From positions 1-64,000 of the forward strand of contig MIAY01000019.1 of NCBI GenBank assembly GCA_001829315.1: DNA of 64,000 nucleotides, written 5' to 3'. The notes below the pieces were generated by a model. That model searched no databases and was not told the origin of the DNA. It saw only the letters and a list, made by a program, of their open reading frames with translations. The position numbers were made by a program, and so were the translations under genes. The stretch is from Spirochaetes bacterium GWE1_32_154. Its GTDB lineage: Bacteria > Spirochaetota > GWE2-31-10. The stretch's first letter is position 1. Each line of letters starts with the position of its first letter. Positions 1 through 64,000 of the stretch are shown piece after piece.

Positions 1-95
1 ACTACATTTGACCCTAATATTTTTATCGATTTAAGCGGTGATATTACTTCCTTATCCGTTAAAGGTGATAGAGAAATATTGGATTATAAAATCAT
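1..95 (+). repeat. Dispersed direct repeat, copy A (copy B at 649-743)
   Basis: Bases 1-95 are identical to 649-743, an in-frame offset of 648 bp (216 codons). The repeat probably extends left of the window. It encodes the end of the beta-rich domain, so the truncated gene contained at least two tandem copies of that domain. Confidence 0.9.
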
Positions 96-999
96 CGAAA
101 ATGGTATAAAAGAAAAAGATAAAACATTAACTGATAACAGAAAATCACTACAATATTTTAATAAACAAGTTACGAAATACAGTAATCGTTTACGAAACTT
201 CTCGTTATTGTATATAAATGATGGAGAAGGTTTTTCACCGGAGAAGTTCCTGCGTTTTGACAATGATATTGAATCGGGGGGCTTTGAATGTAATTTCACA
301 TTAACTGAGTATAGAAAATCACTACAATATTTTAATAAACAAGTTACGAAATACAGTAATCGTTTACGAAACTTCTCGTTATTGTATATAAATGATGGAG
401 AAGGTTTTTCACCGGAGAAGTTCCTGCGTTTTGACAATGATATTGAATCGGGGGGCTTTGAATGTAATTTCACATTAACTGAGTATAAAAATATAGTCCG
501 CATGCGATTTGATCCTTTTGAGGGATATTGGGGACGCGTAAAAATAACTGATATTTCATATACCGATTATCAAGGTGGTGTTCATCAGTTCGATTTAAAT
601 ACTATATCATGTAATGGCGTTCTTGATAATGATGGCTATTTCTCATTTACTACATTTGACCCTAATATTTTTATCGATTTAAGCGGTGATATTACTTCCT
701 TATCCGTTAAAGGTGATAGAGAAATATTGGATTATAAAATCATAGAAAAAACAAATAATGAAAAAATAAAAAAACTATACTTGACAATATCATCCTTAAA
801 CAATACAAATAAAAAGCATACAACTAAAATTACTGAACAGATAAAGATATTAGATGATAAATCTAAACATATTAATGAATTAATAGAAATTATAACTATG
901 TTAAAAAATAGTCATAGCTATAAACTTGGTTTATTATTAACTTTTCCCTTTAGGAAAATTAAAAACGCTTTAAGAAGAATCAAAAGGATGTTGAAATGA
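1..999 (+). CDS. 5'-truncated surface-polysaccharide cluster protein with duplicated beta-rich domain
   Basis: The reading frame is open from base 1, so the true start lies upstream. No catalytic domain is visible in the part present. It contains a beta-rich accessory domain with a DGEGFSPEKF motif, an RMRFDP motif and a TTFDPNIF motif. The end of an earlier copy of this domain occupies the first 32 codons. The first half of the second copy is then repeated exactly. A basic coiled-coil tail follows, ending in SHSYKLG and FPFRKIKN motifs, which is typical of the C-terminus of large glycosyltransferases and methyltransferases in polysaccharide clusters (family knowledge). The stop overlaps the next ATG (ATGA), so the genes are probably translationally coupled. 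The missing N-terminus probably holds a glycosyltransferase or methyltransferase, but this is inference. Confidence 0.6.
   Translation, partial: TTFDPNIFIDLSGDITSLSVKGDREILDYKIIENGIKEKDKTLTDNRKSLQYFNKQVTKYSNRLRNFSLLYINDGEGFSPEKFLRFDNDIESGGFECNFTLTEYRKSLQYFNKQVTKYSNRLRNFSLLYINDGEGFSPEKFLRFDNDIESGGFECNFTLTEYKNIVRMRFDPFEGYWGRVKITDISYTDYQGGVHQFDLNTISCNGVLDNDGYFSFTTFDPNIFIDLSGDITSLSVKGDREILDYKIIEKTNNEKIKKLYLTISSLNNTNKKHTTKITEQIKILDDKSKHINELIEIITMLKNSHSYKLGLLLTFPFRKIKNALRRIKRMLK
139..486 (+). repeat. Perfect 174-bp tandem duplication (two copies)
   Basis: Bases 139-312 and 313-486 are identical at every position. The 174-bp unit is 58 codons, so the frame is kept and 58 residues of the beta-rich domain are repeated. 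Identity at the DNA level implies a very recent duplication, ongoing recombination, or an assembly artefact. Confidence 0.95.
649..743 (+). repeat. Dispersed direct repeat, copy B (copy A at 1-95)
   Basis: Identical to bases 1-95. The two copies diverge at the first base after position 743, and this marks the right edge of the duplicated block. Confidence 0.9.
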
Positions 1000-2198
1000 G
1001 AAAAATAATCAAAAAAATTGTAACAAAATTTTTCAATAAATTTTTATTACAAAAATTTAATAAAATAGCTTCAAATTATGAAAAAATGGGCAAAATATTT
1101 AAAAATATTACATTCTTTGTACCATTAGATAAAAAAATGGTTTTTTTTGAAAGTCATATGGGTAAGCAGTATTCTTGTATGCCTCGGGCAATTTCAGAAT
1201 ATTTAATAGAGAATTCTGATTATAAAATTATCTGGTGTTTTAATAGACCTGAAAATTATCAATCAATTAAAGGTGTTAAAATAATTAAACGATTAAGTCC
1301 TCAATATTATTATTATTTAGCAAGATCAAAATATTTTGTGTTAAATCAACCTTTACCACGTTTTATAAAAAAAAAATATAATCAAATTTTCTTGCAAACA
1401 TGGCATGGAACACCTTTAAAAAAAATTGGGGGAGATGTTCATTATGAGGATATCGAAAAGGTAAAAGCGGTTACTCATAACTGGAATTATTTGATTTCTC
1501 AAAATAGTTACTCAACTGAAATATTAAAAAGAGCATTTTTTTTTAAAAAAGAAGTTATTGAAGAAGGTTATCCAAAAAATGATCGTTTTTTAAAATGGGA
1601 TAAAACAAAAATACATGAGATAAAAAAGAGTTTAAAAATTCCATTTGATAAAAAAATTATTTTATATGCTCCTACTTGGCGTGATGACTCAAGAAATGAT
1701 TTTAAATTACAACTTGATCTTAAAGATATCAAAACTAAAATAGGAAATGATTGGGTTATAATCTTACGCTTGCATAGCGTTTTGTCATCAAAATTAACCT
1801 CTAAAGATATTGACAATCAAAACGTATTTGATTATTCTTCTTATGACTTTGGTGAAGAATTAATGGCAATATCTGATGTTATGATAACAGACTATTCATC
1901 GATTATGTTTGATTATTCTGTTCTAACAAAACCAATAATTTTTTATGCTTATGATCTTACTGATTATGGAGATAAACTTAGAGGTATGTATTTAGATTAC
2001 CACGAAACAGTTCCCGGCCCGGTAGTTCAGAATCAATCAGATTTAATTAGTGAAATTAAAAATTTATCTTCTTATTGGAATCGTTATAAAGATAAATATA
2101 CTAATTTTAGAGCTAAATTTGTATATAAAGATGATGGAGAGTCAACCGACCGGGTAGTAAATCGGGTTTTTAAAAAAAGGAATGGTAAATGGAAATAA
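996..2198 (+). CDS. CDP-glycerol glycerophosphotransferase family protein (TagB/TagF-like)
   Basis: This 400-residue protein belongs to the family that transfers glycerol phosphate (or a related polyol phosphate) from a CDP donor to a glycan or lipid-linked acceptor at the cytoplasmic face of the membrane. Signature motifs are visible: QTWHGTPLKKIGGD near residues 134-147, APTWRDD near 225-231 and ITDYSSIMFDY near 298-308. The lysine-rich N-terminus (residues 1-45) is likely a peripheral membrane-binding segment, since there is no signal peptide. The ATG overlaps the upstream stop by 4 nt, and the end overlaps the next gene by 10 nt. The tagD-like gene two genes downstream would supply the CDP-glycerol. 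Exact donor and acceptor cannot be read from sequence. Confidence 0.88.
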   Translation: MRKIIKKIVTKFFNKFLLQKFNKIASNYEKMGKIFKNITFFVPLDKKMVFFESHMGKQYSCMPRAISEYLIENSDYKIIWCFNRPENYQSIKGVKIIKRLSPQYYYYLARSKYFVLNQPLPRFIKKKYNQIFLQTWHGTPLKKIGGDVHYEDIEKVKAVTHNWNYLISQNSYSTEILKRAFFFKKEVIEEGYPKNDRFLKWDKTKIHEIKKSLKIPFDKKIILYAPTWRDDSRNDFKLQLDLKDIKTKIGNDWVIILRLHSVLSSKLTSKDIDNQNVFDYSSYDFGEELMAISDVMITDYSSIMFDYSVLTKPIIFYAYDLTDYGDKLRGMYLDYHETVPGPVVQNQSDLISEIKNLSSYWNRYKDKYTNFRAKFVYKDDGESTDRVVNRVFKKRNGKWK

Positions 2199-3409
2199 TC
2201 ATTAATAATAATAATGTTGAATTTTGTAGCAACTCTGATGAAAAATTATCAGTTTTTTCTTTTTATGATGATAAAAAATATACATCTACTAATAAAAAAC
2301 TAATTTTAGATAAGAAGAAATTGATGCCTGGCGAATATATTATATCAACAAATGATAAAATCTCTGATAAGTCATTACGGGTTTCTTATAAAATTTCTGA
2401 TATCAATTCTTATGTGTATGAAATTATAGATAATAGTGACTATGAAAAAAAAATACAGGAAAAGATGAAAAATGTAAAGGTATCTGTAACAATACCCACT
2501 TACAATGCAGGAAGTTTTTTTGATAAAGTATTAAATGCCATATTTAATCAATGTATATCTACTGAATTAGTGATAGTTGATTCAGGCTCTAAGGATGAAA
2601 CATTATCAGTAATAAAAAAATATCAAGACTCTGGGTGTAACATTAAATTAATAGCTATTAATAAATCTGAATTTCAACATGGTAAAACAAGAAATTTTGC
2701 TATTTCACAAGCAACTGGTGAATATGTAGCTGTTTTAACCCAGGATGCGTTACCCTATAATCGATATTGGTTATATGAACTTATAGATCCAATGCTAAAA
2801 GATCCGTTGATAGCTGGTACTTACGGAAAACATATCCCGTATATTAAAACAAATATAATTGAAAGATGTAGAATAATTACTAAGTTTGACGTACTTGATA
2901 AAAAGCCACCTGTTTATTCATTTAAGAAATATGAGGATTTTGAAAAATTACCAGAAGGTCAACAATTGTTTTATATAGATTACTTTTCAAATTCATCTGC
3001 TTTAAGAAAATCAGTATGGGAAAAAGTACCTTATCCTGAAGCTCCATGGAGTGAGGATAAAGCGTGGGTAAAGTTATTATACAAAAACAATTACAAAAAA
3101 GGTTATTGTTCAAATTCAATTATTTTTCATTCTCATAGCTATGGTTTTAGTGAATTATATAAAAGATGGTATGCATCAGTTAAGAATACTTCTTATGCTG
3201 GTATTACAACATATTATTGGTATAGAAATGATCCAAAATGGGTCAAAAAACATCTTGATCGCGCTAAATTGTTGTTACAAATGACAAAGTACTCTAAAAT
3301 AAGAAAGGGATTACTTTTGTTGGTTGAATATATCAGAGATGTAATTATTTATAAAGCAGCTATTAAAGCGTTAAAAGATTATGATTTTGAAACACAAAAT
3401 AATCAATAA
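2189..3409 (+). CDS. Glycosyltransferase family 2 (rhamnosyltransferase-like)
   Basis: This 406-residue protein has a GT-A domain from about residue 92. It contains IPTYNAG (about 101-107), a VDSGSKDET nucleotide-binding loop near 130, and TQDALPYNRYWL near 184, where an acidic residue would coordinate the metal and sugar nucleotide. The DSGS and TQDA forms are typical of the rhamnosyltransferase branch of GT2 (family knowledge). Residues 1-90 form an extra beta-rich N-terminal region that I do not recognise. The C-terminus is basic and amphipathic. It starts inside the end of the upstream gene (10-nt overlap) and is followed nine bases later by tagD. It probably adds a backbone or branch sugar to the glycan, but the sugar is unknown. 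Confidence 0.85.
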   Translation: MEIIINNNNVEFCSNSDEKLSVFSFYDDKKYTSTNKKLILDKKKLMPGEYIISTNDKISDKSLRVSYKISDINSYVYEIIDNSDYEKKIQEKMKNVKVSVTIPTYNAGSFFDKVLNAIFNQCISTELVIVDSGSKDETLSVIKKYQDSGCNIKLIAINKSEFQHGKTRNFAISQATGEYVAVLTQDALPYNRYWLYELIDPMLKDPLIAGTYGKHIPYIKTNIIERCRIITKFDVLDKKPPVYSFKKYEDFEKLPEGQQLFYIDYFSNSSALRKSVWEKVPYPEAPWSEDKAWVKLLYKNNYKKGYCSNSIIFHSHSYGFSELYKRWYASVKNTSYAGITTYYWYRNDPKWVKKHLDRAKLLLQMTKYSKIRKGLLLLVEYIRDVIIYKAAIKALKDYDFETQNNQ

Positions 3410-3418
3410 GGGGGAGGG

Positions 3419-3811
3419 ATGAAAAGAGTTATTACTTATGGTACATATGATATTCTACATTATGGACATATAAATTTGCTACGAAGGGCAAAAGAATTAG
3501 GAGATTATCTTTTAGTTGCATTATCAAGTGATGAATTTAATAAAGGAAAACATAAAACATCTTTATTAAATTATGAAAATAGAAAAGCAGTTGTTGAATC
3601 TATCAGATATGTTGATATGGTTATCCCTGAAGAAAATTGGGAACAAAAAATTGAAGATATAAAAAAATACAATATTGATATTTTTGTAATGGGCGATGAT
3701 TGGGAAGGTAAATTTGATTTTCTTAAAGAATATTGTGAAGTAATTTATCTTCCGCGAACACCTGATATTTCTACAACTCAAATAAAAAATGATATTAATG
3801 AAAAAAAATAA
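3419..3811 (+). CDS. tagD: Glycerol-3-phosphate cytidylyltransferase
   Basis: The enzyme makes CDP-glycerol from CTP and sn-glycerol 3-phosphate. At 130 residues it has the normal TagD/GCT length. It shows the nucleotidyltransferase HxGH motif as HYGH at residues 14-17, the RYVDMVIPE segment, VMGDDWEGKFDFL, and the second signature RTPDISTTQIK near the C-terminus. All match TagD closely from memory. A very strong GGGGGAGGG ribosome site lies directly before the ATG. Its position two genes after a glycerophosphotransferase gene argues that the glycan carries glycerol phosphate. Reading it as another cytidylyltransferase is unlikely given the DDWEGK and ISTT signatures. Confidence 0.95.
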   Translation: MKRVITYGTYDILHYGHINLLRRAKELGDYLLVALSSDEFNKGKHKTSLLNYENRKAVVESIRYVDMVIPEENWEQKIEDIKKYNIDIFVMGDDWEGKFDFLKEYCEVIYLPRTPDISTTQIKNDINEKK

Positions 3812-3820
3812 GGATATAGT

Positions 3821-6028
3821 TTGAAGAGAATATTATTATTTGTACATTACAATCCGGTTGATGAACTAGCCGATCATGTTTTATATACTCTTGAAAAATT
3901 AAAACCATATTTTATAAAGGTAGTTTTTATTTCAAATAGTTTGTTAAATAAAAAACAAAAAGAAAAGCTTAATGTCCACACTGACATAATTATAGAAAGA
4001 GAAAATAAAGGTTATGATTTTGGAGCATGGAAAGATGGTATTTCTAACATAGGTTGGGGAAATTTATTTGATTACGATTCGATGATACTAATGAATGATA
4101 CATGTTTTGGCCCCCTTTATGATATGAAGGATTCATTTGATAAAATGGAGAAAACGGGTATAGATTTCTGGGGGATAAATAACCGTGAACCAACTTCTAC
4201 CGGAATGCCGGGTAGTAATGGGCCAATAAAAGAGCACATTAGAAGCTTCTTTTTTGCATTTTCAAATAAAGTAATCATTTCAAAAGTATTTGAACAATTC
4301 TGGAATGATGTAATTTATGCAGAAGATCTTAATTTTGTTATACAAAATTACGAAACTAAATTAACAGATATTCTTGTTAAGAGTGGTTTTAATTATAATG
4401 TTTTATTTGATTACGTTGTGGATGTAATTAATAATATTAATAAATTTCCAGATTTATTAATAAAGAAAGGCATTCCTTTTGTTAAAATTAAATGTTTTAC
4501 GGAATATTTTTTAGATCCAAAGTATTTATTAGAATTAATTAGAATTTATACTAAATATCCTATTGAAATTATTAACGATTTCTTCACAAAAACATTTAAT
4601 CCAAATATATCATTGCGATTATTGAATAAAATTTTACCTTTAAATAATTTAGATGATTTATCCGGAGTGAAAATTGCTTTTCATATACATGTTTTTTACA
4701 TTGATGTTTTAGAAGTTTTTTTATGTAAAATAATTGAACTAAATTATAATTATAAACTTTTTTTTACTGTAGTAAATGAAAATATGGCTGAACAGATTTA
4801 TGAAATTATAAAAAAATATCAAATATCAAATAGATTGGGTGAAGTGTTTATACTTACTAACAAAGGTCGAGATATTTATCCATGGCTATATATATCTTCT
4901 CATTTATCTAAATATGATGTTGTAGGACATTTTCATACTAAAAAATCACCACATCACTTTACGTTCAAAGGAGAGTCGTGGTTAATTGAATTTATAGATA
5001 CATTTATAACAACATCTTTTTCAATATTAAAAAATTTTAAAACGAATAAAAATATTGGCATAATTATTCCTGATGTGCCGACTTATTTCAAATTTATATC
5101 TACCTATGATGTTATGAATCAAACCAATAAAAATATTTGTAATGAGTTATGGAATAAAATGAAAACTCACTCAAAAATGAAGTCAATTGATTTTAATACA
5201 ATAAATACTCCAATTATGTCGTATGGCAACATGTTTTGGTATAGACCAGATGCCTTAAAACCGTTGTTTGATCTGAATCTGAATGAAAATGATTTTCAGC
5301 CAGAACCGTTACCGGCGGATGGAACATTGGCACATGGTATAGAAAGATTACCGGTTTATATTGCATGGAGCCAAGGGTATGACTATCGTATAGCATTAAA
5401 TTCAAATCGATTAACTAGTGGATTTGATTATAGAAATAATGGTTTATCTCCGGAGGTTATTTATAAAAACAATGAGCTTGAAAAACAAATAATTAGTTAT
5501 AATCACATTTTAAGTAAATACGAAGGAAGTTTTATATTTAAAATATACAGTGTAAAAAATAAAAGTTTTATTTTCGGTAAAAAAGTATACTCAAATTTTA
5601 AATCTGTAATTAAATCATTTTTTGACAGAAATAATTACAAAGTTCTATATAATTATAATTTATCTGAAAAAAGAACAGATATTATATTTAATAATCAGAT
5701 TGCGGACATTTTGTTTAGTAAAAATGGACTTACGTTTAATTCAATTGGCAGAGATCCAAATTTTGTTTTTAAAGATTTTAATTTACCAGAAGGTAAGAAA
5801 ATTATTAAAATTATTTTATGTATAGAAAAGGAAAGCATTTTACAGGTTTTTTATAAAATTTCAAAAAGACAAAAGTTTACTGAGGTTAATAGCATAAAAA
5901 AAACTTTAAAAAAAGGAAGTAATGTGATATATTTAACTTTACCAAATTTTGAAATAAATGGGTTAAGAATTGATCCTGGTATGATAGAGGGGAAGTATGA
6001 AATTAAAAGAATATTTATCGTTAAGTAA
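3821..6028 (+). CDS. RgpF-like rhamnan synthesis protein with C-terminal beta domain
   Basis: This 735-residue protein starts at TTG 3821, preceded by AGGA. The body matches the RgpF family (PF05045), whose members assemble rhamnose-containing glycans. Visible blocks are KRILLFVHYNP at the start, ENKGYDFGAWKDG near residue 63, MNDTCFGPLYDM near 92, and later TNKGRDIYPWLY followed by VGHFHTKKSPHH near 370-380. From about residue 610 there is a separate beta-rich domain (SIGRDPNF ... VFYKISKRQKFTEVNS ... LRIDPG) resembling one in the YfhO protein that follows and in the first gene of the window. The end overlaps the next gene by 32 nt. It is a likely glycosyltransferase of the cluster, with specificity unknown. 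Confidence 0.85.
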   Translation: MKRILLFVHYNPVDELADHVLYTLEKLKPYFIKVVFISNSLLNKKQKEKLNVHTDIIIERENKGYDFGAWKDGISNIGWGNLFDYDSMILMNDTCFGPLYDMKDSFDKMEKTGIDFWGINNREPTSTGMPGSNGPIKEHIRSFFFAFSNKVIISKVFEQFWNDVIYAEDLNFVIQNYETKLTDILVKSGFNYNVLFDYVVDVINNINKFPDLLIKKGIPFVKIKCFTEYFLDPKYLLELIRIYTKYPIEIINDFFTKTFNPNISLRLLNKILPLNNLDDLSGVKIAFHIHVFYIDVLEVFLCKIIELNYNYKLFFTVVNENMAEQIYEIIKKYQISNRLGEVFILTNKGRDIYPWLYISSHLSKYDVVGHFHTKKSPHHFTFKGESWLIEFIDTFITTSFSILKNFKTNKNIGIIIPDVPTYFKFISTYDVMNQTNKNICNELWNKMKTHSKMKSIDFNTINTPIMSYGNMFWYRPDALKPLFDLNLNENDFQPEPLPADGTLAHGIERLPVYIAWSQGYDYRIALNSNRLTSGFDYRNNGLSPEVIYKNNELEKQIISYNHILSKYEGSFIFKIYSVKNKSFIFGKKVYSNFKSVIKSFFDRNNYKVLYNYNLSEKRTDIIFNNQIADILFSKNGLTFNSIGRDPNFVFKDFNLPEGKKIIKIILCIEKESILQVFYKISKRQKFTEVNSIKKTLKKGSNVIYLTLPNFEINGLRIDPGMIEGKYEIKRIFIVK

Positions 6029-9000
6029 GAATAGTTTTAATTTGGTGAAAATTATTAAATTCTTCATTATTTTAATAATATCTATGTTTATTTCTTTTTC
6101 ATTTTTATTTTTATTACAAAGCAAAGGTATTTTTAATAACAATATTAAAACTTCAATTTTAACAGAAGTAGACACAAATTTTCAAATATTTTATGATACA
6201 GGAAAAGGTTTTAATGAAAAAGAATCAATTCGATATCGAATTCAAGGTTCTCAACATAAGCAAAGAATTAAACTATTTTTACCTAACAATAACATTCTAC
6301 GATTACGTGTTGATTTTATGGATGAATCGGGTGTTTTTTTTATAAATAAAATTGATTTTGAAATTAATGATAGGTATTATAAAATTAACTTAAATAAGTT
6401 AAATAATTATTTAAACAACAAATCTGTTGTTATAAATAACTTTATTTCATCTTATGATGTTTTAAATACTGGTGTTTTGTTTAAATCAACAGGAAAAGAT
6501 CCTTATTTAATAATAAAATTAAGTAATATTGAAAGTAAAATTCTTAGTAATAATAAATTAATAATTGGTCTATTATTGATTTTATTTGTTTTTATAATTT
6601 TTATTGTTCTTCTAAAATATAAAAACAATATTTTAGATTTTTTAAATCAAAAGTCTTTAACAGCTGATACTTTTATTGTTTTTTTATTTATTATAGTAAG
6701 TTCGTTTATATTTTTATTTTTATTTTTTGATTATATTTTTGGTGATAAATTATTTATATTTAGAGATATAGGCAGTGATACAATAAATAGTTATTATCCT
6801 TATTATTATAGAATGGTAAATCATTTTAAAGACTTTGCTTTTTATGATTTTTCTGTTGGTATTGGTGGAAGTGTATTTTTGTTTCTAGCAGAACCATTTT
6901 CAATAATCAATCTATTAATTGGTGCAGATAATATTGCTAATTCTTTAATTTATTCATATTGGTTAAAAATAATTTTATCTGGAACAATTATGTATTTTCT
7001 ATTATTATCATTAAATAATAATGACAGATACACATCTTTTTTATTTTCATTATTATATTCTTTTAGTGGATTCATAATGTTATGGGGACAACACTATTTT
7101 TTTTCTTCATGGATAGTTTATTTTACTTTGATGCTTTACTCTGTTGATTTGTACTTAAAAAGAAATAAGTATATTTTATTTCTTTTAGCCAGCTTTTTTT
7201 CATTATTTTACATATATATTTATATACCTATTTTAATTTTTACTTTTCTTTTTTTTCTATATAGATCATCAGACTTAAATATTCCAATTATAAAGAGATT
7301 TAAACTTTTATTAAATTTTTTTATTTTAACTTTAATTTCCTTTCTATTAGCACTATTTATTTTATTACCATTTTATCATATTTTGAGTAGTAGCCCTAGA
7401 ATTTCTTTATTTGAAATAAAAACTTATATTAAATCTTTGTTTTCATTATACAATTTTAAATATTATATAGTTGTTATTCTAAGGTTTTTTGGAAATTTTT
7501 CAACTGGAGGTATAAAAGATTTTTTTGGATTTATTAATTTATATGAATCACCACAGCTATATAGCGGACTAATATCATTGTTGTTATTTCCAGTTTATTT
7601 ATTTGGTTCAAATAGTTTTATGAAAAAGAATAAGGTAAAAAAATATGTATTTATATTTCTTTTATTATCCTTATTATTACCTTCACTTACAATAATTTAT
7701 AACGGTTTACAAACAACACAAACTAGATGGACATATGGTATAATTTTTTTTATTATATTATTTGCCTCTAAAGTTTTATCAAATAAAACTCTTTTAAAAG
7801 AAAATTTAATTATTATTAGAAATAATATATATATATATATATTATTTCTAATATCTGCTTATTTTTTGTTAAAAATATTTTATAATTTTGATTTTACTAA
7901 AAATATAACTATTTATCATAATGTGTTTTATATAATTTTATTGTTGATTGTATATTATTTAATTTTAAAAAATTTTCATATTCGTCTAAATAAAGTTATT
8001 CTTTTATTATTTATTATTTTTGAATTAATTTTTTTAAACAATAATTTGATTAATGAAAGAGTTGCAGTACAAAAAAACAATAATCCTTATTTTATGGATG
8101 GGACTGTTGAAGCTATAAACTATATTAAAAAAATTGATAATGATATGTTTTATAGAATTGATAAGAATTATCATACAGTTTTTTTAAATGATGCCTTATT
8201 ACAAGGTTATAATGGTATCAGTATTTATCATTCTCTAAATTCGCCCGGTTATATTACTTTCTTACAAAAAATGAATATAAGAGATGATAAAAGATTAAAT
8301 TATCTTCCCGTAGAACTAACAAAAAATAATTTCCAAACAATAATATCAAGATTACCACCTATACGAAATTTATTAACAGTAAAATATGTTTTATCAAAAA
8401 CAAATATTAATATTGAGTATTTAGATTTTATAGAAAATGTTAAAGGTGTTTATATTTATAAAAATAGAAATTATAAAACTTTTGGTTATTTATATAATGA
8501 ATTTATTTTAGAAGAAGATTTTGAAAAATTCAATGATCAATTAAAGGAAGGAATAATTGAAAATAATATTATTCTTTCTAATGTTATGAAAAACAAAATG
8601 AATATAAAATTATCTGATTATACTAAAGGAACAAAACTTAATGAAAACTTTTTACTATATTCGGAAAAAAATGATTTAACAAATTTAGAAAATATCATTG
8701 AAAATATTAATATTAATTATCGGGGTAATCAATTTAGTGAAACTGCTTTGCATTGGGCGGTATTGAATAATAATTTTTTAATGATTAAAAGTTTAATTGA
8801 TAATGGTGCAAAAACATATTTAACAAATAAATATGGTATATCTCCTATGTCACTTACTAAAGATAAAAAAATAATAGATCTTCTATCTGAAAGTACAGTA
8901 AAATTAGAAAACTTCAATATAAAAACGTTTACAAATGATAAAATCATTGGAGATGTAAAAGTTAATAAAGATTCTATCCTATTTTTTTCTATTCCATACG

Positions 9001-9227
9001 ATAAAGGTTGGAATTTAAAAATCAATGGAAAAAAAGCAAGTTACTACAATGTTAATTATGGGTTTATTGGCATTCCATTAAAAGAAGGTAGCTATTCTAT
9101 TAAACTATATTACATTCCTAAATATTTTATTATAAGTTTTATAATATCAATTTTAACTTTTATATTAATAGTAATTTATATATTTATTATAAAAAACAAA
9201 ATTATAAAGGATTTATTTGTCATATGA
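5997..9227 (+). CDS. YfhO-family multispanning membrane protein with an ankyrin-like insert
   Basis: This 1076-residue protein has one N-terminal membrane segment (about 20-42), a beta-rich extracytoplasmic domain (about 55-180) and many hydrophobic segments between about 180 and 690. An extracytoplasmic C-terminal region carries the SIPYDKGWNLKINGK block near 998, and a final membrane helix lies near 1040-1065. The topology and the GW(N/K) block match the YfhO family (PF09586), thought to be GT-C-like enzymes or glycan-modifying proteins (family knowledge). Residues about 881-966 look like two ankyrin repeats: a weak SEKNDLTNLENIIENI unit, then a clear unit with ETALHWAVLNNN, SLIDNGAKTYLTNKYG and ISPM. 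This is not usual for YfhO. It overlaps both neighbours, and its ATG follows GAGGGGAAG. Confidence 0.8.
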   Translation: MKLKEYLSLSKNSFNLVKIIKFFIILIISMFISFSFLFLLQSKGIFNNNIKTSILTEVDTNFQIFYDTGKGFNEKESIRYRIQGSQHKQRIKLFLPNNNILRLRVDFMDESGVFFINKIDFEINDRYYKINLNKLNNYLNNKSVVINNFISSYDVLNTGVLFKSTGKDPYLIIKLSNIESKILSNNKLIIGLLLILFVFIIFIVLLKYKNNILDFLNQKSLTADTFIVFLFIIVSSFIFLFLFFDYIFGDKLFIFRDIGSDTINSYYPYYYRMVNHFKDFAFYDFSVGIGGSVFLFLAEPFSIINLLIGADNIANSLIYSYWLKIILSGTIMYFLLLSLNNNDRYTSFLFSLLYSFSGFIMLWGQHYFFSSWIVYFTLMLYSVDLYLKRNKYILFLLASFFSLFYIYIYIPILIFTFLFFLYRSSDLNIPIIKRFKLLLNFFILTLISFLLALFILLPFYHILSSSPRISLFEIKTYIKSLFSLYNFKYYIVVILRFFGNFSTGGIKDFFGFINLYESPQLYSGLISLLLFPVYLFGSNSFMKKNKVKKYVFIFLLLSLLLPSLTIIYNGLQTTQTRWTYGIIFFIILFASKVLSNKTLLKENLIIIRNNIYIYILFLISAYFLLKIFYNFDFTKNITIYHNVFYIILLLIVYYLILKNFHIRLNKVILLLFIIFELIFLNNNLINERVAVQKNNNPYFMDGTVEAINYIKKIDNDMFYRIDKNYHTVFLNDALLQGYNGISIYHSLNSPGYITFLQKMNIRDDKRLNYLPVELTKNNFQTIISRLPPIRNLLTVKYVLSKTNINIEYLDFIENVKGVYIYKNRNYKTFGYLYNEFILEEDFEKFNDQLKEGIIENNIILSNVMKNKMNIKLSDYTKGTKLNENFLLYSEKNDLTNLENIIENININYRGNQFSETALHWAVLNNNFLMIKSLIDNGAKTYLTNKYGISPMSLTKDKKIIDLLSESTVKLENFNIKTFTNDKIIGDVKVNKDSILFFSIPYDKGWNLKINGKKASYYNVNYGFIGIPLKEGSYSIKLYYIPKYFIISFIISILTFILIVIYIFIIKNKIIKDLFVI

Positions 9228-10405
9228 AAAATATTATTTTATCTTTACTTATAATAAACAAAATATTTTTATTTTCAAATAACTATAAATCAGTTGTAAT
9301 ATCTGGGGACTCCATGTCTACAGGTTTCGCATTTTTAAATACAATTAAATATTCTAAAGAATCAAAAAATTTACCCGCTGGTATTTTAGCATGGCCTAAT
9401 ATGATTCGTGATGCTATAATTAGAAATGATATTAATTTCAAGCATGCTACAGAATTGGCTATTTCGACAAAGTATAATACAACAAAAATTCAAAAATCAT
9501 GGAAGAATTCACAATTTCCTTACGCTTTACCATTTAATAATAAAACAGCTACAATTTATGAAATAAAAAATAATGACGAACAAGTCTCATTCAATTATTC
9601 AACGAAAAGTATGTCTGATACAATTGTTTTATATTTTTCAAAAACACCTTTTCCTGTGGGATGTAAATTTGATATTTTTGTAAATGGAAAAATATTAAAA
9701 GAAGAAATTGATACTTCATCTTTAAATAATGATTATTTTGGATTTCAAGTGAAAAAGGTTATATTAAAAGTATATAATAACAATACTTTTAATATATTAT
9801 TAACTAATTTTAAATCTTCAAGTCAGAAAGATTCTGCAACTTTAGGTTTCTTTTTTTTGGGAATAGGTACTAATGATACTGATATCTATTTAACAGGCAG
9901 GACATCTTCAAATACAAGATTTTATGTTAACAATAATTATAAAGAATTGTATAATAGAGTGATAAATTTAAAACCAGATCTTTTAATTTTTGCTATTGGG
10001 TCAGCTGATATGGCTTTTAATGCTGCGCAAGTAGAAAATACTCCTAGGGGTAATGTTCCTCTAACTGAGTTTAAATCCAATATGATTAGTATAATAAAAG
10101 AAGTAAAAAAAAAAAATGATAATATTAAAATTGTAATTATAGGTCCTTCTGATTTTCAGGGACTTGATCAGCAACATATTAAGGATTATAATGTATCTTT
10201 ATCTGAATTATCCAAAGAATTTCACTTAGATTTTCTTGATGTTTTAAGTATTTTAAAAGAGCATAATGAAATTGGAGAGGTTCTATTAGTTGATTATGTT
10301 CACTTTAATAATAAAGGGCATACTATTATTGCTAATAAAATTATAAATCTTCTTTATGAAGAAGTATTATATAATGATTTAATTGATTCTGAAATATATT
10401 TTTAA
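9224..10405 (+). CDS. Secreted SGNH/GDSL-type hydrolase
   Basis: This 393-residue protein has a short hydrophobic export segment (residues 4-16) and an SGNH esterase fold. The nucleophile is probably Ser30 in SGDSMSTG, and the catalytic Asp/His pair is D357 and H360 in DYVHFNNKGH. The block III motif reads GSAD at 259-262 instead of G-x-N-D, so the oxyanion-hole Asn is replaced by Ala261. Between about residues 60 and 230 it carries an inserted beta-rich region. The whole protein is a paralogue of the SGNH part of the lipoprotein at 17052-19313, which keeps GAND. It overlaps the upstream gene by 4 nt (ATGA). A role in removing or adding O-acyl groups on the glycan is inference; the altered block III may weaken catalysis. 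Confidence 0.8.
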   Translation: MKNIILSLLIINKIFLFSNNYKSVVISGDSMSTGFAFLNTIKYSKESKNLPAGILAWPNMIRDAIIRNDINFKHATELAISTKYNTTKIQKSWKNSQFPYALPFNNKTATIYEIKNNDEQVSFNYSTKSMSDTIVLYFSKTPFPVGCKFDIFVNGKILKEEIDTSSLNNDYFGFQVKKVILKVYNNNTFNILLTNFKSSSQKDSATLGFFFLGIGTNDTDIYLTGRTSSNTRFYVNNNYKELYNRVINLKPDLLIFAIGSADMAFNAAQVENTPRGNVPLTEFKSNMISIIKEVKKKNDNIKIVIIGPSDFQGLDQQHIKDYNVSLSELSKEFHLDFLDVLSILKEHNEIGEVLLVDYVHFNNKGHTIIANKIINLLYEEVLYNDLIDSEIYF

Positions 10406-10423
10406 ATTATGGGAGATTACAAA

Positions 10424-10810
10424 ATGGCTGATAAAATAAAATTATTAGACTTTCCTGAAAAAGGAGATGAAAATGGTCTTTTAGTAGCGATACAAAATGG
10501 TGATAATATACCTTTTAATATTAAAAGATTATTCTATATTTATGGAACTAAACAAAATATTATAAGAGGGAATCATGCTAACAAAATATCACAATTCGTA
10601 CTTATATCTATTAGTGGTAGCTGTAAAGTAAAAACTTTTGATGGTCTTAATGAGCAATTTTTTTCTCTCAATAAACCATCTATTGGTTTATATTTAGACA
10701 AGATGGTATGGAAAGAAATGTATGATTTTTCAAAAGATTGTGTTTTACTTGTGTTAACTGATACTGAATATGATCCAAGTGAGTATATTTATGATAAAAA
10801 TAATTTATAA
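10424..10810 (+). CDS. fdtA: WxcM-like sugar nucleotide 3,4-ketoisomerase (FdtA/QdtA type)
   Basis: This 128-residue single-domain cupin resembles dTDP-4-keto-6-deoxyglucose 3,4-ketoisomerases (FdtA, QdtA, TylM3; PF05523). Visible features are FNIKRLFYIYGTK, RGNHANKISQFVL (the FdtA-type RGxHAHK motif with Asn replacing one His), SGSCKVKTFDG and a GLYLDKMVWKEM segment. The product, a 3-keto-6-deoxyhexose, is the substrate of the aminotransferase encoded next. The start is placed at ATG 10424, which follows GGGAG at 10411, rather than at an in-frame ATG 15 bases earlier. FdtA and QdtA differ in the C4 configuration of the product, which I cannot decide from sequence. The symbol marks family only. 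Confidence 0.85.
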   Translation: MADKIKLLDFPEKGDENGLLVAIQNGDNIPFNIKRLFYIYGTKQNIIRGNHANKISQFVLISISGSCKVKTFDGLNEQFFSLNKPSIGLYLDKMVWKEMYDFSKDCVLLVLTDTEYDPSEYIYDKNNL

Positions 10811-10822
10811 AAGGACAAAAAT

Positions 10823-11932
10823 ATGATTAAATTTTTAGATTTAAAGACTATTAATCAGTTAGATAGAGAAAAATATATACAAAAATTTGCAGACGTGTTA
10901 GATTCGGGTTGGTATATACTTGGAAATGAAGTAAAAAAATTTGAAACAAAATTTTCAGAGTATTGCGGATCAAAATATTGTGTTGGTGTGGCAAGTGGTT
11001 TAGATGCTTTAATACTGATATTAAGAGGTTATAAAGAATTAGGTAAATTATCTGATGGAGATGAGATTTTAGTACCAGCTAATACATATATAGCAACAAT
11101 AATAGCAATTACTGAAAATAAATTAAATCCAGTTTTAATAGAACCTGATTTAAATAACTTTTTGATAGATATTAAATTAATAGAAAAGAATATTACTGAT
11201 AAAACAAAAGCTATTATGCCTGTTCATTTATATGGTCAAGCTGTTGATATGCATAAAATTAAAAAAATTGCCGATAAACACAATTTATTAGTAATTGATG
11301 ATTGCGCACAGGCACATGGAGCTATTGTAAATGGAAATAAAGTTGGTGGTTTATTAAGTGATGCAAGTGGTTTTAGTTTTTATCCTGGTAAAAACTTAGG
11401 GGCTATTGGTGGTGATGCTGGTGCTATCACAACGAATGATTTTAAACTTTATGAAGTGATTAGTTCATTAAGAAATTATGGGTCTAAAGTAAAATATTAC
11501 AATGATTATATTGGTTTAAATTCAAGATTAGATGAAATTCATGCAGCAATATTAAATTTAAAATTACCTAATTTAGATTCTGATAATGCTAAAAGAAGAA
11601 AAATCGCTGATTATTATAGAAAAAATATAACAAATAAAAATATAATATTACCCAATACAGAGAATGAAGAGTCTCATGTTTGGCACCTTTTCGTTATAAG
11701 AACAGATAATAGAGAGAAATTACAAAATTATTTCATAGATAATAATATTGAAACCTTAATACATTACCCTGTACCTCCTCATAAGCAAATAGCGTATAAA
11801 AAATTAAATTCTTTATCATTACCTATTACAGAGAAAATACATAATGAAGTTTTAAGTCTTCCAATTAGTCCCGTAATGTCTATGGATGATGTAAAACAAG
11901 TTGTTACCGTTTTAAATAACTATGGAGGATAG
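10823..11932 (+). CDS. fdtB: DegT/DnrJ/EryC1-type PLP-dependent 3-keto sugar aminotransferase (FdtB/QdtB type)
   Basis: This 369-residue protein is a sugar aminotransferase of PLP fold type I. The PLP lysine is K190 in [18 protein letters not shown] provides the cofactor Asp, and [13 protein letters not shown] is the conserved helix that follows. [11 protein letters not shown] and PANTYIATI are further family motifs. Because an FdtA/QdtA-like ketoisomerase gene lies 12 bases upstream, the likely reaction is transamination of dTDP-3-keto-6-deoxyhexose to a 3-amino-3,6-dideoxyhexose (Fuc3N or Qui3N). The amine would then be acylated. The acyltransferase gene is not adjacent; the candidate is at 16163-16963. 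A GGAGG within the last codons serves the next gene. Confidence 0.88.
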
Positions 11933-11933
11933 A

Positions 11934-12875
11934 ATGGGAAAAAGAAAAAAAATATCCATAATTATTCCTGTTTATTATAATGAGCTTAATATACCAATTA
12001 CAGTTCCTAGATTAAAGGAACTGGATAAAATAATTCATAACTTTGATTTTGAATTTATATTTGTTGATGATGGTTCAGGTGATAAATCTTATGAATTATT
12101 AATCAATGAAAGAAATAAAGATAAGAGAATTAAAGTTATCAAATTGAGTAAAAATTTTGGTTCAATGTCAGCAGTTCAGGCTGGTTTAAAATTTGCAACA
12201 GGTAATTGTGTTGGTATTATATCAGCTGATTTACAAGATCCTCCTGAGTTATTTAAAGATATGATTGCTATGTGGGAAAAGGGAAATAAAGTTGTTATGG
12301 CGACAAGAACTGATAGAAAAGAAAGTTTAGGTCAAAAATTATTTTCTAATACCTATTATTTTTTTATGAATAAATTTGCTATTAAAGGTTATCCTAAAGG
12401 TGGTTTTGATTTTGTTTTGATTGACAGTCAAGTTGTAAAAGAATTAAATCACATATCCGAAAAAAATACAAATATCATGAGTTTAATCTTTTGGCTTGGA
12501 CATGACAGAGCAACTATTCCATATGTTAGACAAAAAAGAGAAATAGGGAAGTCAAAGTGGACTTTATCAAAAAAGATAAAACTTTTTGTTGATTCATTTG
12601 TTGCTTTTTCATATGTTCCTATTAGATTTATGTCTTTTATTGGGTTTCTTACGGCTTTTGCTAGTTTTATTTATGGCATATTAATTATTTTGGGTACTCT
12701 AATGGGATATATGAGTGTAAAGGGATGGGCTACATTAATTACTTTTTTTACATTTTTTATGGGATTAATTATGTTAATGCTAGGAATAATTGGAGAGTAT
12801 CTTTGGAGGATTTTAGATGAAACAAGAAAAAGACCATCTTATGTGATCGATGAGGCTGAAATTGATGAAGATTAA
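11934..12875 (+). CDS. Membrane glycosyltransferase of the GtrB/DPM1-like GT2 group
   Basis: This 313-residue protein has a GT-A domain with IIIPVYYNE, VDDGSGDKS, ADLQDPPE (the metal- and sugar-phosphate-binding motif) and RQKREIGKSKWTLSKK. Two C-terminal membrane helices follow (about 233-260 and 267-295). This layout belongs to enzymes that load a sugar onto polyprenyl phosphate (GtrB, DPM1, ArnC group). The start is placed at ATG 11934, after GGAGGA at 11924-11929, rather than at the in-frame ATG 11922. The next gene encodes a GtrA-like flippase and overlaps it, so the pair probably makes and flips an undecaprenyl-phosphate-linked sugar used to decorate the glycan outside the cytoplasm. 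The sugar is unknown. Confidence 0.88.
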   Translation: MGKRKKISIIIPVYYNELNIPITVPRLKELDKIIHNFDFEFIFVDDGSGDKSYELLINERNKDKRIKVIKLSKNFGSMSAVQAGLKFATGNCVGIISADLQDPPELFKDMIAMWEKGNKVVMATRTDRKESLGQKLFSNTYYFFMNKFAIKGYPKGGFDFVLIDSQVVKELNHISEKNTNIMSLIFWLGHDRATIPYVRQKREIGKSKWTLSKKIKLFVDSFVAFSYVPIRFMSFIGFLTAFASFIYGILIILGTLMGYMSVKGWATLITFFTFFMGLIMLMLGIIGEYLWRILDETRKRPSYVIDEAEIDED

Positions 12876-13254
12876 TATATCTATACAACAATTTATGAAG
12901 TTTGTTTTAGCAGGTATTCTTAATACATCTTTTACGTATGGTATTTATTATCTGCTGATTTTTATAATTGATTATAGATTGTCATATATTATTTCATTTC
13001 TATCAGGAATTATTTTATCTTTTATTTTGCATGCAAAAATGGTTTTTAAAGTAAAAATCGATTTATATAAAATTATAATGTACCCATTAGTTTATTTAAC
13101 ACAGTTTTCAATAAGTTTTATTTTTATTACTTTGTTTGTTGAAAATGGAATAGTAAATAAAAAGATAGCACCACTTTTGGTTTTACTAATTACCATACCT
13201 ATAACTTTTGTTATATCGAAATTAATCTTAACAAATAGGAATAAAAATGCTTAA
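12865..13254 (+). CDS. GtrA-family membrane protein (putative polyprenyl-phosphate sugar flippase)
   Basis: This 129-residue protein has four membrane segments: about 8-28, 32-54, 65-90 and 100-122. It contains the FMKFVLAGILNT motif that marks the start of GtrA proteins (PF04138), and its length is typical. It overlaps the GtrB-like gene by 11 nt. I prefer ATG 12865, with GAGG about 9 bases upstream, to ATG 12850. GtrA proteins are thought to move the lipid-linked sugar made by GtrB to the outer face of the membrane; the evidence for flipping is family-level only. Confidence 0.82.
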   Translation: MKINISIQQFMKFVLAGILNTSFTYGIYYLLIFIIDYRLSYIISFLSGIILSFILHAKMVFKVKIDLYKIIMYPLVYLTQFSISFIFITLFVENGIVNKKIAPLLVLLITIPITFVISKLILTNRNKNA

Positions 13255-14284
13255 AGAAAGAGAACAGTGGATTGATACAGCAAAAGGTATTGGTATATTA
13301 CTTGTAGTAGTTGGTCATGTATTTATTGAAGGAAATATGTTTAGTGTAAGAAGATGGATTTATTCCTTTCATATGCCATTGTTTTTTTTTATATCTGGTT
13401 ATTTATATCGTATTAGTAAAAATGTTGATTTTAAAATATATATTAAAAATAAATTTTCATTACTTATTTATCCCTATTTTATATTTGGATTTTTGTCATA
13501 TATTATTTATTTAATAGGATACATTATCATAGTGAAATATAAAGGCATCACTAATATTCCTAATTTTCAAAGTGGTATTATCATTCCATTTGTTGGATTA
13601 TTTTTTTCTAAAATTAATAATGGTTATTTAAATGTTAATATGCCTTTATGGTTTTTACCATGTTTGTTTGTTGTTCAATCTTTTTTTTATATTTTAAGAA
13701 AAGTGATTAAATCAGAATATTTATTGTTTTTTGTTATTTTATCACTTTCCGTATTAAGTTATTATTTTTTTAATGAAAAAATATTTTTACCGTGGAGTAT
13801 TGATACTGCAATGGTTGCTTTATTATTTTATTACAGCGGTTACTTAATGTTTCAATACAAAAAATATATTATAGATACTAAATTTTCGAAATTTATTTTA
13901 ATTATTTCATTAATTCTCTCAATGATTTTCTCTTTGTTAAATATTACTGTAATAATGGGAGAAAATATTTATGGTAATTTTTTTATTTTTTTATTATCCG
14001 CCATATCCGGTATAATTTTTATTATATTATTTTCTAAACTTAATAAAAGTAAAGTTATGATAGAAGTTGGTAGAAATTCTTTACTTATTTTAGTCACTCA
14101 TGGTGTTTTTATTTATGTATTAAAAGCTTTATTTATTTTCTTTTTTAATATTAATTTAGAGTTTATTAATAGTAACTTTTTTATTGGTATTATCATTTTG
14201 ATGATAACCTTGATTCTACTATACCCTACAGTAAAAATAATAAATAAGTACTTATTTATTTTAATAAATATTAAACAGAAATAA
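13247..14284 (+). CDS. Acyltransferase 3 family membrane protein (probable glycan O-acyltransferase)
   Basis: This 345-residue protein has about ten membrane segments. It opens with REQWIDTAKGIGILLVVVGH, the family signature with Asp and the catalytic-type His. SFHMPLFFFISGYLY follows, and there is a late TLILLYP segment. Members of PF01757 (OafA, WecH) O-acetylate surface sugars in or across the inner membrane. It overlaps the GtrA-like gene by 8 nt, so it is probably co-translated with the GtrB/GtrA pair. After it there is a 38-base gap, with GGAAGGAG before fabH. Confidence 0.85.
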   Translation: MLKEREQWIDTAKGIGILLVVVGHVFIEGNMFSVRRWIYSFHMPLFFFISGYLYRISKNVDFKIYIKNKFSLLIYPYFIFGFLSYIIYLIGYIIIVKYKGITNIPNFQSGIIIPFVGLFFSKINNGYLNVNMPLWFLPCLFVVQSFFYILRKVIKSEYLLFFVILSLSVLSYYFFNEKIFLPWSIDTAMVALLFYYSGYLMFQYKKYIIDTKFSKFILIISLILSMIFSLLNITVIMGENIYGNFFIFLLSAISGIIFIILFSKLNKSKVMIEVGRNSLLILVTHGVFIYVLKALFIFFFNINLEFINSNFFIGIIILMITLILLYPTVKIINKYLFILINIKQK

Positions 14285-14322
14285 TATAAATAATTTTAAG
14301 TTTATGGAAGGAGTCATTTAAT

Positions 14323-15306
14323 ATGAGAAATATTGGAATTATAGGTACTGGTTTTTATGTACCTGCAAAAACGTTAACAAATAAAGATATTAGTAAATTT
14401 TTAGATACAGACGATGAATGGATTTATAATAAGGTAGGCATAAAAGAAAGAAGGATAGCATCCGACCATGAGGCTACATCTGACTTGGCTATATATGCTG
14501 CTCAAAATGCTTTATTTAATGCCGGTTTAAATCCACTTGATGTAGATTTAATAGTTTTAGCTACTTCAAGCCCTGACATGATTCAGCCATCAACAGCTGC
14601 AATAGTTCAAGGTAAAATTGGAGCTAGAAATGCAGCTGCATTTGATATATCAGCAGTATGTGCAGGTTCTGTTTATGCAATTACCGTAGCTGAAAATATG
14701 ATGCGCGCAAATCCTAAATATAAAAATGTATTAGTCATTGGTTCTGAAACTTATTCAAGAATATTAGACTGGACCGATAGAAACACAGCTGTTTTTTTTG
14801 GTGATGGGGCAGGTGCTTTAGTATTAAGTGATGTAAGTGAACAGTATGGAATTAAAAATACATTTATAATGAATGATGGTAGAGGTGCTAGTGTTATTCA
14901 ATTTCAAGGGGGGGGGTCACGTTATCCTGCTACAAAAGATACATTAGAAAGAAAATTACACAGGTTTGAAATGCAAGGAAAACTTGTTTGGGATTTTGCT
15001 ACAAAAATATTTCCTGAAGCCATTCGGAAAGTTACTGAAGAAATTAATAAAAAAATTGAAGATATTGATTTAATAATTTCTCATCAGGCAAATATAAATA
15101 TTATTAAGAAAGGTCTTAACGAATTGAATTTAGATATGTCAAAAACATTTACGAATATTGAAAAATATGCTAACACCTCCGGTGCATCTATATTTATTGC
15201 CCTAGCTGAGGCAAATGAAAAAGGATTGCTAAAAAAAGGAAGTAATGTTTGTTTAGTTGCTTTTGGTGGTGGTTTATCATATGGTGCAATTTATTTAATT
15301 TGGTAA
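14323..15306 (+). CDS. fabH: 3-oxoacyl-ACP synthase III
   Basis: This 327-residue KAS III condenses a short acyl-CoA starter with malonyl-ACP to give a 3-oxoacyl-ACP. The catalytic triad is visible: Cys113 in AVCAGSVYA, His254 in SHQANINI, and Asn284 in YANTSGAS. The GDGAGALV and FGGGLSYGA blocks match FabH. A strong GGAAGGAG precedes the ATG. The gene is not in a fatty-acid operon but within the glycan cluster, followed by a 3-hydroxyacyl dehydrogenase and a hexapeptide acyltransferase. I infer that it makes an acetoacetyl-type group for an amino-sugar acyl chain. A housekeeping role as the only FabH of the cell is possible. Confidence 0.9.
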   Translation: MRNIGIIGTGFYVPAKTLTNKDISKFLDTDDEWIYNKVGIKERRIASDHEATSDLAIYAAQNALFNAGLNPLDVDLIVLATSSPDMIQPSTAAIVQGKIGARNAAAFDISAVCAGSVYAITVAENMMRANPKYKNVLVIGSETYSRILDWTDRNTAVFFGDGAGALVLSDVSEQYGIKNTFIMNDGRGASVIQFQGGGSRYPATKDTLERKLHRFEMQGKLVWDFATKIFPEAIRKVTEEINKKIEDIDLIISHQANINIIKKGLNELNLDMSKTFTNIEKYANTSGASIFIALAEANEKGLLKKGSNVCLVAFGGGLSYGAIYLIW

Positions 15307-15321
15307 TAATTTGGAGTAATA

Positions 15322-16152
15322 ATGAAAATATCCATTATAGGTACTGGAAAAATGGCATTAGGAATTGTACAAGTATTCTTAAATGAAAGAAATAATATAA
15401 CAGTAGTTGGTAGAAGTAAGGAATCTTGTTCTAAATTTAAATCTACATTATTTGATACATTAAAATTTAAGGCAAAATTATCAGATGAAAAAATAATACA
15501 AATAATGTCAAATTGTATTGTTTCACATGATTTGAATATCATTAATGGCAGTGATATTGTTATCGAGGCTATTATTGAAGATTTTTCTGAGAAAATTAAA
15601 ATATTAAAAAATATTGAAATGTTAGTAGATATTAAATCAATTATAGCAACAAATACATCATCGATTTCAATAAATAAATTATCAGAAAAAATTGAATATA
15701 AAAAAAGATTTTTAGGTATACATTTCTTCAATCCAGTTCCATTAATGGGGTTGATTGAAATTGTTAAAAGTGATTTTACGGATGACACTACTTTAGAAAC
15801 AGTTAAAAATCTTATTACTGATATTAATAAGATAGGTATTATTACTAAAGATACTCCTGGTTTTATTGTAAATAGAATATTAATTCCTATGATTAATGAT
15901 GCTATTATATTATTAGAAACGAAAGTAGCAGATGCTGAAAATATTGATTTAGCGATGAAATTAGGTGCTAATTTCCCCATTGGTCCATTAGCTTTATCTG
16001 ATTTTATCGGGAATGATATAGTACTGAATATATTAGATAATATGTTTGAACAATCTAATAATGATAGATTTAAATCAAGCAATCTTTTAAAAAATATGGT
16101 TAATTCAGGATTATTAGGTAAAAAAGTAAAAAAAGGTTTTTATAACTATTAG
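15322..16152 (+). CDS. 3-hydroxyacyl-CoA (or -ACP) dehydrogenase
   Basis: This 276-residue NAD(P)-dependent enzyme has an N-terminal Rossmann fold with GTGKMALGI (residues 7-15) and a C-terminal helical domain. ATNTSSISI, IHFFNPVPLM with catalytic His134, DTPGFIVNR and GPLALSDFIG are the expected HBD/PaaH-type motifs, and length is normal. It would reduce a 3-oxoacyl thioester to the 3-hydroxyacyl form, or the reverse. It lies 15 bases after fabH and 10 bases before the acyltransferase gene, without a thiolase or enoyl hydratase nearby. This argues for a biosynthetic role on the FabH product. Whether the carrier is CoA or ACP cannot be seen. Confidence 0.88.
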   Translation: MKISIIGTGKMALGIVQVFLNERNNITVVGRSKESCSKFKSTLFDTLKFKAKLSDEKIIQIMSNCIVSHDLNIINGSDIVIEAIIEDFSEKIKILKNIEMLVDIKSIIATNTSSISINKLSEKIEYKKRFLGIHFFNPVPLMGLIEIVKSDFTDDTTLETVKNLITDINKIGIITKDTPGFIVNRILIPMINDAIILLETKVADAENIDLAMKLGANFPIGPLALSDFIGNDIVLNILDNMFEQSNNDRFKSSNLLKNMVNSGLLGKKVKKGFYNY

Positions 16153-16162
16153 GTGGGGAAAT

Positions 16163-16963
16163 ATGAATTATTACAAAGGTAAAAATGTTAATATTGGAAA
16201 TGATGTAAAAATTGGTTTTGGTGTTATTATAGAAGATGACGTAACAATTGAAAATAATGTAATAATTGATTCTTATACGAAAATTTGTAATAATGTTTAT
16301 ATAAAAAAAAATACTTATATAGGATCAAATTGTATTATTGGTGAAATAGGCATTAATTATCATACTAACCACCAGAGGAAAAAGACTATTATCGGGGAAA
16401 AAAGCTTAATTAGATCTTATACGGTTATATATTCTGAAAATATACTAGGTGACTTTTTTGAGACAGGTCATCGAGTGACTATTAGGGAACGTAGTAATAT
16501 CGCTTGTAATGTCAGAATTGGTACCTTATGTGATATACAAGGGGATTGTGAAATAGGTGAATATACCAGATTGCATAGTAATGTACATATTGGTAAACTT
16601 TCTAACATAGGAAAATATGTATGGATATTTCCCTATGTAATTTTAACAAATGATCCAACACCTCCATCTGACAATTTAAAAGGTGTAACAGTTGAGGATT
16701 ATTCAGTAATTGCTACAGGATCGACTATCTTGCCTGGCATTACAATTGCAACTAACGCTTTTGTTGGCGCAAATACATTAGTTAGTAAAAATGTTTTAAA
16801 GGGAACTGTTGTTGTTGGTAATCCTCAAGTAAATATCGGATCAATAGAAAAATTGAATAAAAATGGTATAAATACTTATCCATGGATGTATTCTTTTGAT
16901 AAAGGAATGCCATGGCAAGGAATTGAATTTGATATGTGGATGAAAAATAATAAAAATAATTAA
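16163..16963 (+). CDS. Left-handed beta-helix (hexapeptide repeat) acyltransferase
   Basis: This 266-residue protein is built from hexapeptide repeats ([LIV]-G-x4): VNIGNDVKIGFGVIIEDDVTI near the start, then about ten coils up to residue 225. A break holds ETGHRVTIRE, where the His may be the catalytic base. A short C-terminal segment rich in Trp (YPWMYSFDKGMPW) follows. The fold is that of sugar N- and O-acyltransferases such as LpxA, LpxD, FdtC and QdtC. As the last gene of the fabH set it is the candidate for transferring a 3-hydroxyacyl group to the amine made by the FdtB-like enzyme. FdtC and QdtC proper use acetyl-CoA, so the acyl chain is inferred from the neighbours. Confidence 0.85.
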   Translation: MNYYKGKNVNIGNDVKIGFGVIIEDDVTIENNVIIDSYTKICNNVYIKKNTYIGSNCIIGEIGINYHTNHQRKKTIIGEKSLIRSYTVIYSENILGDFFETGHRVTIRERSNIACNVRIGTLCDIQGDCEIGEYTRLHSNVHIGKLSNIGKYVWIFPYVILTNDPTPPSDNLKGVTVEDYSVIATGSTILPGITIATNAFVGANTLVSKNVLKGTVVVGNPQVNIGSIEKLNKNGINTYPWMYSFDKGMPWQGIEFDMWMKNNKNN

Positions 16964-16997
16964 ATGTTATTTTTATAAATCATAATAATAATTTTAC

Positions 16998-17026
16998 TTG
17001 AGTCTTATCACATTTTATTGTATTGT
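16998..17026 (+). promoter_or_regulatory. Probable sigma70-type promoter for the lipoprotein gene at 17052
   Basis: TTGAGT at 16998-17003 and TATTGT at 17021-17026 are separated by 17 bases in the 88-base gap after the acyltransferase gene. A GTGGAG ribosome site precedes the ATG. This suggests a separate transcription start for 17052-21309, although read-through from upstream is possible. Confidence 0.45.
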
Positions 17027-17051
17027 AAATTAAATACATTGTGGAGATTTT

Positions 17052-19313
17052 ATGAAAAATAATATATTTATTATGTTTGTTTTTTTTCTAATTATAAGTT
17101 GTCAACCTATTACGGTTGTAGAAATACAAGAAAAATCAAAATCGGCATATTTAGAAACAATAACATTAAATTCAAAAATGGTTTCTAATTTTAGTACAGA
17201 TGTTTTTAACTACACATTATATCGACATGAATCAGAAGGAACATCGATTACAATTCAAGCAACTTCATCAGATTCAAAATCAACAATTTCCGGGCTTGTA
17301 AATAATGTTGAATTACAATTAAACTCTCTTAATAAATTCACAATCGGGGTTTTCTCAGAAGACACGACAATGGCTAATTTTTATACAATAAATATTTATT
17401 TATATGATGATAATTGCGTATTATTAAAAGATATTATTATTGATGGGAAATCTATTGATAATTTTAATTCTGAATTATATACTTATAATGTAAAATCATA
17501 TTCTAATAGTGTAAATTTATCTTTTTTACCGATGAATTCAAATGCTACTATTAATCCTGAGTCAATATCGTTTTCTTTTTCAGATAATAGTACTGATACG
17601 CTTAATCAAAGTGTTATTTTGAGTGCAAGTACCTATACTAAAAAATATACTGTTGTTGTGCAAAAATTATCTTCATCATCAGGTTCAGGTATGTATAATG
17701 GTATTGATTTATCGTATGAATTACAAAAAGATGGTTTTTCAACCGTAATAGCAGGTGACAGTATTTCAGTTGGTTACAGTTTTGCCGGAGTTAATATAAA
17801 TAATTCCTCAGATTCGTATCCTGGTTTAATGAGTTGGTCACATATGATTCGTGATGCAATACACAGAAATGACCCTGATTTTATTCATGCAGACCAATTA
17901 CAAATTGGTGCAAAATACTCAACAACGAGCTTCACTAAATCATGGGCAAATAACGCTGCTATTTCAAATTCATATTGGATGCCATTTAATAACAGAAATC
18001 TTACAATTTCAAATATTACAAAATCTGATGAAGAAATTGTTATACGAATACCCAATAATAATCTTTATCAAAATAAAGCATATCTTTGGTTTTCTACAAC
18101 CCCCTATAATGTTGGTTGTTCTATGGATATTCATTTAAATGGGACAATATTAATGTCAGATTTTAATCTATATACAATTGATGCAAATTATTATAACGGC
18201 TTTGAAACAAAAATTGTCGAAATTAAAAATCTAATCCCCGGTACAAATAAAATCTCATTAACAAATTTTAAGAATACTGCCGGGGGTTCAGCAATGGGAT
18301 TTTTTCTAAATGGTGTTAGCAGTAAATATTCTCCCGTTTATTTAAATGGAAGAAGTAGTGCAACAAGTGATTATTATGTTGATTTTGATGTGCCTAATGG
18401 TGCATTTCAAAAAAGAATTGCAGATAAAAAACCTGATTTGTTTATTTATTTAATTGGTGCTAATGACAGTGTTAATACAAGTGGTATTGGAAATAATGGA
18501 TTAAATGAACTCGGTGCAGTAAAGGGAATCGTTCCGTTAGCCCAATATGAACTAAACATAAGAAATCTGGTTACTAAAGTTCGTGAAGTTAATCCTTATT
18601 CTCAAATTTTACTTATCAGTCCTCCTGTTTGGAGTAATGCAGACGGGGATATTGCAGATTTTGAATTGAATAAAATAATAATAAAAGAATATGTAGAACA
18701 AATGAAAAGAGTTGCTATTGAGACAAATTGTATGTTTATTGATATGATAGAGTTATTCAATAATATTCCGTTTACGCAACAAGCAACAGGGCCTCAAGGT
18801 CGTGATTGGAGAGAAGATTATGTACATCTTTCTAAATATGGCAACACACTTCTTGCAAGAACTATAGCGGATATGCTTATGCCACAAGGACTTTATAATA
18901 AAGAAATGGTTGATTCAGAACGATTATACAATGAAAAGAATAATTTCTTTATACCGAATAATGGTTGGATCATTGTTAAATATAACAATACAAACGGTTT
19001 CTTTGATACATTAACTAAATTAGGTACAAGTAACGATGTCTTTGATTATTCAAAAAATTATATTAAATCAATAAATAGAGTTTCAAAATCTTCTATTATG
19101 AATATAAATGTTTTTAAAACAGAAAATATTGGATTACCACATTTAAAAGTTGAACAATTTGGATCTAATAATGTTGAGTTTTATACAAGACCAGAATCGT
19201 ACTGGGACACATTCCAGAAATTTTGGATATTAAAAAACAATGTCAGTACTAATTATTTATTAACAGATACTGATTTTGATACTCAAAATATGCAATTTTT
19301 AATTAGTTGGTAA
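17052..19313 (+). CDS. Lipoprotein with two cadherin-like domains and an SGNH hydrolase domain
   Basis: This 753-residue protein has a lipoprotein signal with Cys17 (LIISC). Residues about 30-110 and 112-208 are two cadherin-like beta-sandwich units (PF12733 type: FSTDVFNYTL; FNSELYTYNV). The SGNH domain spans about 220-620, with nucleophile Ser237 in AGDSISVG, block III GAND at 469-472, and catalytic D589/H592 in DYVHLSKYG. About 130 further residues at the C-terminus are unrecognised. The SGNH part aligns with the protein at 9224-10405 (shared GDS block, MIRDAIHRND, KYSTTSFTKSWANN). Unlike that one it keeps all catalytic blocks. It is probably a surface-anchored deacylase acting on glycan. 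Confidence 0.85.
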   Translation: MKNNIFIMFVFFLIISCQPITVVEIQEKSKSAYLETITLNSKMVSNFSTDVFNYTLYRHESEGTSITIQATSSDSKSTISGLVNNVELQLNSLNKFTIGVFSEDTTMANFYTINIYLYDDNCVLLKDIIIDGKSIDNFNSELYTYNVKSYSNSVNLSFLPMNSNATINPESISFSFSDNSTDTLNQSVILSASTYTKKYTVVVQKLSSSSGSGMYNGIDLSYELQKDGFSTVIAGDSISVGYSFAGVNINNSSDSYPGLMSWSHMIRDAIHRNDPDFIHADQLQIGAKYSTTSFTKSWANNAAISNSYWMPFNNRNLTISNITKSDEEIVIRIPNNNLYQNKAYLWFSTTPYNVGCSMDIHLNGTILMSDFNLYTIDANYYNGFETKIVEIKNLIPGTNKISLTNFKNTAGGSAMGFFLNGVSSKYSPVYLNGRSSATSDYYVDFDVPNGAFQKRIADKKPDLFIYLIGANDSVNTSGIGNNGLNELGAVKGIVPLAQYELNIRNLVTKVREVNPYSQILLISPPVWSNADGDIADFELNKIIIKEYVEQMKRVAIETNCMFIDMIELFNNIPFTQQATGPQGRDWREDYVHLSKYGNTLLARTIADMLMPQGLYNKEMVDSERLYNEKNNFFIPNNGWIIVKYNNTNGFFDTLTKLGTSNDVFDYSKNYIKSINRVSKSSIMNINVFKTENIGLPHLKVEQFGSNNVEFYTRPESYWDTFQKFWILKNNVSTNYLLTDTDFDTQNMQFLISW

Positions 19314-19314
19314 T

Positions 19315-20958
19315 ATGAAATTTAAATATTTTTTTATTTTATTATGTGAATGTATTATTAACTTTTCAATTACGGCAATTAATAAAGAAGTACAAAATAG
19401 TTATAATCAAGGAACAATCATTACTAATGATAATTCAGAATTATTTAATTTTCGAGGTAGAACGGATTATTGTGTTCTTGATGATTATAAATCATTCGAT
19501 AGCGGGTCTTTTGCTGTTAGGTTTTTACCTGATGCTCAATCCATTAATTCAAGCACAGTAATGGTATTATTTGAAACAGTTACTACAAATGATATCACAT
19601 TAAAAGACATTAATGGTACTTGGGGACTTGCTTTTATTTATTTCAACGGTGCATTTAGATGGGGGTTCCATTCAAATGATCAATCAAATCATTTTATTGA
19701 AATCAAGAATTTGCCCGTTAATTATCAGGAATTCACGAACATTTTTATTACGTGGAATGATGGAGTTTTAAATGTTTATCTTAAAGATTATCCGGTACAA
19801 ACTTTTAATTATAATAAAGATTTAAAAATCAATTCTACTAGTAAAATTATGATCGGTTCAGGAACACTTAATAATAGTACCTATAAAGGGTACATGAAAG
19901 ACATAATATATGAAAATCGTATTTATGACCAAAAAGATATTGCTCATTATATAAATGCTTCATATAGTTTAAAAAATAACAAAAGTGTTAATATAAGTTC
20001 AATGATAAAAAATAATTTTGGTTATCAAAAAGACTTGAAAATAGTTAATAATAAAATATTTTTTAATGGACAGACATCATATTTTTTTATGAGAAATATT
20101 TATGAAAATAACAATCTTTCTGCTATTGATTTGGATTTTGAAATTACACAAAATAAACAAATGCATATTATTCAAACAACAAATGATTTTCCCGAAAAAA
20201 ACTCAGGATGGGGTTATTCATTAAATTATGACCCTAAACTCGGCATCGTTTTTTACCTCAATACAGCACACGGATTGGTAACTATTAGTACTGGGAAAAA
20301 ATTAAAGTTATTTGAAAATTATAATATAAAAATTCATGTTGATTTATATGATATACAAATTTATTTAAATAATAAACGAATTATCAAATCAAATTATTAC
20401 AAGACATTTCATGATAGGGCAAATTTCATAATGATAGGGTCAGGATTTGCAAAAAATTATTATGCCTCAATAGTAATTAATAACTTAACAATATACAGTG
20501 AACCAAAATATCTTACTATAGAAGATTCAAAAAAAACTACTACAATTATTAATAAAAGTAAAATTGCTTTTCCTAAACCCGATCCTAAATTATTTTTATA
20601 TACATCAATAGCATCATATACCTTATCTGGTTTGACTTTAACTCTTTTACCCGTTTTTTTTACATTACATACTGTTAATTCCTACTATTATAATGAGTTA
20701 TATTCTTTATATAGTAAGTCAACAAATCAAAATCAAATTGATATATATTATAAACAAATGAAATTATATTCAGATTATTCAAACATGTTACTAATTTCTG
20801 GTTCTATTATGATTCCTTTAAGTCTTATATCATTTACTTCAGGTTTATTATTACAACTGACATATCAACACATTAATATAAAAAACGTACCAAATCTTAA
20901 TGTAAGCTACAATTATTCAGATAAAAAAATTGAATTTTCTTTAAAAGTGGAGTTATAA
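19315..20958 (+). CDS. Exported protein with two LamG/concanavalin-like domains and C-terminal membrane helices
   Basis: This 547-residue protein has a short N-terminal export segment. It then has two similar jelly-roll regions (about 40-215 and 245-410), each with the LamG_3 pattern of a GxG-rich strand: IMIGSGTLNNSTYKGYMKD and IMIGSGFAKNYYASIV. Such domains often bind carbohydrate. Two hydrophobic helices near 425-450 and 485-520 flank a hydrophilic loop, so the C-terminus is membrane-embedded. It starts two bases after the upstream stop and runs directly into the next ATG. It may hold or recognise the surface glycan, but the ligand is unknown. Confidence 0.6.
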   Translation: MKFKYFFILLCECIINFSITAINKEVQNSYNQGTIITNDNSELFNFRGRTDYCVLDDYKSFDSGSFAVRFLPDAQSINSSTVMVLFETVTTNDITLKDINGTWGLAFIYFNGAFRWGFHSNDQSNHFIEIKNLPVNYQEFTNIFITWNDGVLNVYLKDYPVQTFNYNKDLKINSTSKIMIGSGTLNNSTYKGYMKDIIYENRIYDQKDIAHYINASYSLKNNKSVNISSMIKNNFGYQKDLKIVNNKIFFNGQTSYFFMRNIYENNNLSAIDLDFEITQNKQMHIIQTTNDFPEKNSGWGYSLNYDPKLGIVFYLNTAHGLVTISTGKKLKLFENYNIKIHVDLYDIQIYLNNKRIIKSNYYKTFHDRANFIMIGSGFAKNYYASIVINNLTIYSEPKYLTIEDSKKTTTIINKSKIAFPKPDPKLFLYTSIASYTLSGLTLTLLPVFFTLHTVNSYYYNELYSLYSKSTNQNQIDIYYKQMKLYSDYSNMLLISGSIMIPLSLISFTSGLLLQLTYQHINIKNVPNLNVSYNYSDKKIEFSLKVEL

Positions 20959-21309
20959 ATGCGAAATTCAATATTATTTATTTTTATAACACTTCTTCTA
21001 TTTTCATGTGATGTTTATATATCTATTCCTGAAAAAAAAATTATAAATAAAATTGAAGTAACACCACCTGTTTTTTTTAGTTATGTAAATTCCACTATTG
21101 GCACAAAAACAGTAGAAATATCAACTAAAACAGATTCTGCACTTATTTTTTATACTATTGATGGAACGGAGCCGAATATTCATAATTATTATTCGGCAGG
21201 TATTTCTAAAGTAACTTATGTTATTCTTTCTGATACAACGATTAACGCTATTGCATATAAAAACGGTTATTACAGTTCTGTTATTTCATCAAAATATTCT
21301 ACAAAATAA
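20959..21309 (+). CDS. Small lipoprotein with a chitobiase C-terminal-type domain
   Basis: This 116-residue protein has a lipobox ending LLLFSC (Cys17). One CHB_HEX_C_1-like domain (PF13290) follows, recognised by ALIFYTIDGTEPN and by INAIAYKNGYYSSVIS. The same domain type occurs three times in the alpha-amylase at 37255-42906. The ATG is directly adjacent to the previous stop. It has no catalytic domain. I would call it a surface accessory protein of unknown role. Confidence 0.7.
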   Translation: MRNSILFIFITLLLFSCDVYISIPEKKIINKIEVTPPVFFSYVNSTIGTKTVEISTKTDSALIFYTIDGTEPNIHNYYSAGISKVTYVILSDTTINAIAYKNGYYSSVISSKYSTK

Positions 21310-21321
21310 TAGGAGCTTTTT

Positions 21322-23502
21322 TTGGATAAAGAAAATTTAGATAAAATTACAAAATTACAATATGAAAATTATGTTTTATTAAAACAAATTAAAGATATGC
21401 AAAATTCTAGGACGTTGAAAGTTGCACTTGTAATAAAGGAAATATTAAGAAAAACCAAGTTATTATTATTTATAAAAGGTGTTTTATATATAAAAAATTT
21501 TGGCTTGAAATCTTTTTTTATTAAAATATTCTCTTTAAACACAAGAAAAAAAAAAATATATAAAAATTCATTTTTCTATAAGGAAATATCTATACCTTCT
21601 TTTGATTACATTGATGTATCAATAATAATCCCTGTTTACAATAAATACAATTATACTTTAAATTGTATCAGATCAATTATTACTAATTCAAATAATGTTT
21701 CTTATGAAATTATAATTGCCGATGATTGTTCTAATGATCAAACAATTAACATACATAAAAAAATAAAAAATATCAAAATAGTAAAAACAAATGGAAATTT
21801 TGGTTTCCTAAAAAACTGCAATAATGCAAGTAAGTTCGCTCAAGGCAAATATATTTTGTTTCTCAATAATGATACTATTGTTCAAAAAAACTGGTTAAGC
21901 CCACTTATTGATTTAATGTTAGATAATAAAATTGGTTTAGTTGGATCCAAATTAATTTATCCAAATGGTATACTTCAGGAAGCAGGTGGTATTATTTGGA
22001 ATGACGCTACAGGTTGTAATTATGGTCATAATGATGATTCTGATAAATCAGAATATAATTACGTTAAAGAAGCAGACTATATTTCTGGCGCGTCGATTAT
22101 GATTAGAAAACCATTGTGGGATGAAATTGGCGGATTTGATGAACGATATACTCCAGCATATTATGAAGATACAGATATTGCTTATGAGGTACGAAAACGT
22201 GGATTTAAAGTTATGTATCAACCAAAATCAGTTGTTATACATTTTGAAGGGGTATCAAATGGCAAAAATTTGAATTCAGGCATTAAACAATATCAAGTAC
22301 AGAATAAAGAAAAATTTTTCTTAAAATGGAAAAATGTTCTTGCGCAGGAATCATTCCCACCTGATATTGATTTATTTCATGCTAGAAATCGATCAAAAAA
22401 TAAAAAAACAATCGTAGTTGTAGATCATGATATACCCGAATTTGACACCAATGCCGGTGCACGGTGTACATATCAATATTTAAAAATTATGGTAAAAATG
22501 GGTTTAAATGTTATTTTTATCCCGGATTCTTTTAATTATAAAGAATATTATACATATGAACTTCAGAAATTAGGTATTGAAGTTATATACGGATTAGATA
22601 ATAAATATAATTTTGAAACATGGGTAAAAAAAAATGCTTTAAACATAGATTTTATTTACTTACAAAGACCTGATATTTCAGGAAAATATATTTATATGTT
22701 TAAAAATTTAACAAATGCAAAAATTATTTTTTTTCCACATGATTTACATCATATTAGAGAATTGAGACAATACGAAATAGAACATAATAATAAATTATTA
22801 AAATCGGCTGCTGATTGGAAAAAGATTGAATTTAATATAATAAACATATCTGATGTAATTCATGTGGTTGGTGATTTTGAACAAGCATATTTACAAAAAA
22901 ATTTTCCAGATAAAAAAATTAGAAATATACCTCTTTATTTATTTGAAAAAAGTATAAATGATTCATACAATTATAGTCAACGAGATGATATTTTATTTGT
23001 TGGTGGCTTTAGACATTTACCCAATATAGATGCAATTGAATGGTTTGTTAATAAAATATTTCCGAAAATTATTCAAAAAATACCTAATATAAAATTTTAT
23101 ATAGTTGGTTCTAATCCAACCAAAGCTATCAAACAATATGCTAATAAATCCATAATCGTTACGGGTTTTATTTCAGATGAAGAATTAAATTCTTATTATA
23201 ATAAATGTAAAATTGTTGTAGCACCATTACGCTATGGAGCTGGTGTAAAAGGAAAAATTGTTGAAGCAATATCAAAAGGTGTTCCAGTTGTTACTACTAC
23301 AATTGGAGCAGAAGGATTACCTGAAAATCTAAATATGTTAACAATTGATGATACAAAAAATGGATTTGCTGATAAAGTCATTCAATTATACAACAATGAA
23401 AACAAATTAACCGATATCTCTTTAAAATCAGCAGATTATATAAATAAATATTTTTCTGAAAATCGTGCAATTGAAATACTGACTGAAGATCTTTTACTTT
23501 AA
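21322..23502 (+). CDS. Two-domain glycosyltransferase (GT2 plus GT4-like)
   Basis: This 726-residue protein starts at TTG 21322, six bases after AGGAG. A short coiled coil and basic segment (1-90) precede a GT2 domain (about 96-320). That domain has VSIIIPVYN, IIADDCSND, FLNNDTIV as the metal motif, and GGFDERYTPAYYEDTD as the catalytic-base region. From about 365 to 720 there is a GT-B fold of the Glyco_trans_1_4 type, with FVGGFRHLPNIDAIEW and GAGVKGKIVEAISKGVPVV, whose Glu contacts the nucleotide sugar. Such fusions usually add two successive sugars to a polysaccharide. It is the last gene of the + strand glycan region. Confidence 0.88.
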   Translation: MDKENLDKITKLQYENYVLLKQIKDMQNSRTLKVALVIKEILRKTKLLLFIKGVLYIKNFGLKSFFIKIFSLNTRKKKIYKNSFFYKEISIPSFDYIDVSIIIPVYNKYNYTLNCIRSIITNSNNVSYEIIIADDCSNDQTINIHKKIKNIKIVKTNGNFGFLKNCNNASKFAQGKYILFLNNDTIVQKNWLSPLIDLMLDNKIGLVGSKLIYPNGILQEAGGIIWNDATGCNYGHNDDSDKSEYNYVKEADYISGASIMIRKPLWDEIGGFDERYTPAYYEDTDIAYEVRKRGFKVMYQPKSVVIHFEGVSNGKNLNSGIKQYQVQNKEKFFLKWKNVLAQESFPPDIDLFHARNRSKNKKTIVVVDHDIPEFDTNAGARCTYQYLKIMVKMGLNVIFIPDSFNYKEYYTYELQKLGIEVIYGLDNKYNFETWVKKNALNIDFIYLQRPDISGKYIYMFKNLTNAKIIFFPHDLHHIRELRQYEIEHNNKLLKSAADWKKIEFNIINISDVIHVVGDFEQAYLQKNFPDKKIRNIPLYLFEKSINDSYNYSQRDDILFVGGFRHLPNIDAIEWFVNKIFPKIIQKIPNIKFYIVGSNPTKAIKQYANKSIIVTGFISDEELNSYYNKCKIVVAPLRYGAGVKGKIVEAISKGVPVVTTTIGAEGLPENLNMLTIDDTKNGFADKVIQLYNNENKLTDISLKSADYINKYFSENRAIEILTEDLLL

Positions 23503-23566
23503 GAATATATAATTTTCCCATTATTTGAATTATTCTCTAACAACATATATTCTAAATGCAAAGCAC

Positions 23567-23595
23567 TTGAGAAAAAAATATAATTCTGGTATTAT
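23567..23595 (+). promoter_or_regulatory. Probable sigma70-type promoter for the AAA-ATPase gene
   Basis: TTGAGA at 23567-23572 and TATTAT at 23590-23595 are spaced by 17 bases, about 25 bases before the ATG at 23621. This indicates that the ATPase gene is a single transcription unit rather than part of the glycan cluster. Confidence 0.55.
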
Positions 23596-23620
23596 TCATT
23601 GAAGACAGGAGTTGATAATC

Positions 23621-25153
23621 ATGAAAAGATTTAATTACACAGGTACTTGCATACCGGAAAAACACTATATGGTCGATACAAGTAAAAAAATAGATGAAAT
23701 AATAAAATTAATAGAATATGGAGATTATTTTACAATAAACCGTCCAAGACAATATGGAAAGACTACATGTATAAAATTACTGAGCGAAAAATTAAGATGC
23801 CAATATAATATTATAAAAGTATCATTTCAAGGAAAAGAAGCAGAGTGTTTTAGTAGTGTTGAAAAAATATCAACAATGTTTTTAGAAAGCATTAATATTT
23901 ATTTTAAAAATACTAATCAGATAAAAGACATAATTGAATATAGCGAAATAAACAGCTTTATAAAATTGAGTGAAAAAATATCTGAATTGATAAATAGAAT
24001 AGATAAAAAAGTTGTATTATTTATAGATGAAGTAGATGAATCAACTAACTATGAGATATTTTCAAAATTCTTGGGTATGTTAAGAGATAAGTATTTAAAA
24101 AGAAGCGAGGGAGAAGACACTACTTTTCATAGCGTAGTGTTAGCAGGAGTACATGACATAAAGAATATTAAAATGAAAATACGTGGCGATGGTGAGATTA
24201 GCTATAACAGTCCCTGGAATATAGCAGTAAATTTTAATGTCGATATGACTTTTTCAGCAAAAGAGATATCGACAATGTTAATAGACTATGAAAAAGATAC
24301 TAATACAGGAATGGATATAAAGCTGTTATCAGAAAAATTGTATGAATATACAAGTGGTTATCCTTTTTTAGTAAGTCGATTATGTAATATAATAGATGAA
24401 GAATTAGGTAAATGTTTTACAGAGCAAGGCTTAGAAGATGCTATGAAAATACTGTTGAATGAGAATAATACACTTTTTGATGATTTAATAAAAAATATTG
24501 AAAGATATGCAGATTTATACAAATTAATAGAACGTATAGTATTAGATGGTGAAGAGATAAATTTTAATATACAAGCACATCAAATTGGTGTTATGTATGG
24601 TATATTTAAGGAATTGAATAGAAAATTAGTAATTCATAATACAATATATGAGATTTTATTATATAACTATATGATAGCAAAAAGAGAGATAGCGAAAGGT
24701 TCAGCACTGAGTTATAAATATAAAGAAAAATTTGTAGATGATAATGGAAAACTGGATATGGAACTGATACTTACTAAGTTTCAGGATTTGATGAAAGCAG
24801 AATACAGAGAAATAGATGAAAAGTTTGTAGAAAGAGAAGGAAGACTTTTGTTTTTAGCATTTCTTAAACCGGTTATAAACGGGGTAGGTTTCTATTTTGT
24901 AGAATCTGAAACAAGACATTCAAATAGAATGGATATAGTGATCACATATAACAGAGAAAAATTTGTAATAGAATTAAAAATATGGCGTGGTGGAAAATAT
25001 GAACAGGAAGGAAGAGAACAGCTTTGTGAATATTTAGAAGCTCAAAATTTAGATAAAGGATACATGCTCTTTTTTAATTTTAATAAGGGAAAAGAGTACA
25101 TAAAAGAGATATTAAAAGTTAATGGGAAAGAGATATTTGAAGTATTTGTTTAA
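23621..25153 (+). CDS. AAA-ATPase with C-terminal PD-(D/E)XK nuclease-like domain (DUF1703 type)
   Basis: This 510-residue protein belongs to the AAA-ATPase_like (PF09820) plus PDDEXK_9 (PF08011) family, common in multiple copies in spirochaetes, Bacteroidetes and anaerobes. The P-loop is RPRQYGKTT with G46-K47-T48, and the Walker B motif is VVLFIDEVDES near 131-141. The C-terminal nuclease-like core shows NRMDIVI (Asp) and FVIELKIWRGG (Glu-Leu-Lys), then GREQLCEYLE. The start is ATG 23621, nine bases after AGGAG. It is followed without a gap by the tail of an Rpn-like gene. The biological role of the family is not established; a defence or mobile function is a guess. Confidence 0.88.
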   Translation: MKRFNYTGTCIPEKHYMVDTSKKIDEIIKLIEYGDYFTINRPRQYGKTTCIKLLSEKLRCQYNIIKVSFQGKEAECFSSVEKISTMFLESINIYFKNTNQIKDIIEYSEINSFIKLSEKISELINRIDKKVVLFIDEVDESTNYEIFSKFLGMLRDKYLKRSEGEDTTFHSVVLAGVHDIKNIKMKIRGDGEISYNSPWNIAVNFNVDMTFSAKEISTMLIDYEKDTNTGMDIKLLSEKLYEYTSGYPFLVSRLCNIIDEELGKCFTEQGLEDAMKILLNENNTLFDDLIKNIERYADLYKLIERIVLDGEEINFNIQAHQIGVMYGIFKELNRKLVIHNTIYEILLYNYMIAKREIAKGSALSYKYKEKFVDDNGKLDMELILTKFQDLMKAEYREIDEKFVEREGRLLFLAFLKPVINGVGFYFVESETRHSNRMDIVITYNREKFVIELKIWRGGKYEQEGREQLCEYLEAQNLDKGYMLFFNFNKGKEYIKEILKVNGKEIFEVFV

Positions 25154-25324
25154 TGGGTACCAGCGGCTTATGTTACAAGTTTTGAGAAGATTGCGGATAA
25201 TAAAAGAGCTGTAAAAACAGCAATGAATATGCTTGCTGATGGGGGTTCTATTGATAAAGTTGCTCAATACACTGAACTGTCCATAGAAGAAATCAAATCC
25301 TTAAAAGTTCCGCAAAAAGTGTAA
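25154..25324 (+). pseudogene. Remnant: C-terminal end of an Rpn-type PD-(D/E)XK nuclease/transposase-like gene
   Basis: Directly after the ATPase stop the same frame stays open for 56 codons to TAA 25322. The peptide has KRAVKTAMNMLADGGSIDK and VAQYTELSIEEIKSLK. The ADGxSIxxIAxxTGLSxEEI pattern is the usual C-terminus of Rpn-family (recombination-promoting nuclease) proteins. There is no start, ribosome site or catalytic core, so it is a fragment left after deletion or recombination. The rest of the gap to 25467 holds no gene that I can support. Confidence 0.6.
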
Positions 25325-25467
25325 TAAGTAAGCATGCTACTTAATTCGTCTAAAAAATCTTCATTTTTTGTTTTCATTTTTTTTCTCCAATTCATTCAAA
25401 TGACGCTCATATAATCAATCGGCTTTTGATATCATTATTTCGTAAAAATTCTTTTTACCTTATATTT

Positions 25468-26757
25468 TCACTTCCCACCATAATACTCCATAAACGGCCC
25501 GGTCAAATAAAATGACCCGGTAATAAGTATATTCTCTTCCCTGTTAAGCATATAATCAAATGCTTCCTTTTGATCCTGTATCAATGTTACATTTTTATAT
25601 GTACGTTTCAAATAGTTATAACTTCTTTCCGGGTTTGACGGTTTGAATGATGATAACGAAGTTATCGTCATTGTCTTTGATATTTTTTTAATCGAAGATA
25701 CTATTTTCTTATAATTTTTATCCTCAGCTAAACCGATAAGAACATGCCATTTCTGATTGGGAAAATGCTTTTTCAAGGTAAAAATAAGTTCTGCAATCGA
25801 TTCAACAGTATGTGAAACATCACAAATTATTTTTTTAGAACTGTCAACAATCTCAATTCTGCCAGGTAATGAAATATCGCTCATTTTTTCAAGTTTATCA
25901 TCAATTGAATTATCTATTAAACGAACACTTTCCAATGCTGTTAAAAAATTATCAATCTGATGTCGTCCAAAAAGTGGCAGGCATACATCTTTTTTTATTT
26001 TTTTATCGTTATTATATTCAAAATGAATACATTTATCAGTATATTTTTTAATTGTATACGAATAATGATCAGGGACATAAAAAAATGATGAACCTGATAA
26101 TTGTGCTTTCTTTTTAAATACATTTTTACAGTTATACCGCTGTTTTGACAGAACAACAGGAACTGACTCTTTTATAATCCCTGCCTTTTCAGAGGCAATT
26201 TTCGTTATTGTGTCACCTAAAATCTCCGTATGTTCAAGCCCGATTGAAGTAATAACACTAACAACCGGTGTAATGACATTCGTGCAATCTAAACGCCCGC
26301 CAAGTCCTGTCTCCATAATAAAATAATCGCACTTTTTTATGTTCCCGTAAAAAAGTGCGATTATAAAAAACAATTCAAACGTAGTCGGTGTTAGTTGGTA
26401 ATAATCAAGTTTCTCTTTAATCATATTGGTCAGTTCAATTAACTCACTATCCAAAATCGATTGGCCATTAAACAAAATCCTCTCATTAGTTCGTATTAAA
26501 TGAGGTGACATAAAAGACAGTGTTGTATACCCGGCAAGACGCAATAATTGTGTTATGAATAAAGTGGTACTGCCTTTTCCTTTAGTTCCTGCAATATGAA
26601 TATATCGATTATCTGATTGCGGGTTACCTAATTTTTCAAGAATATTCTGTATGTTATCCAAAGAATAATTCTTATTAAAAACACTACTTTTTAACCCTGA
26701 TTCCAAATTGGTAAACGAATAAATATAGTCCAGCACCTCATCAATGGTAGTAAACAC
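25468..26757 (-). CDS. folC: Folylpolyglutamate synthase / dihydrofolate synthase
   Basis: This 429-residue Mur-ligase-family enzyme adds glutamate to (dihydro)pteroate or folates in the cytoplasm. Visible motifs: the P-loop AGTKGKGSTT near residues 57-65, MSPHLIRTNERI (FolC signature), METGLGGRLDCTNV (metal site), SIGLEHTEILGDT and GRHQIDN. A longer frame exists upstream. I place the start at GTG 26757, two bases after the guaA stop with GGGA upstream, because family similarity begins there (TTIDEVLDYI). It is the last gene of a mazG-guaA-folC run on the - strand. Confidence 0.92.
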   Translation of the reverse strand: MFTTIDEVLDYIYSFTNLESGLKSSVFNKNYSLDNIQNILEKLGNPQSDNRYIHIAGTKGKGSTTLFITQLLRLAGYTTLSFMSPHLIRTNERILFNGQSILDSELIELTNMIKEKLDYYQLTPTTFELFFIIALFYGNIKKCDYFIMETGLGGRLDCTNVITPVVSVITSIGLEHTEILGDTITKIASEKAGIIKESVPVVLSKQRYNCKNVFKKKAQLSGSSFFYVPDHYSYTIKKYTDKCIHFEYNNDKKIKKDVCLPLFGRHQIDNFLTALESVRLIDNSIDDKLEKMSDISLPGRIEIVDSSKKIICDVSHTVESIAELIFTLKKHFPNQKWHVLIGLAEDKNYKKIVSSIKKISKTMTITSLSSFKPSNPERSYNYLKRTYKNVTLIQDQKEAFDYMLNREENILITGSFYLTGPFMEYYGGK

Positions 26758-26759
26758 AA

Positions 26760-28580
26760 CTATTCCCAACCAAAAGTTGCAGGTGGTTTGTTCGTTATAT
26801 CGTAATAAATACAATCAACAAAAGGCAGTGCAGAAATCTGCTTAACCATTTCTTGAACAACATCAATATCAATATGTGAAAATCGTGCAGTCATTACATC
26901 CTCAGAAGTAACAGGCCGTAATACAATTGAACATCTGTTTTCGTTCACTGCAAACGGTAATGAAATTGTTAAATGCTGAAAAATCCGGCTATACCAGAGT
27001 TTTTCTTTTAAAAGTGTTGTGACAATCCAATCAACCTCTCGAATCATATCAAGCCTTTCTTTACGACAAAAAGACCGTATAGGTTTACATTGTGGAACTC
27101 CGCGTAATAAAACAATCGTTCGATTAACCCGTTTACTCGTATTAGTAATATGAGAAGATAATTGTTCAAGAGCATCCCATCCCGGAAAATGAGTGAAAAA
27201 ATCACCGATATCCAATAGTGCGGGGTAGGTGTACGTTCTAAAATCACCTTGAACACCAACCGATTTAACGGGTAAAACACTTAAAGAATATTCTTTTTTA
27301 ATAGAAATACCTGAAACCTCATGAACTGACGCATCAAATTCAACTTTATTATATGACTTTTCATCAAGATTGGTACATAATAAATTAACTGATATTCCCG
27401 GTCCGGGAAATGGATGCCGCATAACAAGTTCATCGGGTAAACCTAATGTTTTACCGATGACCCGCACCTCATCTTTATATAATTCTTTTAATGGTTCAAT
27501 TATCAAACCTTTTGCAATCAAAGCCTGTATGCCTTCAACACGATTATGATGCGTTTTAATAACATTTGAATGTTTTGTCCCGCCTGATTCAATAATATCA
27601 GGATATAATGTCCCTTGAGCTAATAACCATTCATCTTCATTCAATGAAAGTCTTTTAACAACGGTATCACGGATTGTAATAAATGTTTCACCGATTATTG
27701 CACGTTTTTTCTGCGGGTCTGTTTCATCACCTACTGCATTCAAAAAAACATCTTCCGCGTCTTCAACCATAAAATTGGTATAACCTGCATTGTTATATAA
27801 TGCAATTATTTGTTCAGTTTCATTTTTTCGCATAAACCCGTTATTTATATACAAACCCAATACCCGGTCAGTTCCGAGTGCTTTATTTAACAAGGCAAAT
27901 GCAACTGAAGAGTCAACTCCGCCTGATAAAAAAAGTAAAACTTTTTTATTTTTTGAATCTGCTGTAATTTCAGATAGAATGATATCAAGTACCCTGGTAC
28001 TATTCCAATTAACAGGCATAGAGCATATTTGAGCAAAATTAGTAAATAATTGCGAACCGATCAATGTATCATTTACTTCTGCGTGAAATTGTAATGAGAA
28101 TCTTTTTTTTTCTTTATTTTCTAACGCAGCACAACGGCAATGTTCTGTACTGCCGATAATTGAATATCCATTCCCCGGTTTACTAACTTCATCAGAATGA
28201 CTCATCCAAACCTGAGCAGGGAAATCTATACCTTTAAATAATGCTGAATCTTCTATTTTATTCAATTTGGCTAAACCATATTCACCAACGACACATGATT
28301 GGGCTTTTCCACCGGATAAATGGGAAAGTAACTGATGACCATAGCATAAACCAAGAATTGGAACTGTACAATCTAATAACGCGTTATTGAAGTCCGGTGT
28401 TTCCTTTGCATAGACACTTGACGGACCGCCGGAAAAGATAATCCCCCGGACATTGCTGTCAATTGCATCAAGCGATACATCGGGCAGGGCGATTTCTGTA
28501 TAATACCCCAGTTTTCTAAATCGTTTTGCTATTAAATGAGCATATTGCCCGCCGAAATCAAGAACTAATAATTTTTCCAC
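26760..28580 (-). CDS. guaA: GMP synthase (glutamine-hydrolysing), long form
   Basis: The enzyme converts XMP, ATP and glutamine to GMP. The class I glutamine amidotransferase domain has Cys79 in GLCYGHQL and the His166/Glu168 pair in FHAEV, where Ala replaces the common Pro. The ATP pyrophosphatase P-loop is LSGGVDSS at 218-225. It starts at GTG with AGGAG nine bases upstream. At 606 residues it is about 80 longer than E. coli GuaA. The extra length lies in the C-terminal dimerisation region. Two subdomain-like blocks there (LPVKSVGVQGDFRTYTYPAL; later CSIVLRPVTSEDVMTARF) resemble the arrangement of eukaryotic GMP synthase as I remember it. The end, TNKPPATFGWE, is canonical. Confidence 0.95.
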   Translation of the reverse strand: MEKLLVLDFGGQYAHLIAKRFRKLGYYTEIALPDVSLDAIDSNVRGIIFSGGPSSVYAKETPDFNNALLDCTVPILGLCYGHQLLSHLSGGKAQSCVVGEYGLAKLNKIEDSALFKGIDFPAQVWMSHSDEVSKPGNGYSIIGSTEHCRCAALENKEKKRFSLQFHAEVNDTLIGSQLFTNFAQICSMPVNWNSTRVLDIILSEITADSKNKKVLLFLSGGVDSSVAFALLNKALGTDRVLGLYINNGFMRKNETEQIIALYNNAGYTNFMVEDAEDVFLNAVGDETDPQKKRAIIGETFITIRDTVVKRLSLNEDEWLLAQGTLYPDIIESGGTKHSNVIKTHHNRVEGIQALIAKGLIIEPLKELYKDEVRVIGKTLGLPDELVMRHPFPGPGISVNLLCTNLDEKSYNKVEFDASVHEVSGISIKKEYSLSVLPVKSVGVQGDFRTYTYPALLDIGDFFTHFPGWDALEQLSSHITNTSKRVNRTIVLLRGVPQCKPIRSFCRKERLDMIREVDWIVTTLLKEKLWYSRIFQHLTISLPFAVNENRCSIVLRPVTSEDVMTARFSHIDIDVVQEMVKQISALPFVDCIYYDITNKPPATFGWE

Positions 28581-28586
28581 GACTGA

Positions 28587-29399
28587 CTACTCCTCTATGG
28601 TAAGTGCTTTTTCAAAAGGATACTTTTTTAATAATGCTTTTGCTTTATCCCAGAATAAATCAAGTTCTTCCAAGGAAAAATCATTAAAGGACTTCCCCGA
28701 TTGAAGTACCTGCTTTTCAACAAGCCTAAATCGCTCGTAAAATCTTTTATTACATTTTGTTAATGCAACATCACTATTAACATCAAAAAAACGGCCTAAA
28801 TTAACCGTTGAAAATAATAAATCACCAAGTTCATGTTCAATGTTTTCAATATTATCTGATTGTATAGCTTCTTTAATCTCTTCAAGTTCTTCATGTACTT
28901 TATCAAGAACCGGCAGATAATCTTTCCAGTCAAAACCGACCTTTGATGCTTCTTTCTGAAGTTTGTAACTTCGTAATAACGGATGAAAAGTATTGGGTAT
29001 TTTATCAAGAATCGATAAGGCTACTGTTTTTTTGCGTTCTTCATTTTTAACATTTTCCCAGATAATATTGACCTCATCAGCAGTTTCTGCTTTTATTTCA
29101 CCAAAAACATGAGGATGCCTTCTGATAAGTTTTTCTGAGATGTCATTTATTACATCATCTATCGTGAAATTTTTATTTTCTTCAGCTATTTTTGAGTGTA
29201 AAAGGATATGTAAAAGAATATCACCAAGTTCTTCTTTTAAATGATTGTAATCTTTGCTGATTATGGTATCAGCAACTTCGTTGCTTTCTTCAAATAAAAA
29301 CGGCAACAATGAGTCATGGGTTTGTTTGCGATCCCATGGACACCCCTCGGGAGATCGCAGTTTAATAACGATATTTTTTAAGTCTTCAAATGTTTTCAT
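28587..29399 (-). CDS. mazG: Nucleoside triphosphate pyrophosphohydrolase
   Basis: This 270-residue MazG protein hydrolyses (d)NTPs to the monophosphate and PPi, acting as a house-cleaning enzyme. Two MazG domains are visible. The first has LRSPEGCPWDRKQTHDSL, FEESNEVAD (EExxE/D metal motif) and KEELGDILLHILLHS. The second has KVHEELEEIKEA and EHELGDLLFSTVNLGRF. Length and layout match E. coli MazG. It is six bases upstream of guaA. No clear ribosome site precedes the ATG. Confidence 0.93.
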   Translation of the reverse strand: MKTFEDLKNIVIKLRSPEGCPWDRKQTHDSLLPFLFEESNEVADTIISKDYNHLKEELGDILLHILLHSKIAEENKNFTIDDVINDISEKLIRRHPHVFGEIKAETADEVNIIWENVKNEERKKTVALSILDKIPNTFHPLLRSYKLQKEASKVGFDWKDYLPVLDKVHEELEEIKEAIQSDNIENIEHELGDLLFSTVNLGRFFDVNSDVALTKCNKRFYERFRLVEKQVLQSGKSFNDFSLEELDLFWDKAKALLKKYPFEKALTIEE

Positions 29400-29527
29400 T
29401 ATGTGTTACCGTAGTATGGATTTATTGTTACCATAGCATAATTTTTTATTATAATAAAGGGGCTCTTGCAAAATCATGAGTACATTTTTTTTGCTTTCGC
29501 CATACGCAATAAAATTGCGTTAATAGA

Positions 29528-29575
29528 AGCCTCATGCAAAAATTCTAAATTAATAAAGTATTTTTGCATGAGGCT
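29528..29575. repeat. Inverted repeat, 16-bp perfect arms
   Basis: Arms at 29528-29543 and 29560-29575 are exact reverse complements (AGCCTCATGCAAAAAT) around a 16-base A+T-rich loop. It lies between mazG and the tRNA genes. A shorter CGCAAT/ATTGCG hairpin lies just left of it. It is possibly a terminator or a small dispersed element; the function is not clear. Confidence 0.7.
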
Positions 29576-29583
29576 CTAAAGAT

Positions 29584-29613
29584 AAAAAAAGCGATTCCTT
29601 AAAAAGGAATCGC
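29584..29613 (-). terminator. Rho-independent terminator after the tRNA-Val pair
   Basis: On the - strand, a ten-base stem (GCGATTCCTT with AAGGAATCGC) and a short loop are followed by a run of seven T. It lies five bases past the 3' end of the distal tRNA-Val. Confidence 0.85.
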
Positions 29614-29617
29614 TTAC

Positions 29618-29690
29618 TGGGCAGTGCCAGGATCGAACTGACGACATTCTGCTTGTAAGGCAGACGCTCTCCCAACTGAGCTAACCGCCC
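29618..29690 (-). tRNA. tRNA-Val (anticodon TAC), distal copy
   Basis: It folds as a standard tRNA: acceptor GGGCGGT with ACTGCCC, D-loop TAGCTCAGTTGGGAGAGC, anticodon loop CTTACAA giving TAC, and T-loop GTTCGATCC. The discriminator is A and CCA is not encoded. Bases 29619-29690 are identical to 29733-29804. Confidence 0.95.
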
Positions 29691-29731
29691 TAAAATATAA
29701 CACATCAACGGTATTTTATTAAAAATAAAAT

Positions 29732-29804
29732 TGGGCAGTGCCAGGATCGAACTGACGACATTCTGCTTGTAAGGCAGACGCTCTCCCAACTGAGCTAACC
29801 GCCC
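29732..29804 (-). tRNA. tRNA-Val (anticodon TAC), proximal copy
   Basis: Sequence-identical to the other copy and transcribed first. The two genes are separated by 41 bases and share one probable promoter and one terminator. The duplication presumably serves gene dosage. Confidence 0.95.
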
Positions 29805-29817
29805 GTTGACTTGAATA

Positions 29818-29846
29818 GAAATATCATATTACGGAGCGACTGTCAA
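29818..29846 (-). promoter_or_regulatory. Probable promoter of the tRNA-Val pair
   Basis: On the - strand there is a consensus TTGACA (29846-29841), a 17-base spacer, then TATTTC (29823-29818), about 14 bases before the tRNA 5' end. The -35 is perfect and the -10 is weaker. It starts one base after the stop codon of the OmpA-like gene. Confidence 0.5.
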
Positions 29847-29847
29847 C

Positions 29848-31020
29848 TTATTTTTTTAAAATTTTAATTTCAATGTATGGTTCAAGCCCTTTCGAAATAT
29901 CATAGGTAAGGGCAGATGTTGATCTTTTTATTCTATCACCGTTAATCCCTTTATTTATCATATAATTTCTTATAATAGTTGATCGTGAAGCAGCTGTTTG
30001 TATAATAAGCTCATCTGATTTAATATTATCCTCTGCATACCCGGTAATTAATAAAATAATAGATTGTTGCGTTGTTGAATAATCTATTATATCATTAAGC
30101 ATTGATACACCTTTACCTGTAATTGTATTAGCCTTCGTGAAGAAAATATTAGGTATTCTGATTATATCACCAACCTGATAATTTAATAAAGATTTATAGA
30201 ATGCTGATTTTACAATAACCGGTACTTTTTTTGTAGTATTTTCAGTAGTTGTATCAGGTTTTGTTTCTTCAATTATTTCAATTTTTACACTATCATCTGT
30301 CATATCCTGCTGAGGCTTTTCTTTAATTTTCCATATATTTCCGGCCTGCACCCCGATTGCCCAAGAGAAATAAACAGAATCAAATTGTCCTGCAATAGAA
30401 TTATGAGATAAATATTCTAAGCCGGATTCGATATAAAGATTGATATTATTGATATAGGGCATTACAATAAATCGCAAATAACCTGAATACCCCATTTGGA
30501 AAGACATATTGTTGTTATAAAGATAAAAAGAAAGTTTATTCAAAAAATTAATCTTAAAATACTGTAAGGGATTTGTTGTTAACTGTTGAGGTGTTAAAAA
30601 TAAATCAACATTCAATCCAAAACCCAAACGATCTTCAGATAATACTCCTCTTGTATCAAATTCAAATGCTCTTCGATTCCATACAAAATGATTACCGAAT
30701 TTCAAATAGACTGAGACAATTGGTCTGTAGATAATATATGATGATATAAAAACTGCATTTTCAGCACCTTGAGGAAATGATGCAATTGAGCTTGATAGTG
30801 ACCGGTAATAATCATCTGCAGTAATTGAATATCCAATATTATTGAAAAAAAGTGAAAAGTCGGTGGTTGCTGTCAGACCGGTTATACCAAATGAATTACT
30901 AAAATCATAGGTATACGGTAAAACATTAAAACCTCCAAAAAAAATAATTTCCCTATCTAAAGAATTAATAGTTGATAGTATTGAAATATATGATATAACG
31001 ATAATTAAGTGTTTTCTCAT
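29848..31020 (-). CDS. OmpA-family outer-membrane protein
   Basis: This 390-residue protein has an N-terminal signal peptide (hydrophobic residues 5-18). A beta-strand-rich region follows to about 225, with many aromatic strand ends, consistent with a barrel. Then comes a charged linker rich in Thr and Glu (about 230-265) and a C-terminal OmpA-like domain. That domain has IILLITGYAEDN, LIIQTAASRSTIIRNYMINKG and DRIKRSTSAL. OmpA C-terminal domains bind peptidoglycan, so the protein likely links the outer membrane to the wall. It is divergent from the next + gene, with a 61-base gap that would hold both promoters. Confidence 0.72.
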   Translation of the reverse strand: MRKHLIIVISYISILSTINSLDREIIFFGGFNVLPYTYDFSNSFGITGLTATTDFSLFFNNIGYSITADDYYRSLSSSIASFPQGAENAVFISSYIIYRPIVSVYLKFGNHFVWNRRAFEFDTRGVLSEDRLGFGLNVDLFLTPQQLTTNPLQYFKINFLNKLSFYLYNNNMSFQMGYSGYLRFIVMPYINNINLYIESGLEYLSHNSIAGQFDSVYFSWAIGVQAGNIWKIKEKPQQDMTDDSVKIEIIEETKPDTTTENTTKKVPVIVKSAFYKSLLNYQVGDIIRIPNIFFTKANTITGKGVSMLNDIIDYSTTQQSIILLITGYAEDNIKSDELIIQTAASRSTIIRNYMINKGINGDRIKRSTSALTYDISKGLEPYIEIKILKK

Positions 31021-31081
31021 TTTTTCAGATTATAATTTTTAATAAATTATATCAACTAATTAATGGAGTTTCTTATACAAT

Positions 31082-31954
31082 ATGAAAAATAAATTATTAT
31101 ATGCCGGCATATTTTTTATCATCTCTTTATTTCTTGTGAGTGTTTTTTATTATCAATATAAAAAAAATAAACAGACTCAGAAAGAATATCATATTATTGA
31201 TGATAAAGGTAACTTACGATATGATTTAAAATATGGAAATAACAATCAACTTGTTACTAATACATATTATGAAAATAACACTATCAAATCTCAATCTATT
31301 AATGATACCCAAGGGAAAATTATTGAAGAACGATTTTATTCTATTAAAGGGAATCTTATTACTAATTCAAAATACACCTACCGTGATGACGGAAAATTAC
31401 AAAATAAGGAAATATACGATAACAACAATATATTAAAATATAGTACACGATATTTCTATACCGATGAGGGATCTGTATCTAAAACAATTTATGAAAATAA
31501 AGAAGAAAATATCATCACAGAAAATAATATAGATAACAAATCTGTTACTCAAATTATTTATAAAGACAACGTTATAGTTCATACGTATAAAGATGATTTA
31601 AATAATATTAAATTTTATAGATATTCAGATAATGGCGTTTTATCATATTCCTATGAATTTGTAAAAGACTCAAATACAACAAAAGAAACTATTTATAACG
31701 AAAATGGTGGTGTTCAAACTGAAAAGATTTTTTCAAATGCAGGGTTACTGCTTGAAGAAAAACAATATTCAAAAGGGGTCATACTTTACACAAACAAATA
31801 TACCTATAATCAAAATGGACAGCAAAAAGAAAAATTTGAATATAATGACAAAAATTCAATCCAGAAAAGGTTTATTTACGGGTATGACAAACAAGGAAAT
31901 AGAATACGAATTGACATTTATGACGCTGAAGGAAATAAAATCGATTATTATTAA
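31082..31954 (+). CDS. Membrane-anchored or exported protein with YD/MORN-like repeats
   Basis: This 290-residue protein has one N-terminal hydrophobic segment (residues 4-25), either a signal anchor or a signal peptide. The rest is a series of about ten short beta-hairpin repeats of 20-25 residues, each with the pattern Y.DNG.L....Y, for example TYRDDGKLQNKEIYDNNNIL and YNENGGVQTEKIFSNAG. These resemble MORN_2/YwqK-like or YD repeats. There is no enzyme domain. It ends nine bases before a sensor kinase gene, so it may provide a periplasmic input to it. This is inference from position only. Confidence 0.6.
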   Translation: MKNKLLYAGIFFIISLFLVSVFYYQYKKNKQTQKEYHIIDDKGNLRYDLKYGNNNQLVTNTYYENNTIKSQSINDTQGKIIEERFYSIKGNLITNSKYTYRDDGKLQNKEIYDNNNILKYSTRYFYTDEGSVSKTIYENKEENIITENNIDNKSVTQIIYKDNVIVHTYKDDLNNIKFYRYSDNGVLSYSYEFVKDSNTTKETIYNENGGVQTEKIFSNAGLLLEEKQYSKGVILYTNKYTYNQNGQQKEKFEYNDKNSIQKRFIYGYDKQGNRIRIDIYDAEGNKIDYY

Positions 31955-31963
31955 GGATGTATA

Positions 31964-34963
31964 ATGCATAATGGAAAAAACAATAAAATCAGATCAAAAA
32001 TATTACTCATAATATTAATAATAAGTATTATACCGTTAACAGCTATAACCTATTTTTTTTCTGATAATTTCTTAAACTTTCTGAAAGAACAAAGTGAAGA
32101 ACATTATTTAACACTTATGGAACAGGTTTCAATAAATATCAATTATGAATTAGACAGGTATAAAAAGAACCTTGATGAATTATTACTTGATCAATCATTT
32201 CGAAATGTTTTTTATAATGTCCAGTTTTTTTCTGCTATCGAAGAAATTAAATATGATAATGATCTTGGTGATGAAGTCAGAAAAAAATTAATAAGCAATA
32301 TCGATGGTGATATTAATATAATTCAATTTGACAGGAAATCGATTTTAGAAAATGCAACTATTAAATCAACCGGTTATTCATTAGGTCAATATCGGGTTGA
32401 TGTAAATCGACTTATCATTGATCCTCTGTATATTTCATTGTATGAGAACCCTGAAAAAAATATTATTATGGGTTGTTTTAATAAAGATGTTCTGATTGGT
32501 TATGAATCAGATAAAAAATCAGTAATTCTCTATCCGATCAGAGATGATAATCGAAATATTAAAAAAATTATTGTTATAATTTTACAAGGTGATTATTTTA
32601 TTAATCTGTATTCACATTTAACCCGATTAAATTTTGGTACCCTTTTTATAACAGATTTTATTGGTAATGTAATCAGTATCAATCATCCGTCAATTTATGA
32701 TTATTATGAGTATGATAAAAATAAAAAGTCTTACGTTGAAATTGATCTGAAAAAACAAATATCTGATAACAACATGACTCTCGATGATTATAATAATTTA
32801 ATATTAGATCCAATATTATTAAAGTATCCTGAAATATTAGAATTTCTTGTTGATTCAGGTCTTGAAACTCCATTTTTAAAAGGAAGTAAAACAGGTAAAA
32901 AGAATATTATCATAAAACATGGTAATATCAAATATTATACTGTCGGCAGAGTTGATCAGCGTTCTGAAATGAAATATTTATTTATGATACCTTTATATCA
33001 TGTATTAAAACCAGCAACAGATTTTATTCAACTTATTTTTATTCTATCAGGCTCATTATTATTAGCCCTTATCATTTTAATTGCTGTTATCAATCTTTTA
33101 TTTCTATCCCCCTTAGAGAAAGCATATACAGGATTAGAGGAAAAAAATCTTCACTTTATGAACCTTGCGCATGAAATAAAAACGCCCTTAACGTTAATTA
33201 AAAACTATCTTGACCGGTATATCCAAAAAACAGGAATAACTGATGATTTACAGGTTATAAAACAGAATATTTACAAATTAGAAAGAGATATGGTAAATAT
33301 TCTTGATTCGCGAAAATTGGAACTGGGAAAAAATATATATACAATGAATAAAAACTATTCATTTTCAGATATTCTGAAAATGAAAGAAAAATTATATTAT
33401 GAATCTGCTTTAAAAAAGAATATTGAAATGACTTTTAGCATCAAAGATAACCTTATCATTCAAGCTGATCCGCTTGCAATTGACCGTATTATCAACAATC
33501 TTATCGACAATGCGATAAAATACACACCTAATGACGGAAAAATCAAAGTTATTCTTGATGAACAAAAAGATAAAATTGAATTTATAGTTTCAGACACAGG
33601 GGTTGGTATTAGCAAATATAATCAGAAAAAATTATTTCAGCCTTATAGTCAGATTTTTAATCAACTAGGAAGTTCAAAAGGGGTTGGTTTGGGGTTATTC
33701 ATCACTCATTCAATTGTTAAAGAATTAAAAGGGTCTTTATCTGTTAATAGTACTCCTGATAAAGGAACCACGTTTACCGTACGATTTAAACAGGCAAAAA
33801 ATCCGTCTTTGATTGATGAAACAATAACTGAAGATATAACAAAGACATCAATTACAACTGAATCTGTTTTTTCAATTAAACATAAAGAATCAAATATTAT
33901 TTCAGGTCGAAAAAACATTCTGCTTGTTGAAGATAATCCTGATTTACTTTTTTACATAAAAACTGAATTAGAAAATGTTTATAATATTTATATTTCAGAA
34001 AATGGAAACACTGCATTATCTGCATTAAAGGAAATAAAAAAACCTGATTTAATAATTTCAGATGTTATGATGCCCGAAATGGATGGTTTTCAATTTTTAG
34101 CTTATTTAAGTAAAACACCGGAATATAAAGATATTCCTCTCATTTTTTTAAGTGCAGCATCCGATCACGATGCTAAAATAAAAGCATACCATCAGGGAGC
34201 TGTTGATTTTATCAGTAAACCATTCTCAATTGATCTTTTAATAGCACGAATTGACTCTTTAATCAATTTTCAGGTACTAAAAAAAGAATTGTATGAAAAA
34301 GATAAATACGCAACTCTCGGTATGTTATTAGGTGGTATCTCACATGAAATTTTCAATCCTTTACTTGGAATATACGCCCCCCTTGAAAACCTTGAGTTAT
34401 TGATTGAAAAGTTCGATACTATAAACAAAGAGAAAGGTAATAGATTTATCAAGAATATAAATGATAGCGTAATTAGAATAGAAAACATTGTAAAAAGTCT
34501 TAAAATATTGTATTATAACAGGGATCTGGATACAGAACAACTCAATGTAGATGATATTATCAAATCAATTATTGATATTTTTATTAAAAAAGTTAGCGAT
34601 AGAATTAAAATTGATGTATTTATTGATGAAAATTTTAAATTAACCGGAAATCATGGTTCAATGACTCAGATTCTAGTCAATTTGATTTCAAATAGCATCG
34701 ATGCTATATCAGGTAATGGAAACATTACTATTAAGGCAATAACAACAAAAAAAGAAAGTTATCTTACAGTTTCTGATACCGGCAACGGGATTGACGAAGA
34801 AGATTTAGATACTATTTTTAATGCTTTTTTTACTACGAAAGAGGTTGGAAAGGGTACCGGCCTTGGACTTTATATAGTTAAAGATCTTGTGTTACGAATG
34901 GGATGGAAAATTGAAGTTACTTCAAAGAAAAATATTGGCACAACTTTTAAAATAACTTTTTAA
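31964..34963 (+). CDS. Hybrid sensor histidine kinase with two kinase cores flanking a receiver domain
   Basis: This 999-residue protein has membrane helices near 13-32 and 350-378, bracketing a roughly 310-residue extracytoplasmic sensor. The first kinase core has phospho-acceptor His403 in NLAHEIKTPL, an N box near 510 (IIDRIINNLIDNAIKY-like) and DTGVGIS and GVGLGLF nucleotide motifs. A receiver domain has phospho-acceptor Asp700 in ISDVMMPEMDG and Lys in FISKPFS. A second kinase core has His794 in GGISHEIFNPL, ILVNLISNSIDAI, DTGNGID and GTGLGLYIV. Two complete kinase cores in one chain are unusual. The regulator gene follows after 15 bases. Confidence 0.9.
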   Translation: MHNGKNNKIRSKILLIILIISIIPLTAITYFFSDNFLNFLKEQSEEHYLTLMEQVSININYELDRYKKNLDELLLDQSFRNVFYNVQFFSAIEEIKYDNDLGDEVRKKLISNIDGDINIIQFDRKSILENATIKSTGYSLGQYRVDVNRLIIDPLYISLYENPEKNIIMGCFNKDVLIGYESDKKSVILYPIRDDNRNIKKIIVIILQGDYFINLYSHLTRLNFGTLFITDFIGNVISINHPSIYDYYEYDKNKKSYVEIDLKKQISDNNMTLDDYNNLILDPILLKYPEILEFLVDSGLETPFLKGSKTGKKNIIIKHGNIKYYTVGRVDQRSEMKYLFMIPLYHVLKPATDFIQLIFILSGSLLLALIILIAVINLLFLSPLEKAYTGLEEKNLHFMNLAHEIKTPLTLIKNYLDRYIQKTGITDDLQVIKQNIYKLERDMVNILDSRKLELGKNIYTMNKNYSFSDILKMKEKLYYESALKKNIEMTFSIKDNLIIQADPLAIDRIINNLIDNAIKYTPNDGKIKVILDEQKDKIEFIVSDTGVGISKYNQKKLFQPYSQIFNQLGSSKGVGLGLFITHSIVKELKGSLSVNSTPDKGTTFTVRFKQAKNPSLIDETITEDITKTSITTESVFSIKHKESNIISGRKNILLVEDNPDLLFYIKTELENVYNIYISENGNTALSALKEIKKPDLIISDVMMPEMDGFQFLAYLSKTPEYKDIPLIFLSAASDHDAKIKAYHQGAVDFISKPFSIDLLIARIDSLINFQVLKKELYEKDKYATLGMLLGGISHEIFNPLLGIYAPLENLELLIEKFDTINKEKGNRFIKNINDSVIRIENIVKSLKILYYNRDLDTEQLNVDDIIKSIIDIFIKKVSDRIKIDVFIDENFKLTGNHGSMTQILVNLISNSIDAISGNGNITIKAITTKKESYLTVSDTGNGIDEEDLDTIFNAFFTTKEVGKGTGLGLYIVKDLVLRMGWKIEVTSKKNIGTTFKITF

Positions 34964-34978
34964 TTAATAGGATAATGT

Positions 34979-36367
34979 ATGAATGATTTAGTAAAGATTC
35001 TATATGTTGATGATGAAGAAGTAATTCTTAGTAATGTAAAAGAATTCTTTGATGGTATTTATGATATAATAACAATGCAGTCATCAGTGGATGCTTTAAA
35101 AATTTTAGAAACAGAAAAATTTGATATAATTATGTCAGATTTTAAAATGCCTGAAATCACCGGGTTTGATCTGTTAACGAAAGCAAAAGAATTAAAAGCA
35201 TATACATACGGGATACTATTAACAGCCTACGCTGATAAATCACTATTAGAACAAATGATTAATAACAATCTAGTTAATAAAATAGTCGAAAAACCCTATA
35301 AATTAAAAGACTTGAAAATTTATCTTGATGAAGCTGTTAAATATATTAATACTAAAAAAGAAGAATCTGAAAAGATTTCATCAATAAAACATAGCTTCGA
35401 AATATTAAAAAGTGAACTTAGTGAAGAAATCATTGGTGCAGAAACGACACTAAAAGATGTATATAAAAAAATAGCAACTGTTTCAAAACATGATGTAAAT
35501 GTCTTAATATCAGGTGAAACCGGAACCGGTAAAGAATTGGTCGCAAAAACAATTCATTATTTAAGTTCAAGAAGAGACGGACCGTTTATCAAAATAAATT
35601 CTACTGCAATCCCGGAAACATTATTTGAGAGTGAGTTATTCGGTTATAAAAAAGGTGCTTTCAGTAATGCAACCCAGGATAAAGCGGGTAAAGTTGAATT
35701 GGCACATAAAGGAACTTTATTTCTCGATGAAATTGGTGATATGGATTTATCTGTGCAAGCCAAATTATTACGGGTACTGCAGGAAAAAGAAGTTGAACGT
35801 CTTGGAAGTAATAAAGTTGTTAAAGTTGATTTCCGACTGATTGTTGCAGCAAATAAAAACCTGCATGAAAGAATTGAAAATAAACTTTTTCGTGAAGATT
35901 TATTTTATCGAATGAACGAGTTTCCTATTTCTCTTCCACCCTTACGCGAAAGAGTTGATGATATTGAAGCTCTTATAAAATATTTCTTAATAAAATCATG
36001 CGTTGAACTTAATATAAAACCAATGGAAATAGCAAAAGAAACATTTGATAAGTTACGTGCATATAATTGGCCGGGTAATGTTCGAGAGTTAAAAAATGCA
36101 GTAAAAAGGGTTGCAATCGCCTTTTCAGAAGAAAGAATAATTAATCCTGATTGTTTTGATTTTTTATTTATTAGAAATTCATTTAATGTTACAAGTATAG
36201 ATGGAGCTGTTAAAATATTAAAAGATGCTGTTTTAAACAGAGAATTAGAGCTTACTGATGTGGAAGATAAAATAGTTGAAATGATTTTAAAAGACTGCAA
36301 TAATTCGGTATCAGACGCTGTTGACAAAACAGGTATTTCAAAAAATAGATTTTATAAAGTTAAATAA
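34979..36367 (+). CDS. NtrC-like response regulator with altered GAFTGA loop and short C-terminal HTH
   Basis: This 462-residue protein has a receiver domain with Asp54 in IIMSDFKMPE. A sigma54-type AAA+ domain follows, with Walker A GETGTGKE near 179-186, Walker B GTLFLDEIGDMD, and the arginine-finger region FREDLFYRMNEFPISLPPLRER. The loop that normally reads GAFTGA and contacts sigma54 is GAFSNA at 226-231. The Fis-type helix-turn-helix is cut short: it ends NSVSDAVDKTGISKNRFYKVK at the stop. It presumably receives phosphate from the kinase encoded upstream. Because of the loop change, it may not open sigma54 promoters in the usual way. Confidence 0.88.
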   Translation: MNDLVKILYVDDEEVILSNVKEFFDGIYDIITMQSSVDALKILETEKFDIIMSDFKMPEITGFDLLTKAKELKAYTYGILLTAYADKSLLEQMINNNLVNKIVEKPYKLKDLKIYLDEAVKYINTKKEESEKISSIKHSFEILKSELSEEIIGAETTLKDVYKKIATVSKHDVNVLISGETGTGKELVAKTIHYLSSRRDGPFIKINSTAIPETLFESELFGYKKGAFSNATQDKAGKVELAHKGTLFLDEIGDMDLSVQAKLLRVLQEKEVERLGSNKVVKVDFRLIVAANKNLHERIENKLFREDLFYRMNEFPISLPPLRERVDDIEALIKYFLIKSCVELNIKPMEIAKETFDKLRAYNWPGNVRELKNAVKRVAIAFSEERIINPDCFDFLFIRNSFNVTSIDGAVKILKDAVLNRELELTDVEDKIVEMILKDCNNSVSDAVDKTGISKNRFYKVK

Positions 36368-36373
36368 AATGAA

Positions 36374-36406
36374 ATAAGCTCTTGTAAATATTTTACAAGA
36401 GCTTAT
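36374..36406. terminator. Bidirectional terminator between convergent genes
   Basis: There are perfect 15-bp arms (ATAAGCTCTTGTAAA and its complement) around a TAT loop. The tract after it is more T-rich on the - strand (TTATTTCATTTTATTT). It lies between the NtrC-like gene and the convergent EAL gene, so it may serve both. Confidence 0.75.
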
Positions 36407-36417
36407 AATGTATTATT

Positions 36418-37134
36418 TTAAAAATCAAACGATGGTTTACCGGTATAATACCCCTGAATTAAATCAATATTTAATTCACTGCACATTTTATATTCATTAT
36501 CATTTTCAATTAACACAGCAATAGTTTTAAGATTTTTTGAACTGGCAAAAGTGATTATACTTTCTAAGTTTTTTCTATATTCTGTATTATTCTTTGCCAT
36601 ACATACAATGTTTTTATTGATTCGAATGTAATCTGGTTTAATATTCAATTTTATCTTTTCATCAAAAATATCAATCATACTATTTGAAATAGAAACATTC
36701 AAACCTTTATTTCTATTACCAATTAAAAAATAAAACAAAGAAGAAACCATGCTTTTTTGATTATTATTTAAATCATAACAAAAATTATTATTATGTATTC
36801 CATATTTTTTTAAAATATTTTCAGTAAGATCTTTTGTAAAACAATCCCATTCCAAAGTCCGTGCATCATAATTATAAAATAATTTTAAATCAGTGGAAAT
36901 TAATTTATCCTTTATTGTATCAATTGCCTTTTCTCTTAATTTAATATCAAGCGCATACAAATAATTCATTTTGTATGCTTCATCAAAAATTTCATTGGGA
37001 GTGAGGTTTTTATATGTATCACTACCACGAATCAATGCTTCATATCCAACAACAGTTCCTGATTTCATATCTCTAATTGGCTGGTATGCATAATCTAAAT
37101 GCTCAAGGATAGTATTAATCTCTGCTTTATACAT
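36418..37134 (-). CDS. Degenerate EAL-domain protein
   Basis: This 238-residue protein is a stand-alone EAL fold, recognised by YQPIRDMKSGTVVGYEALIRG at the start and LIQGYYTGKPSF at the end. The EAL Glu is kept. Several metal and catalytic positions are not: the usual E[IL]TE reads YDLN, DDFG reads SMIDIF, and AEGVE reads AVLIE. Phosphodiesterase activity against c-di-GMP is therefore doubtful; it may bind ligand or protein instead. A GGGGG-rich ribosome site precedes the ATG. No GGDEF or sensor domain is attached. Confidence 0.75.
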   Translation of the reverse strand: MYKAEINTILEHLDYAYQPIRDMKSGTVVGYEALIRGSDTYKNLTPNEIFDEAYKMNYLYALDIKLREKAIDTIKDKLISTDLKLFYNYDARTLEWDCFTKDLTENILKKYGIHNNNFCYDLNNNQKSMVSSLFYFLIGNRNKGLNVSISNSMIDIFDEKIKLNIKPDYIRINKNIVCMAKNNTEYRKNLESIITFASSKNLKTIAVLIENDNEYKMCSELNIDLIQGYYTGKPSFDF

Positions 37135-37215
37135 TTCTTACCCCCTAAGTTTCTTGCAAAAATACTCTTTTTATCTCGATTTTTTGCAAAAAGTTACCCC
37201 ATTTACTAATAAAAG

Positions 37216-37240
37216 CAGGGGAGTTATAAAAACTCCCCTG
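37216..37240 (-). terminator. Rho-independent terminator of the alpha-amylase gene
   Basis: On the - strand, a ten-base stem (CAGGGGAGTT with AACTCCCCTG) with a five-base loop lies 15 bases after the stop and is followed by CTTTTATT. Confidence 0.8.
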
Positions 37241-37254
37241 TATAGAATTAAAAA

Positions 37255-40200
37255 CTAAAGAAGAAAAGGACTTGGTTGCGTAATTTTACCCGGAGCCGGT
37301 GTTGCCAAACCTTTTAGCACATAGACACCTAAACCGGCATTTCCGCCATTACTTACAGTAAATGTAACATTGCCACCTGAGGCTGTTACTTCATTACCTG
37401 TAACACAATCAACATATGTTCCCGGTAATACTCCGGTAAATGTATGTGTTGCAGCACCTATACCAACTAAAGCATAACTATCAATTGGTTCCTGTGTAAT
37501 TTTATTAGTTCCCACATATCTTCTTTTAAAACCAGCCCAACCACCTGAATGTCCATCCGCTGAGTACTGACCCATTTGTAATGCAGGTACTGCTTGTCTT
37601 ATTTTATTTAATCCCATTAAATGTTTTGACAAATCATTATTTAATGTTGCAGCAACAGCACCACTTGCAGTAAACTCACCAAAATCAGTAGCGGTTACAG
37701 AACCTTCCAAGTGAGGACCGTAATATGATCTACCAGTTTTTTCAAGTGACATATTAACACCATTTGAACCACCACCCGGCCAGTCGTTTGGTTTTCCTGC
37801 TCCAAATCTGATTTCTGATCCGTAATATACAATTGGAATTCCTCTAAAAGTAAACAACATTGACCATGCAGCAGCAAAATCACCTGCCCATCGTGTTTCA
37901 CCTTTATTCGGACCATAATCATGAGAATCTGTATACCATGGAAGAAAAGTAGCATCATTATACCAATAATCATTACCTAAAGCAGCGTTATATGCCGACC
38001 CTTCATTATTACAAAATGCGTTATGTGATATCATGTTTATAACACTTACATGATACGGACTTGAAGCATTTGGGGCTTTATGTGAATAATCCGGTGTTCT
38101 GTAATTATTACCATTTAATAAATGATTGGTATTATCAGATTTATCATTTACCGATTGATCAAATGTATAATTTTGTTCTCTTAATGCAGATGCTTTATCA
38201 GTGATATTAGATACAAAGTTTGCAACTTCACCAAAGATAAAGAAATCAGAACCACCTCGTGACGCTTTTGACTGCTCAGCTCGTGCTAATAATTGTGGCC
38301 AATACATAGTATTTAATGTTTCTTTATGCATATGCATAACTGTATCAACTCTGAACATATCAACACCCATATCAATATATCTATAATAAGCATTTAATAA
38401 ATATTCCTGTACATCAGGATTTTCAGTATTTAAATCAGGGCAATCTTCATGTAGAGAATCGAAATGTGCATCAGGAAAATTATCAAATGAACCTGATCCG
38501 GTAGGGAAGCCGGTGTTATGTCCTCTATGTCTTCTTGGACTTGTTTTATATTGTTCGTATGTTAAACTACCAGGTGTACCAACGCCATCAACTGTTTTAC
38601 AGTATGATTCTGTTGAAGGCCATTGAAACTTTAAGAATCCGGATGCATTTTTATCGGTCATTAAATTAGGAAATGTTGTTATATTTGCTTGAGTAAATGG
38701 TCTTACATTTTGAGCAAATTCTAAATATGGAGGTAAAGCTTCTCCGTCAACCATACCGGGTGAAGTTAAGCCATCATATTCCCAACCGTTTGGAAAACTT
38801 TGTGAAACACCCTGATTATATTTAGCTTCATCCCATGTAAAACTTTCCCAGCCTTCAGGTACCGGATATAAAGCCGGATCTCGTGCATATTGTATTTCTG
38901 AAAAGTTTTTTATACCAAATCTACCTGAATGATTGATTACGATATCAAGACAAATTTTCATATCTCTTGAGTGAGCTTCATCAACAACTCTCTGGAAATC
39001 GTATCCCGGAGATTCCAATCGCGGATCTTCTCTTGTAAAATCCCAACCATGGTATCCATGATACGCAAGAGGGCTTCTATTTTGAACAACTGGAGTAATC
39101 CATATTGTTGAAAAACCTAATGCTTTTATATAATCCATTTTTTCAACAAGACCTTTGAAATCACCTCTCCATGAAACATCTTCAGGACCTGTAAATCCAT
39201 CATCTAATATACTATCATTAGCTCGTGCTTCCGTCCATGAACAAAATTCATCACCAACAGTATTAGCAGAATCACCATCAAACCATCTGCTTGTTAATAA
39301 GAAATATATAGATTCCTGTCGAGGATCAAATCGGGTTGTTGTAATTTTACCTATTCTATAATAAAAACTTGCTTTTGCAGTATTTCCTGAGCCGTCAACG
39401 ATTAAAAATCGTACTGTTTTGTTTTCATTAATACTTATTGTAGAACCTGTTAATCCGCTTCCTGAAGCATCACCTGTTTTATATACAGAAGATGTTGTTG
39501 CCGGTTCTGTTCCGTCAGTCGTATAGTATGCAGTAGTTGAAGCAACTTTATTATCTTTTATTGTAAAAGAAACTGTTATCGGGTTTTCATATCCGCCGGC
39601 TGCCTGACTTGCCGTGATTGTCGGTATAACTAAATCAGCATCAGGGTTTATTGTATACGTTACACTTTTAACATCACCTGTTGTTGGAACAGCCAACGCA
39701 TTATAACCAATTGCTTTAACAGTTGTTGTTCCTGTTGTAATAGAAATTGGAGAGCTATATGTCTGTGAAGACAGGGTAGGTGTTGAACCGTCAATTGTGT
39801 AATAAATAATATCCCCTGTAACATTTGATGAAGTTAACACAACATTTTGTGTTGTAATATATGTTCCGGCAGCAGGTGATACAGAAATTACCGGCGTTTT
39901 CGGACCATCAGTATTATAATCAGTCCATGTACCATTCATATACCACCACTCACCGGCAGTTCTTGTTAAATCAGGTGATTGACCCGGATCAGTAAATAAT
40001 AAGTTACATGTAGTGGCATTTATTGTATAGGTATACCAGCTGTTTCCTTCTTCAGTCATTAAAGGTCTATCTGTCCATACGCCACCCGTATAATTTTTTG
40101 TTGCGTCCCATGCCCAAATCTTAGTGTAATTTTTAGCATGAACAATAATTTTATCTGTAACAGGAGCTTTTGCTTTTATAACATTTATTGTATAATTTTT

Positions 40201-42906
40201 AACCGTCGTACCGTCTTTAGCTGTAACAATAATGTTTACTTCATTGTTTCCTTCAACTAAACTACCGATTGAAGCTGGTGAATCTTTACCATTGATTTTT
40301 AATGTTGCACCACTAACCTCAGCAGATGCAGTAAAAATCACAGAGTCTATATTATATTCCACTGACAAAGAATAATTTGTATTCATTTTATCAAAAGCCG
40401 GAGTTATTGTAGAAATATCAGAACTAAGTGATTTTAAGAAAGCAATTGTATCAGTTACAGGAGTTATTGCTCTAATGATAGTAATAAAATAACTGTTTGT
40501 CGTTGTACCATCTTTAGCAGTAACAATTATTTCAACCTGATTATTACCTTCCTGTAAATTACTTATTATTGCCGGAGAAGTTTTAGTGTTTATTTTCACA
40601 GTCGAACCTGAAATTTCCACTCCTGCTGTTAACACAACAGATGTAACACTATTATCAACAGATAGTATATAATTCTTTACCGTTGAGTCAAATAGTGGTG
40701 ATAGAGCTGATGTATCTGATGTCAATGTTTTTAATAACGCAATATTATCATCAGTAACAGGTGCTTTTTCTCTAACAACAGTTACTATGTATGTTTTAGT
40801 AGTTATACCATCTTTAGCAGTTACAATAATTTTTACTTCATTATTTCCTTCAACTAAACTACTTATTGCAGCAGGTGAATCTTTACCGTTGATTTTTAAT
40901 GTAGCACCGGTAATATCAACTGCAGCAGTTAATATTACCGAAGTAATTGTATTATCAACAGTCAACATATAATTAGTAACAGTCTTATCAAATAAAGGTG
41001 ACAATGAAGATTTATCTGATGTTAGAGATTTTAAATCAGTATTGTTATCAGTAGTTACCGGAATTTTTGATCTATTGATATTTACTATATATGTTTTGGT
41101 AGTTATACCGTCTTTAGCGGTTACAATAATCTTTACTTCATTATTTCCTTCAACTAAACCGGCTATTGTAGCAGGTGAATCTTTACCATTAATCTTTACA
41201 GTCGCACCAGAATCGTCTGTTACTGCTGTTAATACAAGAGAAGTTACTGTATTTTCAACAGACATAACATAACTCATAATATCTTTATTAAAAATTGGTG
41301 AAAATGATGATTTATCAGATGTCAGTGCTTTTAAATCTGCATTCTTTTCATTAACTACCGGTTTTTCAGCTTTAATGATAGTTATATTGTATGTTTTAGC
41401 AGTTACACCGTCTTTAGCAGTTACAATAATTTTTACATCATTTGGTCCTTCTACTAAACCGGCTATTGTAGCAGGTGAATCTTTACTATTAATCTTTACA
41501 GTCGCACCAGAATCGTCTGTTACTGCTGTTAATACAAGAGAAGTTACTGTATTTTCAACAGACATAACATAACTCGTAACATCTTTATCAAAAATTGGTG
41601 AAAATGATGATTTATCAGATGTCAGCACTTTTAAATCAGCATTGTCATTTCTTACAATAATTTCATTTTCTTTAATAATTGTAATAGTATACTCAATTGA
41701 TGTTTTTTTATCTTCTGCGAGAACTACAATTTTTATGATATTTTCACCAACAACTAATGGAATTATATTCGTTTCAACGCCATTAAATGTTATTGTAGAA
41801 CCTGAATGAGATCTTTCAGCATTGATAGTAATCGATTCGGTTGTATAATCAACAATTGCTGAATATTTGAATAATGAAACTGAAAATGGAATATCTAATT
41901 CGAGTGATGATATGGTAAGTGCAGATAATAATGCATTATTACTTAATACATTTTCACCACGTTTTACTTCCAAAACATAATTTAAAACTGAAATACCATC
42001 TTCAGCCGTTAGTTCTATTTTTATTGTATTTAATCCATCGTTTAAAAATACAATATTATTCCCCGAGTAATTATTACCATTAACTTTAATAGATGATAAT
42101 AAATCAGAGGCTTCCAATAGTAATTCTAATTGAGCAATAGAGTATTCTAATGAAACAGAATACTTAAATACATTAGAAGTAAAAGCAGGTGTTAATGTTA
42201 AATCTTTTTCATTGACTTTAACACCTAATGTTTTTAATTGACATACGTTTGAAGGGTTTGTCGATTGTCTTGTTATTTCAATTATATAGTCAATAGTTCT
42301 TCCTGATTTTTCAACGCTAATAGTAACCTTATTTTTACCTTCATTCAAACCAATTGTCTGTGATTTTGAGGTATTTAATGTTCCATTAACTGAATAACCT
42401 ACATCAGATAAAATAGAATCAAATGATGTGGTTATTGTGTTTACTTCATTTAAAACATTTAAACTATAATTTTTGGTATCCTGATGAAAAGCTGGTGATA
42501 AAACACCACTTGAAACCGTTAATGATGTTAAATAAACAGATCTTTCTATAATATAGATTTTTTCTGATATCATTGATGGTAAATAACCACTTTTGAAAGA
42601 TTTGGCTCTTACCAGAACAACATCTTCTTTTTCAACTATTTTAAATGGTTTTGTATATAAAAAGCTATTTACTGTCGGTTCACTGCCATCTAAAGAGTAA
42701 TAAACCTCTGCATCGTTTGGAAGATATTCAAAAGAAATCAACTCATCTTCTTTAATTCTTTTTGATTCCGGTAAAATAACCGGAGCTACTAATTGTTTTT
42801 TTTCTACTTGAGGAATTATTTTTTCTACTTCAGCTGTACATGAAATAAAAAAAGTAATACTCAAAAGCTTTAGAAAGCTTAAAAACAAACCTTTATGTTT
42901 TATCAT
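37255..42906 (-). CDS. Giant surface lipoprotein alpha-amylase (GH13) with cadherin-like repeats and carbohydrate-binding modules
   Basis: This is a 1883-residue protein from ATG 42906, which follows AGGAG; a longer frame without a ribosome site is ignored. The signal ends FFISC (lipobox). Domains in order: a chitobiase-C-type unit (about 39-116); eight cadherin-like beta-sandwich repeats (about 125-914), the last five very similar; a starch-binding CBM26-like module (about 921-1001, IWAWDATKNYTGG and WWYMNGTW); two more chitobiase-C-type units (about 1004-1179); a GH13 catalytic domain (about 1189-1770); and a C-terminal beta domain. GH13 motifs are DIVINHS, nucleophile Asp1521 in FRVDTVMH, acid Glu1560 in FGEVAN, and YTDSHD. 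It probably degrades starch or glycogen at the cell surface on a long stalk. Confidence 0.93.
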   Translation of the reverse strand: MIKHKGLFLSFLKLLSITFFISCTAEVEKIIPQVEKKQLVAPVILPESKRIKEDELISFEYLPNDAEVYYSLDGSEPTVNSFLYTKPFKIVEKEDVVLVRAKSFKSGYLPSMISEKIYIIERSVYLTSLTVSSGVLSPAFHQDTKNYSLNVLNEVNTITTSFDSILSDVGYSVNGTLNTSKSQTIGLNEGKNKVTISVEKSGRTIDYIIEITRQSTNPSNVCQLKTLGVKVNEKDLTLTPAFTSNVFKYSVSLEYSIAQLELLLEASDLLSSIKVNGNNYSGNNIVFLNDGLNTIKIELTAEDGISVLNYVLEVKRGENVLSNNALLSALTISSLELDIPFSVSLFKYSAIVDYTTESITINAERSHSGSTITFNGVETNIIPLVVGENIIKIVVLAEDKKTSIEYTITIIKENEIIVRNDNADLKVLTSDKSSFSPIFDKDVTSYVMSVENTVTSLVLTAVTDDSGATVKINSKDSPATIAGLVEGPNDVKIIVTAKDGVTAKTYNITIIKAEKPVVNEKNADLKALTSDKSSFSPIFNKDIMSYVMSVENTVTSLVLTAVTDDSGATVKINGKDSPATIAGLVEGNNEVKIIVTAKDGITTKTYIVNINRSKIPVTTDNNTDLKSLTSDKSSLSPLFDKTVTNYMLTVDNTITSVILTAAVDITGATLKINGKDSPAAISSLVEGNNEVKIIVTAKDGITTKTYIVTVVREKAPVTDDNIALLKTLTSDTSALSPLFDSTVKNYILSVDNSVTSVVLTAGVEISGSTVKINTKTSPAIISNLQEGNNQVEIIVTAKDGTTTNSYFITIIRAITPVTDTIAFLKSLSSDISTITPAFDKMNTNYSLSVEYNIDSVIFTASAEVSGATLKINGKDSPASIGSLVEGNNEVNIIVTAKDGTTVKNYTINVIKAKAPVTDKIIVHAKNYTKIWAWDATKNYTGGVWTDRPLMTEEGNSWYTYTINATTCNLLFTDPGQSPDLTRTAGEWWYMNGTWTDYNTDGPKTPVISVSPAAGTYITTQNVVLTSSNVTGDIIYYTIDGSTPTLSSQTYSSPISITTGTTTVKAIGYNALAVPTTGDVKSVTYTINPDADLVIPTITASQAAGGYENPITVSFTIKDNKVASTTAYYTTDGTEPATTSSVYKTGDASGSGLTGSTISINENKTVRFLIVDGSGNTAKASFYYRIGKITTTRFDPRQESIYFLLTSRWFDGDSANTVGDEFCSWTEARANDSILDDGFTGPEDVSWRGDFKGLVEKMDYIKALGFSTIWITPVVQNRSPLAYHGYHGWDFTREDPRLESPGYDFQRVVDEAHSRDMKICLDIVINHSGRFGIKNFSEIQYARDPALYPVPEGWESFTWDEAKYNQGVSQSFPNGWEYDGLTSPGMVDGEALPPYLEFAQNVRPFTQANITTFPNLMTDKNASGFLKFQWPSTESYCKTVDGVGTPGSLTYEQYKTSPRRHRGHNTGFPTGSGSFDNFPDAHFDSLHEDCPDLNTENPDVQEYLLNAYYRYIDMGVDMFRVDTVMHMHKETLNTMYWPQLLARAEQSKASRGGSDFFIFGEVANFVSNITDKASALREQNYTFDQSVNDKSDNTNHLLNGNNYRTPDYSHKAPNASSPYHVSVINMISHNAFCNNEGSAYNAALGNDYWYNDATFLPWYTDSHDYGPNKGETRWAGDFAAAWSMLFTFRGIPIVYYGSEIRFGAGKPNDWPGGGSNGVNMSLEKTGRSYYGPHLEGSVTATDFGEFTASGAVAATLNNDLSKHLMGLNKIRQAVPALQMGQYSADGHSGGWAGFKRRYVGTNKITQEPIDSYALVGIGAATHTFTGVLPGTYVDCVTGNEVTASGGNVTFTVSNGGNAGLGVYVLKGLATPAPGKITQPSPFLL
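41161..41640 (-). repeat. Recent 300-bp in-frame duplication in the amylase stalk
   Basis: Bases 41161-41340 and 41461-41640 differ at only about seven of 180 positions, at an offset of exactly 300 bases (100 codons). They encode parts of adjacent cadherin-like repeats 4 and 5. Other repeats of the stalk are more diverged, so this unit duplicated or was converted recently. Confidence 0.85.
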
Positions 42907-43100
42907 AATGTCTCCTTTAAAAATAATATAATAAATATAAGCATTAAATATGCCATATTTATTATGTGATTTAATAACACGTATACTGTCATTACACATT
43001 GATTTTTTAATTACTGACACCTTGATTTATACATATAATTTGATTTTAAGATTTTTATATCTGATAATAAGAAACTTCACGCGCGTGATGTTAAATAAGA

Positions 43101-43130
43101 AAGGAGGAGACCGGGTAAAGTCTCCTCCTT
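43101..43130 (-). terminator. Orphan terminator-like hairpin
   Basis: An 11-bp perfect stem (AAGGAGGAGAC with GTCTCCTCCTT) carries an eight-base loop. On the - strand it is followed by TCTTATTT, so it would end a transcript coming from the right. No - strand gene is present there, which raises the possibility of a small RNA from 43131-43488. Its stem includes a Shine-Dalgarno-like GGAGG. Confidence 0.5.
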
Positions 43131-43326
43131 ATTTGGGTAATAATTAAAAAATTGGATGGGAAAAATATCAATACGTTTTATTAAAGCAAAAGATGTGCCA
43201 AATCACCAATGTTTTTAAATAAAATAACTAAAAATAACGTAATTATTTTCCATAAAACAAATTAAATAATTATCTAACAATTATATAATTAAAAAAAAAT
43301 AATATTTTCTTTTTTTTCAATTATAT

Positions 43327-43407
43327 TTATGAAAAAAACAATGCATGTAATCTGTTTTTAAGAAAAGTTTTTCTTAAAAACAGATTACATGCATTGTTTT
43401 TTCATAA
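43327..43407. repeat. 81-nt near-perfect palindrome
   Basis: A 32-bp perfect stem (43333-43364 with 43371-43402) extends by five more pairs after a single-base bulge. Only six bases lie at the centre. It includes ATGCATGTAATCTG. It is far longer than ordinary terminators of this window and lies about 80 bases upstream of the signal peptidase gene. Confidence 0.9.
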
Positions 43408-43432
43408 GAGGTTAGGGTGTTTCTATAATTTA

Positions 43433-43462
43433 TTGACTATTGAATTGAATTATGGTTATATA
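43433..43462 (+). promoter_or_regulatory. Probable promoter for the signal peptidase I operon
   Basis: TTGACT at 43433-43438 and TATATA at 43457-43462 are 18 bases apart. The ATG follows 26 bases later and has AGAGGAG eight bases upstream. The promoter lies to the right of the long palindrome. Confidence 0.5.
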
Positions 43463-43488
43463 GTCTATATATTAGAGGAGATCGGATT

Positions 43489-45516
43489 ATGGCAATAAAT
43501 AAAGCTATCAACGAAATAATAACATTACAATTCAATAGAAAAAATATATTTTACACTATACCGTCTCTTTGCACTTTTTTTTGGTTTGTATTTACATTAG
43601 CTTCAATTCCGTTATTAAATTTTAAATACATTGGAAATGGTTTTGTTATTCTTTCATTACTAATCAAATTACTAACTTCTTTCTTTATATATTATTTTTT
43701 CAATCAATTTTTTATACTAAGAAATCAATCCCGTGCATTATATAAAAAATTTCAATCATTTACCGGATATGGTATTGTAATTACGTATGTATTTTACTCC
43801 TTACCACGAATAGTAGCAGAATATTATAACAGAGAATCAAACATCAATTATATAGTAATAGATTTTATAATAATTGCGTTACTAACATTAATCCCGACAA
43901 TTTTATACATATTTTTAATTTCTGATAATACACGATTATTTTTAAAAACCTATGATAAACAGTCATTGGATTTTGAAAAAAAAATAAAAAAAGATAAGGA
44001 ACTACGTAAAAAAGAACAAAAAAGAATTCGTTCTGAAAGAAATATAATTCAAAATATATGGTATGACTGGATTGATGTTATTCTTCAGGCAATTTTAATT
44101 GTAATGCTTATTAATCAATTTCTTTTTCAAATGTATGCAATACCTTCAGAATCAATGGTTCCAACTTTTTTAAAGAAAGATATGGTTATTGTTAATAAAT
44201 TAATCTATGGCCCGCAAATTCCTCTTACTGAATGGAAACTTTTTTCACCTTTTAAACCGAAAGCCGGTAATATTGTTGTGTATTTAAATCCTGATACATA
44301 CAATAAAGACTCTGATGTGCGTTATAAAAATATTTTCGCCCGTGTTTTTCAACCTTTTTTATACAGGTTAACCTTTACTAAGGTAGATATTGACTTAAAA
44401 CCTGATGGTAGCCCTAAAGAAAGATTTATAGTTAAAAGAATGATTGCCGGGCCTGATGAAAAAATCTGTTTATTAAACAATAAAGTCTATAAAAAGAAAG
44501 CAGATTCAAAATGGACACTGATGAGTGAAGTAAAAAATGAAAAAGAGTGGGGACGTGCAGATTTATACCTTAATGAAACACCGGGTATGGATAATCAACG
44601 AATTACAAAAGAATTTAGAAACATCCTTAATGCTGCTGAAAAAAACATTTCATCATTTTCAGATGAAACAATTACCGCAGAAATAAATATTCAATTAACA
44701 GAAGTAAAAAGAAATCTTAAGAATAAAAATATAACTACATTGATAACTCAGACTAATCAATTTATACGTGAAAATAATACAATTTTTGAAGAATCAAAAA
44801 AAAGATTATTTGATTCTTTTTATGTTTTATCTGATATAAATTATAGTAACCATCCAAATATTGATATAACCAGCGTTAAAAAAGTTTATGAATATTCTTT
44901 AAATGATTATAAATTTGTTGTGCTTTACAGAACTCTTATAGAACTTAACAAAACATTGTTTTTAAGCGAAAATATACAAAATACGCTCGATTCCACGAAT
45001 AGTAAAATTATACGTACTATTGATGACAGTCCGTACACAACATTTATGAAAACAGGAAATGCCGTTTATAAATTATTATTTCTAAAACTAACAAATCAAA
45101 TTTTAGTATCAGAAAAATATGAAACATTAGTACAAAACAATACGGTATTAAATGATTTTCTTAATCTTTCAATTTATTTTGATGGAATAGAGTATTCATC
45201 CGAATCAGGAAATGGCGAAAATCAAAATTATTATTCATTTTTTGAATTAAGTAATTTATCTGATTATCCGGCACATACAAATAAATATATTAATAAAAAG
45301 GAATATCTTTTACTCGGCGATAATAGATATAATTCATTAGATTCACGATTTGGTTCAACTCAAAACAAAATAAAGATTGACCATGACGATGATGGTTTTC
45401 TATCAAAAGAAGTTTCAGTATCATGGAATCCCCATACGATACATGATAAATTTGTATTAGGCAAAGCACTTGCAATATATTTTCCATTTAATAGAATGAG
45501 GTTTTTTAATGAGTAA
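43489..45516 (+). CDS. lepB: Signal peptidase I, unusually long form
   Basis: This membrane serine protease removes signal peptides from exported proteins. The catalytic Ser222 lies in IPSESMVPT and Lys316 in IVKRMIAGPD. Box E is LLGDNRYNSLDSR near 608-620. At 675 residues it is more than twice the usual size. About 200 N-terminal residues contain five hydrophobic helices before the catalytic module. About 250 residues of mostly helical, charged sequence are inserted between the Lys box and box E. The next gene is a second signal peptidase I, overlapping by 8 nt. Both look catalytically intact. Confidence 0.92.
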   Translation: MAINKAINEIITLQFNRKNIFYTIPSLCTFFWFVFTLASIPLLNFKYIGNGFVILSLLIKLLTSFFIYYFFNQFFILRNQSRALYKKFQSFTGYGIVITYVFYSLPRIVAEYYNRESNINYIVIDFIIIALLTLIPTILYIFLISDNTRLFLKTYDKQSLDFEKKIKKDKELRKKEQKRIRSERNIIQNIWYDWIDVILQAILIVMLINQFLFQMYAIPSESMVPTFLKKDMVIVNKLIYGPQIPLTEWKLFSPFKPKAGNIVVYLNPDTYNKDSDVRYKNIFARVFQPFLYRLTFTKVDIDLKPDGSPKERFIVKRMIAGPDEKICLLNNKVYKKKADSKWTLMSEVKNEKEWGRADLYLNETPGMDNQRITKEFRNILNAAEKNISSFSDETITAEINIQLTEVKRNLKNKNITTLITQTNQFIRENNTIFEESKKRLFDSFYVLSDINYSNHPNIDITSVKKVYEYSLNDYKFVVLYRTLIELNKTLFLSENIQNTLDSTNSKIIRTIDDSPYTTFMKTGNAVYKLLFLKLTNQILVSEKYETLVQNNTVLNDFLNLSIYFDGIEYSSESGNGENQNYYSFFELSNLSDYPAHTNKYINKKEYLLLGDNRYNSLDSRFGSTQNKIKIDHDDDGFLSKEVSVSWNPHTIHDKFVLGKALAIYFPFNRMRFFNE

Positions 45517-46249
45517 TTCAAGTTTTTATTATTATAAGAAAAAAGTTAATAAAGGTAAAATCGTTAAAGATATTATCATCATTTATATAATAACTGTTAT
45601 GACGGTAATTATGTTTAATTCTTTTCTTTTTCAGGCTTTTAAAGTTCCTTCACATTCAATGTCACCAACACTGGATAATAATACACGAATTATTGTTGAT
45701 AAATTTTCTATAGGTCCGAAAATACCATGTACCAATAAACGATTTTTTGATTCCACCGCAAAAAATCTTAATAGAGGAGATGTCGTAGTTTTCATGTCAA
45801 ATGAATATTATAAAAAAAATGTTTTTATGCGATCAATATCTACATTAATTAATACTCTAACATTTACAACAATTGATATTGTTACTATGAAAAATAAGTA
45901 TGATTCAAATATATATGTAAAAAGAATTATCGGGTTACCTGGAGATACCATTCAATTTAAAATAATGGATAATAATGTTATTATCGTACAAATAAACGGG
46001 CTTCAGGAAAAAGAAGTCATTTTATCTCAATATCAGATTATAGAAGAAAATAGAAGTAATTCAAAATTGCTATCTGCTATGTTATTACATAATGAAATAA
46101 CAATACCTGAAAATCAATATTACTTACTTGGTGATAATAGAGCGGGGTCATCTGACTCAAGAGTTTTCGGATCAATTAACAAAAATCAAATTATTGGTAA
46201 AGCAATTTTCAAGTACTGGCCAACAGATAAATTTGGAGTTATGCAATAG
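45509..46249 (+). CDS. Second signal peptidase I
   Basis: This 246-residue S26A protease has one N-terminal membrane helix (about 19-42), Ser50 in VPSHSMSPT, Lys138 in YVKRIIGLPGD and LLGDNRAGSSDSR as box E. Length is normal for a LepB with one helix. It overlaps the long paralogue by 8 nt and its stop codon overlaps the probable start of hemW, so the three genes form one operon. The two enzymes share the GP[KQ]IP segment after the Ser box and presumably arose by duplication. How they divide substrates is unknown. Confidence 0.92.
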   Translation: MSNSSFYYYKKKVNKGKIVKDIIIIYIITVMTVIMFNSFLFQAFKVPSHSMSPTLDNNTRIIVDKFSIGPKIPCTNKRFFDSTAKNLNRGDVVVFMSNEYYKKNVFMRSISTLINTLTFTTIDIVTMKNKYDSNIYVKRIIGLPGDTIQFKIMDNNVIIVQINGLQEKEVILSQYQIIEENRSNSKLLSAMLLHNEITIPENQYYLLGDNRAGSSDSRVFGSINKNQIIGKAIFKYWPTDKFGVMQ

Positions 46250-47385
46250 ACATTATTTCACACCTTTATCTTCATGTTCCATTTTGTGATACAAAATGTA
46301 ATTATTGCGGTTTTTATTCAGTAACACATCATATAAAAAAAACAAAAGAATTATATCTTTCAAGTCTTGAAAAAGAATTAGATTATTATTTGAGTATATA
46401 TCAAATAGTACCTGAAACTATCTATATAGGGGGAGGTAATCCCGCATCTGATCCTCAAATGTTGAATAAAATAATACAGTTATTGCAAAAAAAACTCACT
46501 TTAACATGTATGAAAGAATATACAATTGAATGCAATCCTTTAAATATCAATAAAGAACTTATCGTTGTTTTTAAAGATTTTTCCATTACCAGAGTTTCAA
46601 TGGGCATACAATCATTTACACAAGAAGCATTAGAATATTCAAATAGAAAGAACCAGTCAATAAATGTTATTCATAATGCATTATCGTTATTGGAAGAAAT
46701 CGACATCAACATCTCAATTGATTTGATTTCAGCGCTTCCCAAAACAGATATACTATATGATAAAAAAGAATTAATTAATCTATTAAATACATACAAAAAA
46801 ATAAACCATGTTTCACTGTATGATTTATCTATAGATGAAGGTTCATATTTTTATGAAAATAAACCCCTGATTGATAGCCCTGATTTCCTTAATAAGTATG
46901 AAATAGAAATTCAAAATATACTGCTAAAGAATGGCTTTAATCAATATGAAATATCGAATTATTCACGAGGAATAACTCATGAGTCACTTCATAATAAAGC
47001 GTATTGGAAATATAAAAATTATATCGGTCTCGGCCCTGGTGCTCACGGAAAAATAGATTCCATGCGTCACGAAAATCTAAAATCCATTGATAATTACAAT
47101 TCAGAAAACATTAATTCATATAAAATATCTTCAATTATTATGCCGGTTGAAATGCTTGAAGAAGTATTACTTATGGGATTACGTATTAATGAAGGAATTG
47201 AATTAAATTTGATAAAAAAATTAATTAATGATGATAAAAAATATGAAAATTTTATTACCGTTATAAGTTATTATTCCAAAAATCATTATCTATTATTAAA
47301 AGGTGAATCTCTGTATTCAACTAAAAAGGGTTGGAATATTCTCAATACAATATTAGTTGATTTGTTTATAACATTCAGCAATTGA
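46246..47385 (+). CDS. hemW: HemW-like radical SAM protein (heme chaperone / coproporphyrinogen oxidase-like), non-AUG start
   Basis: The radical SAM Cys motif is CDTKCNYCGFY (Cys14, 18, 21 with the start used here), followed by TIYIGGGNP and later LGPGAHG, all typical of HemW (379 residues here, normal length). No ATG, GTG or TTG exists in this frame between the upstream in-frame stop at 46228 and the Cys motif. A start after that motif (46390) would remove it. The best candidate is ATA at 46246, seven bases after GGAG and overlapping the lepB2 TAG stop (ATAG). ATT at 46231 or 46252 is possible, or a sequencing error. HemW also has an HxxxR-independent fold distinct from HemN; true HemN is less likely given the short C-terminus. 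Confidence 0.82.
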   Translation: MDIISHLYLHVPFCDTKCNYCGFYSVTHHIKKTKELYLSSLEKELDYYLSIYQIVPETIYIGGGNPASDPQMLNKIIQLLQKKLTLTCMKEYTIECNPLNINKELIVVFKDFSITRVSMGIQSFTQEALEYSNRKNQSINVIHNALSLLEEIDINISIDLISALPKTDILYDKKELINLLNTYKKINHVSLYDLSIDEGSYFYENKPLIDSPDFLNKYEIEIQNILLKNGFNQYEISNYSRGITHESLHNKAYWKYKNYIGLGPGAHGKIDSMRHENLKSIDNYNSENINSYKISSIIMPVEMLEEVLLMGLRINEGIELNLIKKLINDDKKYENFITVISYYSKNHYLLLKGESLYSTKKGWNILNTILVDLFITFSN

Positions 47386-47487
47386 TTTAAATATCGGTAA
47401 TAAAATCATAGAGTAAATCCTTATTAAATAAGTAGACATAATATATATTATCGGATGTTAATTAAATATTGTTAATACCATTATAAT

Positions 47488-48153
47488 ATGATATTAAACA
47501 GTATGGAATTATTTGAAAAACTTATCAACTACAACACACTTCTTAATAACGATGCAAATAAAGAGCTTTTAGAAAAATATACCGAAATTATACAAGCAGA
47601 ATACATCCATTTTATTCCCGCCGTTCGATTTGACTCGGCTTTATTTCTCCGGTTATTTGCTATGCTTACCAAACCAAGAAATATTTTAGAAATCGGTTTT
47701 GGCTCAGGGGTTTCTTCTTATTTTATTGCTGAACAACTTTATGAGGTTGATAATTTTGTATCTCTTGAAAGAGATACTGCTCGATATGAAAGAGGTAAAA
47801 AAATAATATCACAATTTAATATGAATACTGTCAATTTAATTCATTGTGACGCATTGGAATATTTATCAAATGATGACACAATGTATGATTTTATTTTTAT
47901 TGATGCAGGTAAAAATGATTACACAAAATACCTGCATCTTATTAAAGATAAACTTGTTACTTCAGGTATCTTAATTTGTGACAATACATTTTTCAACGCA
48001 AATGTAGTCAAAGAAGAAAGTGATATTCAAAAAAATCATATCAAGCCAACTCATTCAATGAAAGAATTTAATACCTATTTAGCAAACCTGAAATGCTTTA
48101 ACACATCATTTTTTGTTGTAGGAGATGGTATGTCTTTATCAATTAAAATTTAG
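47488..48153 (+). CDS. Class I SAM-dependent methyltransferase, O-methyltransferase type
   Basis: This 221-residue protein has the CCoAOMT/YrrM-like layout. Motif I is ILEIGFGSGVSSYFIAEQL, VSLERD is the acidic loop that binds the SAM ribose, and DFIFIDAGKNDYTKYL and GILICDNTFFNANV supply the metal-site Asp/Asn of this family. A perfect TATAAT at 47482-47487 touches the ATG at 47488. If that is the promoter, the true start is the next ATG at 47503. No ribosome site is seen for either. It converges with the regulator gene and overlaps its end by 11 nt. The substrate is unknown. Confidence 0.8.
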   Translation: MILNSMELFEKLINYNTLLNNDANKELLEKYTEIIQAEYIHFIPAVRFDSALFLRLFAMLTKPRNILEIGFGSGVSSYFIAEQLYEVDNFVSLERDTARYERGKKIISQFNMNTVNLIHCDALEYLSNDDTMYDFIFIDAGKNDYTKYLHLIKDKLVTSGILICDNTFFNANVVKEESDIQKNHIKPTHSMKEFNTYLANLKCFNTSFFVVGDGMSLSIKI

Positions 48154-48853
48154 ATATATCACAAACACTCTTCAATAAAATATTAATTTTATCCAACTCA
48201 ACACGATATGTATCTAATTCAGATGCAGCAACTTGTGCTTCATGTACCATCAGCGCAATTGTTTTAATATCACTCCCTTTTTCAATTGATGTTTTAATTG
48301 TATTTATACTATTAAAAACCGAATGAATACCATTTGTTATCGCCATAATATCCTTTTCATAATATCCGCACGTAAGATCATTAGTCACTTTTTTTGAATT
48401 AAGCTGCTTATTTTTCTCCCTCAATAGTTTTATTATCACCCTGTTAAAATCTTCATACATTTTTACTTTCAACAAAGTTTTTACCTGAAAAAAGAATTCG
48501 ACAATATTAAACGGTTTGGTTATAAAATGCATAACTCCCGATTCATAACTATCTTTAATATTTTCATCTGAAGGGTAGGCTGTTAAAACCATTTTAGGAA
48601 TATCTTTTGTTTTTTCATTAGCATTTAATTTTTCAATAACTTGAAAACCATCATACACCGGCATCATAATATCAATTATAATAAGATCACAATTTTCAAA
48701 AGAGAACTCCCCTAACCTATTTAGAAAATCTTCTGATTTATTAAAAATCTCAAATTTAAAACCCGGTTCTTCAGACAAAATCATTTGTATCATTTCCGTA
48801 ATATCACGATTATCATCAATCATTACAATTTTTGCATTTTTTTTAAATTGCAT
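48143..48853 (-). CDS. Response regulator with a helical C-terminal region and no DNA-binding domain
   Basis: This 236-residue protein has a receiver domain at 1-125: acidic pocket IDDNRD, phospho-acceptor Asp in LIIIDIMMPVYDG, Thr in VLTAYP and Lys in FITKPFN. The remaining about 110 residues are predicted helical and rich in charged residues. They carry no HTH, GGDEF, kinase or phosphatase motif that I recognise. ITNGIHSVFNSINTIKTSIE could be a dimerisation or histidine-phosphotransfer-like bundle. The start is ATG 48853 with GAGGTGGGG upstream. No kinase gene is adjacent. Confidence 0.8.
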   Translation of the reverse strand: MQFKKNAKIVMIDDNRDITEMIQMILSEEPGFKFEIFNKSEDFLNRLGEFSFENCDLIIIDIMMPVYDGFQVIEKLNANEKTKDIPKMVLTAYPSDENIKDSYESGVMHFITKPFNIVEFFFQVKTLLKVKMYEDFNRVIIKLLREKNKQLNSKKVTNDLTCGYYEKDIMAITNGIHSVFNSINTIKTSIEKGSDIKTIALMVHEAQVAASELDTYRVELDKINILLKSVCDISKF

Positions 48854-48959
48854 ACCCCACCTCACTTCATCTATTATAATTTATTTTATTTTAAAAAAAA
48901 ATATTTTTTTATCTCTTTCTTTTGATTATTTTATTTAATATAATGATTATGAGGTTATT

Positions 48960-50150
48960 ATGAAATTAGATAAAATATTAAAAATTACAGAGTTGATTTT
49001 TCTTAGTTTATTCACATCCTTTCTTATTTTTATGCTGGTTCAAGATTACTTTAGAGTCGTACTCCTATTTAGAAAATATTATATCGAATTTCTTTTTCTT
49101 CTAATTACCGGATATTTCTTAACAAGCTTTAGCTATGATTTACTGGGTATTAAAATAACATTTAATGCTTTTATTATTTATGTAAGTAATAACATCATGA
49201 AAAATTATACGATGAAAGGTATTGAGTTAATCTATCTGTTTATTTTAATTTATTTTATTACGCAGAATATTTTAATTTACTTTGTTTTTAATAAGTTCTC
49301 AAAAAATAAAACTTTTGATTTTTTTACAAAAATCTTTAGTAATGTATTTATGTGGTGTATACTTATAACCGCATATAATTTTTTACTTCAACTATTTAAT
49401 ATAAAAATAACCAGTTTACGTATTATTGATATTTTTTTTGCATTTCTTATTATTGTATTTCATAATGGAATAAAAACTATTTTTGTTCTTTTTGATTTAT
49501 TACAAAACCGGAAATACTATTTGTTTTTTTACCACTCTTTACCATATATAATTGTTGATTCACTATTTATTTATTTCTCTATTATTTTAGGAAGTGTTTA
49601 TCAAACAATTGGAATATTAAATACAGCTTTTTTCATAATATTCCTTGCAATTGCTATGTCGTTAACAAAATTTGTCACACGAATCGAAGTTGATAACACT
49701 ATCTTTTTTTCAATTCATAGCTTTTTAACCATTGACGATACAGACAATGGTATACTTTTTGACCGATTCCCGCTTAATAATAAATCAAATATCCTTGAAA
49801 ATGTCACCTATAAAAATGAAACTCATTTTACTTTTGTTGTAATTGATTGTAAAAATGACACTATTTTAAATCAGATTAAAAAGAAAAAAATTAGTAAATA
49901 TCGCTTTTTTCTCATTAAAAACAAATATTTATATACTATACGCCCTTCATCAACATGTGATATTAATGAAATACGATCAATTCTATTTGAAATATTCCAA
50001 ACTGATATTGCTGTTTCTTATTGTAAAATAGCAATAAATAACCTGTATTCAGTAAATCTCAACTATATTTTTAGAATATTACTAAACAAATTAAAAGTTA
50101 TGAAAGATTCATCCGAAATTCAAATTGATGAAAAACAGATTTTAAGTTAA
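48960..50150 (+). CDS. Unknown membrane protein with six or seven helices and a cytoplasmic C-terminal domain
   Basis: This 396-residue protein is not recognised. Hydrophobic helices lie near 8-28, 34-56, 86-112, 125-146, 150-173 and 185-228 (probably two). A soluble C-terminal region from about 235 to 396 contains THFTFVVIDCKNDT and YRFFLIKNKYLYTIRPSSTC. A perfect TATAAT at 48939-48944 and GAGGT before the ATG suggest its own transcript start. A short gene follows after 15 bases and a tRNA after that. It could be a sensor or transporter, but nothing in the sequence decides. Confidence 0.7.
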   Translation: MKLDKILKITELIFLSLFTSFLIFMLVQDYFRVVLLFRKYYIEFLFLLITGYFLTSFSYDLLGIKITFNAFIIYVSNNIMKNYTMKGIELIYLFILIYFITQNILIYFVFNKFSKNKTFDFFTKIFSNVFMWCILITAYNFLLQLFNIKITSLRIIDIFFAFLIIVFHNGIKTIFVLFDLLQNRKYYLFFYHSLPYIIVDSLFIYFSIILGSVYQTIGILNTAFFIIFLAIAMSLTKFVTRIEVDNTIFFSIHSFLTIDDTDNGILFDRFPLNNKSNILENVTYKNETHFTFVVIDCKNDTILNQIKKKKISKYRFFLIKNKYLYTIRPSSTCDINEIRSILFEIFQTDIAVSYCKIAINNLYSVNLNYIFRILLNKLKVMKDSSEIQIDEKQILS

Positions 50151-50165
50151 ATTAAGGATTTAATT

Positions 50166-50597
50166 ATGAATGATAATGTAAAGGAACTATTAATATTAAA
50201 TAGAATGTTGATTTTTAATAAACTTGTAACTGATAATTTGGTTAAGTCGGAAGTATATGTTACTAAAATTGAAACTGAAATGAAATTTATCGGTTTTCGA
50301 ATAGAATCATTATTTAATGCATTATTATTAAATCATCATGATTTAAAAAAATACCATAAAGTATATTGCAATGTTTTTAAAAAGTATTGTATTTTTGCTG
50401 ATGCTATACTAAGTAATGATGTTTTTATGAATAACAATAAATTTGATTATAAAGTGATTATGAGTTTATCAAGAGATATAAAAGATTATTATGAAAAAAT
50501 AAAAAACAGTTCTACTATTGATAAAAAAACCGATTCCAGTAATCATTATATAAATGAAAACGAATATACTCTGCTATTAAGTCAATTAGAAGAATAA
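50166..50597 (+). CDS. Unknown small cytoplasmic protein
   Basis: This 143-residue, mostly helical and charged protein has no signal peptide or recognised motif. AAGGA lies a few bases before the ATG. Fifteen bases separate it from the membrane-protein gene, so they are likely co-transcribed. It contains NHYINENEYTLLLSQLEE at its C-terminus. Confidence 0.6.
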   Translation: MNDNVKELLILNRMLIFNKLVTDNLVKSEVYVTKIETEMKFIGFRIESLFNALLLNHHDLKKYHKVYCNVFKKYCIFADAILSNDVFMNNNKFDYKVIMSLSRDIKDYYEKIKNSSTIDKKTDSSNHYINENEYTLLLSQLEE

Positions 50598-50604
50598 AAT
50601 TTTG

Positions 50605-50635
50605 TTGACATTCGCCTTTCATTATTGTATATAAT
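50605..50635 (+). promoter_or_regulatory. Promoter of the tRNA gene
   Basis: A perfect TTGACA at 50605-50610 is followed by TATATA at 50628-50633 (17-base spacer), which overlaps TATAAT at 50630-50635 (19-base spacer). It ends 12 bases before the tRNA. Confidence 0.75.
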
Positions 50636-50647
50636 CAGAGTCTTTCA

Positions 50648-50721
<74 letters not shown>

Positions 50722-50725
50722 TATA

Positions 50726-50751
50726 AAAAGCCGCATATTGCGGCTTTTTTT
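50726..50751 (+). terminator. Rho-independent terminator after the tRNA
   Basis: The stem GCCGCA/TGCGGC with loop TAT (50730-50744) is followed by nine T. A-T pairs extend the stem on both sides. It ends 32 bases before hisI. Confidence 0.9.
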
Positions 50752-50782
50752 TTATAAAAAGCATTCTATAAAAGGTGACCCA

Positions 50783-51175
50783 ATGAATAAATTATCCGAT
50801 TATATTACTTTTAATAGTGATGGTTTAGTTCCTGTAATAGCTCAGGAATATAAGTCAAATATTGTTTTAATGCTTGCATATGCATCTAAAGAAGCTTTAG
50901 ACTATACTGTTGAAACCGGGAAAGCCACCTATTTTTCAAGATCACGAAACAAAATCTGGTGTAAAGGTGAAGAATCAGGAAATTACCAGCAGATTGTTGA
51001 TATTCGTATTGATTGTGATAATGATACCGTTTTATATATTGTAAAACTAATGGGTTTAAAAGCAGCTTGTCATACAGGTCATAAATCATGTTTTTACACT
51101 TCTTACAAGGAAAATAGTTTAATTGAAAATGATAAAAAGTTGTATTTTTCACCAGAAGATGTATACAAAAAATAA
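50783..51175 (+). CDS. hisI: Phosphoribosyl-AMP cyclohydrolase
   Basis: This 130-residue enzyme catalyses the third step of histidine synthesis. It carries the expected motifs: RSRNKIWCKGEESG (zinc Cys), RIDCDNDTVLYIV (magnesium Asp residues) and ACHTGHKSCFY (further zinc Cys residues). The HisE pyrophosphatase half is absent. The start is placed at ATG 50783 after AAGGTG, because the upstream extension runs through the terminator of the tRNA. It stands alone here, without other his genes. A 64-base gap separates it from purT. Confidence 0.9.
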   Translation: MNKLSDYITFNSDGLVPVIAQEYKSNIVLMLAYASKEALDYTVETGKATYFSRSRNKIWCKGEESGNYQQIVDIRIDCDNDTVLYIVKLMGLKAACHTGHKSCFYTSYKENSLIENDKKLYFSPEDVYKK

Positions 51176-51239
51176 ATATTTTTTTAATAATTTTACCAAA
51201 GACTATTTGAAACTTTAAACTTTTTTATGAGGTAATGAT

Positions 51240-52409
51240 ATGTTAAAAACTATACTAATGTTAGGTTCCGGAGAATTAGGTAAAGAATTTGTTATTGCTG
51301 CAAAAAGACTTGGTCAATTTGTTATCGCATGTGACTCGTATCATAATGCACCGGCAATGCAGGTTGCTGATAAATTTGAAGTGTTTGATATGTTAAATGG
51401 TGATGCATTAGATGCCATAATTGAAAAATGGAATCCTGACATTATAATTCCTGAAATTGAAGCTATACGAACTGAAAGATTATATCAATATGAAGAAAAT
51501 GGTATACAAATTGTTCCATCAGCAAAAGCAGTTAACTATACAATGAATAGAAAAGCAATTAGAGATCTGGCTGCATTTGATTTAGGCTTAAAAACAGCTA
51601 AGTTTCTCTATGCGAAATCACTGGAAGAACTGCATAAATGTGTACAATCTATAGGTTTCCCCTGTGTGGTTAAACCATTAATGTCATCTTCGGGTAAAGG
51701 ACAAACAGTCGTAAAATCAGAAAAAGATATTGAATATGCCTGGTCTCAGGGAACTACAAAAAGTCGTGGTGATTTAAATGAATTAATTGTTGAAGAATTT
51801 ATTTCATTTGATTCTGAAATAACTTTATTAACTGTAACACAAAGTAATAGTAAAACTTTATTTGCTCCTCCGATTGGCCATATTCAAAAAAATGGTGACT
51901 ACCAGGAAAGTTTTCAACCGGTTTTTATCAAACCTGAACATTTGCAGGAAGCACAAATGATGGCAGAAAAAGTTACCGGATTATTAACGGGTTGCGGATT
52001 ATGGGGTGTAGAATTTTTTCTATCCAATGATAATGGTGTTTATTTTTCCGAATTATCACCCAGACCGCATGATACAGGTATGGTTACATTAGCCGGTACT
52101 CAAAACCTCAATCAATTTGAACTCCATTTACGTGCTGTTTTAAATCTGCCGATTCATAAAATAACCTTACAAAGATCCGGAGCATCTGCTGTAGTTCTTT
52201 CTCAAATAGAAGAGGATTCTACTCCAAACTATACAGGGATTTCAAATGCTCTATCACTTGAAAATACCGATATTAGAATATTTGGTAAACCATCTACAAG
52301 AATAAATAGAAGAATGGCTGTTGTAACAACCTATGGAAATATAAATGATAACATTGATGTATTACGTGATAGAGCAAAAAAAGCAGCATCTTACGTTCAG
52401 GTGGTTTAA
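51240..52409 (+). CDS. purT: Formate-dependent phosphoribosylglycinamide formyltransferase
   Basis: This 389-residue ATP-grasp enzyme adds formate to GAR in purine synthesis without folate. Recognised by [12 protein letters not shown] (N-terminal GAR site), [35 protein letters not shown] (P-loop-like) and [22 protein letters not shown] (metal Glu). Length matches E. coli PurT. The helicase gene begins at the next base. Use of formate fits an organism with anaerobic metabolism. Confidence 0.95.
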
Positions 52410-54416
52410 TTGATTGCTGCATCAAAAATTGATAGCTTAAAAAATCATTTAATTAAAATTCTTAATAAAGAACAATTTAATGCTGTTGTTGAAACTGATG
52501 GCCCGCTTTTAATTTTAGCTGGTGCAGGATCAGGGAAAACTAGAGTTATAACTCATAAAATTCAATATTTAATTGATAAAGGTGTTGCACCTTCAGGAAT
52601 TCTAGCTGTAACGTTCACTAATAAAGCAGCGAAAGAAATGAAAGAGAGAGTTCAGAAATTAGTCGGAAAACAAAAAAAAGGAATGGTAATTACGACATTT
52701 CACTCACTCGGATTACAAATACTCAATAAAGACATTGCTTCATTAGGATATAGAGATAAATTTTCTATTTACGATGACTCTGACTGTATGAAACTTCTTA
52801 AAGATATTATACATGATTTAAAACTCCCTGATGATGTGTATGATCCTTATGAATTAATTTTCAAAATGGGTCTAATCAAAATGAATTTAAAAAATACATT
52901 TTTTGATGATGATCCGAATATTCCAAAAATATATGAAAATTATCAGAAAAATTTAAAAATTTATAATGCACTTGATTTTAATGATTTAATAAAATTACCA
53001 ATCGAATTATTTGAAATGCGGCCTGATATTTTAGAGAAATATCAAAGCAAATGGAAGTATATTCTAGTTGATGAATATCAGGATACATCATTAATGCAAT
53101 ATAAAATAATGAAAATGCTTGCTATACATCATAGGAATATTAGCGTTGTCGGTGATGATGATCAGTCAATTTATTCATGGCGTGGTGCTAATTCAACCAA
53201 TATTACTTTATTTGAAAAAGATTTTTTTAAAATAAAAGAAATAAAACTTGAACAAAATTACCGGTCAACAGGGAACATCCTCAATGCTGCAAATGCCATA
53301 ATTAATAATAATCAATCACGAAGATCAAAGAATTTATGGACTGATGGAGAGTCGGGTGACAAGCTCTATTTATATGAAGCATTAGATGAAGAAGCCGAAG
53401 CTGATTTCGTATTAACCTATATTACACGACTTAAAAATATGGGTTATAAAAATAATGATTTTGGTGTTTTATTCAGGATGAATTCCCAATCAAGACCGAT
53501 AGAGGAAAAACTACGGGATTGTAATATTCCATATAAAGTTATTGGTGCAACAAAATTCTTTGAAAGGCCTGAAATTAAAGACATATTGAGTTATATGCGT
53601 TTTCTGGCTAATTTTGAAGATGAAGTATCATTAAATCGTATAATTAATACTCCAAAAAGAGGAATTGGTAATTCAACAATTATGTCTATAATGGAACATG
53701 CAAAAGAAACCAACTCATCATCATACAATACAATCAAAGATTTTGTCAGATTAGGTATTTTAGGTAATAAAGTAACACCATATCTGGAAGACTTCTATAA
53801 TCTTATAGAAAAATACAGAGAAATGATTTTCAAACCTAAAAATATATCAAATACAATAATGAAACTGGTTGAAGAAATTGATTATCGAGGGAAATTATTA
53901 GCAGAAACTAAAAATCCTAAGTCTGTTCAATTTAAAATGAAAAACATCAATCAATTATATCAGTCAATTTCAAATTATGAAAAAAACCCGGATAATATGA
54001 ATCCCAATATATATGAATATTTACAAAGGGTCAGCCTTTCAACACGAGATGATGACAATGATGATAAAGAAGAAGTTTGTTTGTTAAGTATACACTCAGC
54101 AAAAGGACTGGAGTATAAAGTTGTTTTCTTGGTTGGTGTAGAGGAAGGGCTTATCCCTCATGATAAAACATTGGAAGAAACAGGAACTGATGAGGAAGAA
54201 CGTCGATTATTTTATGTAGCAGTTACCCGGGCAAGAGAAAAATTGTATATGTCATACCCAAAAGAAAGAATGAAATATAATGAGGTCATTCATAAAAATA
54301 TATCATGCTTTATTAGTGAAATACCGGAAGAACTTCTTGAAAAAATTAATATTGAAGAAAATCTTGCCCAGGAAAATGATTTATCACTGCTTCTTGAAAA
54401 GTGGGGTAAAAAATAA
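52410..54416 (+). CDS. UvrD/PcrA/Rep-type DNA helicase
   Basis: This 668-residue superfamily 1A helicase starts at TTG immediately after the purT stop; AGGTGG lies within the end of purT. Motifs in order: Q motif EQFNAVVETDGPLLILAG, Walker A GAGSGKTR, Ia TFTNKAAKEMKER, motif II VDEYQDTS, III GDDDQSIYSWRGA, IV QNYRSTGNIL, V SIHSAKGLEYKVVF, VI RRLFYVAVTRAREKL. It acts in mismatch or nucleotide-excision repair or replication restart. The short C-terminus (about 660 residues in total) is Rep-like, so I do not choose between uvrD, pcrA and rep. Confidence 0.93.
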   Translation: MIAASKIDSLKNHLIKILNKEQFNAVVETDGPLLILAGAGSGKTRVITHKIQYLIDKGVAPSGILAVTFTNKAAKEMKERVQKLVGKQKKGMVITTFHSLGLQILNKDIASLGYRDKFSIYDDSDCMKLLKDIIHDLKLPDDVYDPYELIFKMGLIKMNLKNTFFDDDPNIPKIYENYQKNLKIYNALDFNDLIKLPIELFEMRPDILEKYQSKWKYILVDEYQDTSLMQYKIMKMLAIHHRNISVVGDDDQSIYSWRGANSTNITLFEKDFFKIKEIKLEQNYRSTGNILNAANAIINNNQSRRSKNLWTDGESGDKLYLYEALDEEAEADFVLTYITRLKNMGYKNNDFGVLFRMNSQSRPIEEKLRDCNIPYKVIGATKFFERPEIKDILSYMRFLANFEDEVSLNRIINTPKRGIGNSTIMSIMEHAKETNSSSYNTIKDFVRLGILGNKVTPYLEDFYNLIEKYREMIFKPKNISNTIMKLVEEIDYRGKLLAETKNPKSVQFKMKNINQLYQSISNYEKNPDNMNPNIYEYLQRVSLSTRDDDNDDKEEVCLLSIHSAKGLEYKVVFLVGVEEGLIPHDKTLEETGTDEEERRLFYVAVTRAREKLYMSYPKERMKYNEVIHKNISCFISEIPEELLEKINIEENLAQENDLSLLLEKWGKK

Positions 54417-54425
54417 TTCTTCCTG

Positions 54426-54454
54426 TTGACAATATAGACATTAAGATATAGTAT
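54426..54454 (+). promoter_or_regulatory. Probable promoter of the pyrimidine operon
   Basis: TTGACA at 54426-54431 is followed 17 bases later by TAGTAT (54449-54454), or 15 bases later by TATAGT. The leader to the ATG is only about 20-25 bases, too short for a classical attenuator or PyrR element. Confidence 0.6.
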
Positions 54455-54463
54455 TACAAATAA

Positions 54464-55860
<1,397 letters not shown>

Positions 55861-55904
55861 TTGTTTTTAAAATGCCTTAAGTTACCTTAATCTTCGGAGA
55901 AACT

Positions 55905-56819
55905 ATGACTCATACAATCAAATTTGCAGGTGTTAATTTTAATAGAAATGGAGTTCTCGCTTCAGGTATATTAGGTGTTACCGGCTCATCAATGATCAAA
56001 ACAGCCCAGGGTGGAGCCGGTGGTATAACCTGTAAATCAATATCCAAAAATTTCCGTAAAGGACACCCTACTCCCGTGTTACAAGTTTTTAAACATGGTG
56101 TTATAAATGCGGTTGGCCTGTCATCAACCGGAGTTGACAATTCTAACAATGAACTTCGAAATGTAAAAAACAACTCAGACGCTGTTGTTATTGCCTCTGT
56201 TTTTGGCGGCACTGAGATTGAATTTAAAGAAACAATAGAGGAACTTGATTCTTCTGTTTATGATATTATTGAATTAAATATTTCCTGCCCCAATGTGGCT
56301 GATGAATTTGGCCATGCATTTGCTAATTCTCCTCATTCAGCATCAAATGTAATGCGTATAGCAAGAAGTGCTACAAATAAACCAATAATTGTTAAATTAT
56401 CACCTAATTATCCCAATATCGGGTTAATAGCAAAAGCCTGTGAAGATGCCGGTGCTGATGGAATAACGGCAATTAACACCGTCGGACCGGGTATGCTTAT
56501 AGATATTAATACTTTTCAACCAAAACTTACCAATAAAGTTGGTGGCGTAAGCGGACCTGCAATTTTACCCATAGCAATTCGAGCCGTGTATGATATTTAC
56601 AAAGCTGTTACCATACCAATAATCGGTATGGGCGGTATTACTGAAGTTGAAGATGCTATACAAATGATTGCAGTCGGTGCGCAATTGTATGGCGTTGGAA
56701 CAGGTATATTGTATCATGGTATAGACATATTTAATACCATCAATACCGGTATTGATGAGTATTTGCGAGAGAAAAATTTACAGTATGATGATTTAGTTGG
56801 TATTGTACATAAACAATAA
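55905..56819 (+). CDS. pyrD: Dihydroorotate dehydrogenase, class 1B catalytic subunit
   Basis: This 304-residue FMN enzyme oxidises dihydroorotate. The catalytic Cys is in ELNISCPNV. VKLSPNYPNI, AINTVGPGM, GGVSGPAILPIAIR and PIIGMGGI form the FMN and substrate site. The electron acceptor is NAD via PyrK, encoded by the next gene. The N-terminal NRNGVLASGILGV replaces the usual NPV..ASG motif. CGGAGA lies before the ATG. Confidence 0.95.
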   Translation: MTHTIKFAGVNFNRNGVLASGILGVTGSSMIKTAQGGAGGITCKSISKNFRKGHPTPVLQVFKHGVINAVGLSSTGVDNSNNELRNVKNNSDAVVIASVFGGTEIEFKETIEELDSSVYDIIELNISCPNVADEFGHAFANSPHSASNVMRIARSATNKPIIVKLSPNYPNIGLIAKACEDAGADGITAINTVGPGMLIDINTFQPKLTNKVGGVSGPAILPIAIRAVYDIYKAVTIPIIGMGGITEVEDAIQMIAVGAQLYGVGTGILYHGIDIFNTINTGIDEYLREKNLQYDDLVGIVHKQ

Positions 56820-56832
56820 TGAGGAGTACATT

Positions 56833-57636
56833 TTGAATAATTTAATTGAAAAAAGTTATAAAACATTCCGGGTTGACGGATGTACCGATCAGAAAACCTT
56901 TTACTTTAAAATCGGAAAAGTCGATATAAAACCGGGTCAGTTTTATATGCTTAATTATAATAATTCTCAAAAACCATTTTCAGTTTCACATTATGATGGA
57001 GAAAATATTGGTTTTACAATATTAAAACGTGGGAATACAACCTTACATATGATTGAAAATGCTAAAATTGGTGATTATTTTGGGCTAACCGGTCCTCTTG
57101 GAAATTCCTTTCACACAGAGCAATATACTAATTTTCTATTAATCGGTGGCGGAGTTGGTGCTGCACCTATTTATTTTTTATCTGAATATTTATCAAAAAT
57201 TAATAAAAAGAATTCAGTTCTGTTTGGTTCAAGAACAAGTTCTTTATGTGATTTTACTCATAATTTAAAATCAAATAAATCGGCGACTGTGTCATATTAT
57301 ACTGATGATAATTCCGGTGAAAATCAGGGCTTTGTAACTAATGGTATTGAAGAAATACTACAAAAAGAAAAAATTGATACCGTTTGTTTATGCGGTCCTG
57401 AAAAAATGATGATTGTTGCATCAGAAAAAATAAAAAAATTCACTTCTGTTCCGATACAAATTTCCATGGAAAGATATATGAAATGTGGTATAGGTATATG
57501 CGGTTCATGTGTTTTAGACGATATTGGTTTACGGGTATGTGCCGATGGACCGGTATTTGATTATGAACTTCTTATTACATCTAAAGAGTTTGGTAAATAC
57601 CATAGAAACAGTGGAGGTCTTATTGAAAAATTCTAA
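56833..57636 (+). CDS. pyrK: Dihydroorotate dehydrogenase electron-transfer subunit
   Basis: This 267-residue FAD/[2Fe-2S] subunit passes electrons from PyrD to NAD. The FAD site is KPFSVSH, the NAD region is LLIGGGVGAAPIYFL, and the cluster Cys residues lie in MKCGIGICGSCVLDD and RVCADGP. I place the start at TTG 56833, six bases after GAGGAG. An in-frame ATG at 56797 lies inside pyrD and lacks support. The end overlaps pyrC by 14 nt. Confidence 0.94.
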   Translation: MNNLIEKSYKTFRVDGCTDQKTFYFKIGKVDIKPGQFYMLNYNNSQKPFSVSHYDGENIGFTILKRGNTTLHMIENAKIGDYFGLTGPLGNSFHTEQYTNFLLIGGGVGAAPIYFLSEYLSKINKKNSVLFGSRTSSLCDFTHNLKSNKSATVSYYTDDNSGENQGFVTNGIEEILQKEKIDTVCLCGPEKMMIVASEKIKKFTSVPIQISMERYMKCGIGICGSCVLDDIGLRVCADGPVFDYELLITSKEFGKYHRNSGGLIEKF

Positions 57637-58915
57637 AAAGATACTATATAATTGCAATATTTTTAATAATACAACTTTTCAAAAAGGTTACATACTCATT
57701 TTAAATGACATAATCGAAGATGTTATATGGACTGATCAGTATGATCTATCACACTATTCAGACTATGAAAAAATAAATTGTGATGAAGGTTTTGTTTCAT
57801 ACGGTTTTATTGACCCGCATGTTCACTTCAGAACGCCGGGTAATGAAGATAAAGAGGATTGGGATTCAGGCTCCAGAGCAGCTGTTAAAGGCGGTTTTAC
57901 GTATGTTATTGATATGCCTAATAATAAACCGTCAGCAGTTGATTATAATACGATAAGAGAAAAAAATGAAATTGCAAAAAAACTTTCACTGGTTAATTAC
58001 GGTTTTCATATTGGCTTAACCGATCAAAATGTCTTCACTATAAAAGATATCATTTCTCAATTAAGAAACGATAAAATCAATATTCATGGAATTAAAGTTT
58101 TTATGGGTTCATCAACCGGAAATTTGCTTGTTACGACTAAAGAGATAATTAGACAAGCCTTAAATACCGGTGAAATTGTGTTATTTCATGCAGAAAATGA
58201 AGAAGATATTATTGCAAGTGATAATTTTGAAAATATAGAAAAACATGAGCAAAATCGACCGGCTATTGCAGAAAAAAATGCAATTTCTAAAATAATGGAA
58301 TCAATATCCTCAAAACAATTATCAAAAGTATATATTTGTCATTTATCATCAAATATTGGTTTACAAACTGCACTACAGTTGAGAAAATCAGGTATTACAA
58401 CTTATTTAGAAATAACCCCTCATCATCTTTATTTTTCTATCAATGATACAGATGGTAGTGCCTTTTTTAAAATCAATCCTCCAATCAGGAATTTTAATGA
58501 TGTTTCTGCGTTAAGAGATGCTTTTAATTCCGGTGTTCTTGATTTAATTGGCACAGATCATGCTCCGCATTTATTAGTTGAAAAACAGCAAAAAAATGCA
58601 CCATCCGGTTTTCCCGGCTTGGAAACAGCTTTTTATGCACTTTATGAACTCAGTAAAAGAGATGTTTTATCATTTGATATGATATTTAAAATGCTAACAA
58701 ATGCATACTCAATATTTAATATTAAGAATCGTGGAGAAATTAAAAAAGGTAACTTTGCTGATTTAACAATAATAAAGAAAAATGATTATATTTTTAAATC
58801 TGAGAATTCATATACAAAAGCTAAGTTTTCTCCATTTGAAAATATAAAATCAGATTTAATAATCGATACTGTTATTATTAGTGGAAAAGAAATGTTAATA
58901 AATAATAAATTTTAG
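57623..58915 (+). CDS. pyrC: Dihydroorotase, class I
   Basis: This 430-residue amidohydrolase cyclises carbamoyl aspartate. Metal ligands: DPHVHFRTPG (HxH), the probable carboxylated Lys in GIKVFMGSS, FHAENEED, CHLSSN and GTDHAPH. The start is TTG 57623, five bases after GGAGG; a longer frame from 57524 lies in pyrK and is less likely. It is followed after nine bases by pyrF. Confidence 0.95.
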   Translation: MKNSKKILYNCNIFNNTTFQKGYILILNDIIEDVIWTDQYDLSHYSDYEKINCDEGFVSYGFIDPHVHFRTPGNEDKEDWDSGSRAAVKGGFTYVIDMPNNKPSAVDYNTIREKNEIAKKLSLVNYGFHIGLTDQNVFTIKDIISQLRNDKINIHGIKVFMGSSTGNLLVTTKEIIRQALNTGEIVLFHAENEEDIIASDNFENIEKHEQNRPAIAEKNAISKIMESISSKQLSKVYICHLSSNIGLQTALQLRKSGITTYLEITPHHLYFSINDTDGSAFFKINPPIRNFNDVSALRDAFNSGVLDLIGTDHAPHLLVEKQQKNAPSGFPGLETAFYALYELSKRDVLSFDMIFKMLTNAYSIFNIKNRGEIKKGNFADLTIIKKNDYIFKSENSYTKAKFSPFENIKSDLIIDTVIISGKEMLINNKF

Positions 58916-58924
58916 GAGTCTGCA

Positions 58925-59749
58925 ATGAATTTTAATGAACTTACAAAACAAAGATTCAATGATACAAATTCAGTTCTTTGTATTGGATTGGATCCAATAT
59001 ATGAGGATATTCCGGTAAAAAAAGATACAATTGAAAAAACAATAACTAATTTTCTTTTTGAAATAATTGACAACTTTGGTCAATATGCATTGGCAGTAAA
59101 ACCTAATATTGCTTTCTTTGAGCAATATGGAATTGAAGGTTTAATCGCATTAAAATCTGTTATAAAAAGAGCGAAAGAGCAAAAAATACCTGTTATTCTT
59201 GATGCAAAAAGAGGTGACATCGGTAATACATCAAAGGCTTATGCAAAGTCAGCATTTGATGTATTTGATGCTGACAGTATAACACTTGCTCCATATATGG
59301 GAACCGATTCATTATCGCCATTTTTTGAGTATAAAGATAAGGGTTTTTTTATTCTAGCACGAACTTCTAATCCCGGTAGTAAGGATTTTCAACTTTTAAA
59401 AACTGAAAACGGTGAGTATCTTTATCAATCAGTAATTAAAAAGATTGTTCAATGGAATAATGAATTTAAAGTTTCAGTAGGTGCTGTAGCCGGAGCGACA
59501 CAATTAAATGAATTAGAAATGATTTCAAAATATTTTTCAGAGAATAATTGTCCCCCACTACTAATTCCCGGTGTTGGTAAACAAGGAGGAAATTTTGAAG
59601 AGGTTATTAAAACTTTACGAAGTGTAGATTATGATCTTAGTAGAGTTTTTATTAATTCGTCCTCTAAAATATTATATGCTTATAAAGAAAGTGAATTGGA
59701 TTACCTTGACGCATCAAAACAGGAAATATATAAAATGTTGTTAAAATAA
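58925..59749 (+). CDS. pyrF: Orotidine 5'-phosphate decarboxylase (long PyrF, type 2)
   Basis: This 274-residue enzyme makes UMP from OMP. It matches the longer subfamily: CIGLDP, AVKPNIAFFEQYG, VILDAKRGDIGNTSKAYAK (catalytic Lys/Asp/Lys/Asp set), LAPYMGTDSL and GVGKQGG. It ends the pyr operon. pyrE (orotate phosphoribosyltransferase) and carAB are not in the window. Confidence 0.95.
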   Translation: MNFNELTKQRFNDTNSVLCIGLDPIYEDIPVKKDTIEKTITNFLFEIIDNFGQYALAVKPNIAFFEQYGIEGLIALKSVIKRAKEQKIPVILDAKRGDIGNTSKAYAKSAFDVFDADSITLAPYMGTDSLSPFFEYKDKGFFILARTSNPGSKDFQLLKTENGEYLYQSVIKKIVQWNNEFKVSVGAVAGATQLNELEMISKYFSENNCPPLLIPGVGKQGGNFEEVIKTLRSVDYDLSRVFINSSSKILYAYKESELDYLDASKQEIYKMLLK

Positions 59750-59816
59750 TCACAAAAAACTTGATTTTTATAGCAATTTATATTTTAATATTTTTATCTT
59801 AAAAGTGGAGTTTGAA

Positions 59817-61181
59817 ATGAAATATGATTATGATAAGTTATTAAAGTTTGATTTAAATATTAAAAATCATGGTAAATCAAAATATGAATCTCCTCTTAAT
59901 AGAGTCATAATGAGTACAGAAGATCATAAAATGTCCTTCGTTACTGATGAAGAGAGAATCCTTGTCATTAATAGCCAGAATGAGTATGAAGAATGGAAAA
60001 AAAAGGGCATTCAAATTCCATCTTTTGAAAAAGCCGGACCTCGTGAAAAAATCTTTTTTGAACCCGGTGAAACTATTTCAGCCGTAGTAACATGCGGAGG
60101 TTTATGTCCAGGTTTAAATTCCGTTATTCGTGCTTTAGTTTATATGAACTATTATAGATACAATAACAAAATTACCTATGGAATTCGATATGGGTATGAA
60201 GGGTTTATAGATGAATATGATCATGAAATTTTAAATTTAACACCAGGTACTGTTGAAAATATTCATAAAATCGGGGGAACTGTTTTAGGTTCATCACGAG
60301 GGCCTCAATCTGAAATGTCAATTGTTGATAAACTGGTCAAATTGAAAGTCAATGTATTGTATGTTATTGGAGGGGACGGAACACTTCGAGGTGCTTCAAA
60401 ATTAACAAAAGAAATTGAAAATAGAAACCTTAAAATTTCTGTTATCGGTATTCCTAAAACTATTGATAATGATATTGCATATATTGATAAATCATTTGGC
60501 AGTGAAACAGCATTTAGTAAAGCATGTGATGCAATTGATGCTGCACATATAGAATCTAAAGGTGCACCGAATGGCATTGGTATCGTAAAAGTTATGGGTC
60601 GTCATTCAGGTTTTATTGCTGCAAATGCAACCTTAGCAACAAATGATGTTAATTTTCTTTTAGTCCCTGAAATGAAATTTCATTTTGATGGACCAAAAGG
60701 TTTTTTAGCTGCATTAAAAAAGAGATTAGACCGATCCAGCCACGCTGTTATTTTAGTTGCCGAGGGTGCAGGACAGGAATATTTTGATGGTGCTGAGAAA
60801 AAACTTGATCCTTCAGGAAATGAAAAACTTAATGATATTGGTTTGCTATTAAAAGATAAAATTAAGAATTTCCTTGCAAAAGAAAAGATTCCAACATCAA
60901 TTAAATATATTGATCCGAGTTACATTATCAGAAGTACGCCACCTACCCCTAATGATTCTATTTTTTGTCTTCAGTTAGCTCAAAAAGCAGTACACGCAGG
61001 AATGTGCGGAAAAACAAATGTAGTTATTGGTTTTTTCAACGGAGAATTCATCCATTTGCCAATTGATGTTGCTGTTTCTGAAAGAAAAGTTCTACAAGCA
61101 GATAGTGAACTATGGTTGTCAGTTTTAGAGTCAACAGGTCAGCCTATAACATTTATTAATAACGAAATTGGTACTATATAA
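59817..61181 (+). CDS. Phosphofructokinase of the PPi-type clade, possibly ATP-using
   Basis: This 454-residue enzyme phosphorylates fructose 6-phosphate. CGGLCPGLNSVIR is the phosphate-binding loop. GGDGT at 186-190 has Gly where PPi-dependent enzymes usually have Asp. PKTIDND near 213 has the Lys typical of PPi-type enzymes, and MGRHSGF is the substrate site. The sequence resembles the long clade that includes the T. pallidum TP0108 enzyme and the trypanosomal and Entamoeba ATP enzymes (from memory). The start is ATG 59817, six bases after GGAG; an upstream GTG 59805 is less likely. Confidence 0.9.
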   Translation: MKYDYDKLLKFDLNIKNHGKSKYESPLNRVIMSTEDHKMSFVTDEERILVINSQNEYEEWKKKGIQIPSFEKAGPREKIFFEPGETISAVVTCGGLCPGLNSVIRALVYMNYYRYNNKITYGIRYGYEGFIDEYDHEILNLTPGTVENIHKIGGTVLGSSRGPQSEMSIVDKLVKLKVNVLYVIGGDGTLRGASKLTKEIENRNLKISVIGIPKTIDNDIAYIDKSFGSETAFSKACDAIDAAHIESKGAPNGIGIVKVMGRHSGFIAANATLATNDVNFLLVPEMKFHFDGPKGFLAALKKRLDRSSHAVILVAEGAGQEYFDGAEKKLDPSGNEKLNDIGLLLKDKIKNFLAKEKIPTSIKYIDPSYIIRSTPPTPNDSIFCLQLAQKAVHAGMCGKTNVVIGFFNGEFIHLPIDVAVSERKVLQADSELWLSVLESTGQPITFINNEIGTI

Positions 61182-61183
61182 CT

Positions 61184-61216
61184 AAAAAGAGTGTAGTTTT
61201 TAACTACACTCTTTTT
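61184..61216. terminator. Bidirectional terminator between phosphofructokinase and lspA
   Basis: A 15-bp perfect stem (AAAAAGAGTGTAGTT and its complement) carries a TTT loop. T-runs follow on both strands. It lies between the convergent genes and immediately after both stops. Confidence 0.9.
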
Positions 61217-61936
61217 TTATTTGTTCTTTTCAGATGAATCAAATATCATAATCATTATAAATAATGCAATTGCACCAATAACAGTATAAACATCTGCTAA
61301 ATTAAAAATGGGCCATGGATTAAATAACCTATGCGGTATGAATTTAAAAATCCACATTACAAAATCAACAACATATCCCCGCATAATTCTATCAATAACA
61401 TTACCCAAGGCACCACTGATAATCATTGCTAATGGAAAAAATTGATACCATTCTTTAGAATATAAATAGTATAAAAAAATAATTAAAACACCAAACCCTT
61501 GTAAACAAATTAAGAATATTCGCTTGGTATCGGGTGTTAAAAAGTTATCTAAAAAACTTAAAATTGAAAAACCAATATCTTCATTAGTTTCATACACAAA
61601 ATGCCAGACATCTTTGATTACAACAATATCTTTATCAAATCTGAATTTTCTGATTTCTTTCCATAATTTATGTAAATTTTTTGGATTTTTTTCGATTAAA
61701 TTATAAGTACCATTGTCTTGTTTTTGATATGAATTTGAAATTATTTGATTTGTATCAAATTTGATAATATAATTTTCAAACATATTCTGTTCAAAAGTTT
61801 CTGGTATTACCCGTAATTTATTCTCAACAATTTTTTTTACTAATAAATCACTTCCGGTAAAAAGTAGTATAAATAATGCCAAAATACTTAATTTAAAAAT
61901 AATCTTTTTTTCATTAATAATTCTCTTAAAATTCAT
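61217..61936 (-). CDS. lspA: Lipoprotein signal peptidase (SPase II), with an extended first periplasmic region
   Basis: This aspartyl protease cleaves prolipoprotein signal peptides at the lipobox Cys. The catalytic Asp residues are visible in GALGNVIDRIMRG and FNLADVYTVIG. At 239 residues it is longer than the usual 160. The extra about 75 residues lie between the first helix and the second, in a hydrophilic stretch (about 45-125). It starts one base inside the end of the GH3 lipoprotein gene (TAATG). It would process the many lipoproteins encoded in this window. Confidence 0.93.
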   Translation of the reverse strand: MNFKRIINEKKIIFKLSILALFILLFTGSDLLVKKIVENKLRVIPETFEQNMFENYIIKFDTNQIISNSYQKQDNGTYNLIEKNPKNLHKLWKEIRKFRFDKDIVVIKDVWHFVYETNEDIGFSILSFLDNFLTPDTKRIFLICLQGFGVLIIFLYYLYSKEWYQFFPLAMIISGALGNVIDRIMRGYVVDFVMWIFKFIPHRLFNPWPIFNLADVYTVIGAIALFIMIMIFDSSEKNK

Positions 61937-62997
61937 TACTTCACCTCAATATTTTTTTTTATCATAATTAACTTTTCACAATAATCATCTAAAGGATTAA
62001 TTGAATCTATTTTTTCTTGAATAAAATCATAATCCCCACTTATTATATTTACCCCCCAACCTATTCCATTTTTTATTTCTCCGGTCATGCTTAAGTCATC
62101 TGTTAAAACAATTCCAGTAAAGCCGATTCCATCTAGTAATTTCAAATAATTCTTAGATAAACTGGCCGGAGTATCAGGATCAATATTCTTATTAATTATA
62201 TGGCCGAGCATTACCATTTCTGCACCTGAATTAATACCACTAACAAATGGTTTAAAATCATTTGTTAATAATGTCTCTAAATCATGATTTATAACAGGAA
62301 AATTAATATGAGAATCAATGGCCGTACTTCCAAGGCCGGGAAAATGTTTTAAAACAGTAATTATACCTGCATCTTTTTGGGCTTTGACAGTAGCCTCTAT
62401 CATTCGTGAGACAATAGCACTATCAGTTCCAAAAGATCGTTCATAAATATAAGAAGACCTGGATGGTGCAATATCACATACAGGACCAAGAATAACATTA
62501 ATTCCCAGATCTAATAGAAATTTTGATCTTTCATAGGCAATTTTGTATGCATAATCATAATCATTTTTTGAACCTATATATCGAGCAGAATATTTGGCAT
62601 TTTTATCCCATGATATTCTATTGACACTTCCACCTTCCTGATCTATAGCAATTAATAAATCTTTCTTTAATCCATTTTTTAAATCGGATATAAGTTTTCT
62701 TAATTGAGTCTCGTTTATAATATTATAACTAAATAATACAATACCTGATACCTGATTCGATAATAAAAAATCTAAGGTTTTATTTGACAACACAGAATCA
62801 GGAATACTTACCATGGATAATAAACCTTTCTTTTCATCAATACTTAATTTTATATTAACCTCATCTTCTACACCATTAGTTTCATTTGTCACTAAAATAG
62901 AAGCATATTTTACATTCATAGCAGTTTTACATCCAAAGAAAAGAAAGAAAAATAATATATATAAAGTTACAAGTGTATTAGTAAAAATGTTTTGCAT
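61936..62997 (-). CDS. Lipoprotein glycoside hydrolase family 3, NagZ-like
   Basis: This 353-residue protein from ATG 62997 has a hydrophobic signal ending LFFGC, a probable lipobox. The GH3 domain shows IDQEGGSVNRI (substrate), LKHFPGLGSTAIDSH (the NagZ KHFPGxG...DSH loop with catalytic His) and VLTDDLSM (nucleophile Asp). It likely removes terminal N-acetylglucosamine from peptidoglycan or glycan fragments. Lipid anchoring, unlike cytoplasmic NagZ, places it in the periplasm or at the surface. A longer frame starts at 63015. No ribosome site is seen at either start. Confidence 0.85.
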   Translation of the reverse strand: MQNIFTNTLVTLYILFFFLFFGCKTAMNVKYASILVTNETNGVEDEVNIKLSIDEKKGLLSMVSIPDSVLSNKTLDFLLSNQVSGIVLFSYNIINETQLRKLISDLKNGLKKDLLIAIDQEGGSVNRISWDKNAKYSARYIGSKNDYDYAYKIAYERSKFLLDLGINVILGPVCDIAPSRSSYIYERSFGTDSAIVSRMIEATVKAQKDAGIITVLKHFPGLGSTAIDSHINFPVINHDLETLLTNDFKPFVSGINSGAEMVMLGHIINKNIDPDTPASLSKNYLKLLDGIGFTGIVLTDDLSMTGEIKNGIGWGVNIISGDYDFIQEKIDSINPLDDYCEKLIMIKKNIEVK

Positions 62998-63018
62998 AAT
63001 AAATATATATAACAAACA

Positions 63019-63036
63019 ATTAGATTATTGTCTAAT
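63019..63036. promoter_or_regulatory. Possible operator: 18-bp inverted repeat
   Basis: ATTAGA-TTATTG-TCTAAT lies in the divergent gap between the GH3 lipoprotein gene and rnhB. The six-base arms are perfect. It could be a repressor site, but such A+T-rich repeats arise by chance at this composition. Confidence 0.25.
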
Positions 63037-63121
63037 AGTATATCAATTTATTATTTGATATTTACATTTTACAATATAAGTTTTATATTGATATTCTGTT
63101 AAATAAATAATAAGGAAAAAA

Positions 63122-63685
63122 ATGAATAGAATAATAGTTGGAATTGATGAAGCCGGTAGAGGTCCATTAGCAGGAAGGGTATATGCTGCTGCAGTGATTT
63201 TAAAAGATATAAAAATTGAAGGTTTAAATGATTCAAAAAAGCTTTCTGAAATAAAACGTGAAAAATTATATGATAACATCATAAAAAACTGTATTGCATA
63301 TTCTATTGCATTTGCAACTCAAGAAGAAATCGATGAAATTAATATTCTACAGGCATCAATGCTTGCAATGCGTCGTACATTAGATACAATGCAAGAAGAA
63401 TATAATTACATATTAGTTGATGGTAATAAATTCCCATTTACAAACAAAGCTGGAGAAGCCATAGTTAAAGGGGACACTAAAATTGAGGAAATAATGGCTG
63501 CTTCCATTTTGGCTAAAGTTTCAAGAGATAGATATATGGTAGATATGCACTTACTATATCCTGAATATGAATTTAATATTCATAAAGGATATCCTACAAA
63601 AACACATCGTCAATGTATTGAAACTTATGGAGTATGCGAAATTCATCGAAAAACTTTTAAAGGTGTTAAAGAACATTTAGTTTAA
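63122..63685 (+). CDS. rnhB: Ribonuclease HII
   Basis: This 187-residue enzyme removes ribonucleotides from DNA. It shows VGIDEAGRGPLAGRVYAAAV (catalytic Asp-Glu), LVDGNKFP, VKGDTKIEEIMAASILAKVSRD (catalytic Asp in the following RDRYM segment) and YPTKTHRQCI. Its length is slightly short but complete. AAGGAAAAA precedes the ATG. The end overlaps the convergent gene by 9 nt. Confidence 0.94.
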   Translation: MNRIIVGIDEAGRGPLAGRVYAAAVILKDIKIEGLNDSKKLSEIKREKLYDNIIKNCIAYSIAFATQEEIDEINILQASMLAMRRTLDTMQEEYNYILVDGNKFPFTNKAGEAIVKGDTKIEEIMAASILAKVSRDRYMVDMHLLYPEYEFNIHKGYPTKTHRQCIETYGVCEIHRKTFKGVKEHLV

Positions 63686-64000
63686 AATTCTTTCTTCATC
63701 TGAAAATTGAACGGCCCCAACATCAATGATATCATTATTACTTCTCGATTTACCAAAAAAATCTGTTTCCGGTATTTTTATTTCACTTTCAAAAGATGTA
63801 ATTCCTATATCCCCTATTTGATCTTTATTAATCGGAATAAAATAGTATTTACTTTGCAAATCAAATAATTCATTCAGATTAAAAAAAACATTCGATTCAC
63901 TGAAATCATTGACAAGTGATTTGTGAATTGAATTATTTATATTTTCAATTGTCATTACTGTAGTTGAAACAATATTTGAAATCCAGACAGGTTTGAACTT
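63677..64000 (-). CDS. 3' end of a probable right-handed parallel beta-helix surface protein
   Basis: The frame is open to the window edge, so only about the last 107 residues are seen. The end, NNDIIDVGAVQF, resembles the (D/I)IGA(F/Y)E(F/Y) tail found in parallel beta-helix and choice-of-anchor Q proteins (family knowledge from memory). The segment before has SNIVSTTVMTIENINNSI, consistent with helix coils. A surface carbohydrate-binding or lyase role is a guess. Confidence 0.5.
   Translation of the reverse strand, partial: KFKPVWISNIVSTTVMTIENINNSIHKSLVNDFSESNVFFNLNELFDLQSKYYFIPINKDQIGDIGITSFESEIKIPETDFFGKSRSNNDIIDVGAVQFSDEERILN

Follow-up and report, generated by a model that had tools for sequence, protein, structure and literature searches.

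Why should a glycan gene cluster carry genes for a ketosynthase and a 3-hydroxyacyl dehydrogenase beside that of a sugar acyltransferase? Surface antigens owe part of their character to the N-acyl groups of their amino sugars, yet genome sequence is a poor guide to these groups, since acetyltransferases and hydroxyacyltransferases resemble one another. The window, a 64,000-nucleotide stretch of contig MIAY01000019.1 of Spirochaetes bacterium GWE1_32_154, contains such an arrangement. A sequence-only reading had proposed that FabH makes acetoacetyl-ACP, that the dehydrogenase reduces it, and that a hexapeptide acyltransferase places a 3-hydroxybutyryl-like group on a dTDP-3-amino-3,6-dideoxyhexose. 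Predicted N-acylation with a 3-hydroxyacyl group made by the cluster's own enzymes is supported by a further KAS III in the genome, the grouping of the acyltransferase with QdtC and a recurrent HCDH-QdtC linkage, whereas the ACP-bound intermediate appears less likely. We consider it likely that the operon product is a dTDP-3-(3-hydroxyacylamido)-3,6-dideoxyhexose, most probably dTDP-Fuc3N bearing an (S)-3-hydroxybutyryl group, and that the operon itself supplies this acyl group by a CoA route.

Gene calls and Pfam matches confirmed that the genes named in that reading are present and co-directional. Each is genuine and uninterrupted and is read from the + strand, and the intergenic gaps between 10409 and 16963 range from -26 to +38 bp; this tight spacing and shared direction point to a single probable operon. 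An fdtA-like sugar 3,4-ketoisomerase gene (10409..10810; PF05523, 1.8e-40) and an fdtB-like DegT/DnrJ aminotransferase gene (10823..11932; PF01041, 6e-105) are followed by a PgfS/ArnC-like, polyprenyl-phosphate-type GT2 gene (11922..12875; PF00535, 1.1e-24), whose top NCBIfam match, PgfS at 3.8e-58, is under the family cut-off, by a GtrA/GtcA-type membrane protein gene (12850..13254; PF04138, 5e-16) and by an acyltransferase-3 membrane O-acyltransferase gene (13247..14284; PF01757, 6.5e-32). Next come the KAS III-like ketosynthase, or fabH, gene (14323..15306; PF08541/PF08545), the 3-hydroxyacyl-CoA dehydrogenase (HCDH) gene (15322..16152; PF02737, 5.9e-42, and PF00725, 1.5e-29) and the hexapeptide N-acyltransferase gene (16163..16963; PF00132), spaced from one another and from their neighbors by 10-38 bp. 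The fabH gene starts 2.4 kb past the aminotransferase end, not the seven kb first claimed, and 3.9 kb past the fdtA start. Upstream on the + strand are genes for a TagB/F-like CDP-glycerol:poly(glycerophosphate) glycerophosphotransferase (996..2198; PF04464, 4.1e-109), a cytidylyltransferase (3419..3811; PF01467, 1.1e-27) that family and context suggest is a TagD-like glycerol-3-phosphate cytidylyltransferase, an RgpF-like protein of the same operon (3821..6028; PF05045, 6.6e-124), a YfhO-family membrane protein (5997..9227; PF09586, 6e-65), and an SGNH/GDSL hydrolase (9224..10405; PF13472, 3.8e-12) that ends 3 bp before fdtA. A second SGNH/GDSL protein, 32% identical to the first, is encoded on the + strand 88 bp past the acyltransferase gene (17052..19313; PF13472, 3.6e-12).

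The first two operon genes, together with RmlA-D genes on a separate contig of the same genome (C22), support the proposed synthesis of a dTDP-3-amino-3,6-dideoxyhexose. The nearest solved relative of the ketoisomerase is Campylobacter jejuni WlaRA (5tpv, 6.9e-35), a TDP-fucose-3,4-ketoisomerase, ahead of FdtA (2pa7) and QdtA (4o9e), and that of the aminotransferase is WlaRG (5u1z, 3.2e-135), with QdtB (3frk) at 7.6e-109. None of the ketoisomerase, the aminotransferase and the acyltransferase reached the cut-off of any NCBIfam family. The amino sugar is probably Fuc3N.

The hexapeptide acyltransferase adjoining fabH and HCDH is, more precisely, QdtC-like. It matches QdtC (3fs8) at E=1.3e-75, with the next best match at 5.7e-12; LpxA and LpxD are far weaker, and we rejected an LpxA/LpxD identity. 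Among the residues that we take to bind the hexose in QdtC (His134, Glu141, Asn159 and Asp160), H134, N159 and D160 are kept as H138, N163 and D164, and E141 is replaced by Lys145, the position being Gln in most relatives. QdtC H123 is replaced by Gly127, and Gly at this position also occurs in most QdtC loci lacking acyl genes. Because the Gly127/Lys145 pair is found in such loci too, it does not discriminate and was discarded as an acyl-pocket signature; no sequence signature separating acetyl- from hydroxyacyl-specific proteins was found among the compared QdtC loci. An AlphaFold model of the acyltransferase (8 sequences, pLDDT 75) was set aside, as its global shape is wrong: the top PDB match is QdtC, with a TM score of only 0.3 despite ~50% identity.

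Genomic context was more informative. We compared 56 other QdtC loci, 45 of which contain an FdtA or aminotransferase gene. Three HCDH genes were found in 904 kb of QdtC-flanking DNA from other genomes, each co-oriented with QdtC and at most 3 kb upstream of it, a linkage beyond what chance would give (p of roughly 6e-4 by a crude estimate). HCDH stands beside QdtC in one Spirochaetaceae genome, one Lachnospiraceae genome (with thiolase) and one Bacteroidales genome (with thiolase). In locus L018 it lies immediately upstream of a QdtC that is sister to the window protein (SH-aLRT 90), and loci L024 and L042 contain HCDH-thiolase-QdtC clusters, in which the thiolase takes the slot of the window FabH and would give acetoacetyl-CoA. 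The HCDHs of the window and of L018 are closer to Hbd (37% and 36% identity, respectively) than to one another (32%) and were thus probably recruited separately. An acyl-CoA ligase and a FabG-like SDR occur in six further QdtC clusters. Taken together with the HCDH-QdtC clusters, these indicate that, as judged from gene content, acyltransferases of this family are repeatedly accompanied by a dedicated acyl supply. FabH is found in none of the 56 other loci, which counts against the preferred model, as does the standalone position of its nearest relatives. Our literature searches turned up no paper on a QdtC and HCDH cluster.

The HCDH contains both domains and the catalytic NTSS, HFFNP and VNR motifs, and the His134 singled out earlier is the His of HFFNP. 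It belongs to the (S)-specific, Hbd-like family, matching Clostridium Hbd (4r1n) at 1.1e-57, and is nearest to 3-hydroxybutyryl-CoA dehydrogenases; the genome has only one other HCDH gene, which is distant (28%). That the product is a 3-hydroxyacyl group, most likely 3-hydroxybutyryl, is a well-supported prediction. The ketosynthase likewise retains its active site, with Cys113, His254 and Asn284 aligning with C112, H244 and N274 of E. coli FabH, as had been reported. It is not the housekeeping KAS III but a paralog of it, a second FabH being encoded elsewhere in the genome. The ACP-docking Arg249 (E. coli numbering) is replaced by Asn259, Lys214 by Asp and Lys257 by Glu. Arg249 is missing in the window protein and its two closest relatives, in which clade Lys214 is Asp or Asn and Lys257 is Glu, and is kept in the 26 other aligned sequences, including E. 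coli FabH and the genome's own housekeeping copy. A search of 399 Bacillota genomes for further clade members returned as best matches only ordinary FabH proteins, mostly beside plsX/fabD-type genes and with Arg249 retained in 28 of 28. NphT7 keeps the triad yet shows no KAS III activity, presumably for want of the ACP-binding Arg (PMC5432608), and the window FabH likewise combines an intact triad with the absence of this Arg. Loss of Arg249 is suggestive of CoA rather than ACP use. The GGGSR at residues 196-200 resembles the AGGSR CoA motif but was rejected as proof of CoA use, as ordinary FabH proteins often carry GGS(R/K).

The same product could also arise on ACP: FabH would form acetoacetyl-ACP, the dehydrogenase would take this ACP-bound thioester as its substrate, and acyl-ACP would be the donor for the acyltransferase, much as in the viosamine island with its KAS III, FabG and ACP (PMC3927599). 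The window FabH does exceed the KAS III subfamily cut-offs (PRK09352, 372.8 versus 249 bits; TIGR00747, 340.6 versus 292.1 bits) with its triad intact. However, this route is unlikely in view of the altered docking residues of the FabH clade, a reductase from the CoA-type HCDH family rather than FabG, and the thiolase at the equivalent step in sister clusters. The CoA route is the better model because Arg249 is lost as in NphT7, no ACP gene lies near the operon genes, and both partner enzymes come from families that depend on CoA. Equally improbable, in our estimate, is a ketosynthase starting from another acyl-CoA, such as propionyl- or a branched one, to give a longer or branched 3-hydroxyacyl group. 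Such a starter would suit the replacement by Gln of Phe87, which limits the E. coli FabH acyl pocket, but Gln is presumably also present at that position in NphT7, which uses acetyl-CoA, and the reductase resembles 3-hydroxybutyryl-CoA dehydrogenases most.

A somewhat more doubtful alternative is that the acyltransferase is a conventional QdtC using acetyl-CoA, and that FabH and HCDH feed another process, for example O-acylation of the polymer by the acyltransferase-3. Characterized QdtC does use acetyl-CoA, and the acyltransferase-3 gene is directly upstream of fabH; against this, HCDH and QdtC are linked in L018, where they adjoin, and in L042, without an acyltransferase-3 among the neighbors. 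It is very improbable that FabH and HCDH sit in the operon by chance and work in fatty-acid, butyrate or isoprenoid metabolism: the nearest FabH relatives (63-65%), in genomes G314 and G381, do stand alone, away from sugar genes, and G314 has an HMG-CoA reductase, but this genome has none, which rejects a mevalonate role, and a housekeeping FabH elsewhere, the close spacing with QdtC and the independent HCDH-QdtC clusters all argue against it.

In the preferred CoA route, RmlA and RmlB would supply dTDP-4-keto-6-deoxyglucose, FdtA would shift the keto group to C3, and the WlaRG/QdtB-like aminotransferase would install the 3-amine. From acetyl-CoA and a malonyl thioester, by analogy with NphT7 probably malonyl-CoA, the KAS III paralog would form acetoacetyl-CoA by condensation; the Hbd-like dehydrogenase would reduce this to (S)-3-hydroxybutyryl-CoA, and the QdtC-family enzyme would transfer the acyl group from CoA to the 3-amine of the dTDP-sugar. 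The GT2 is predicted to load the acylated sugar onto polyprenyl phosphate and GtrA to flip the lipid-linked sugar; the YfhO protein, a probable GT-C, would transfer the sugar to an acceptor outside, which may be a polymer containing glycerol phosphate. If so, a ketosynthase of a type normally tied to making fatty acids now supplies a glycan in a CoA-dependent way, and a spirochaete should make a glycan with (S)-3-hydroxybutyramido-Fuc3N. More tentatively, though quite possibly, this is a CoA-only module in which an NphT7-like KAS III serves the glycan alone, an Hbd-type enzyme sets the (S)-isomer and an acyl-switched QdtC acts on Fuc3N, and QdtC clusters of several phyla carry interchangeable acyl modules (FabH and HCDH, thiolase and HCDH, HCDH alone, or ligase and FabG), so that the acyl group could be read from the neighbors of QdtC-family genes.

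One close known system is the Pseudomonas syringae viosamine island (vioA, vioB, vioS, vioR and acp); deletion of vioR abolishes modified viosamine (PMC3927599). It has its own KAS III (VioS) and 3-oxoacyl reductase (VioR) for a proposed 3-hydroxybutyryl group, which VioB adds to a dTDP-amino sugar. The window module would work like it yet is not a member: the island has a 4-amino sugar, an ACP of its own and an (R)-forming reductase of the FabG type, whereas the window has a 3-amino sugar, an HCDH-type, (S)-forming reductase, no ACP nearby and a FabH without Arg249. Known Fdt/Qdt pathways had been said to use acetyl-CoA, which does not hold for all of them, as FdhC and QdhC add 3-hydroxybutanoyl to Fuc3N and Qui3N (PMC4869667). 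FdhC of E. coli O103 thus shares the predicted product class, but its product is (R), an O103-type cluster encodes, with FdtA on one side and FdtB on the other, a transferase that is a GNAT rather than a hexapeptide protein, and the 10.7 kb read contains no KAS III or HCDH. In the stretches read of E. coli Fuc3N-type clusters, the transferases are GNAT or short acyltransferases, and HCDH and FabH are absent. QdtC of Thermoanaerobacterium thermosaccharolyticum (3fs8/3fsb/3fsc) is a full-length homolog (51% identity over 253 columns) with the same substrate class, but is an N-acetyltransferase with His123/Glu141. NphT7, the acetoacetyl-CoA synthase of Streptomyces sp. CL190 (PMC5432608), is about 40% identical to the window FabH, has no specific sister relation to it in the tree and serves the mevalonate pathway. 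Unlike the C. jejuni system, the genes read include no WlaRD-like formyltransferase, acylation being predicted for the QdtC homolog. The GT2, GtrA and YfhO genes share an operon with genes for glycerol-phosphate transferases and resemble the CsbB-YfhO-GtcA three-component glycosylation systems (PMC5836110, PMC7389260), which are known from Gram-positive teichoic acids and sugars such as GlcNAc, whereas here a spirochaete would use an acylated 3-amino sugar. Product type and logic have precedents in the viosamine island and FdhC of E. coli O103; the proposed CoA-based enzyme combination would be new.

All genes between positions 996 and 23502 lie on the + strand and either overlap or are closely spaced, with the widest gap (88 bp) falling 3′ of the hexapeptide acyltransferase gene. 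This probable operon contains the five genes named in the sequence-only reading, encoding a ketoisomerase (10409-10810), an aminotransferase (10823-11932), a KAS III-like FabH (14323-15306), a 3-hydroxyacyl-CoA dehydrogenase (HCDH; 15322-16152) and the acyltransferase (16163-16963). Alignments confirmed the claimed Cys113, His254 and Asn284 of FabH and His134 of HCDH. The amino-sugar and acyl genes are 2.4 kb apart, not seven, and GT2, GtrA and acyltransferase-3 genes occupy the interval. The G+C content of fabH is 32%, versus about 25% in adjoining operon genes. Two paralogous, possibly secreted SGNH/GDSL proteins (9224-10405 and 17052-19313; 32% identity) flank the amino-sugar and acyl genes; editing of the polymer's acyl groups is a possible role for them. 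The source genome, from the phylum Spirochaetota, comprises 4.03 Mb in 43 contigs, and the window covers the initial 64 kb of one of them, C19; because this contig starts just upstream of the operon, additional cluster genes may be missing. The contig opens inside a repeat (1-777; 1-129 matches 649-777 at 90%), and the ORF at 79-999 carries a 174-nt tandem duplication (124-297/298-471, 98%), both possibly assembly-end effects.

The ketoisomerase is nearest to Campylobacter jejuni WlaRA (5tpv, 6.9e-35), ahead of QdtA, and the aminotransferase to PDB 5u1z (3.2e-135), which we take to be WlaRG, ahead of QdtB. Since the PDB labels WlaRA a TDP-fucose-3,4-ketoisomerase, Fuc3N is our first guess for the sugar, with Qui3N as the alternative. 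The precursor enzymes RmlA and RmlB are encoded, with RmlC and RmlD, on contig C22 of the same genome. In the ketoisomerase (RGNHANK), as in WlaRA, Asn replaces the second His of the canonical FdtA HAH motif.

The acyltransferase (ACYLTRANSFERASE) matches QdtC of T. thermosaccharolyticum at 1.3e-75 over residues 10-262 (next best, 5.7e-12), which by homology places it in the QdtC family. It retains the residues aligned with QdtC His134, Asn159 and Asp160, while Glu141 is replaced by Lys and His123 by Gly; the roles of these five positions are taken from the QdtC structure. Gly at position 123 occurs in 10/10 clusters with acyl genes and also in most clusters without them, and therefore gives no verdict on acyl specificity. 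The global shape of the AlphaFold model was too poor for pocket reading.

A second FabH, 47% identical, is encoded on contig C1, so the window FabH is a paralogue and not the sole housekeeping KAS III. Among 393 Spirochaetota genomes, its nearest relatives (65% and 63% identical) are standalone and themselves extra copies. In all three proteins Escherichia coli Arg249, the ACP-docking arginine, is replaced by Asn, Lys214 by Asp or Asn, Lys257 by Glu and Phe87 by Gln. Arg249 is conserved in 26 other aligned proteins, E. coli FabH and the housekeeping FabH of the source genome among them, and in 28/28 best Bacillota matches; beyond the three, it is missing only from two distant paralogues (35% and 31% identity) and from NphT7, the acetoacetyl-CoA synthase of Streptomyces sp. 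CL190. The triad numbers of the aligned NphT7 sequence agree with PMC5432608. This KAS III homologue, its triad intact, condenses acetyl-CoA and malonyl-CoA to acetoacetyl-CoA, and is without KAS III activity, presumably because the ACP-binding arginine is absent (PMC5432608). The sequence-only reading had FabH producing acetoacetyl-ACP. Its condensing role is retained, but an ACP carrier is less favored: the loss of Arg249, the NphT7 parallel, the CoA-type reductase, the QdtC-family acyltransferase and the lack of an ACP gene near the cluster together argue for, without proving, a CoA route. A GGSR motif considered as a marker of CoA use was uninformative, being present in ordinary FabH. These two standalone relatives, the KAS III paralogues of loci L084 and L085 (genomes G314 and G381; 63-65% identical to that of the window, without Arg249), may be acetoacetyl-CoA synthases serving isoprenoids, as HMG-CoA reductase is present in G314.

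With the window acyltransferase as query, a scan across about 85,000 species genomes yielded 56 related QdtC loci, 45 with sugar genes. Among the loci seen, the FabH and HCDH pair occurs in the window alone. HCDH genes were found at 3/56 loci, in each case on the upstream side of QdtC and within 3 kb of it: L018 (Spirochaetaceae; HCDH-QdtC-FdtA-aminotransferase), L024 (Lachnospiraceae; HCDH-thiolase-QdtC-rml) and L042 (Bacteroidales; HCDH-thiolase-QdtC-aminotransferase). The L018 QdtC is sister to the window protein (SH-aLRT 90). The window and L018 HCDHs are nearer to clostridial Hbd (37% and 36%) than to each other (32%), and those of L024 and L042 are 62% identical; HCDH was therefore probably recruited two or three times. 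The 62% identity also suggests that the L024/L042 HCDH-thiolase module spread by transfer. At these two loci, from two phyla, an atypical, Thiolase_C_1-type thiolase gene (L024:8661-9908, L042:8736-9983) lies between HCDH and QdtC, in the slot of the window FabH, and either enzyme would yield an acetoacetyl thioester. At six further loci (L030, L043, L060, L061, L068 and L070), hosted by Bacteroidota, Spirochaetota and one Vibrionaceae genome, QdtC is directly preceded by genes for an acyl-CoA ligase and a FabG-like SDR, which form a second, separate module type. Acyl-supply genes beside QdtC are thus a recurring feature, of which the window FabH and HCDH are one form. The source genome has a second, distant HCDH (28%; G000:C29:26452-27246, L106:6432-7310) adjoining an amylase-family gene.

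The operon also encodes a YfhO protein (PF09586, 6e-65), a polyprenyl-phosphate-type GT2, GtrA, a CDP-glycerol glycerophosphotransferase homologue and a TagD-like cytidylyltransferase. GT2, GtrA and YfhO are the parts from which three-component glycosylation systems for teichoic acids are built (PMC5836110). Given these parts alongside glycerol-phosphate genes, we infer export and acceptor as follows: the acylated sugar would possibly be added outside the membrane as a side group to a glycerol-phosphate-containing polymer. At L023, L025 and L037, too, GT2 and GtrA share a stretch with QdtC, FdtA and the aminotransferase.

3-Hydroxybutyryl groups on 3-amino-3,6-dideoxyhexoses are already known: FdhC (E. 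coli O103) and QdhC place (R)-3-hydroxybutanoyl on Fuc3N/Qui3N (PMC4869667), and 3-hydroxybutyryl on Fuc3N or Qui3N in Acinetobacter baumannii O2 is cited in PMC3628348. The (S)-form is known on QuiNAc4N (PMC9676051) and bacillosamine (PMC3210612). The O103-type transferase is a GNAT protein, whereas that of the window is a hexapeptide QdtC-type enzyme, and the stretch read of the O103-type cluster holds no acyl-synthesis genes. In Pseudomonas syringae, the viosamine island carries a dedicated KAS III, a reductase and an ACP to make a 3-hydroxybutyryl amino sugar, and the modified sugar disappears when vioR is deleted (PMC3927599); like the window, the island pairs a KAS III with a reductase, but its reductase is FabG-type and it has an ACP where the window has no nearby acp. 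With these products and this precedent for a cluster-borne KAS III, the window cluster is not novel in kind. What is new is its predicted combination of a 3-amino sugar, a hexapeptide QdtC-type transferase, an (S)-type CoA dehydrogenase and a KAS III that lacks ACP-docking residues.
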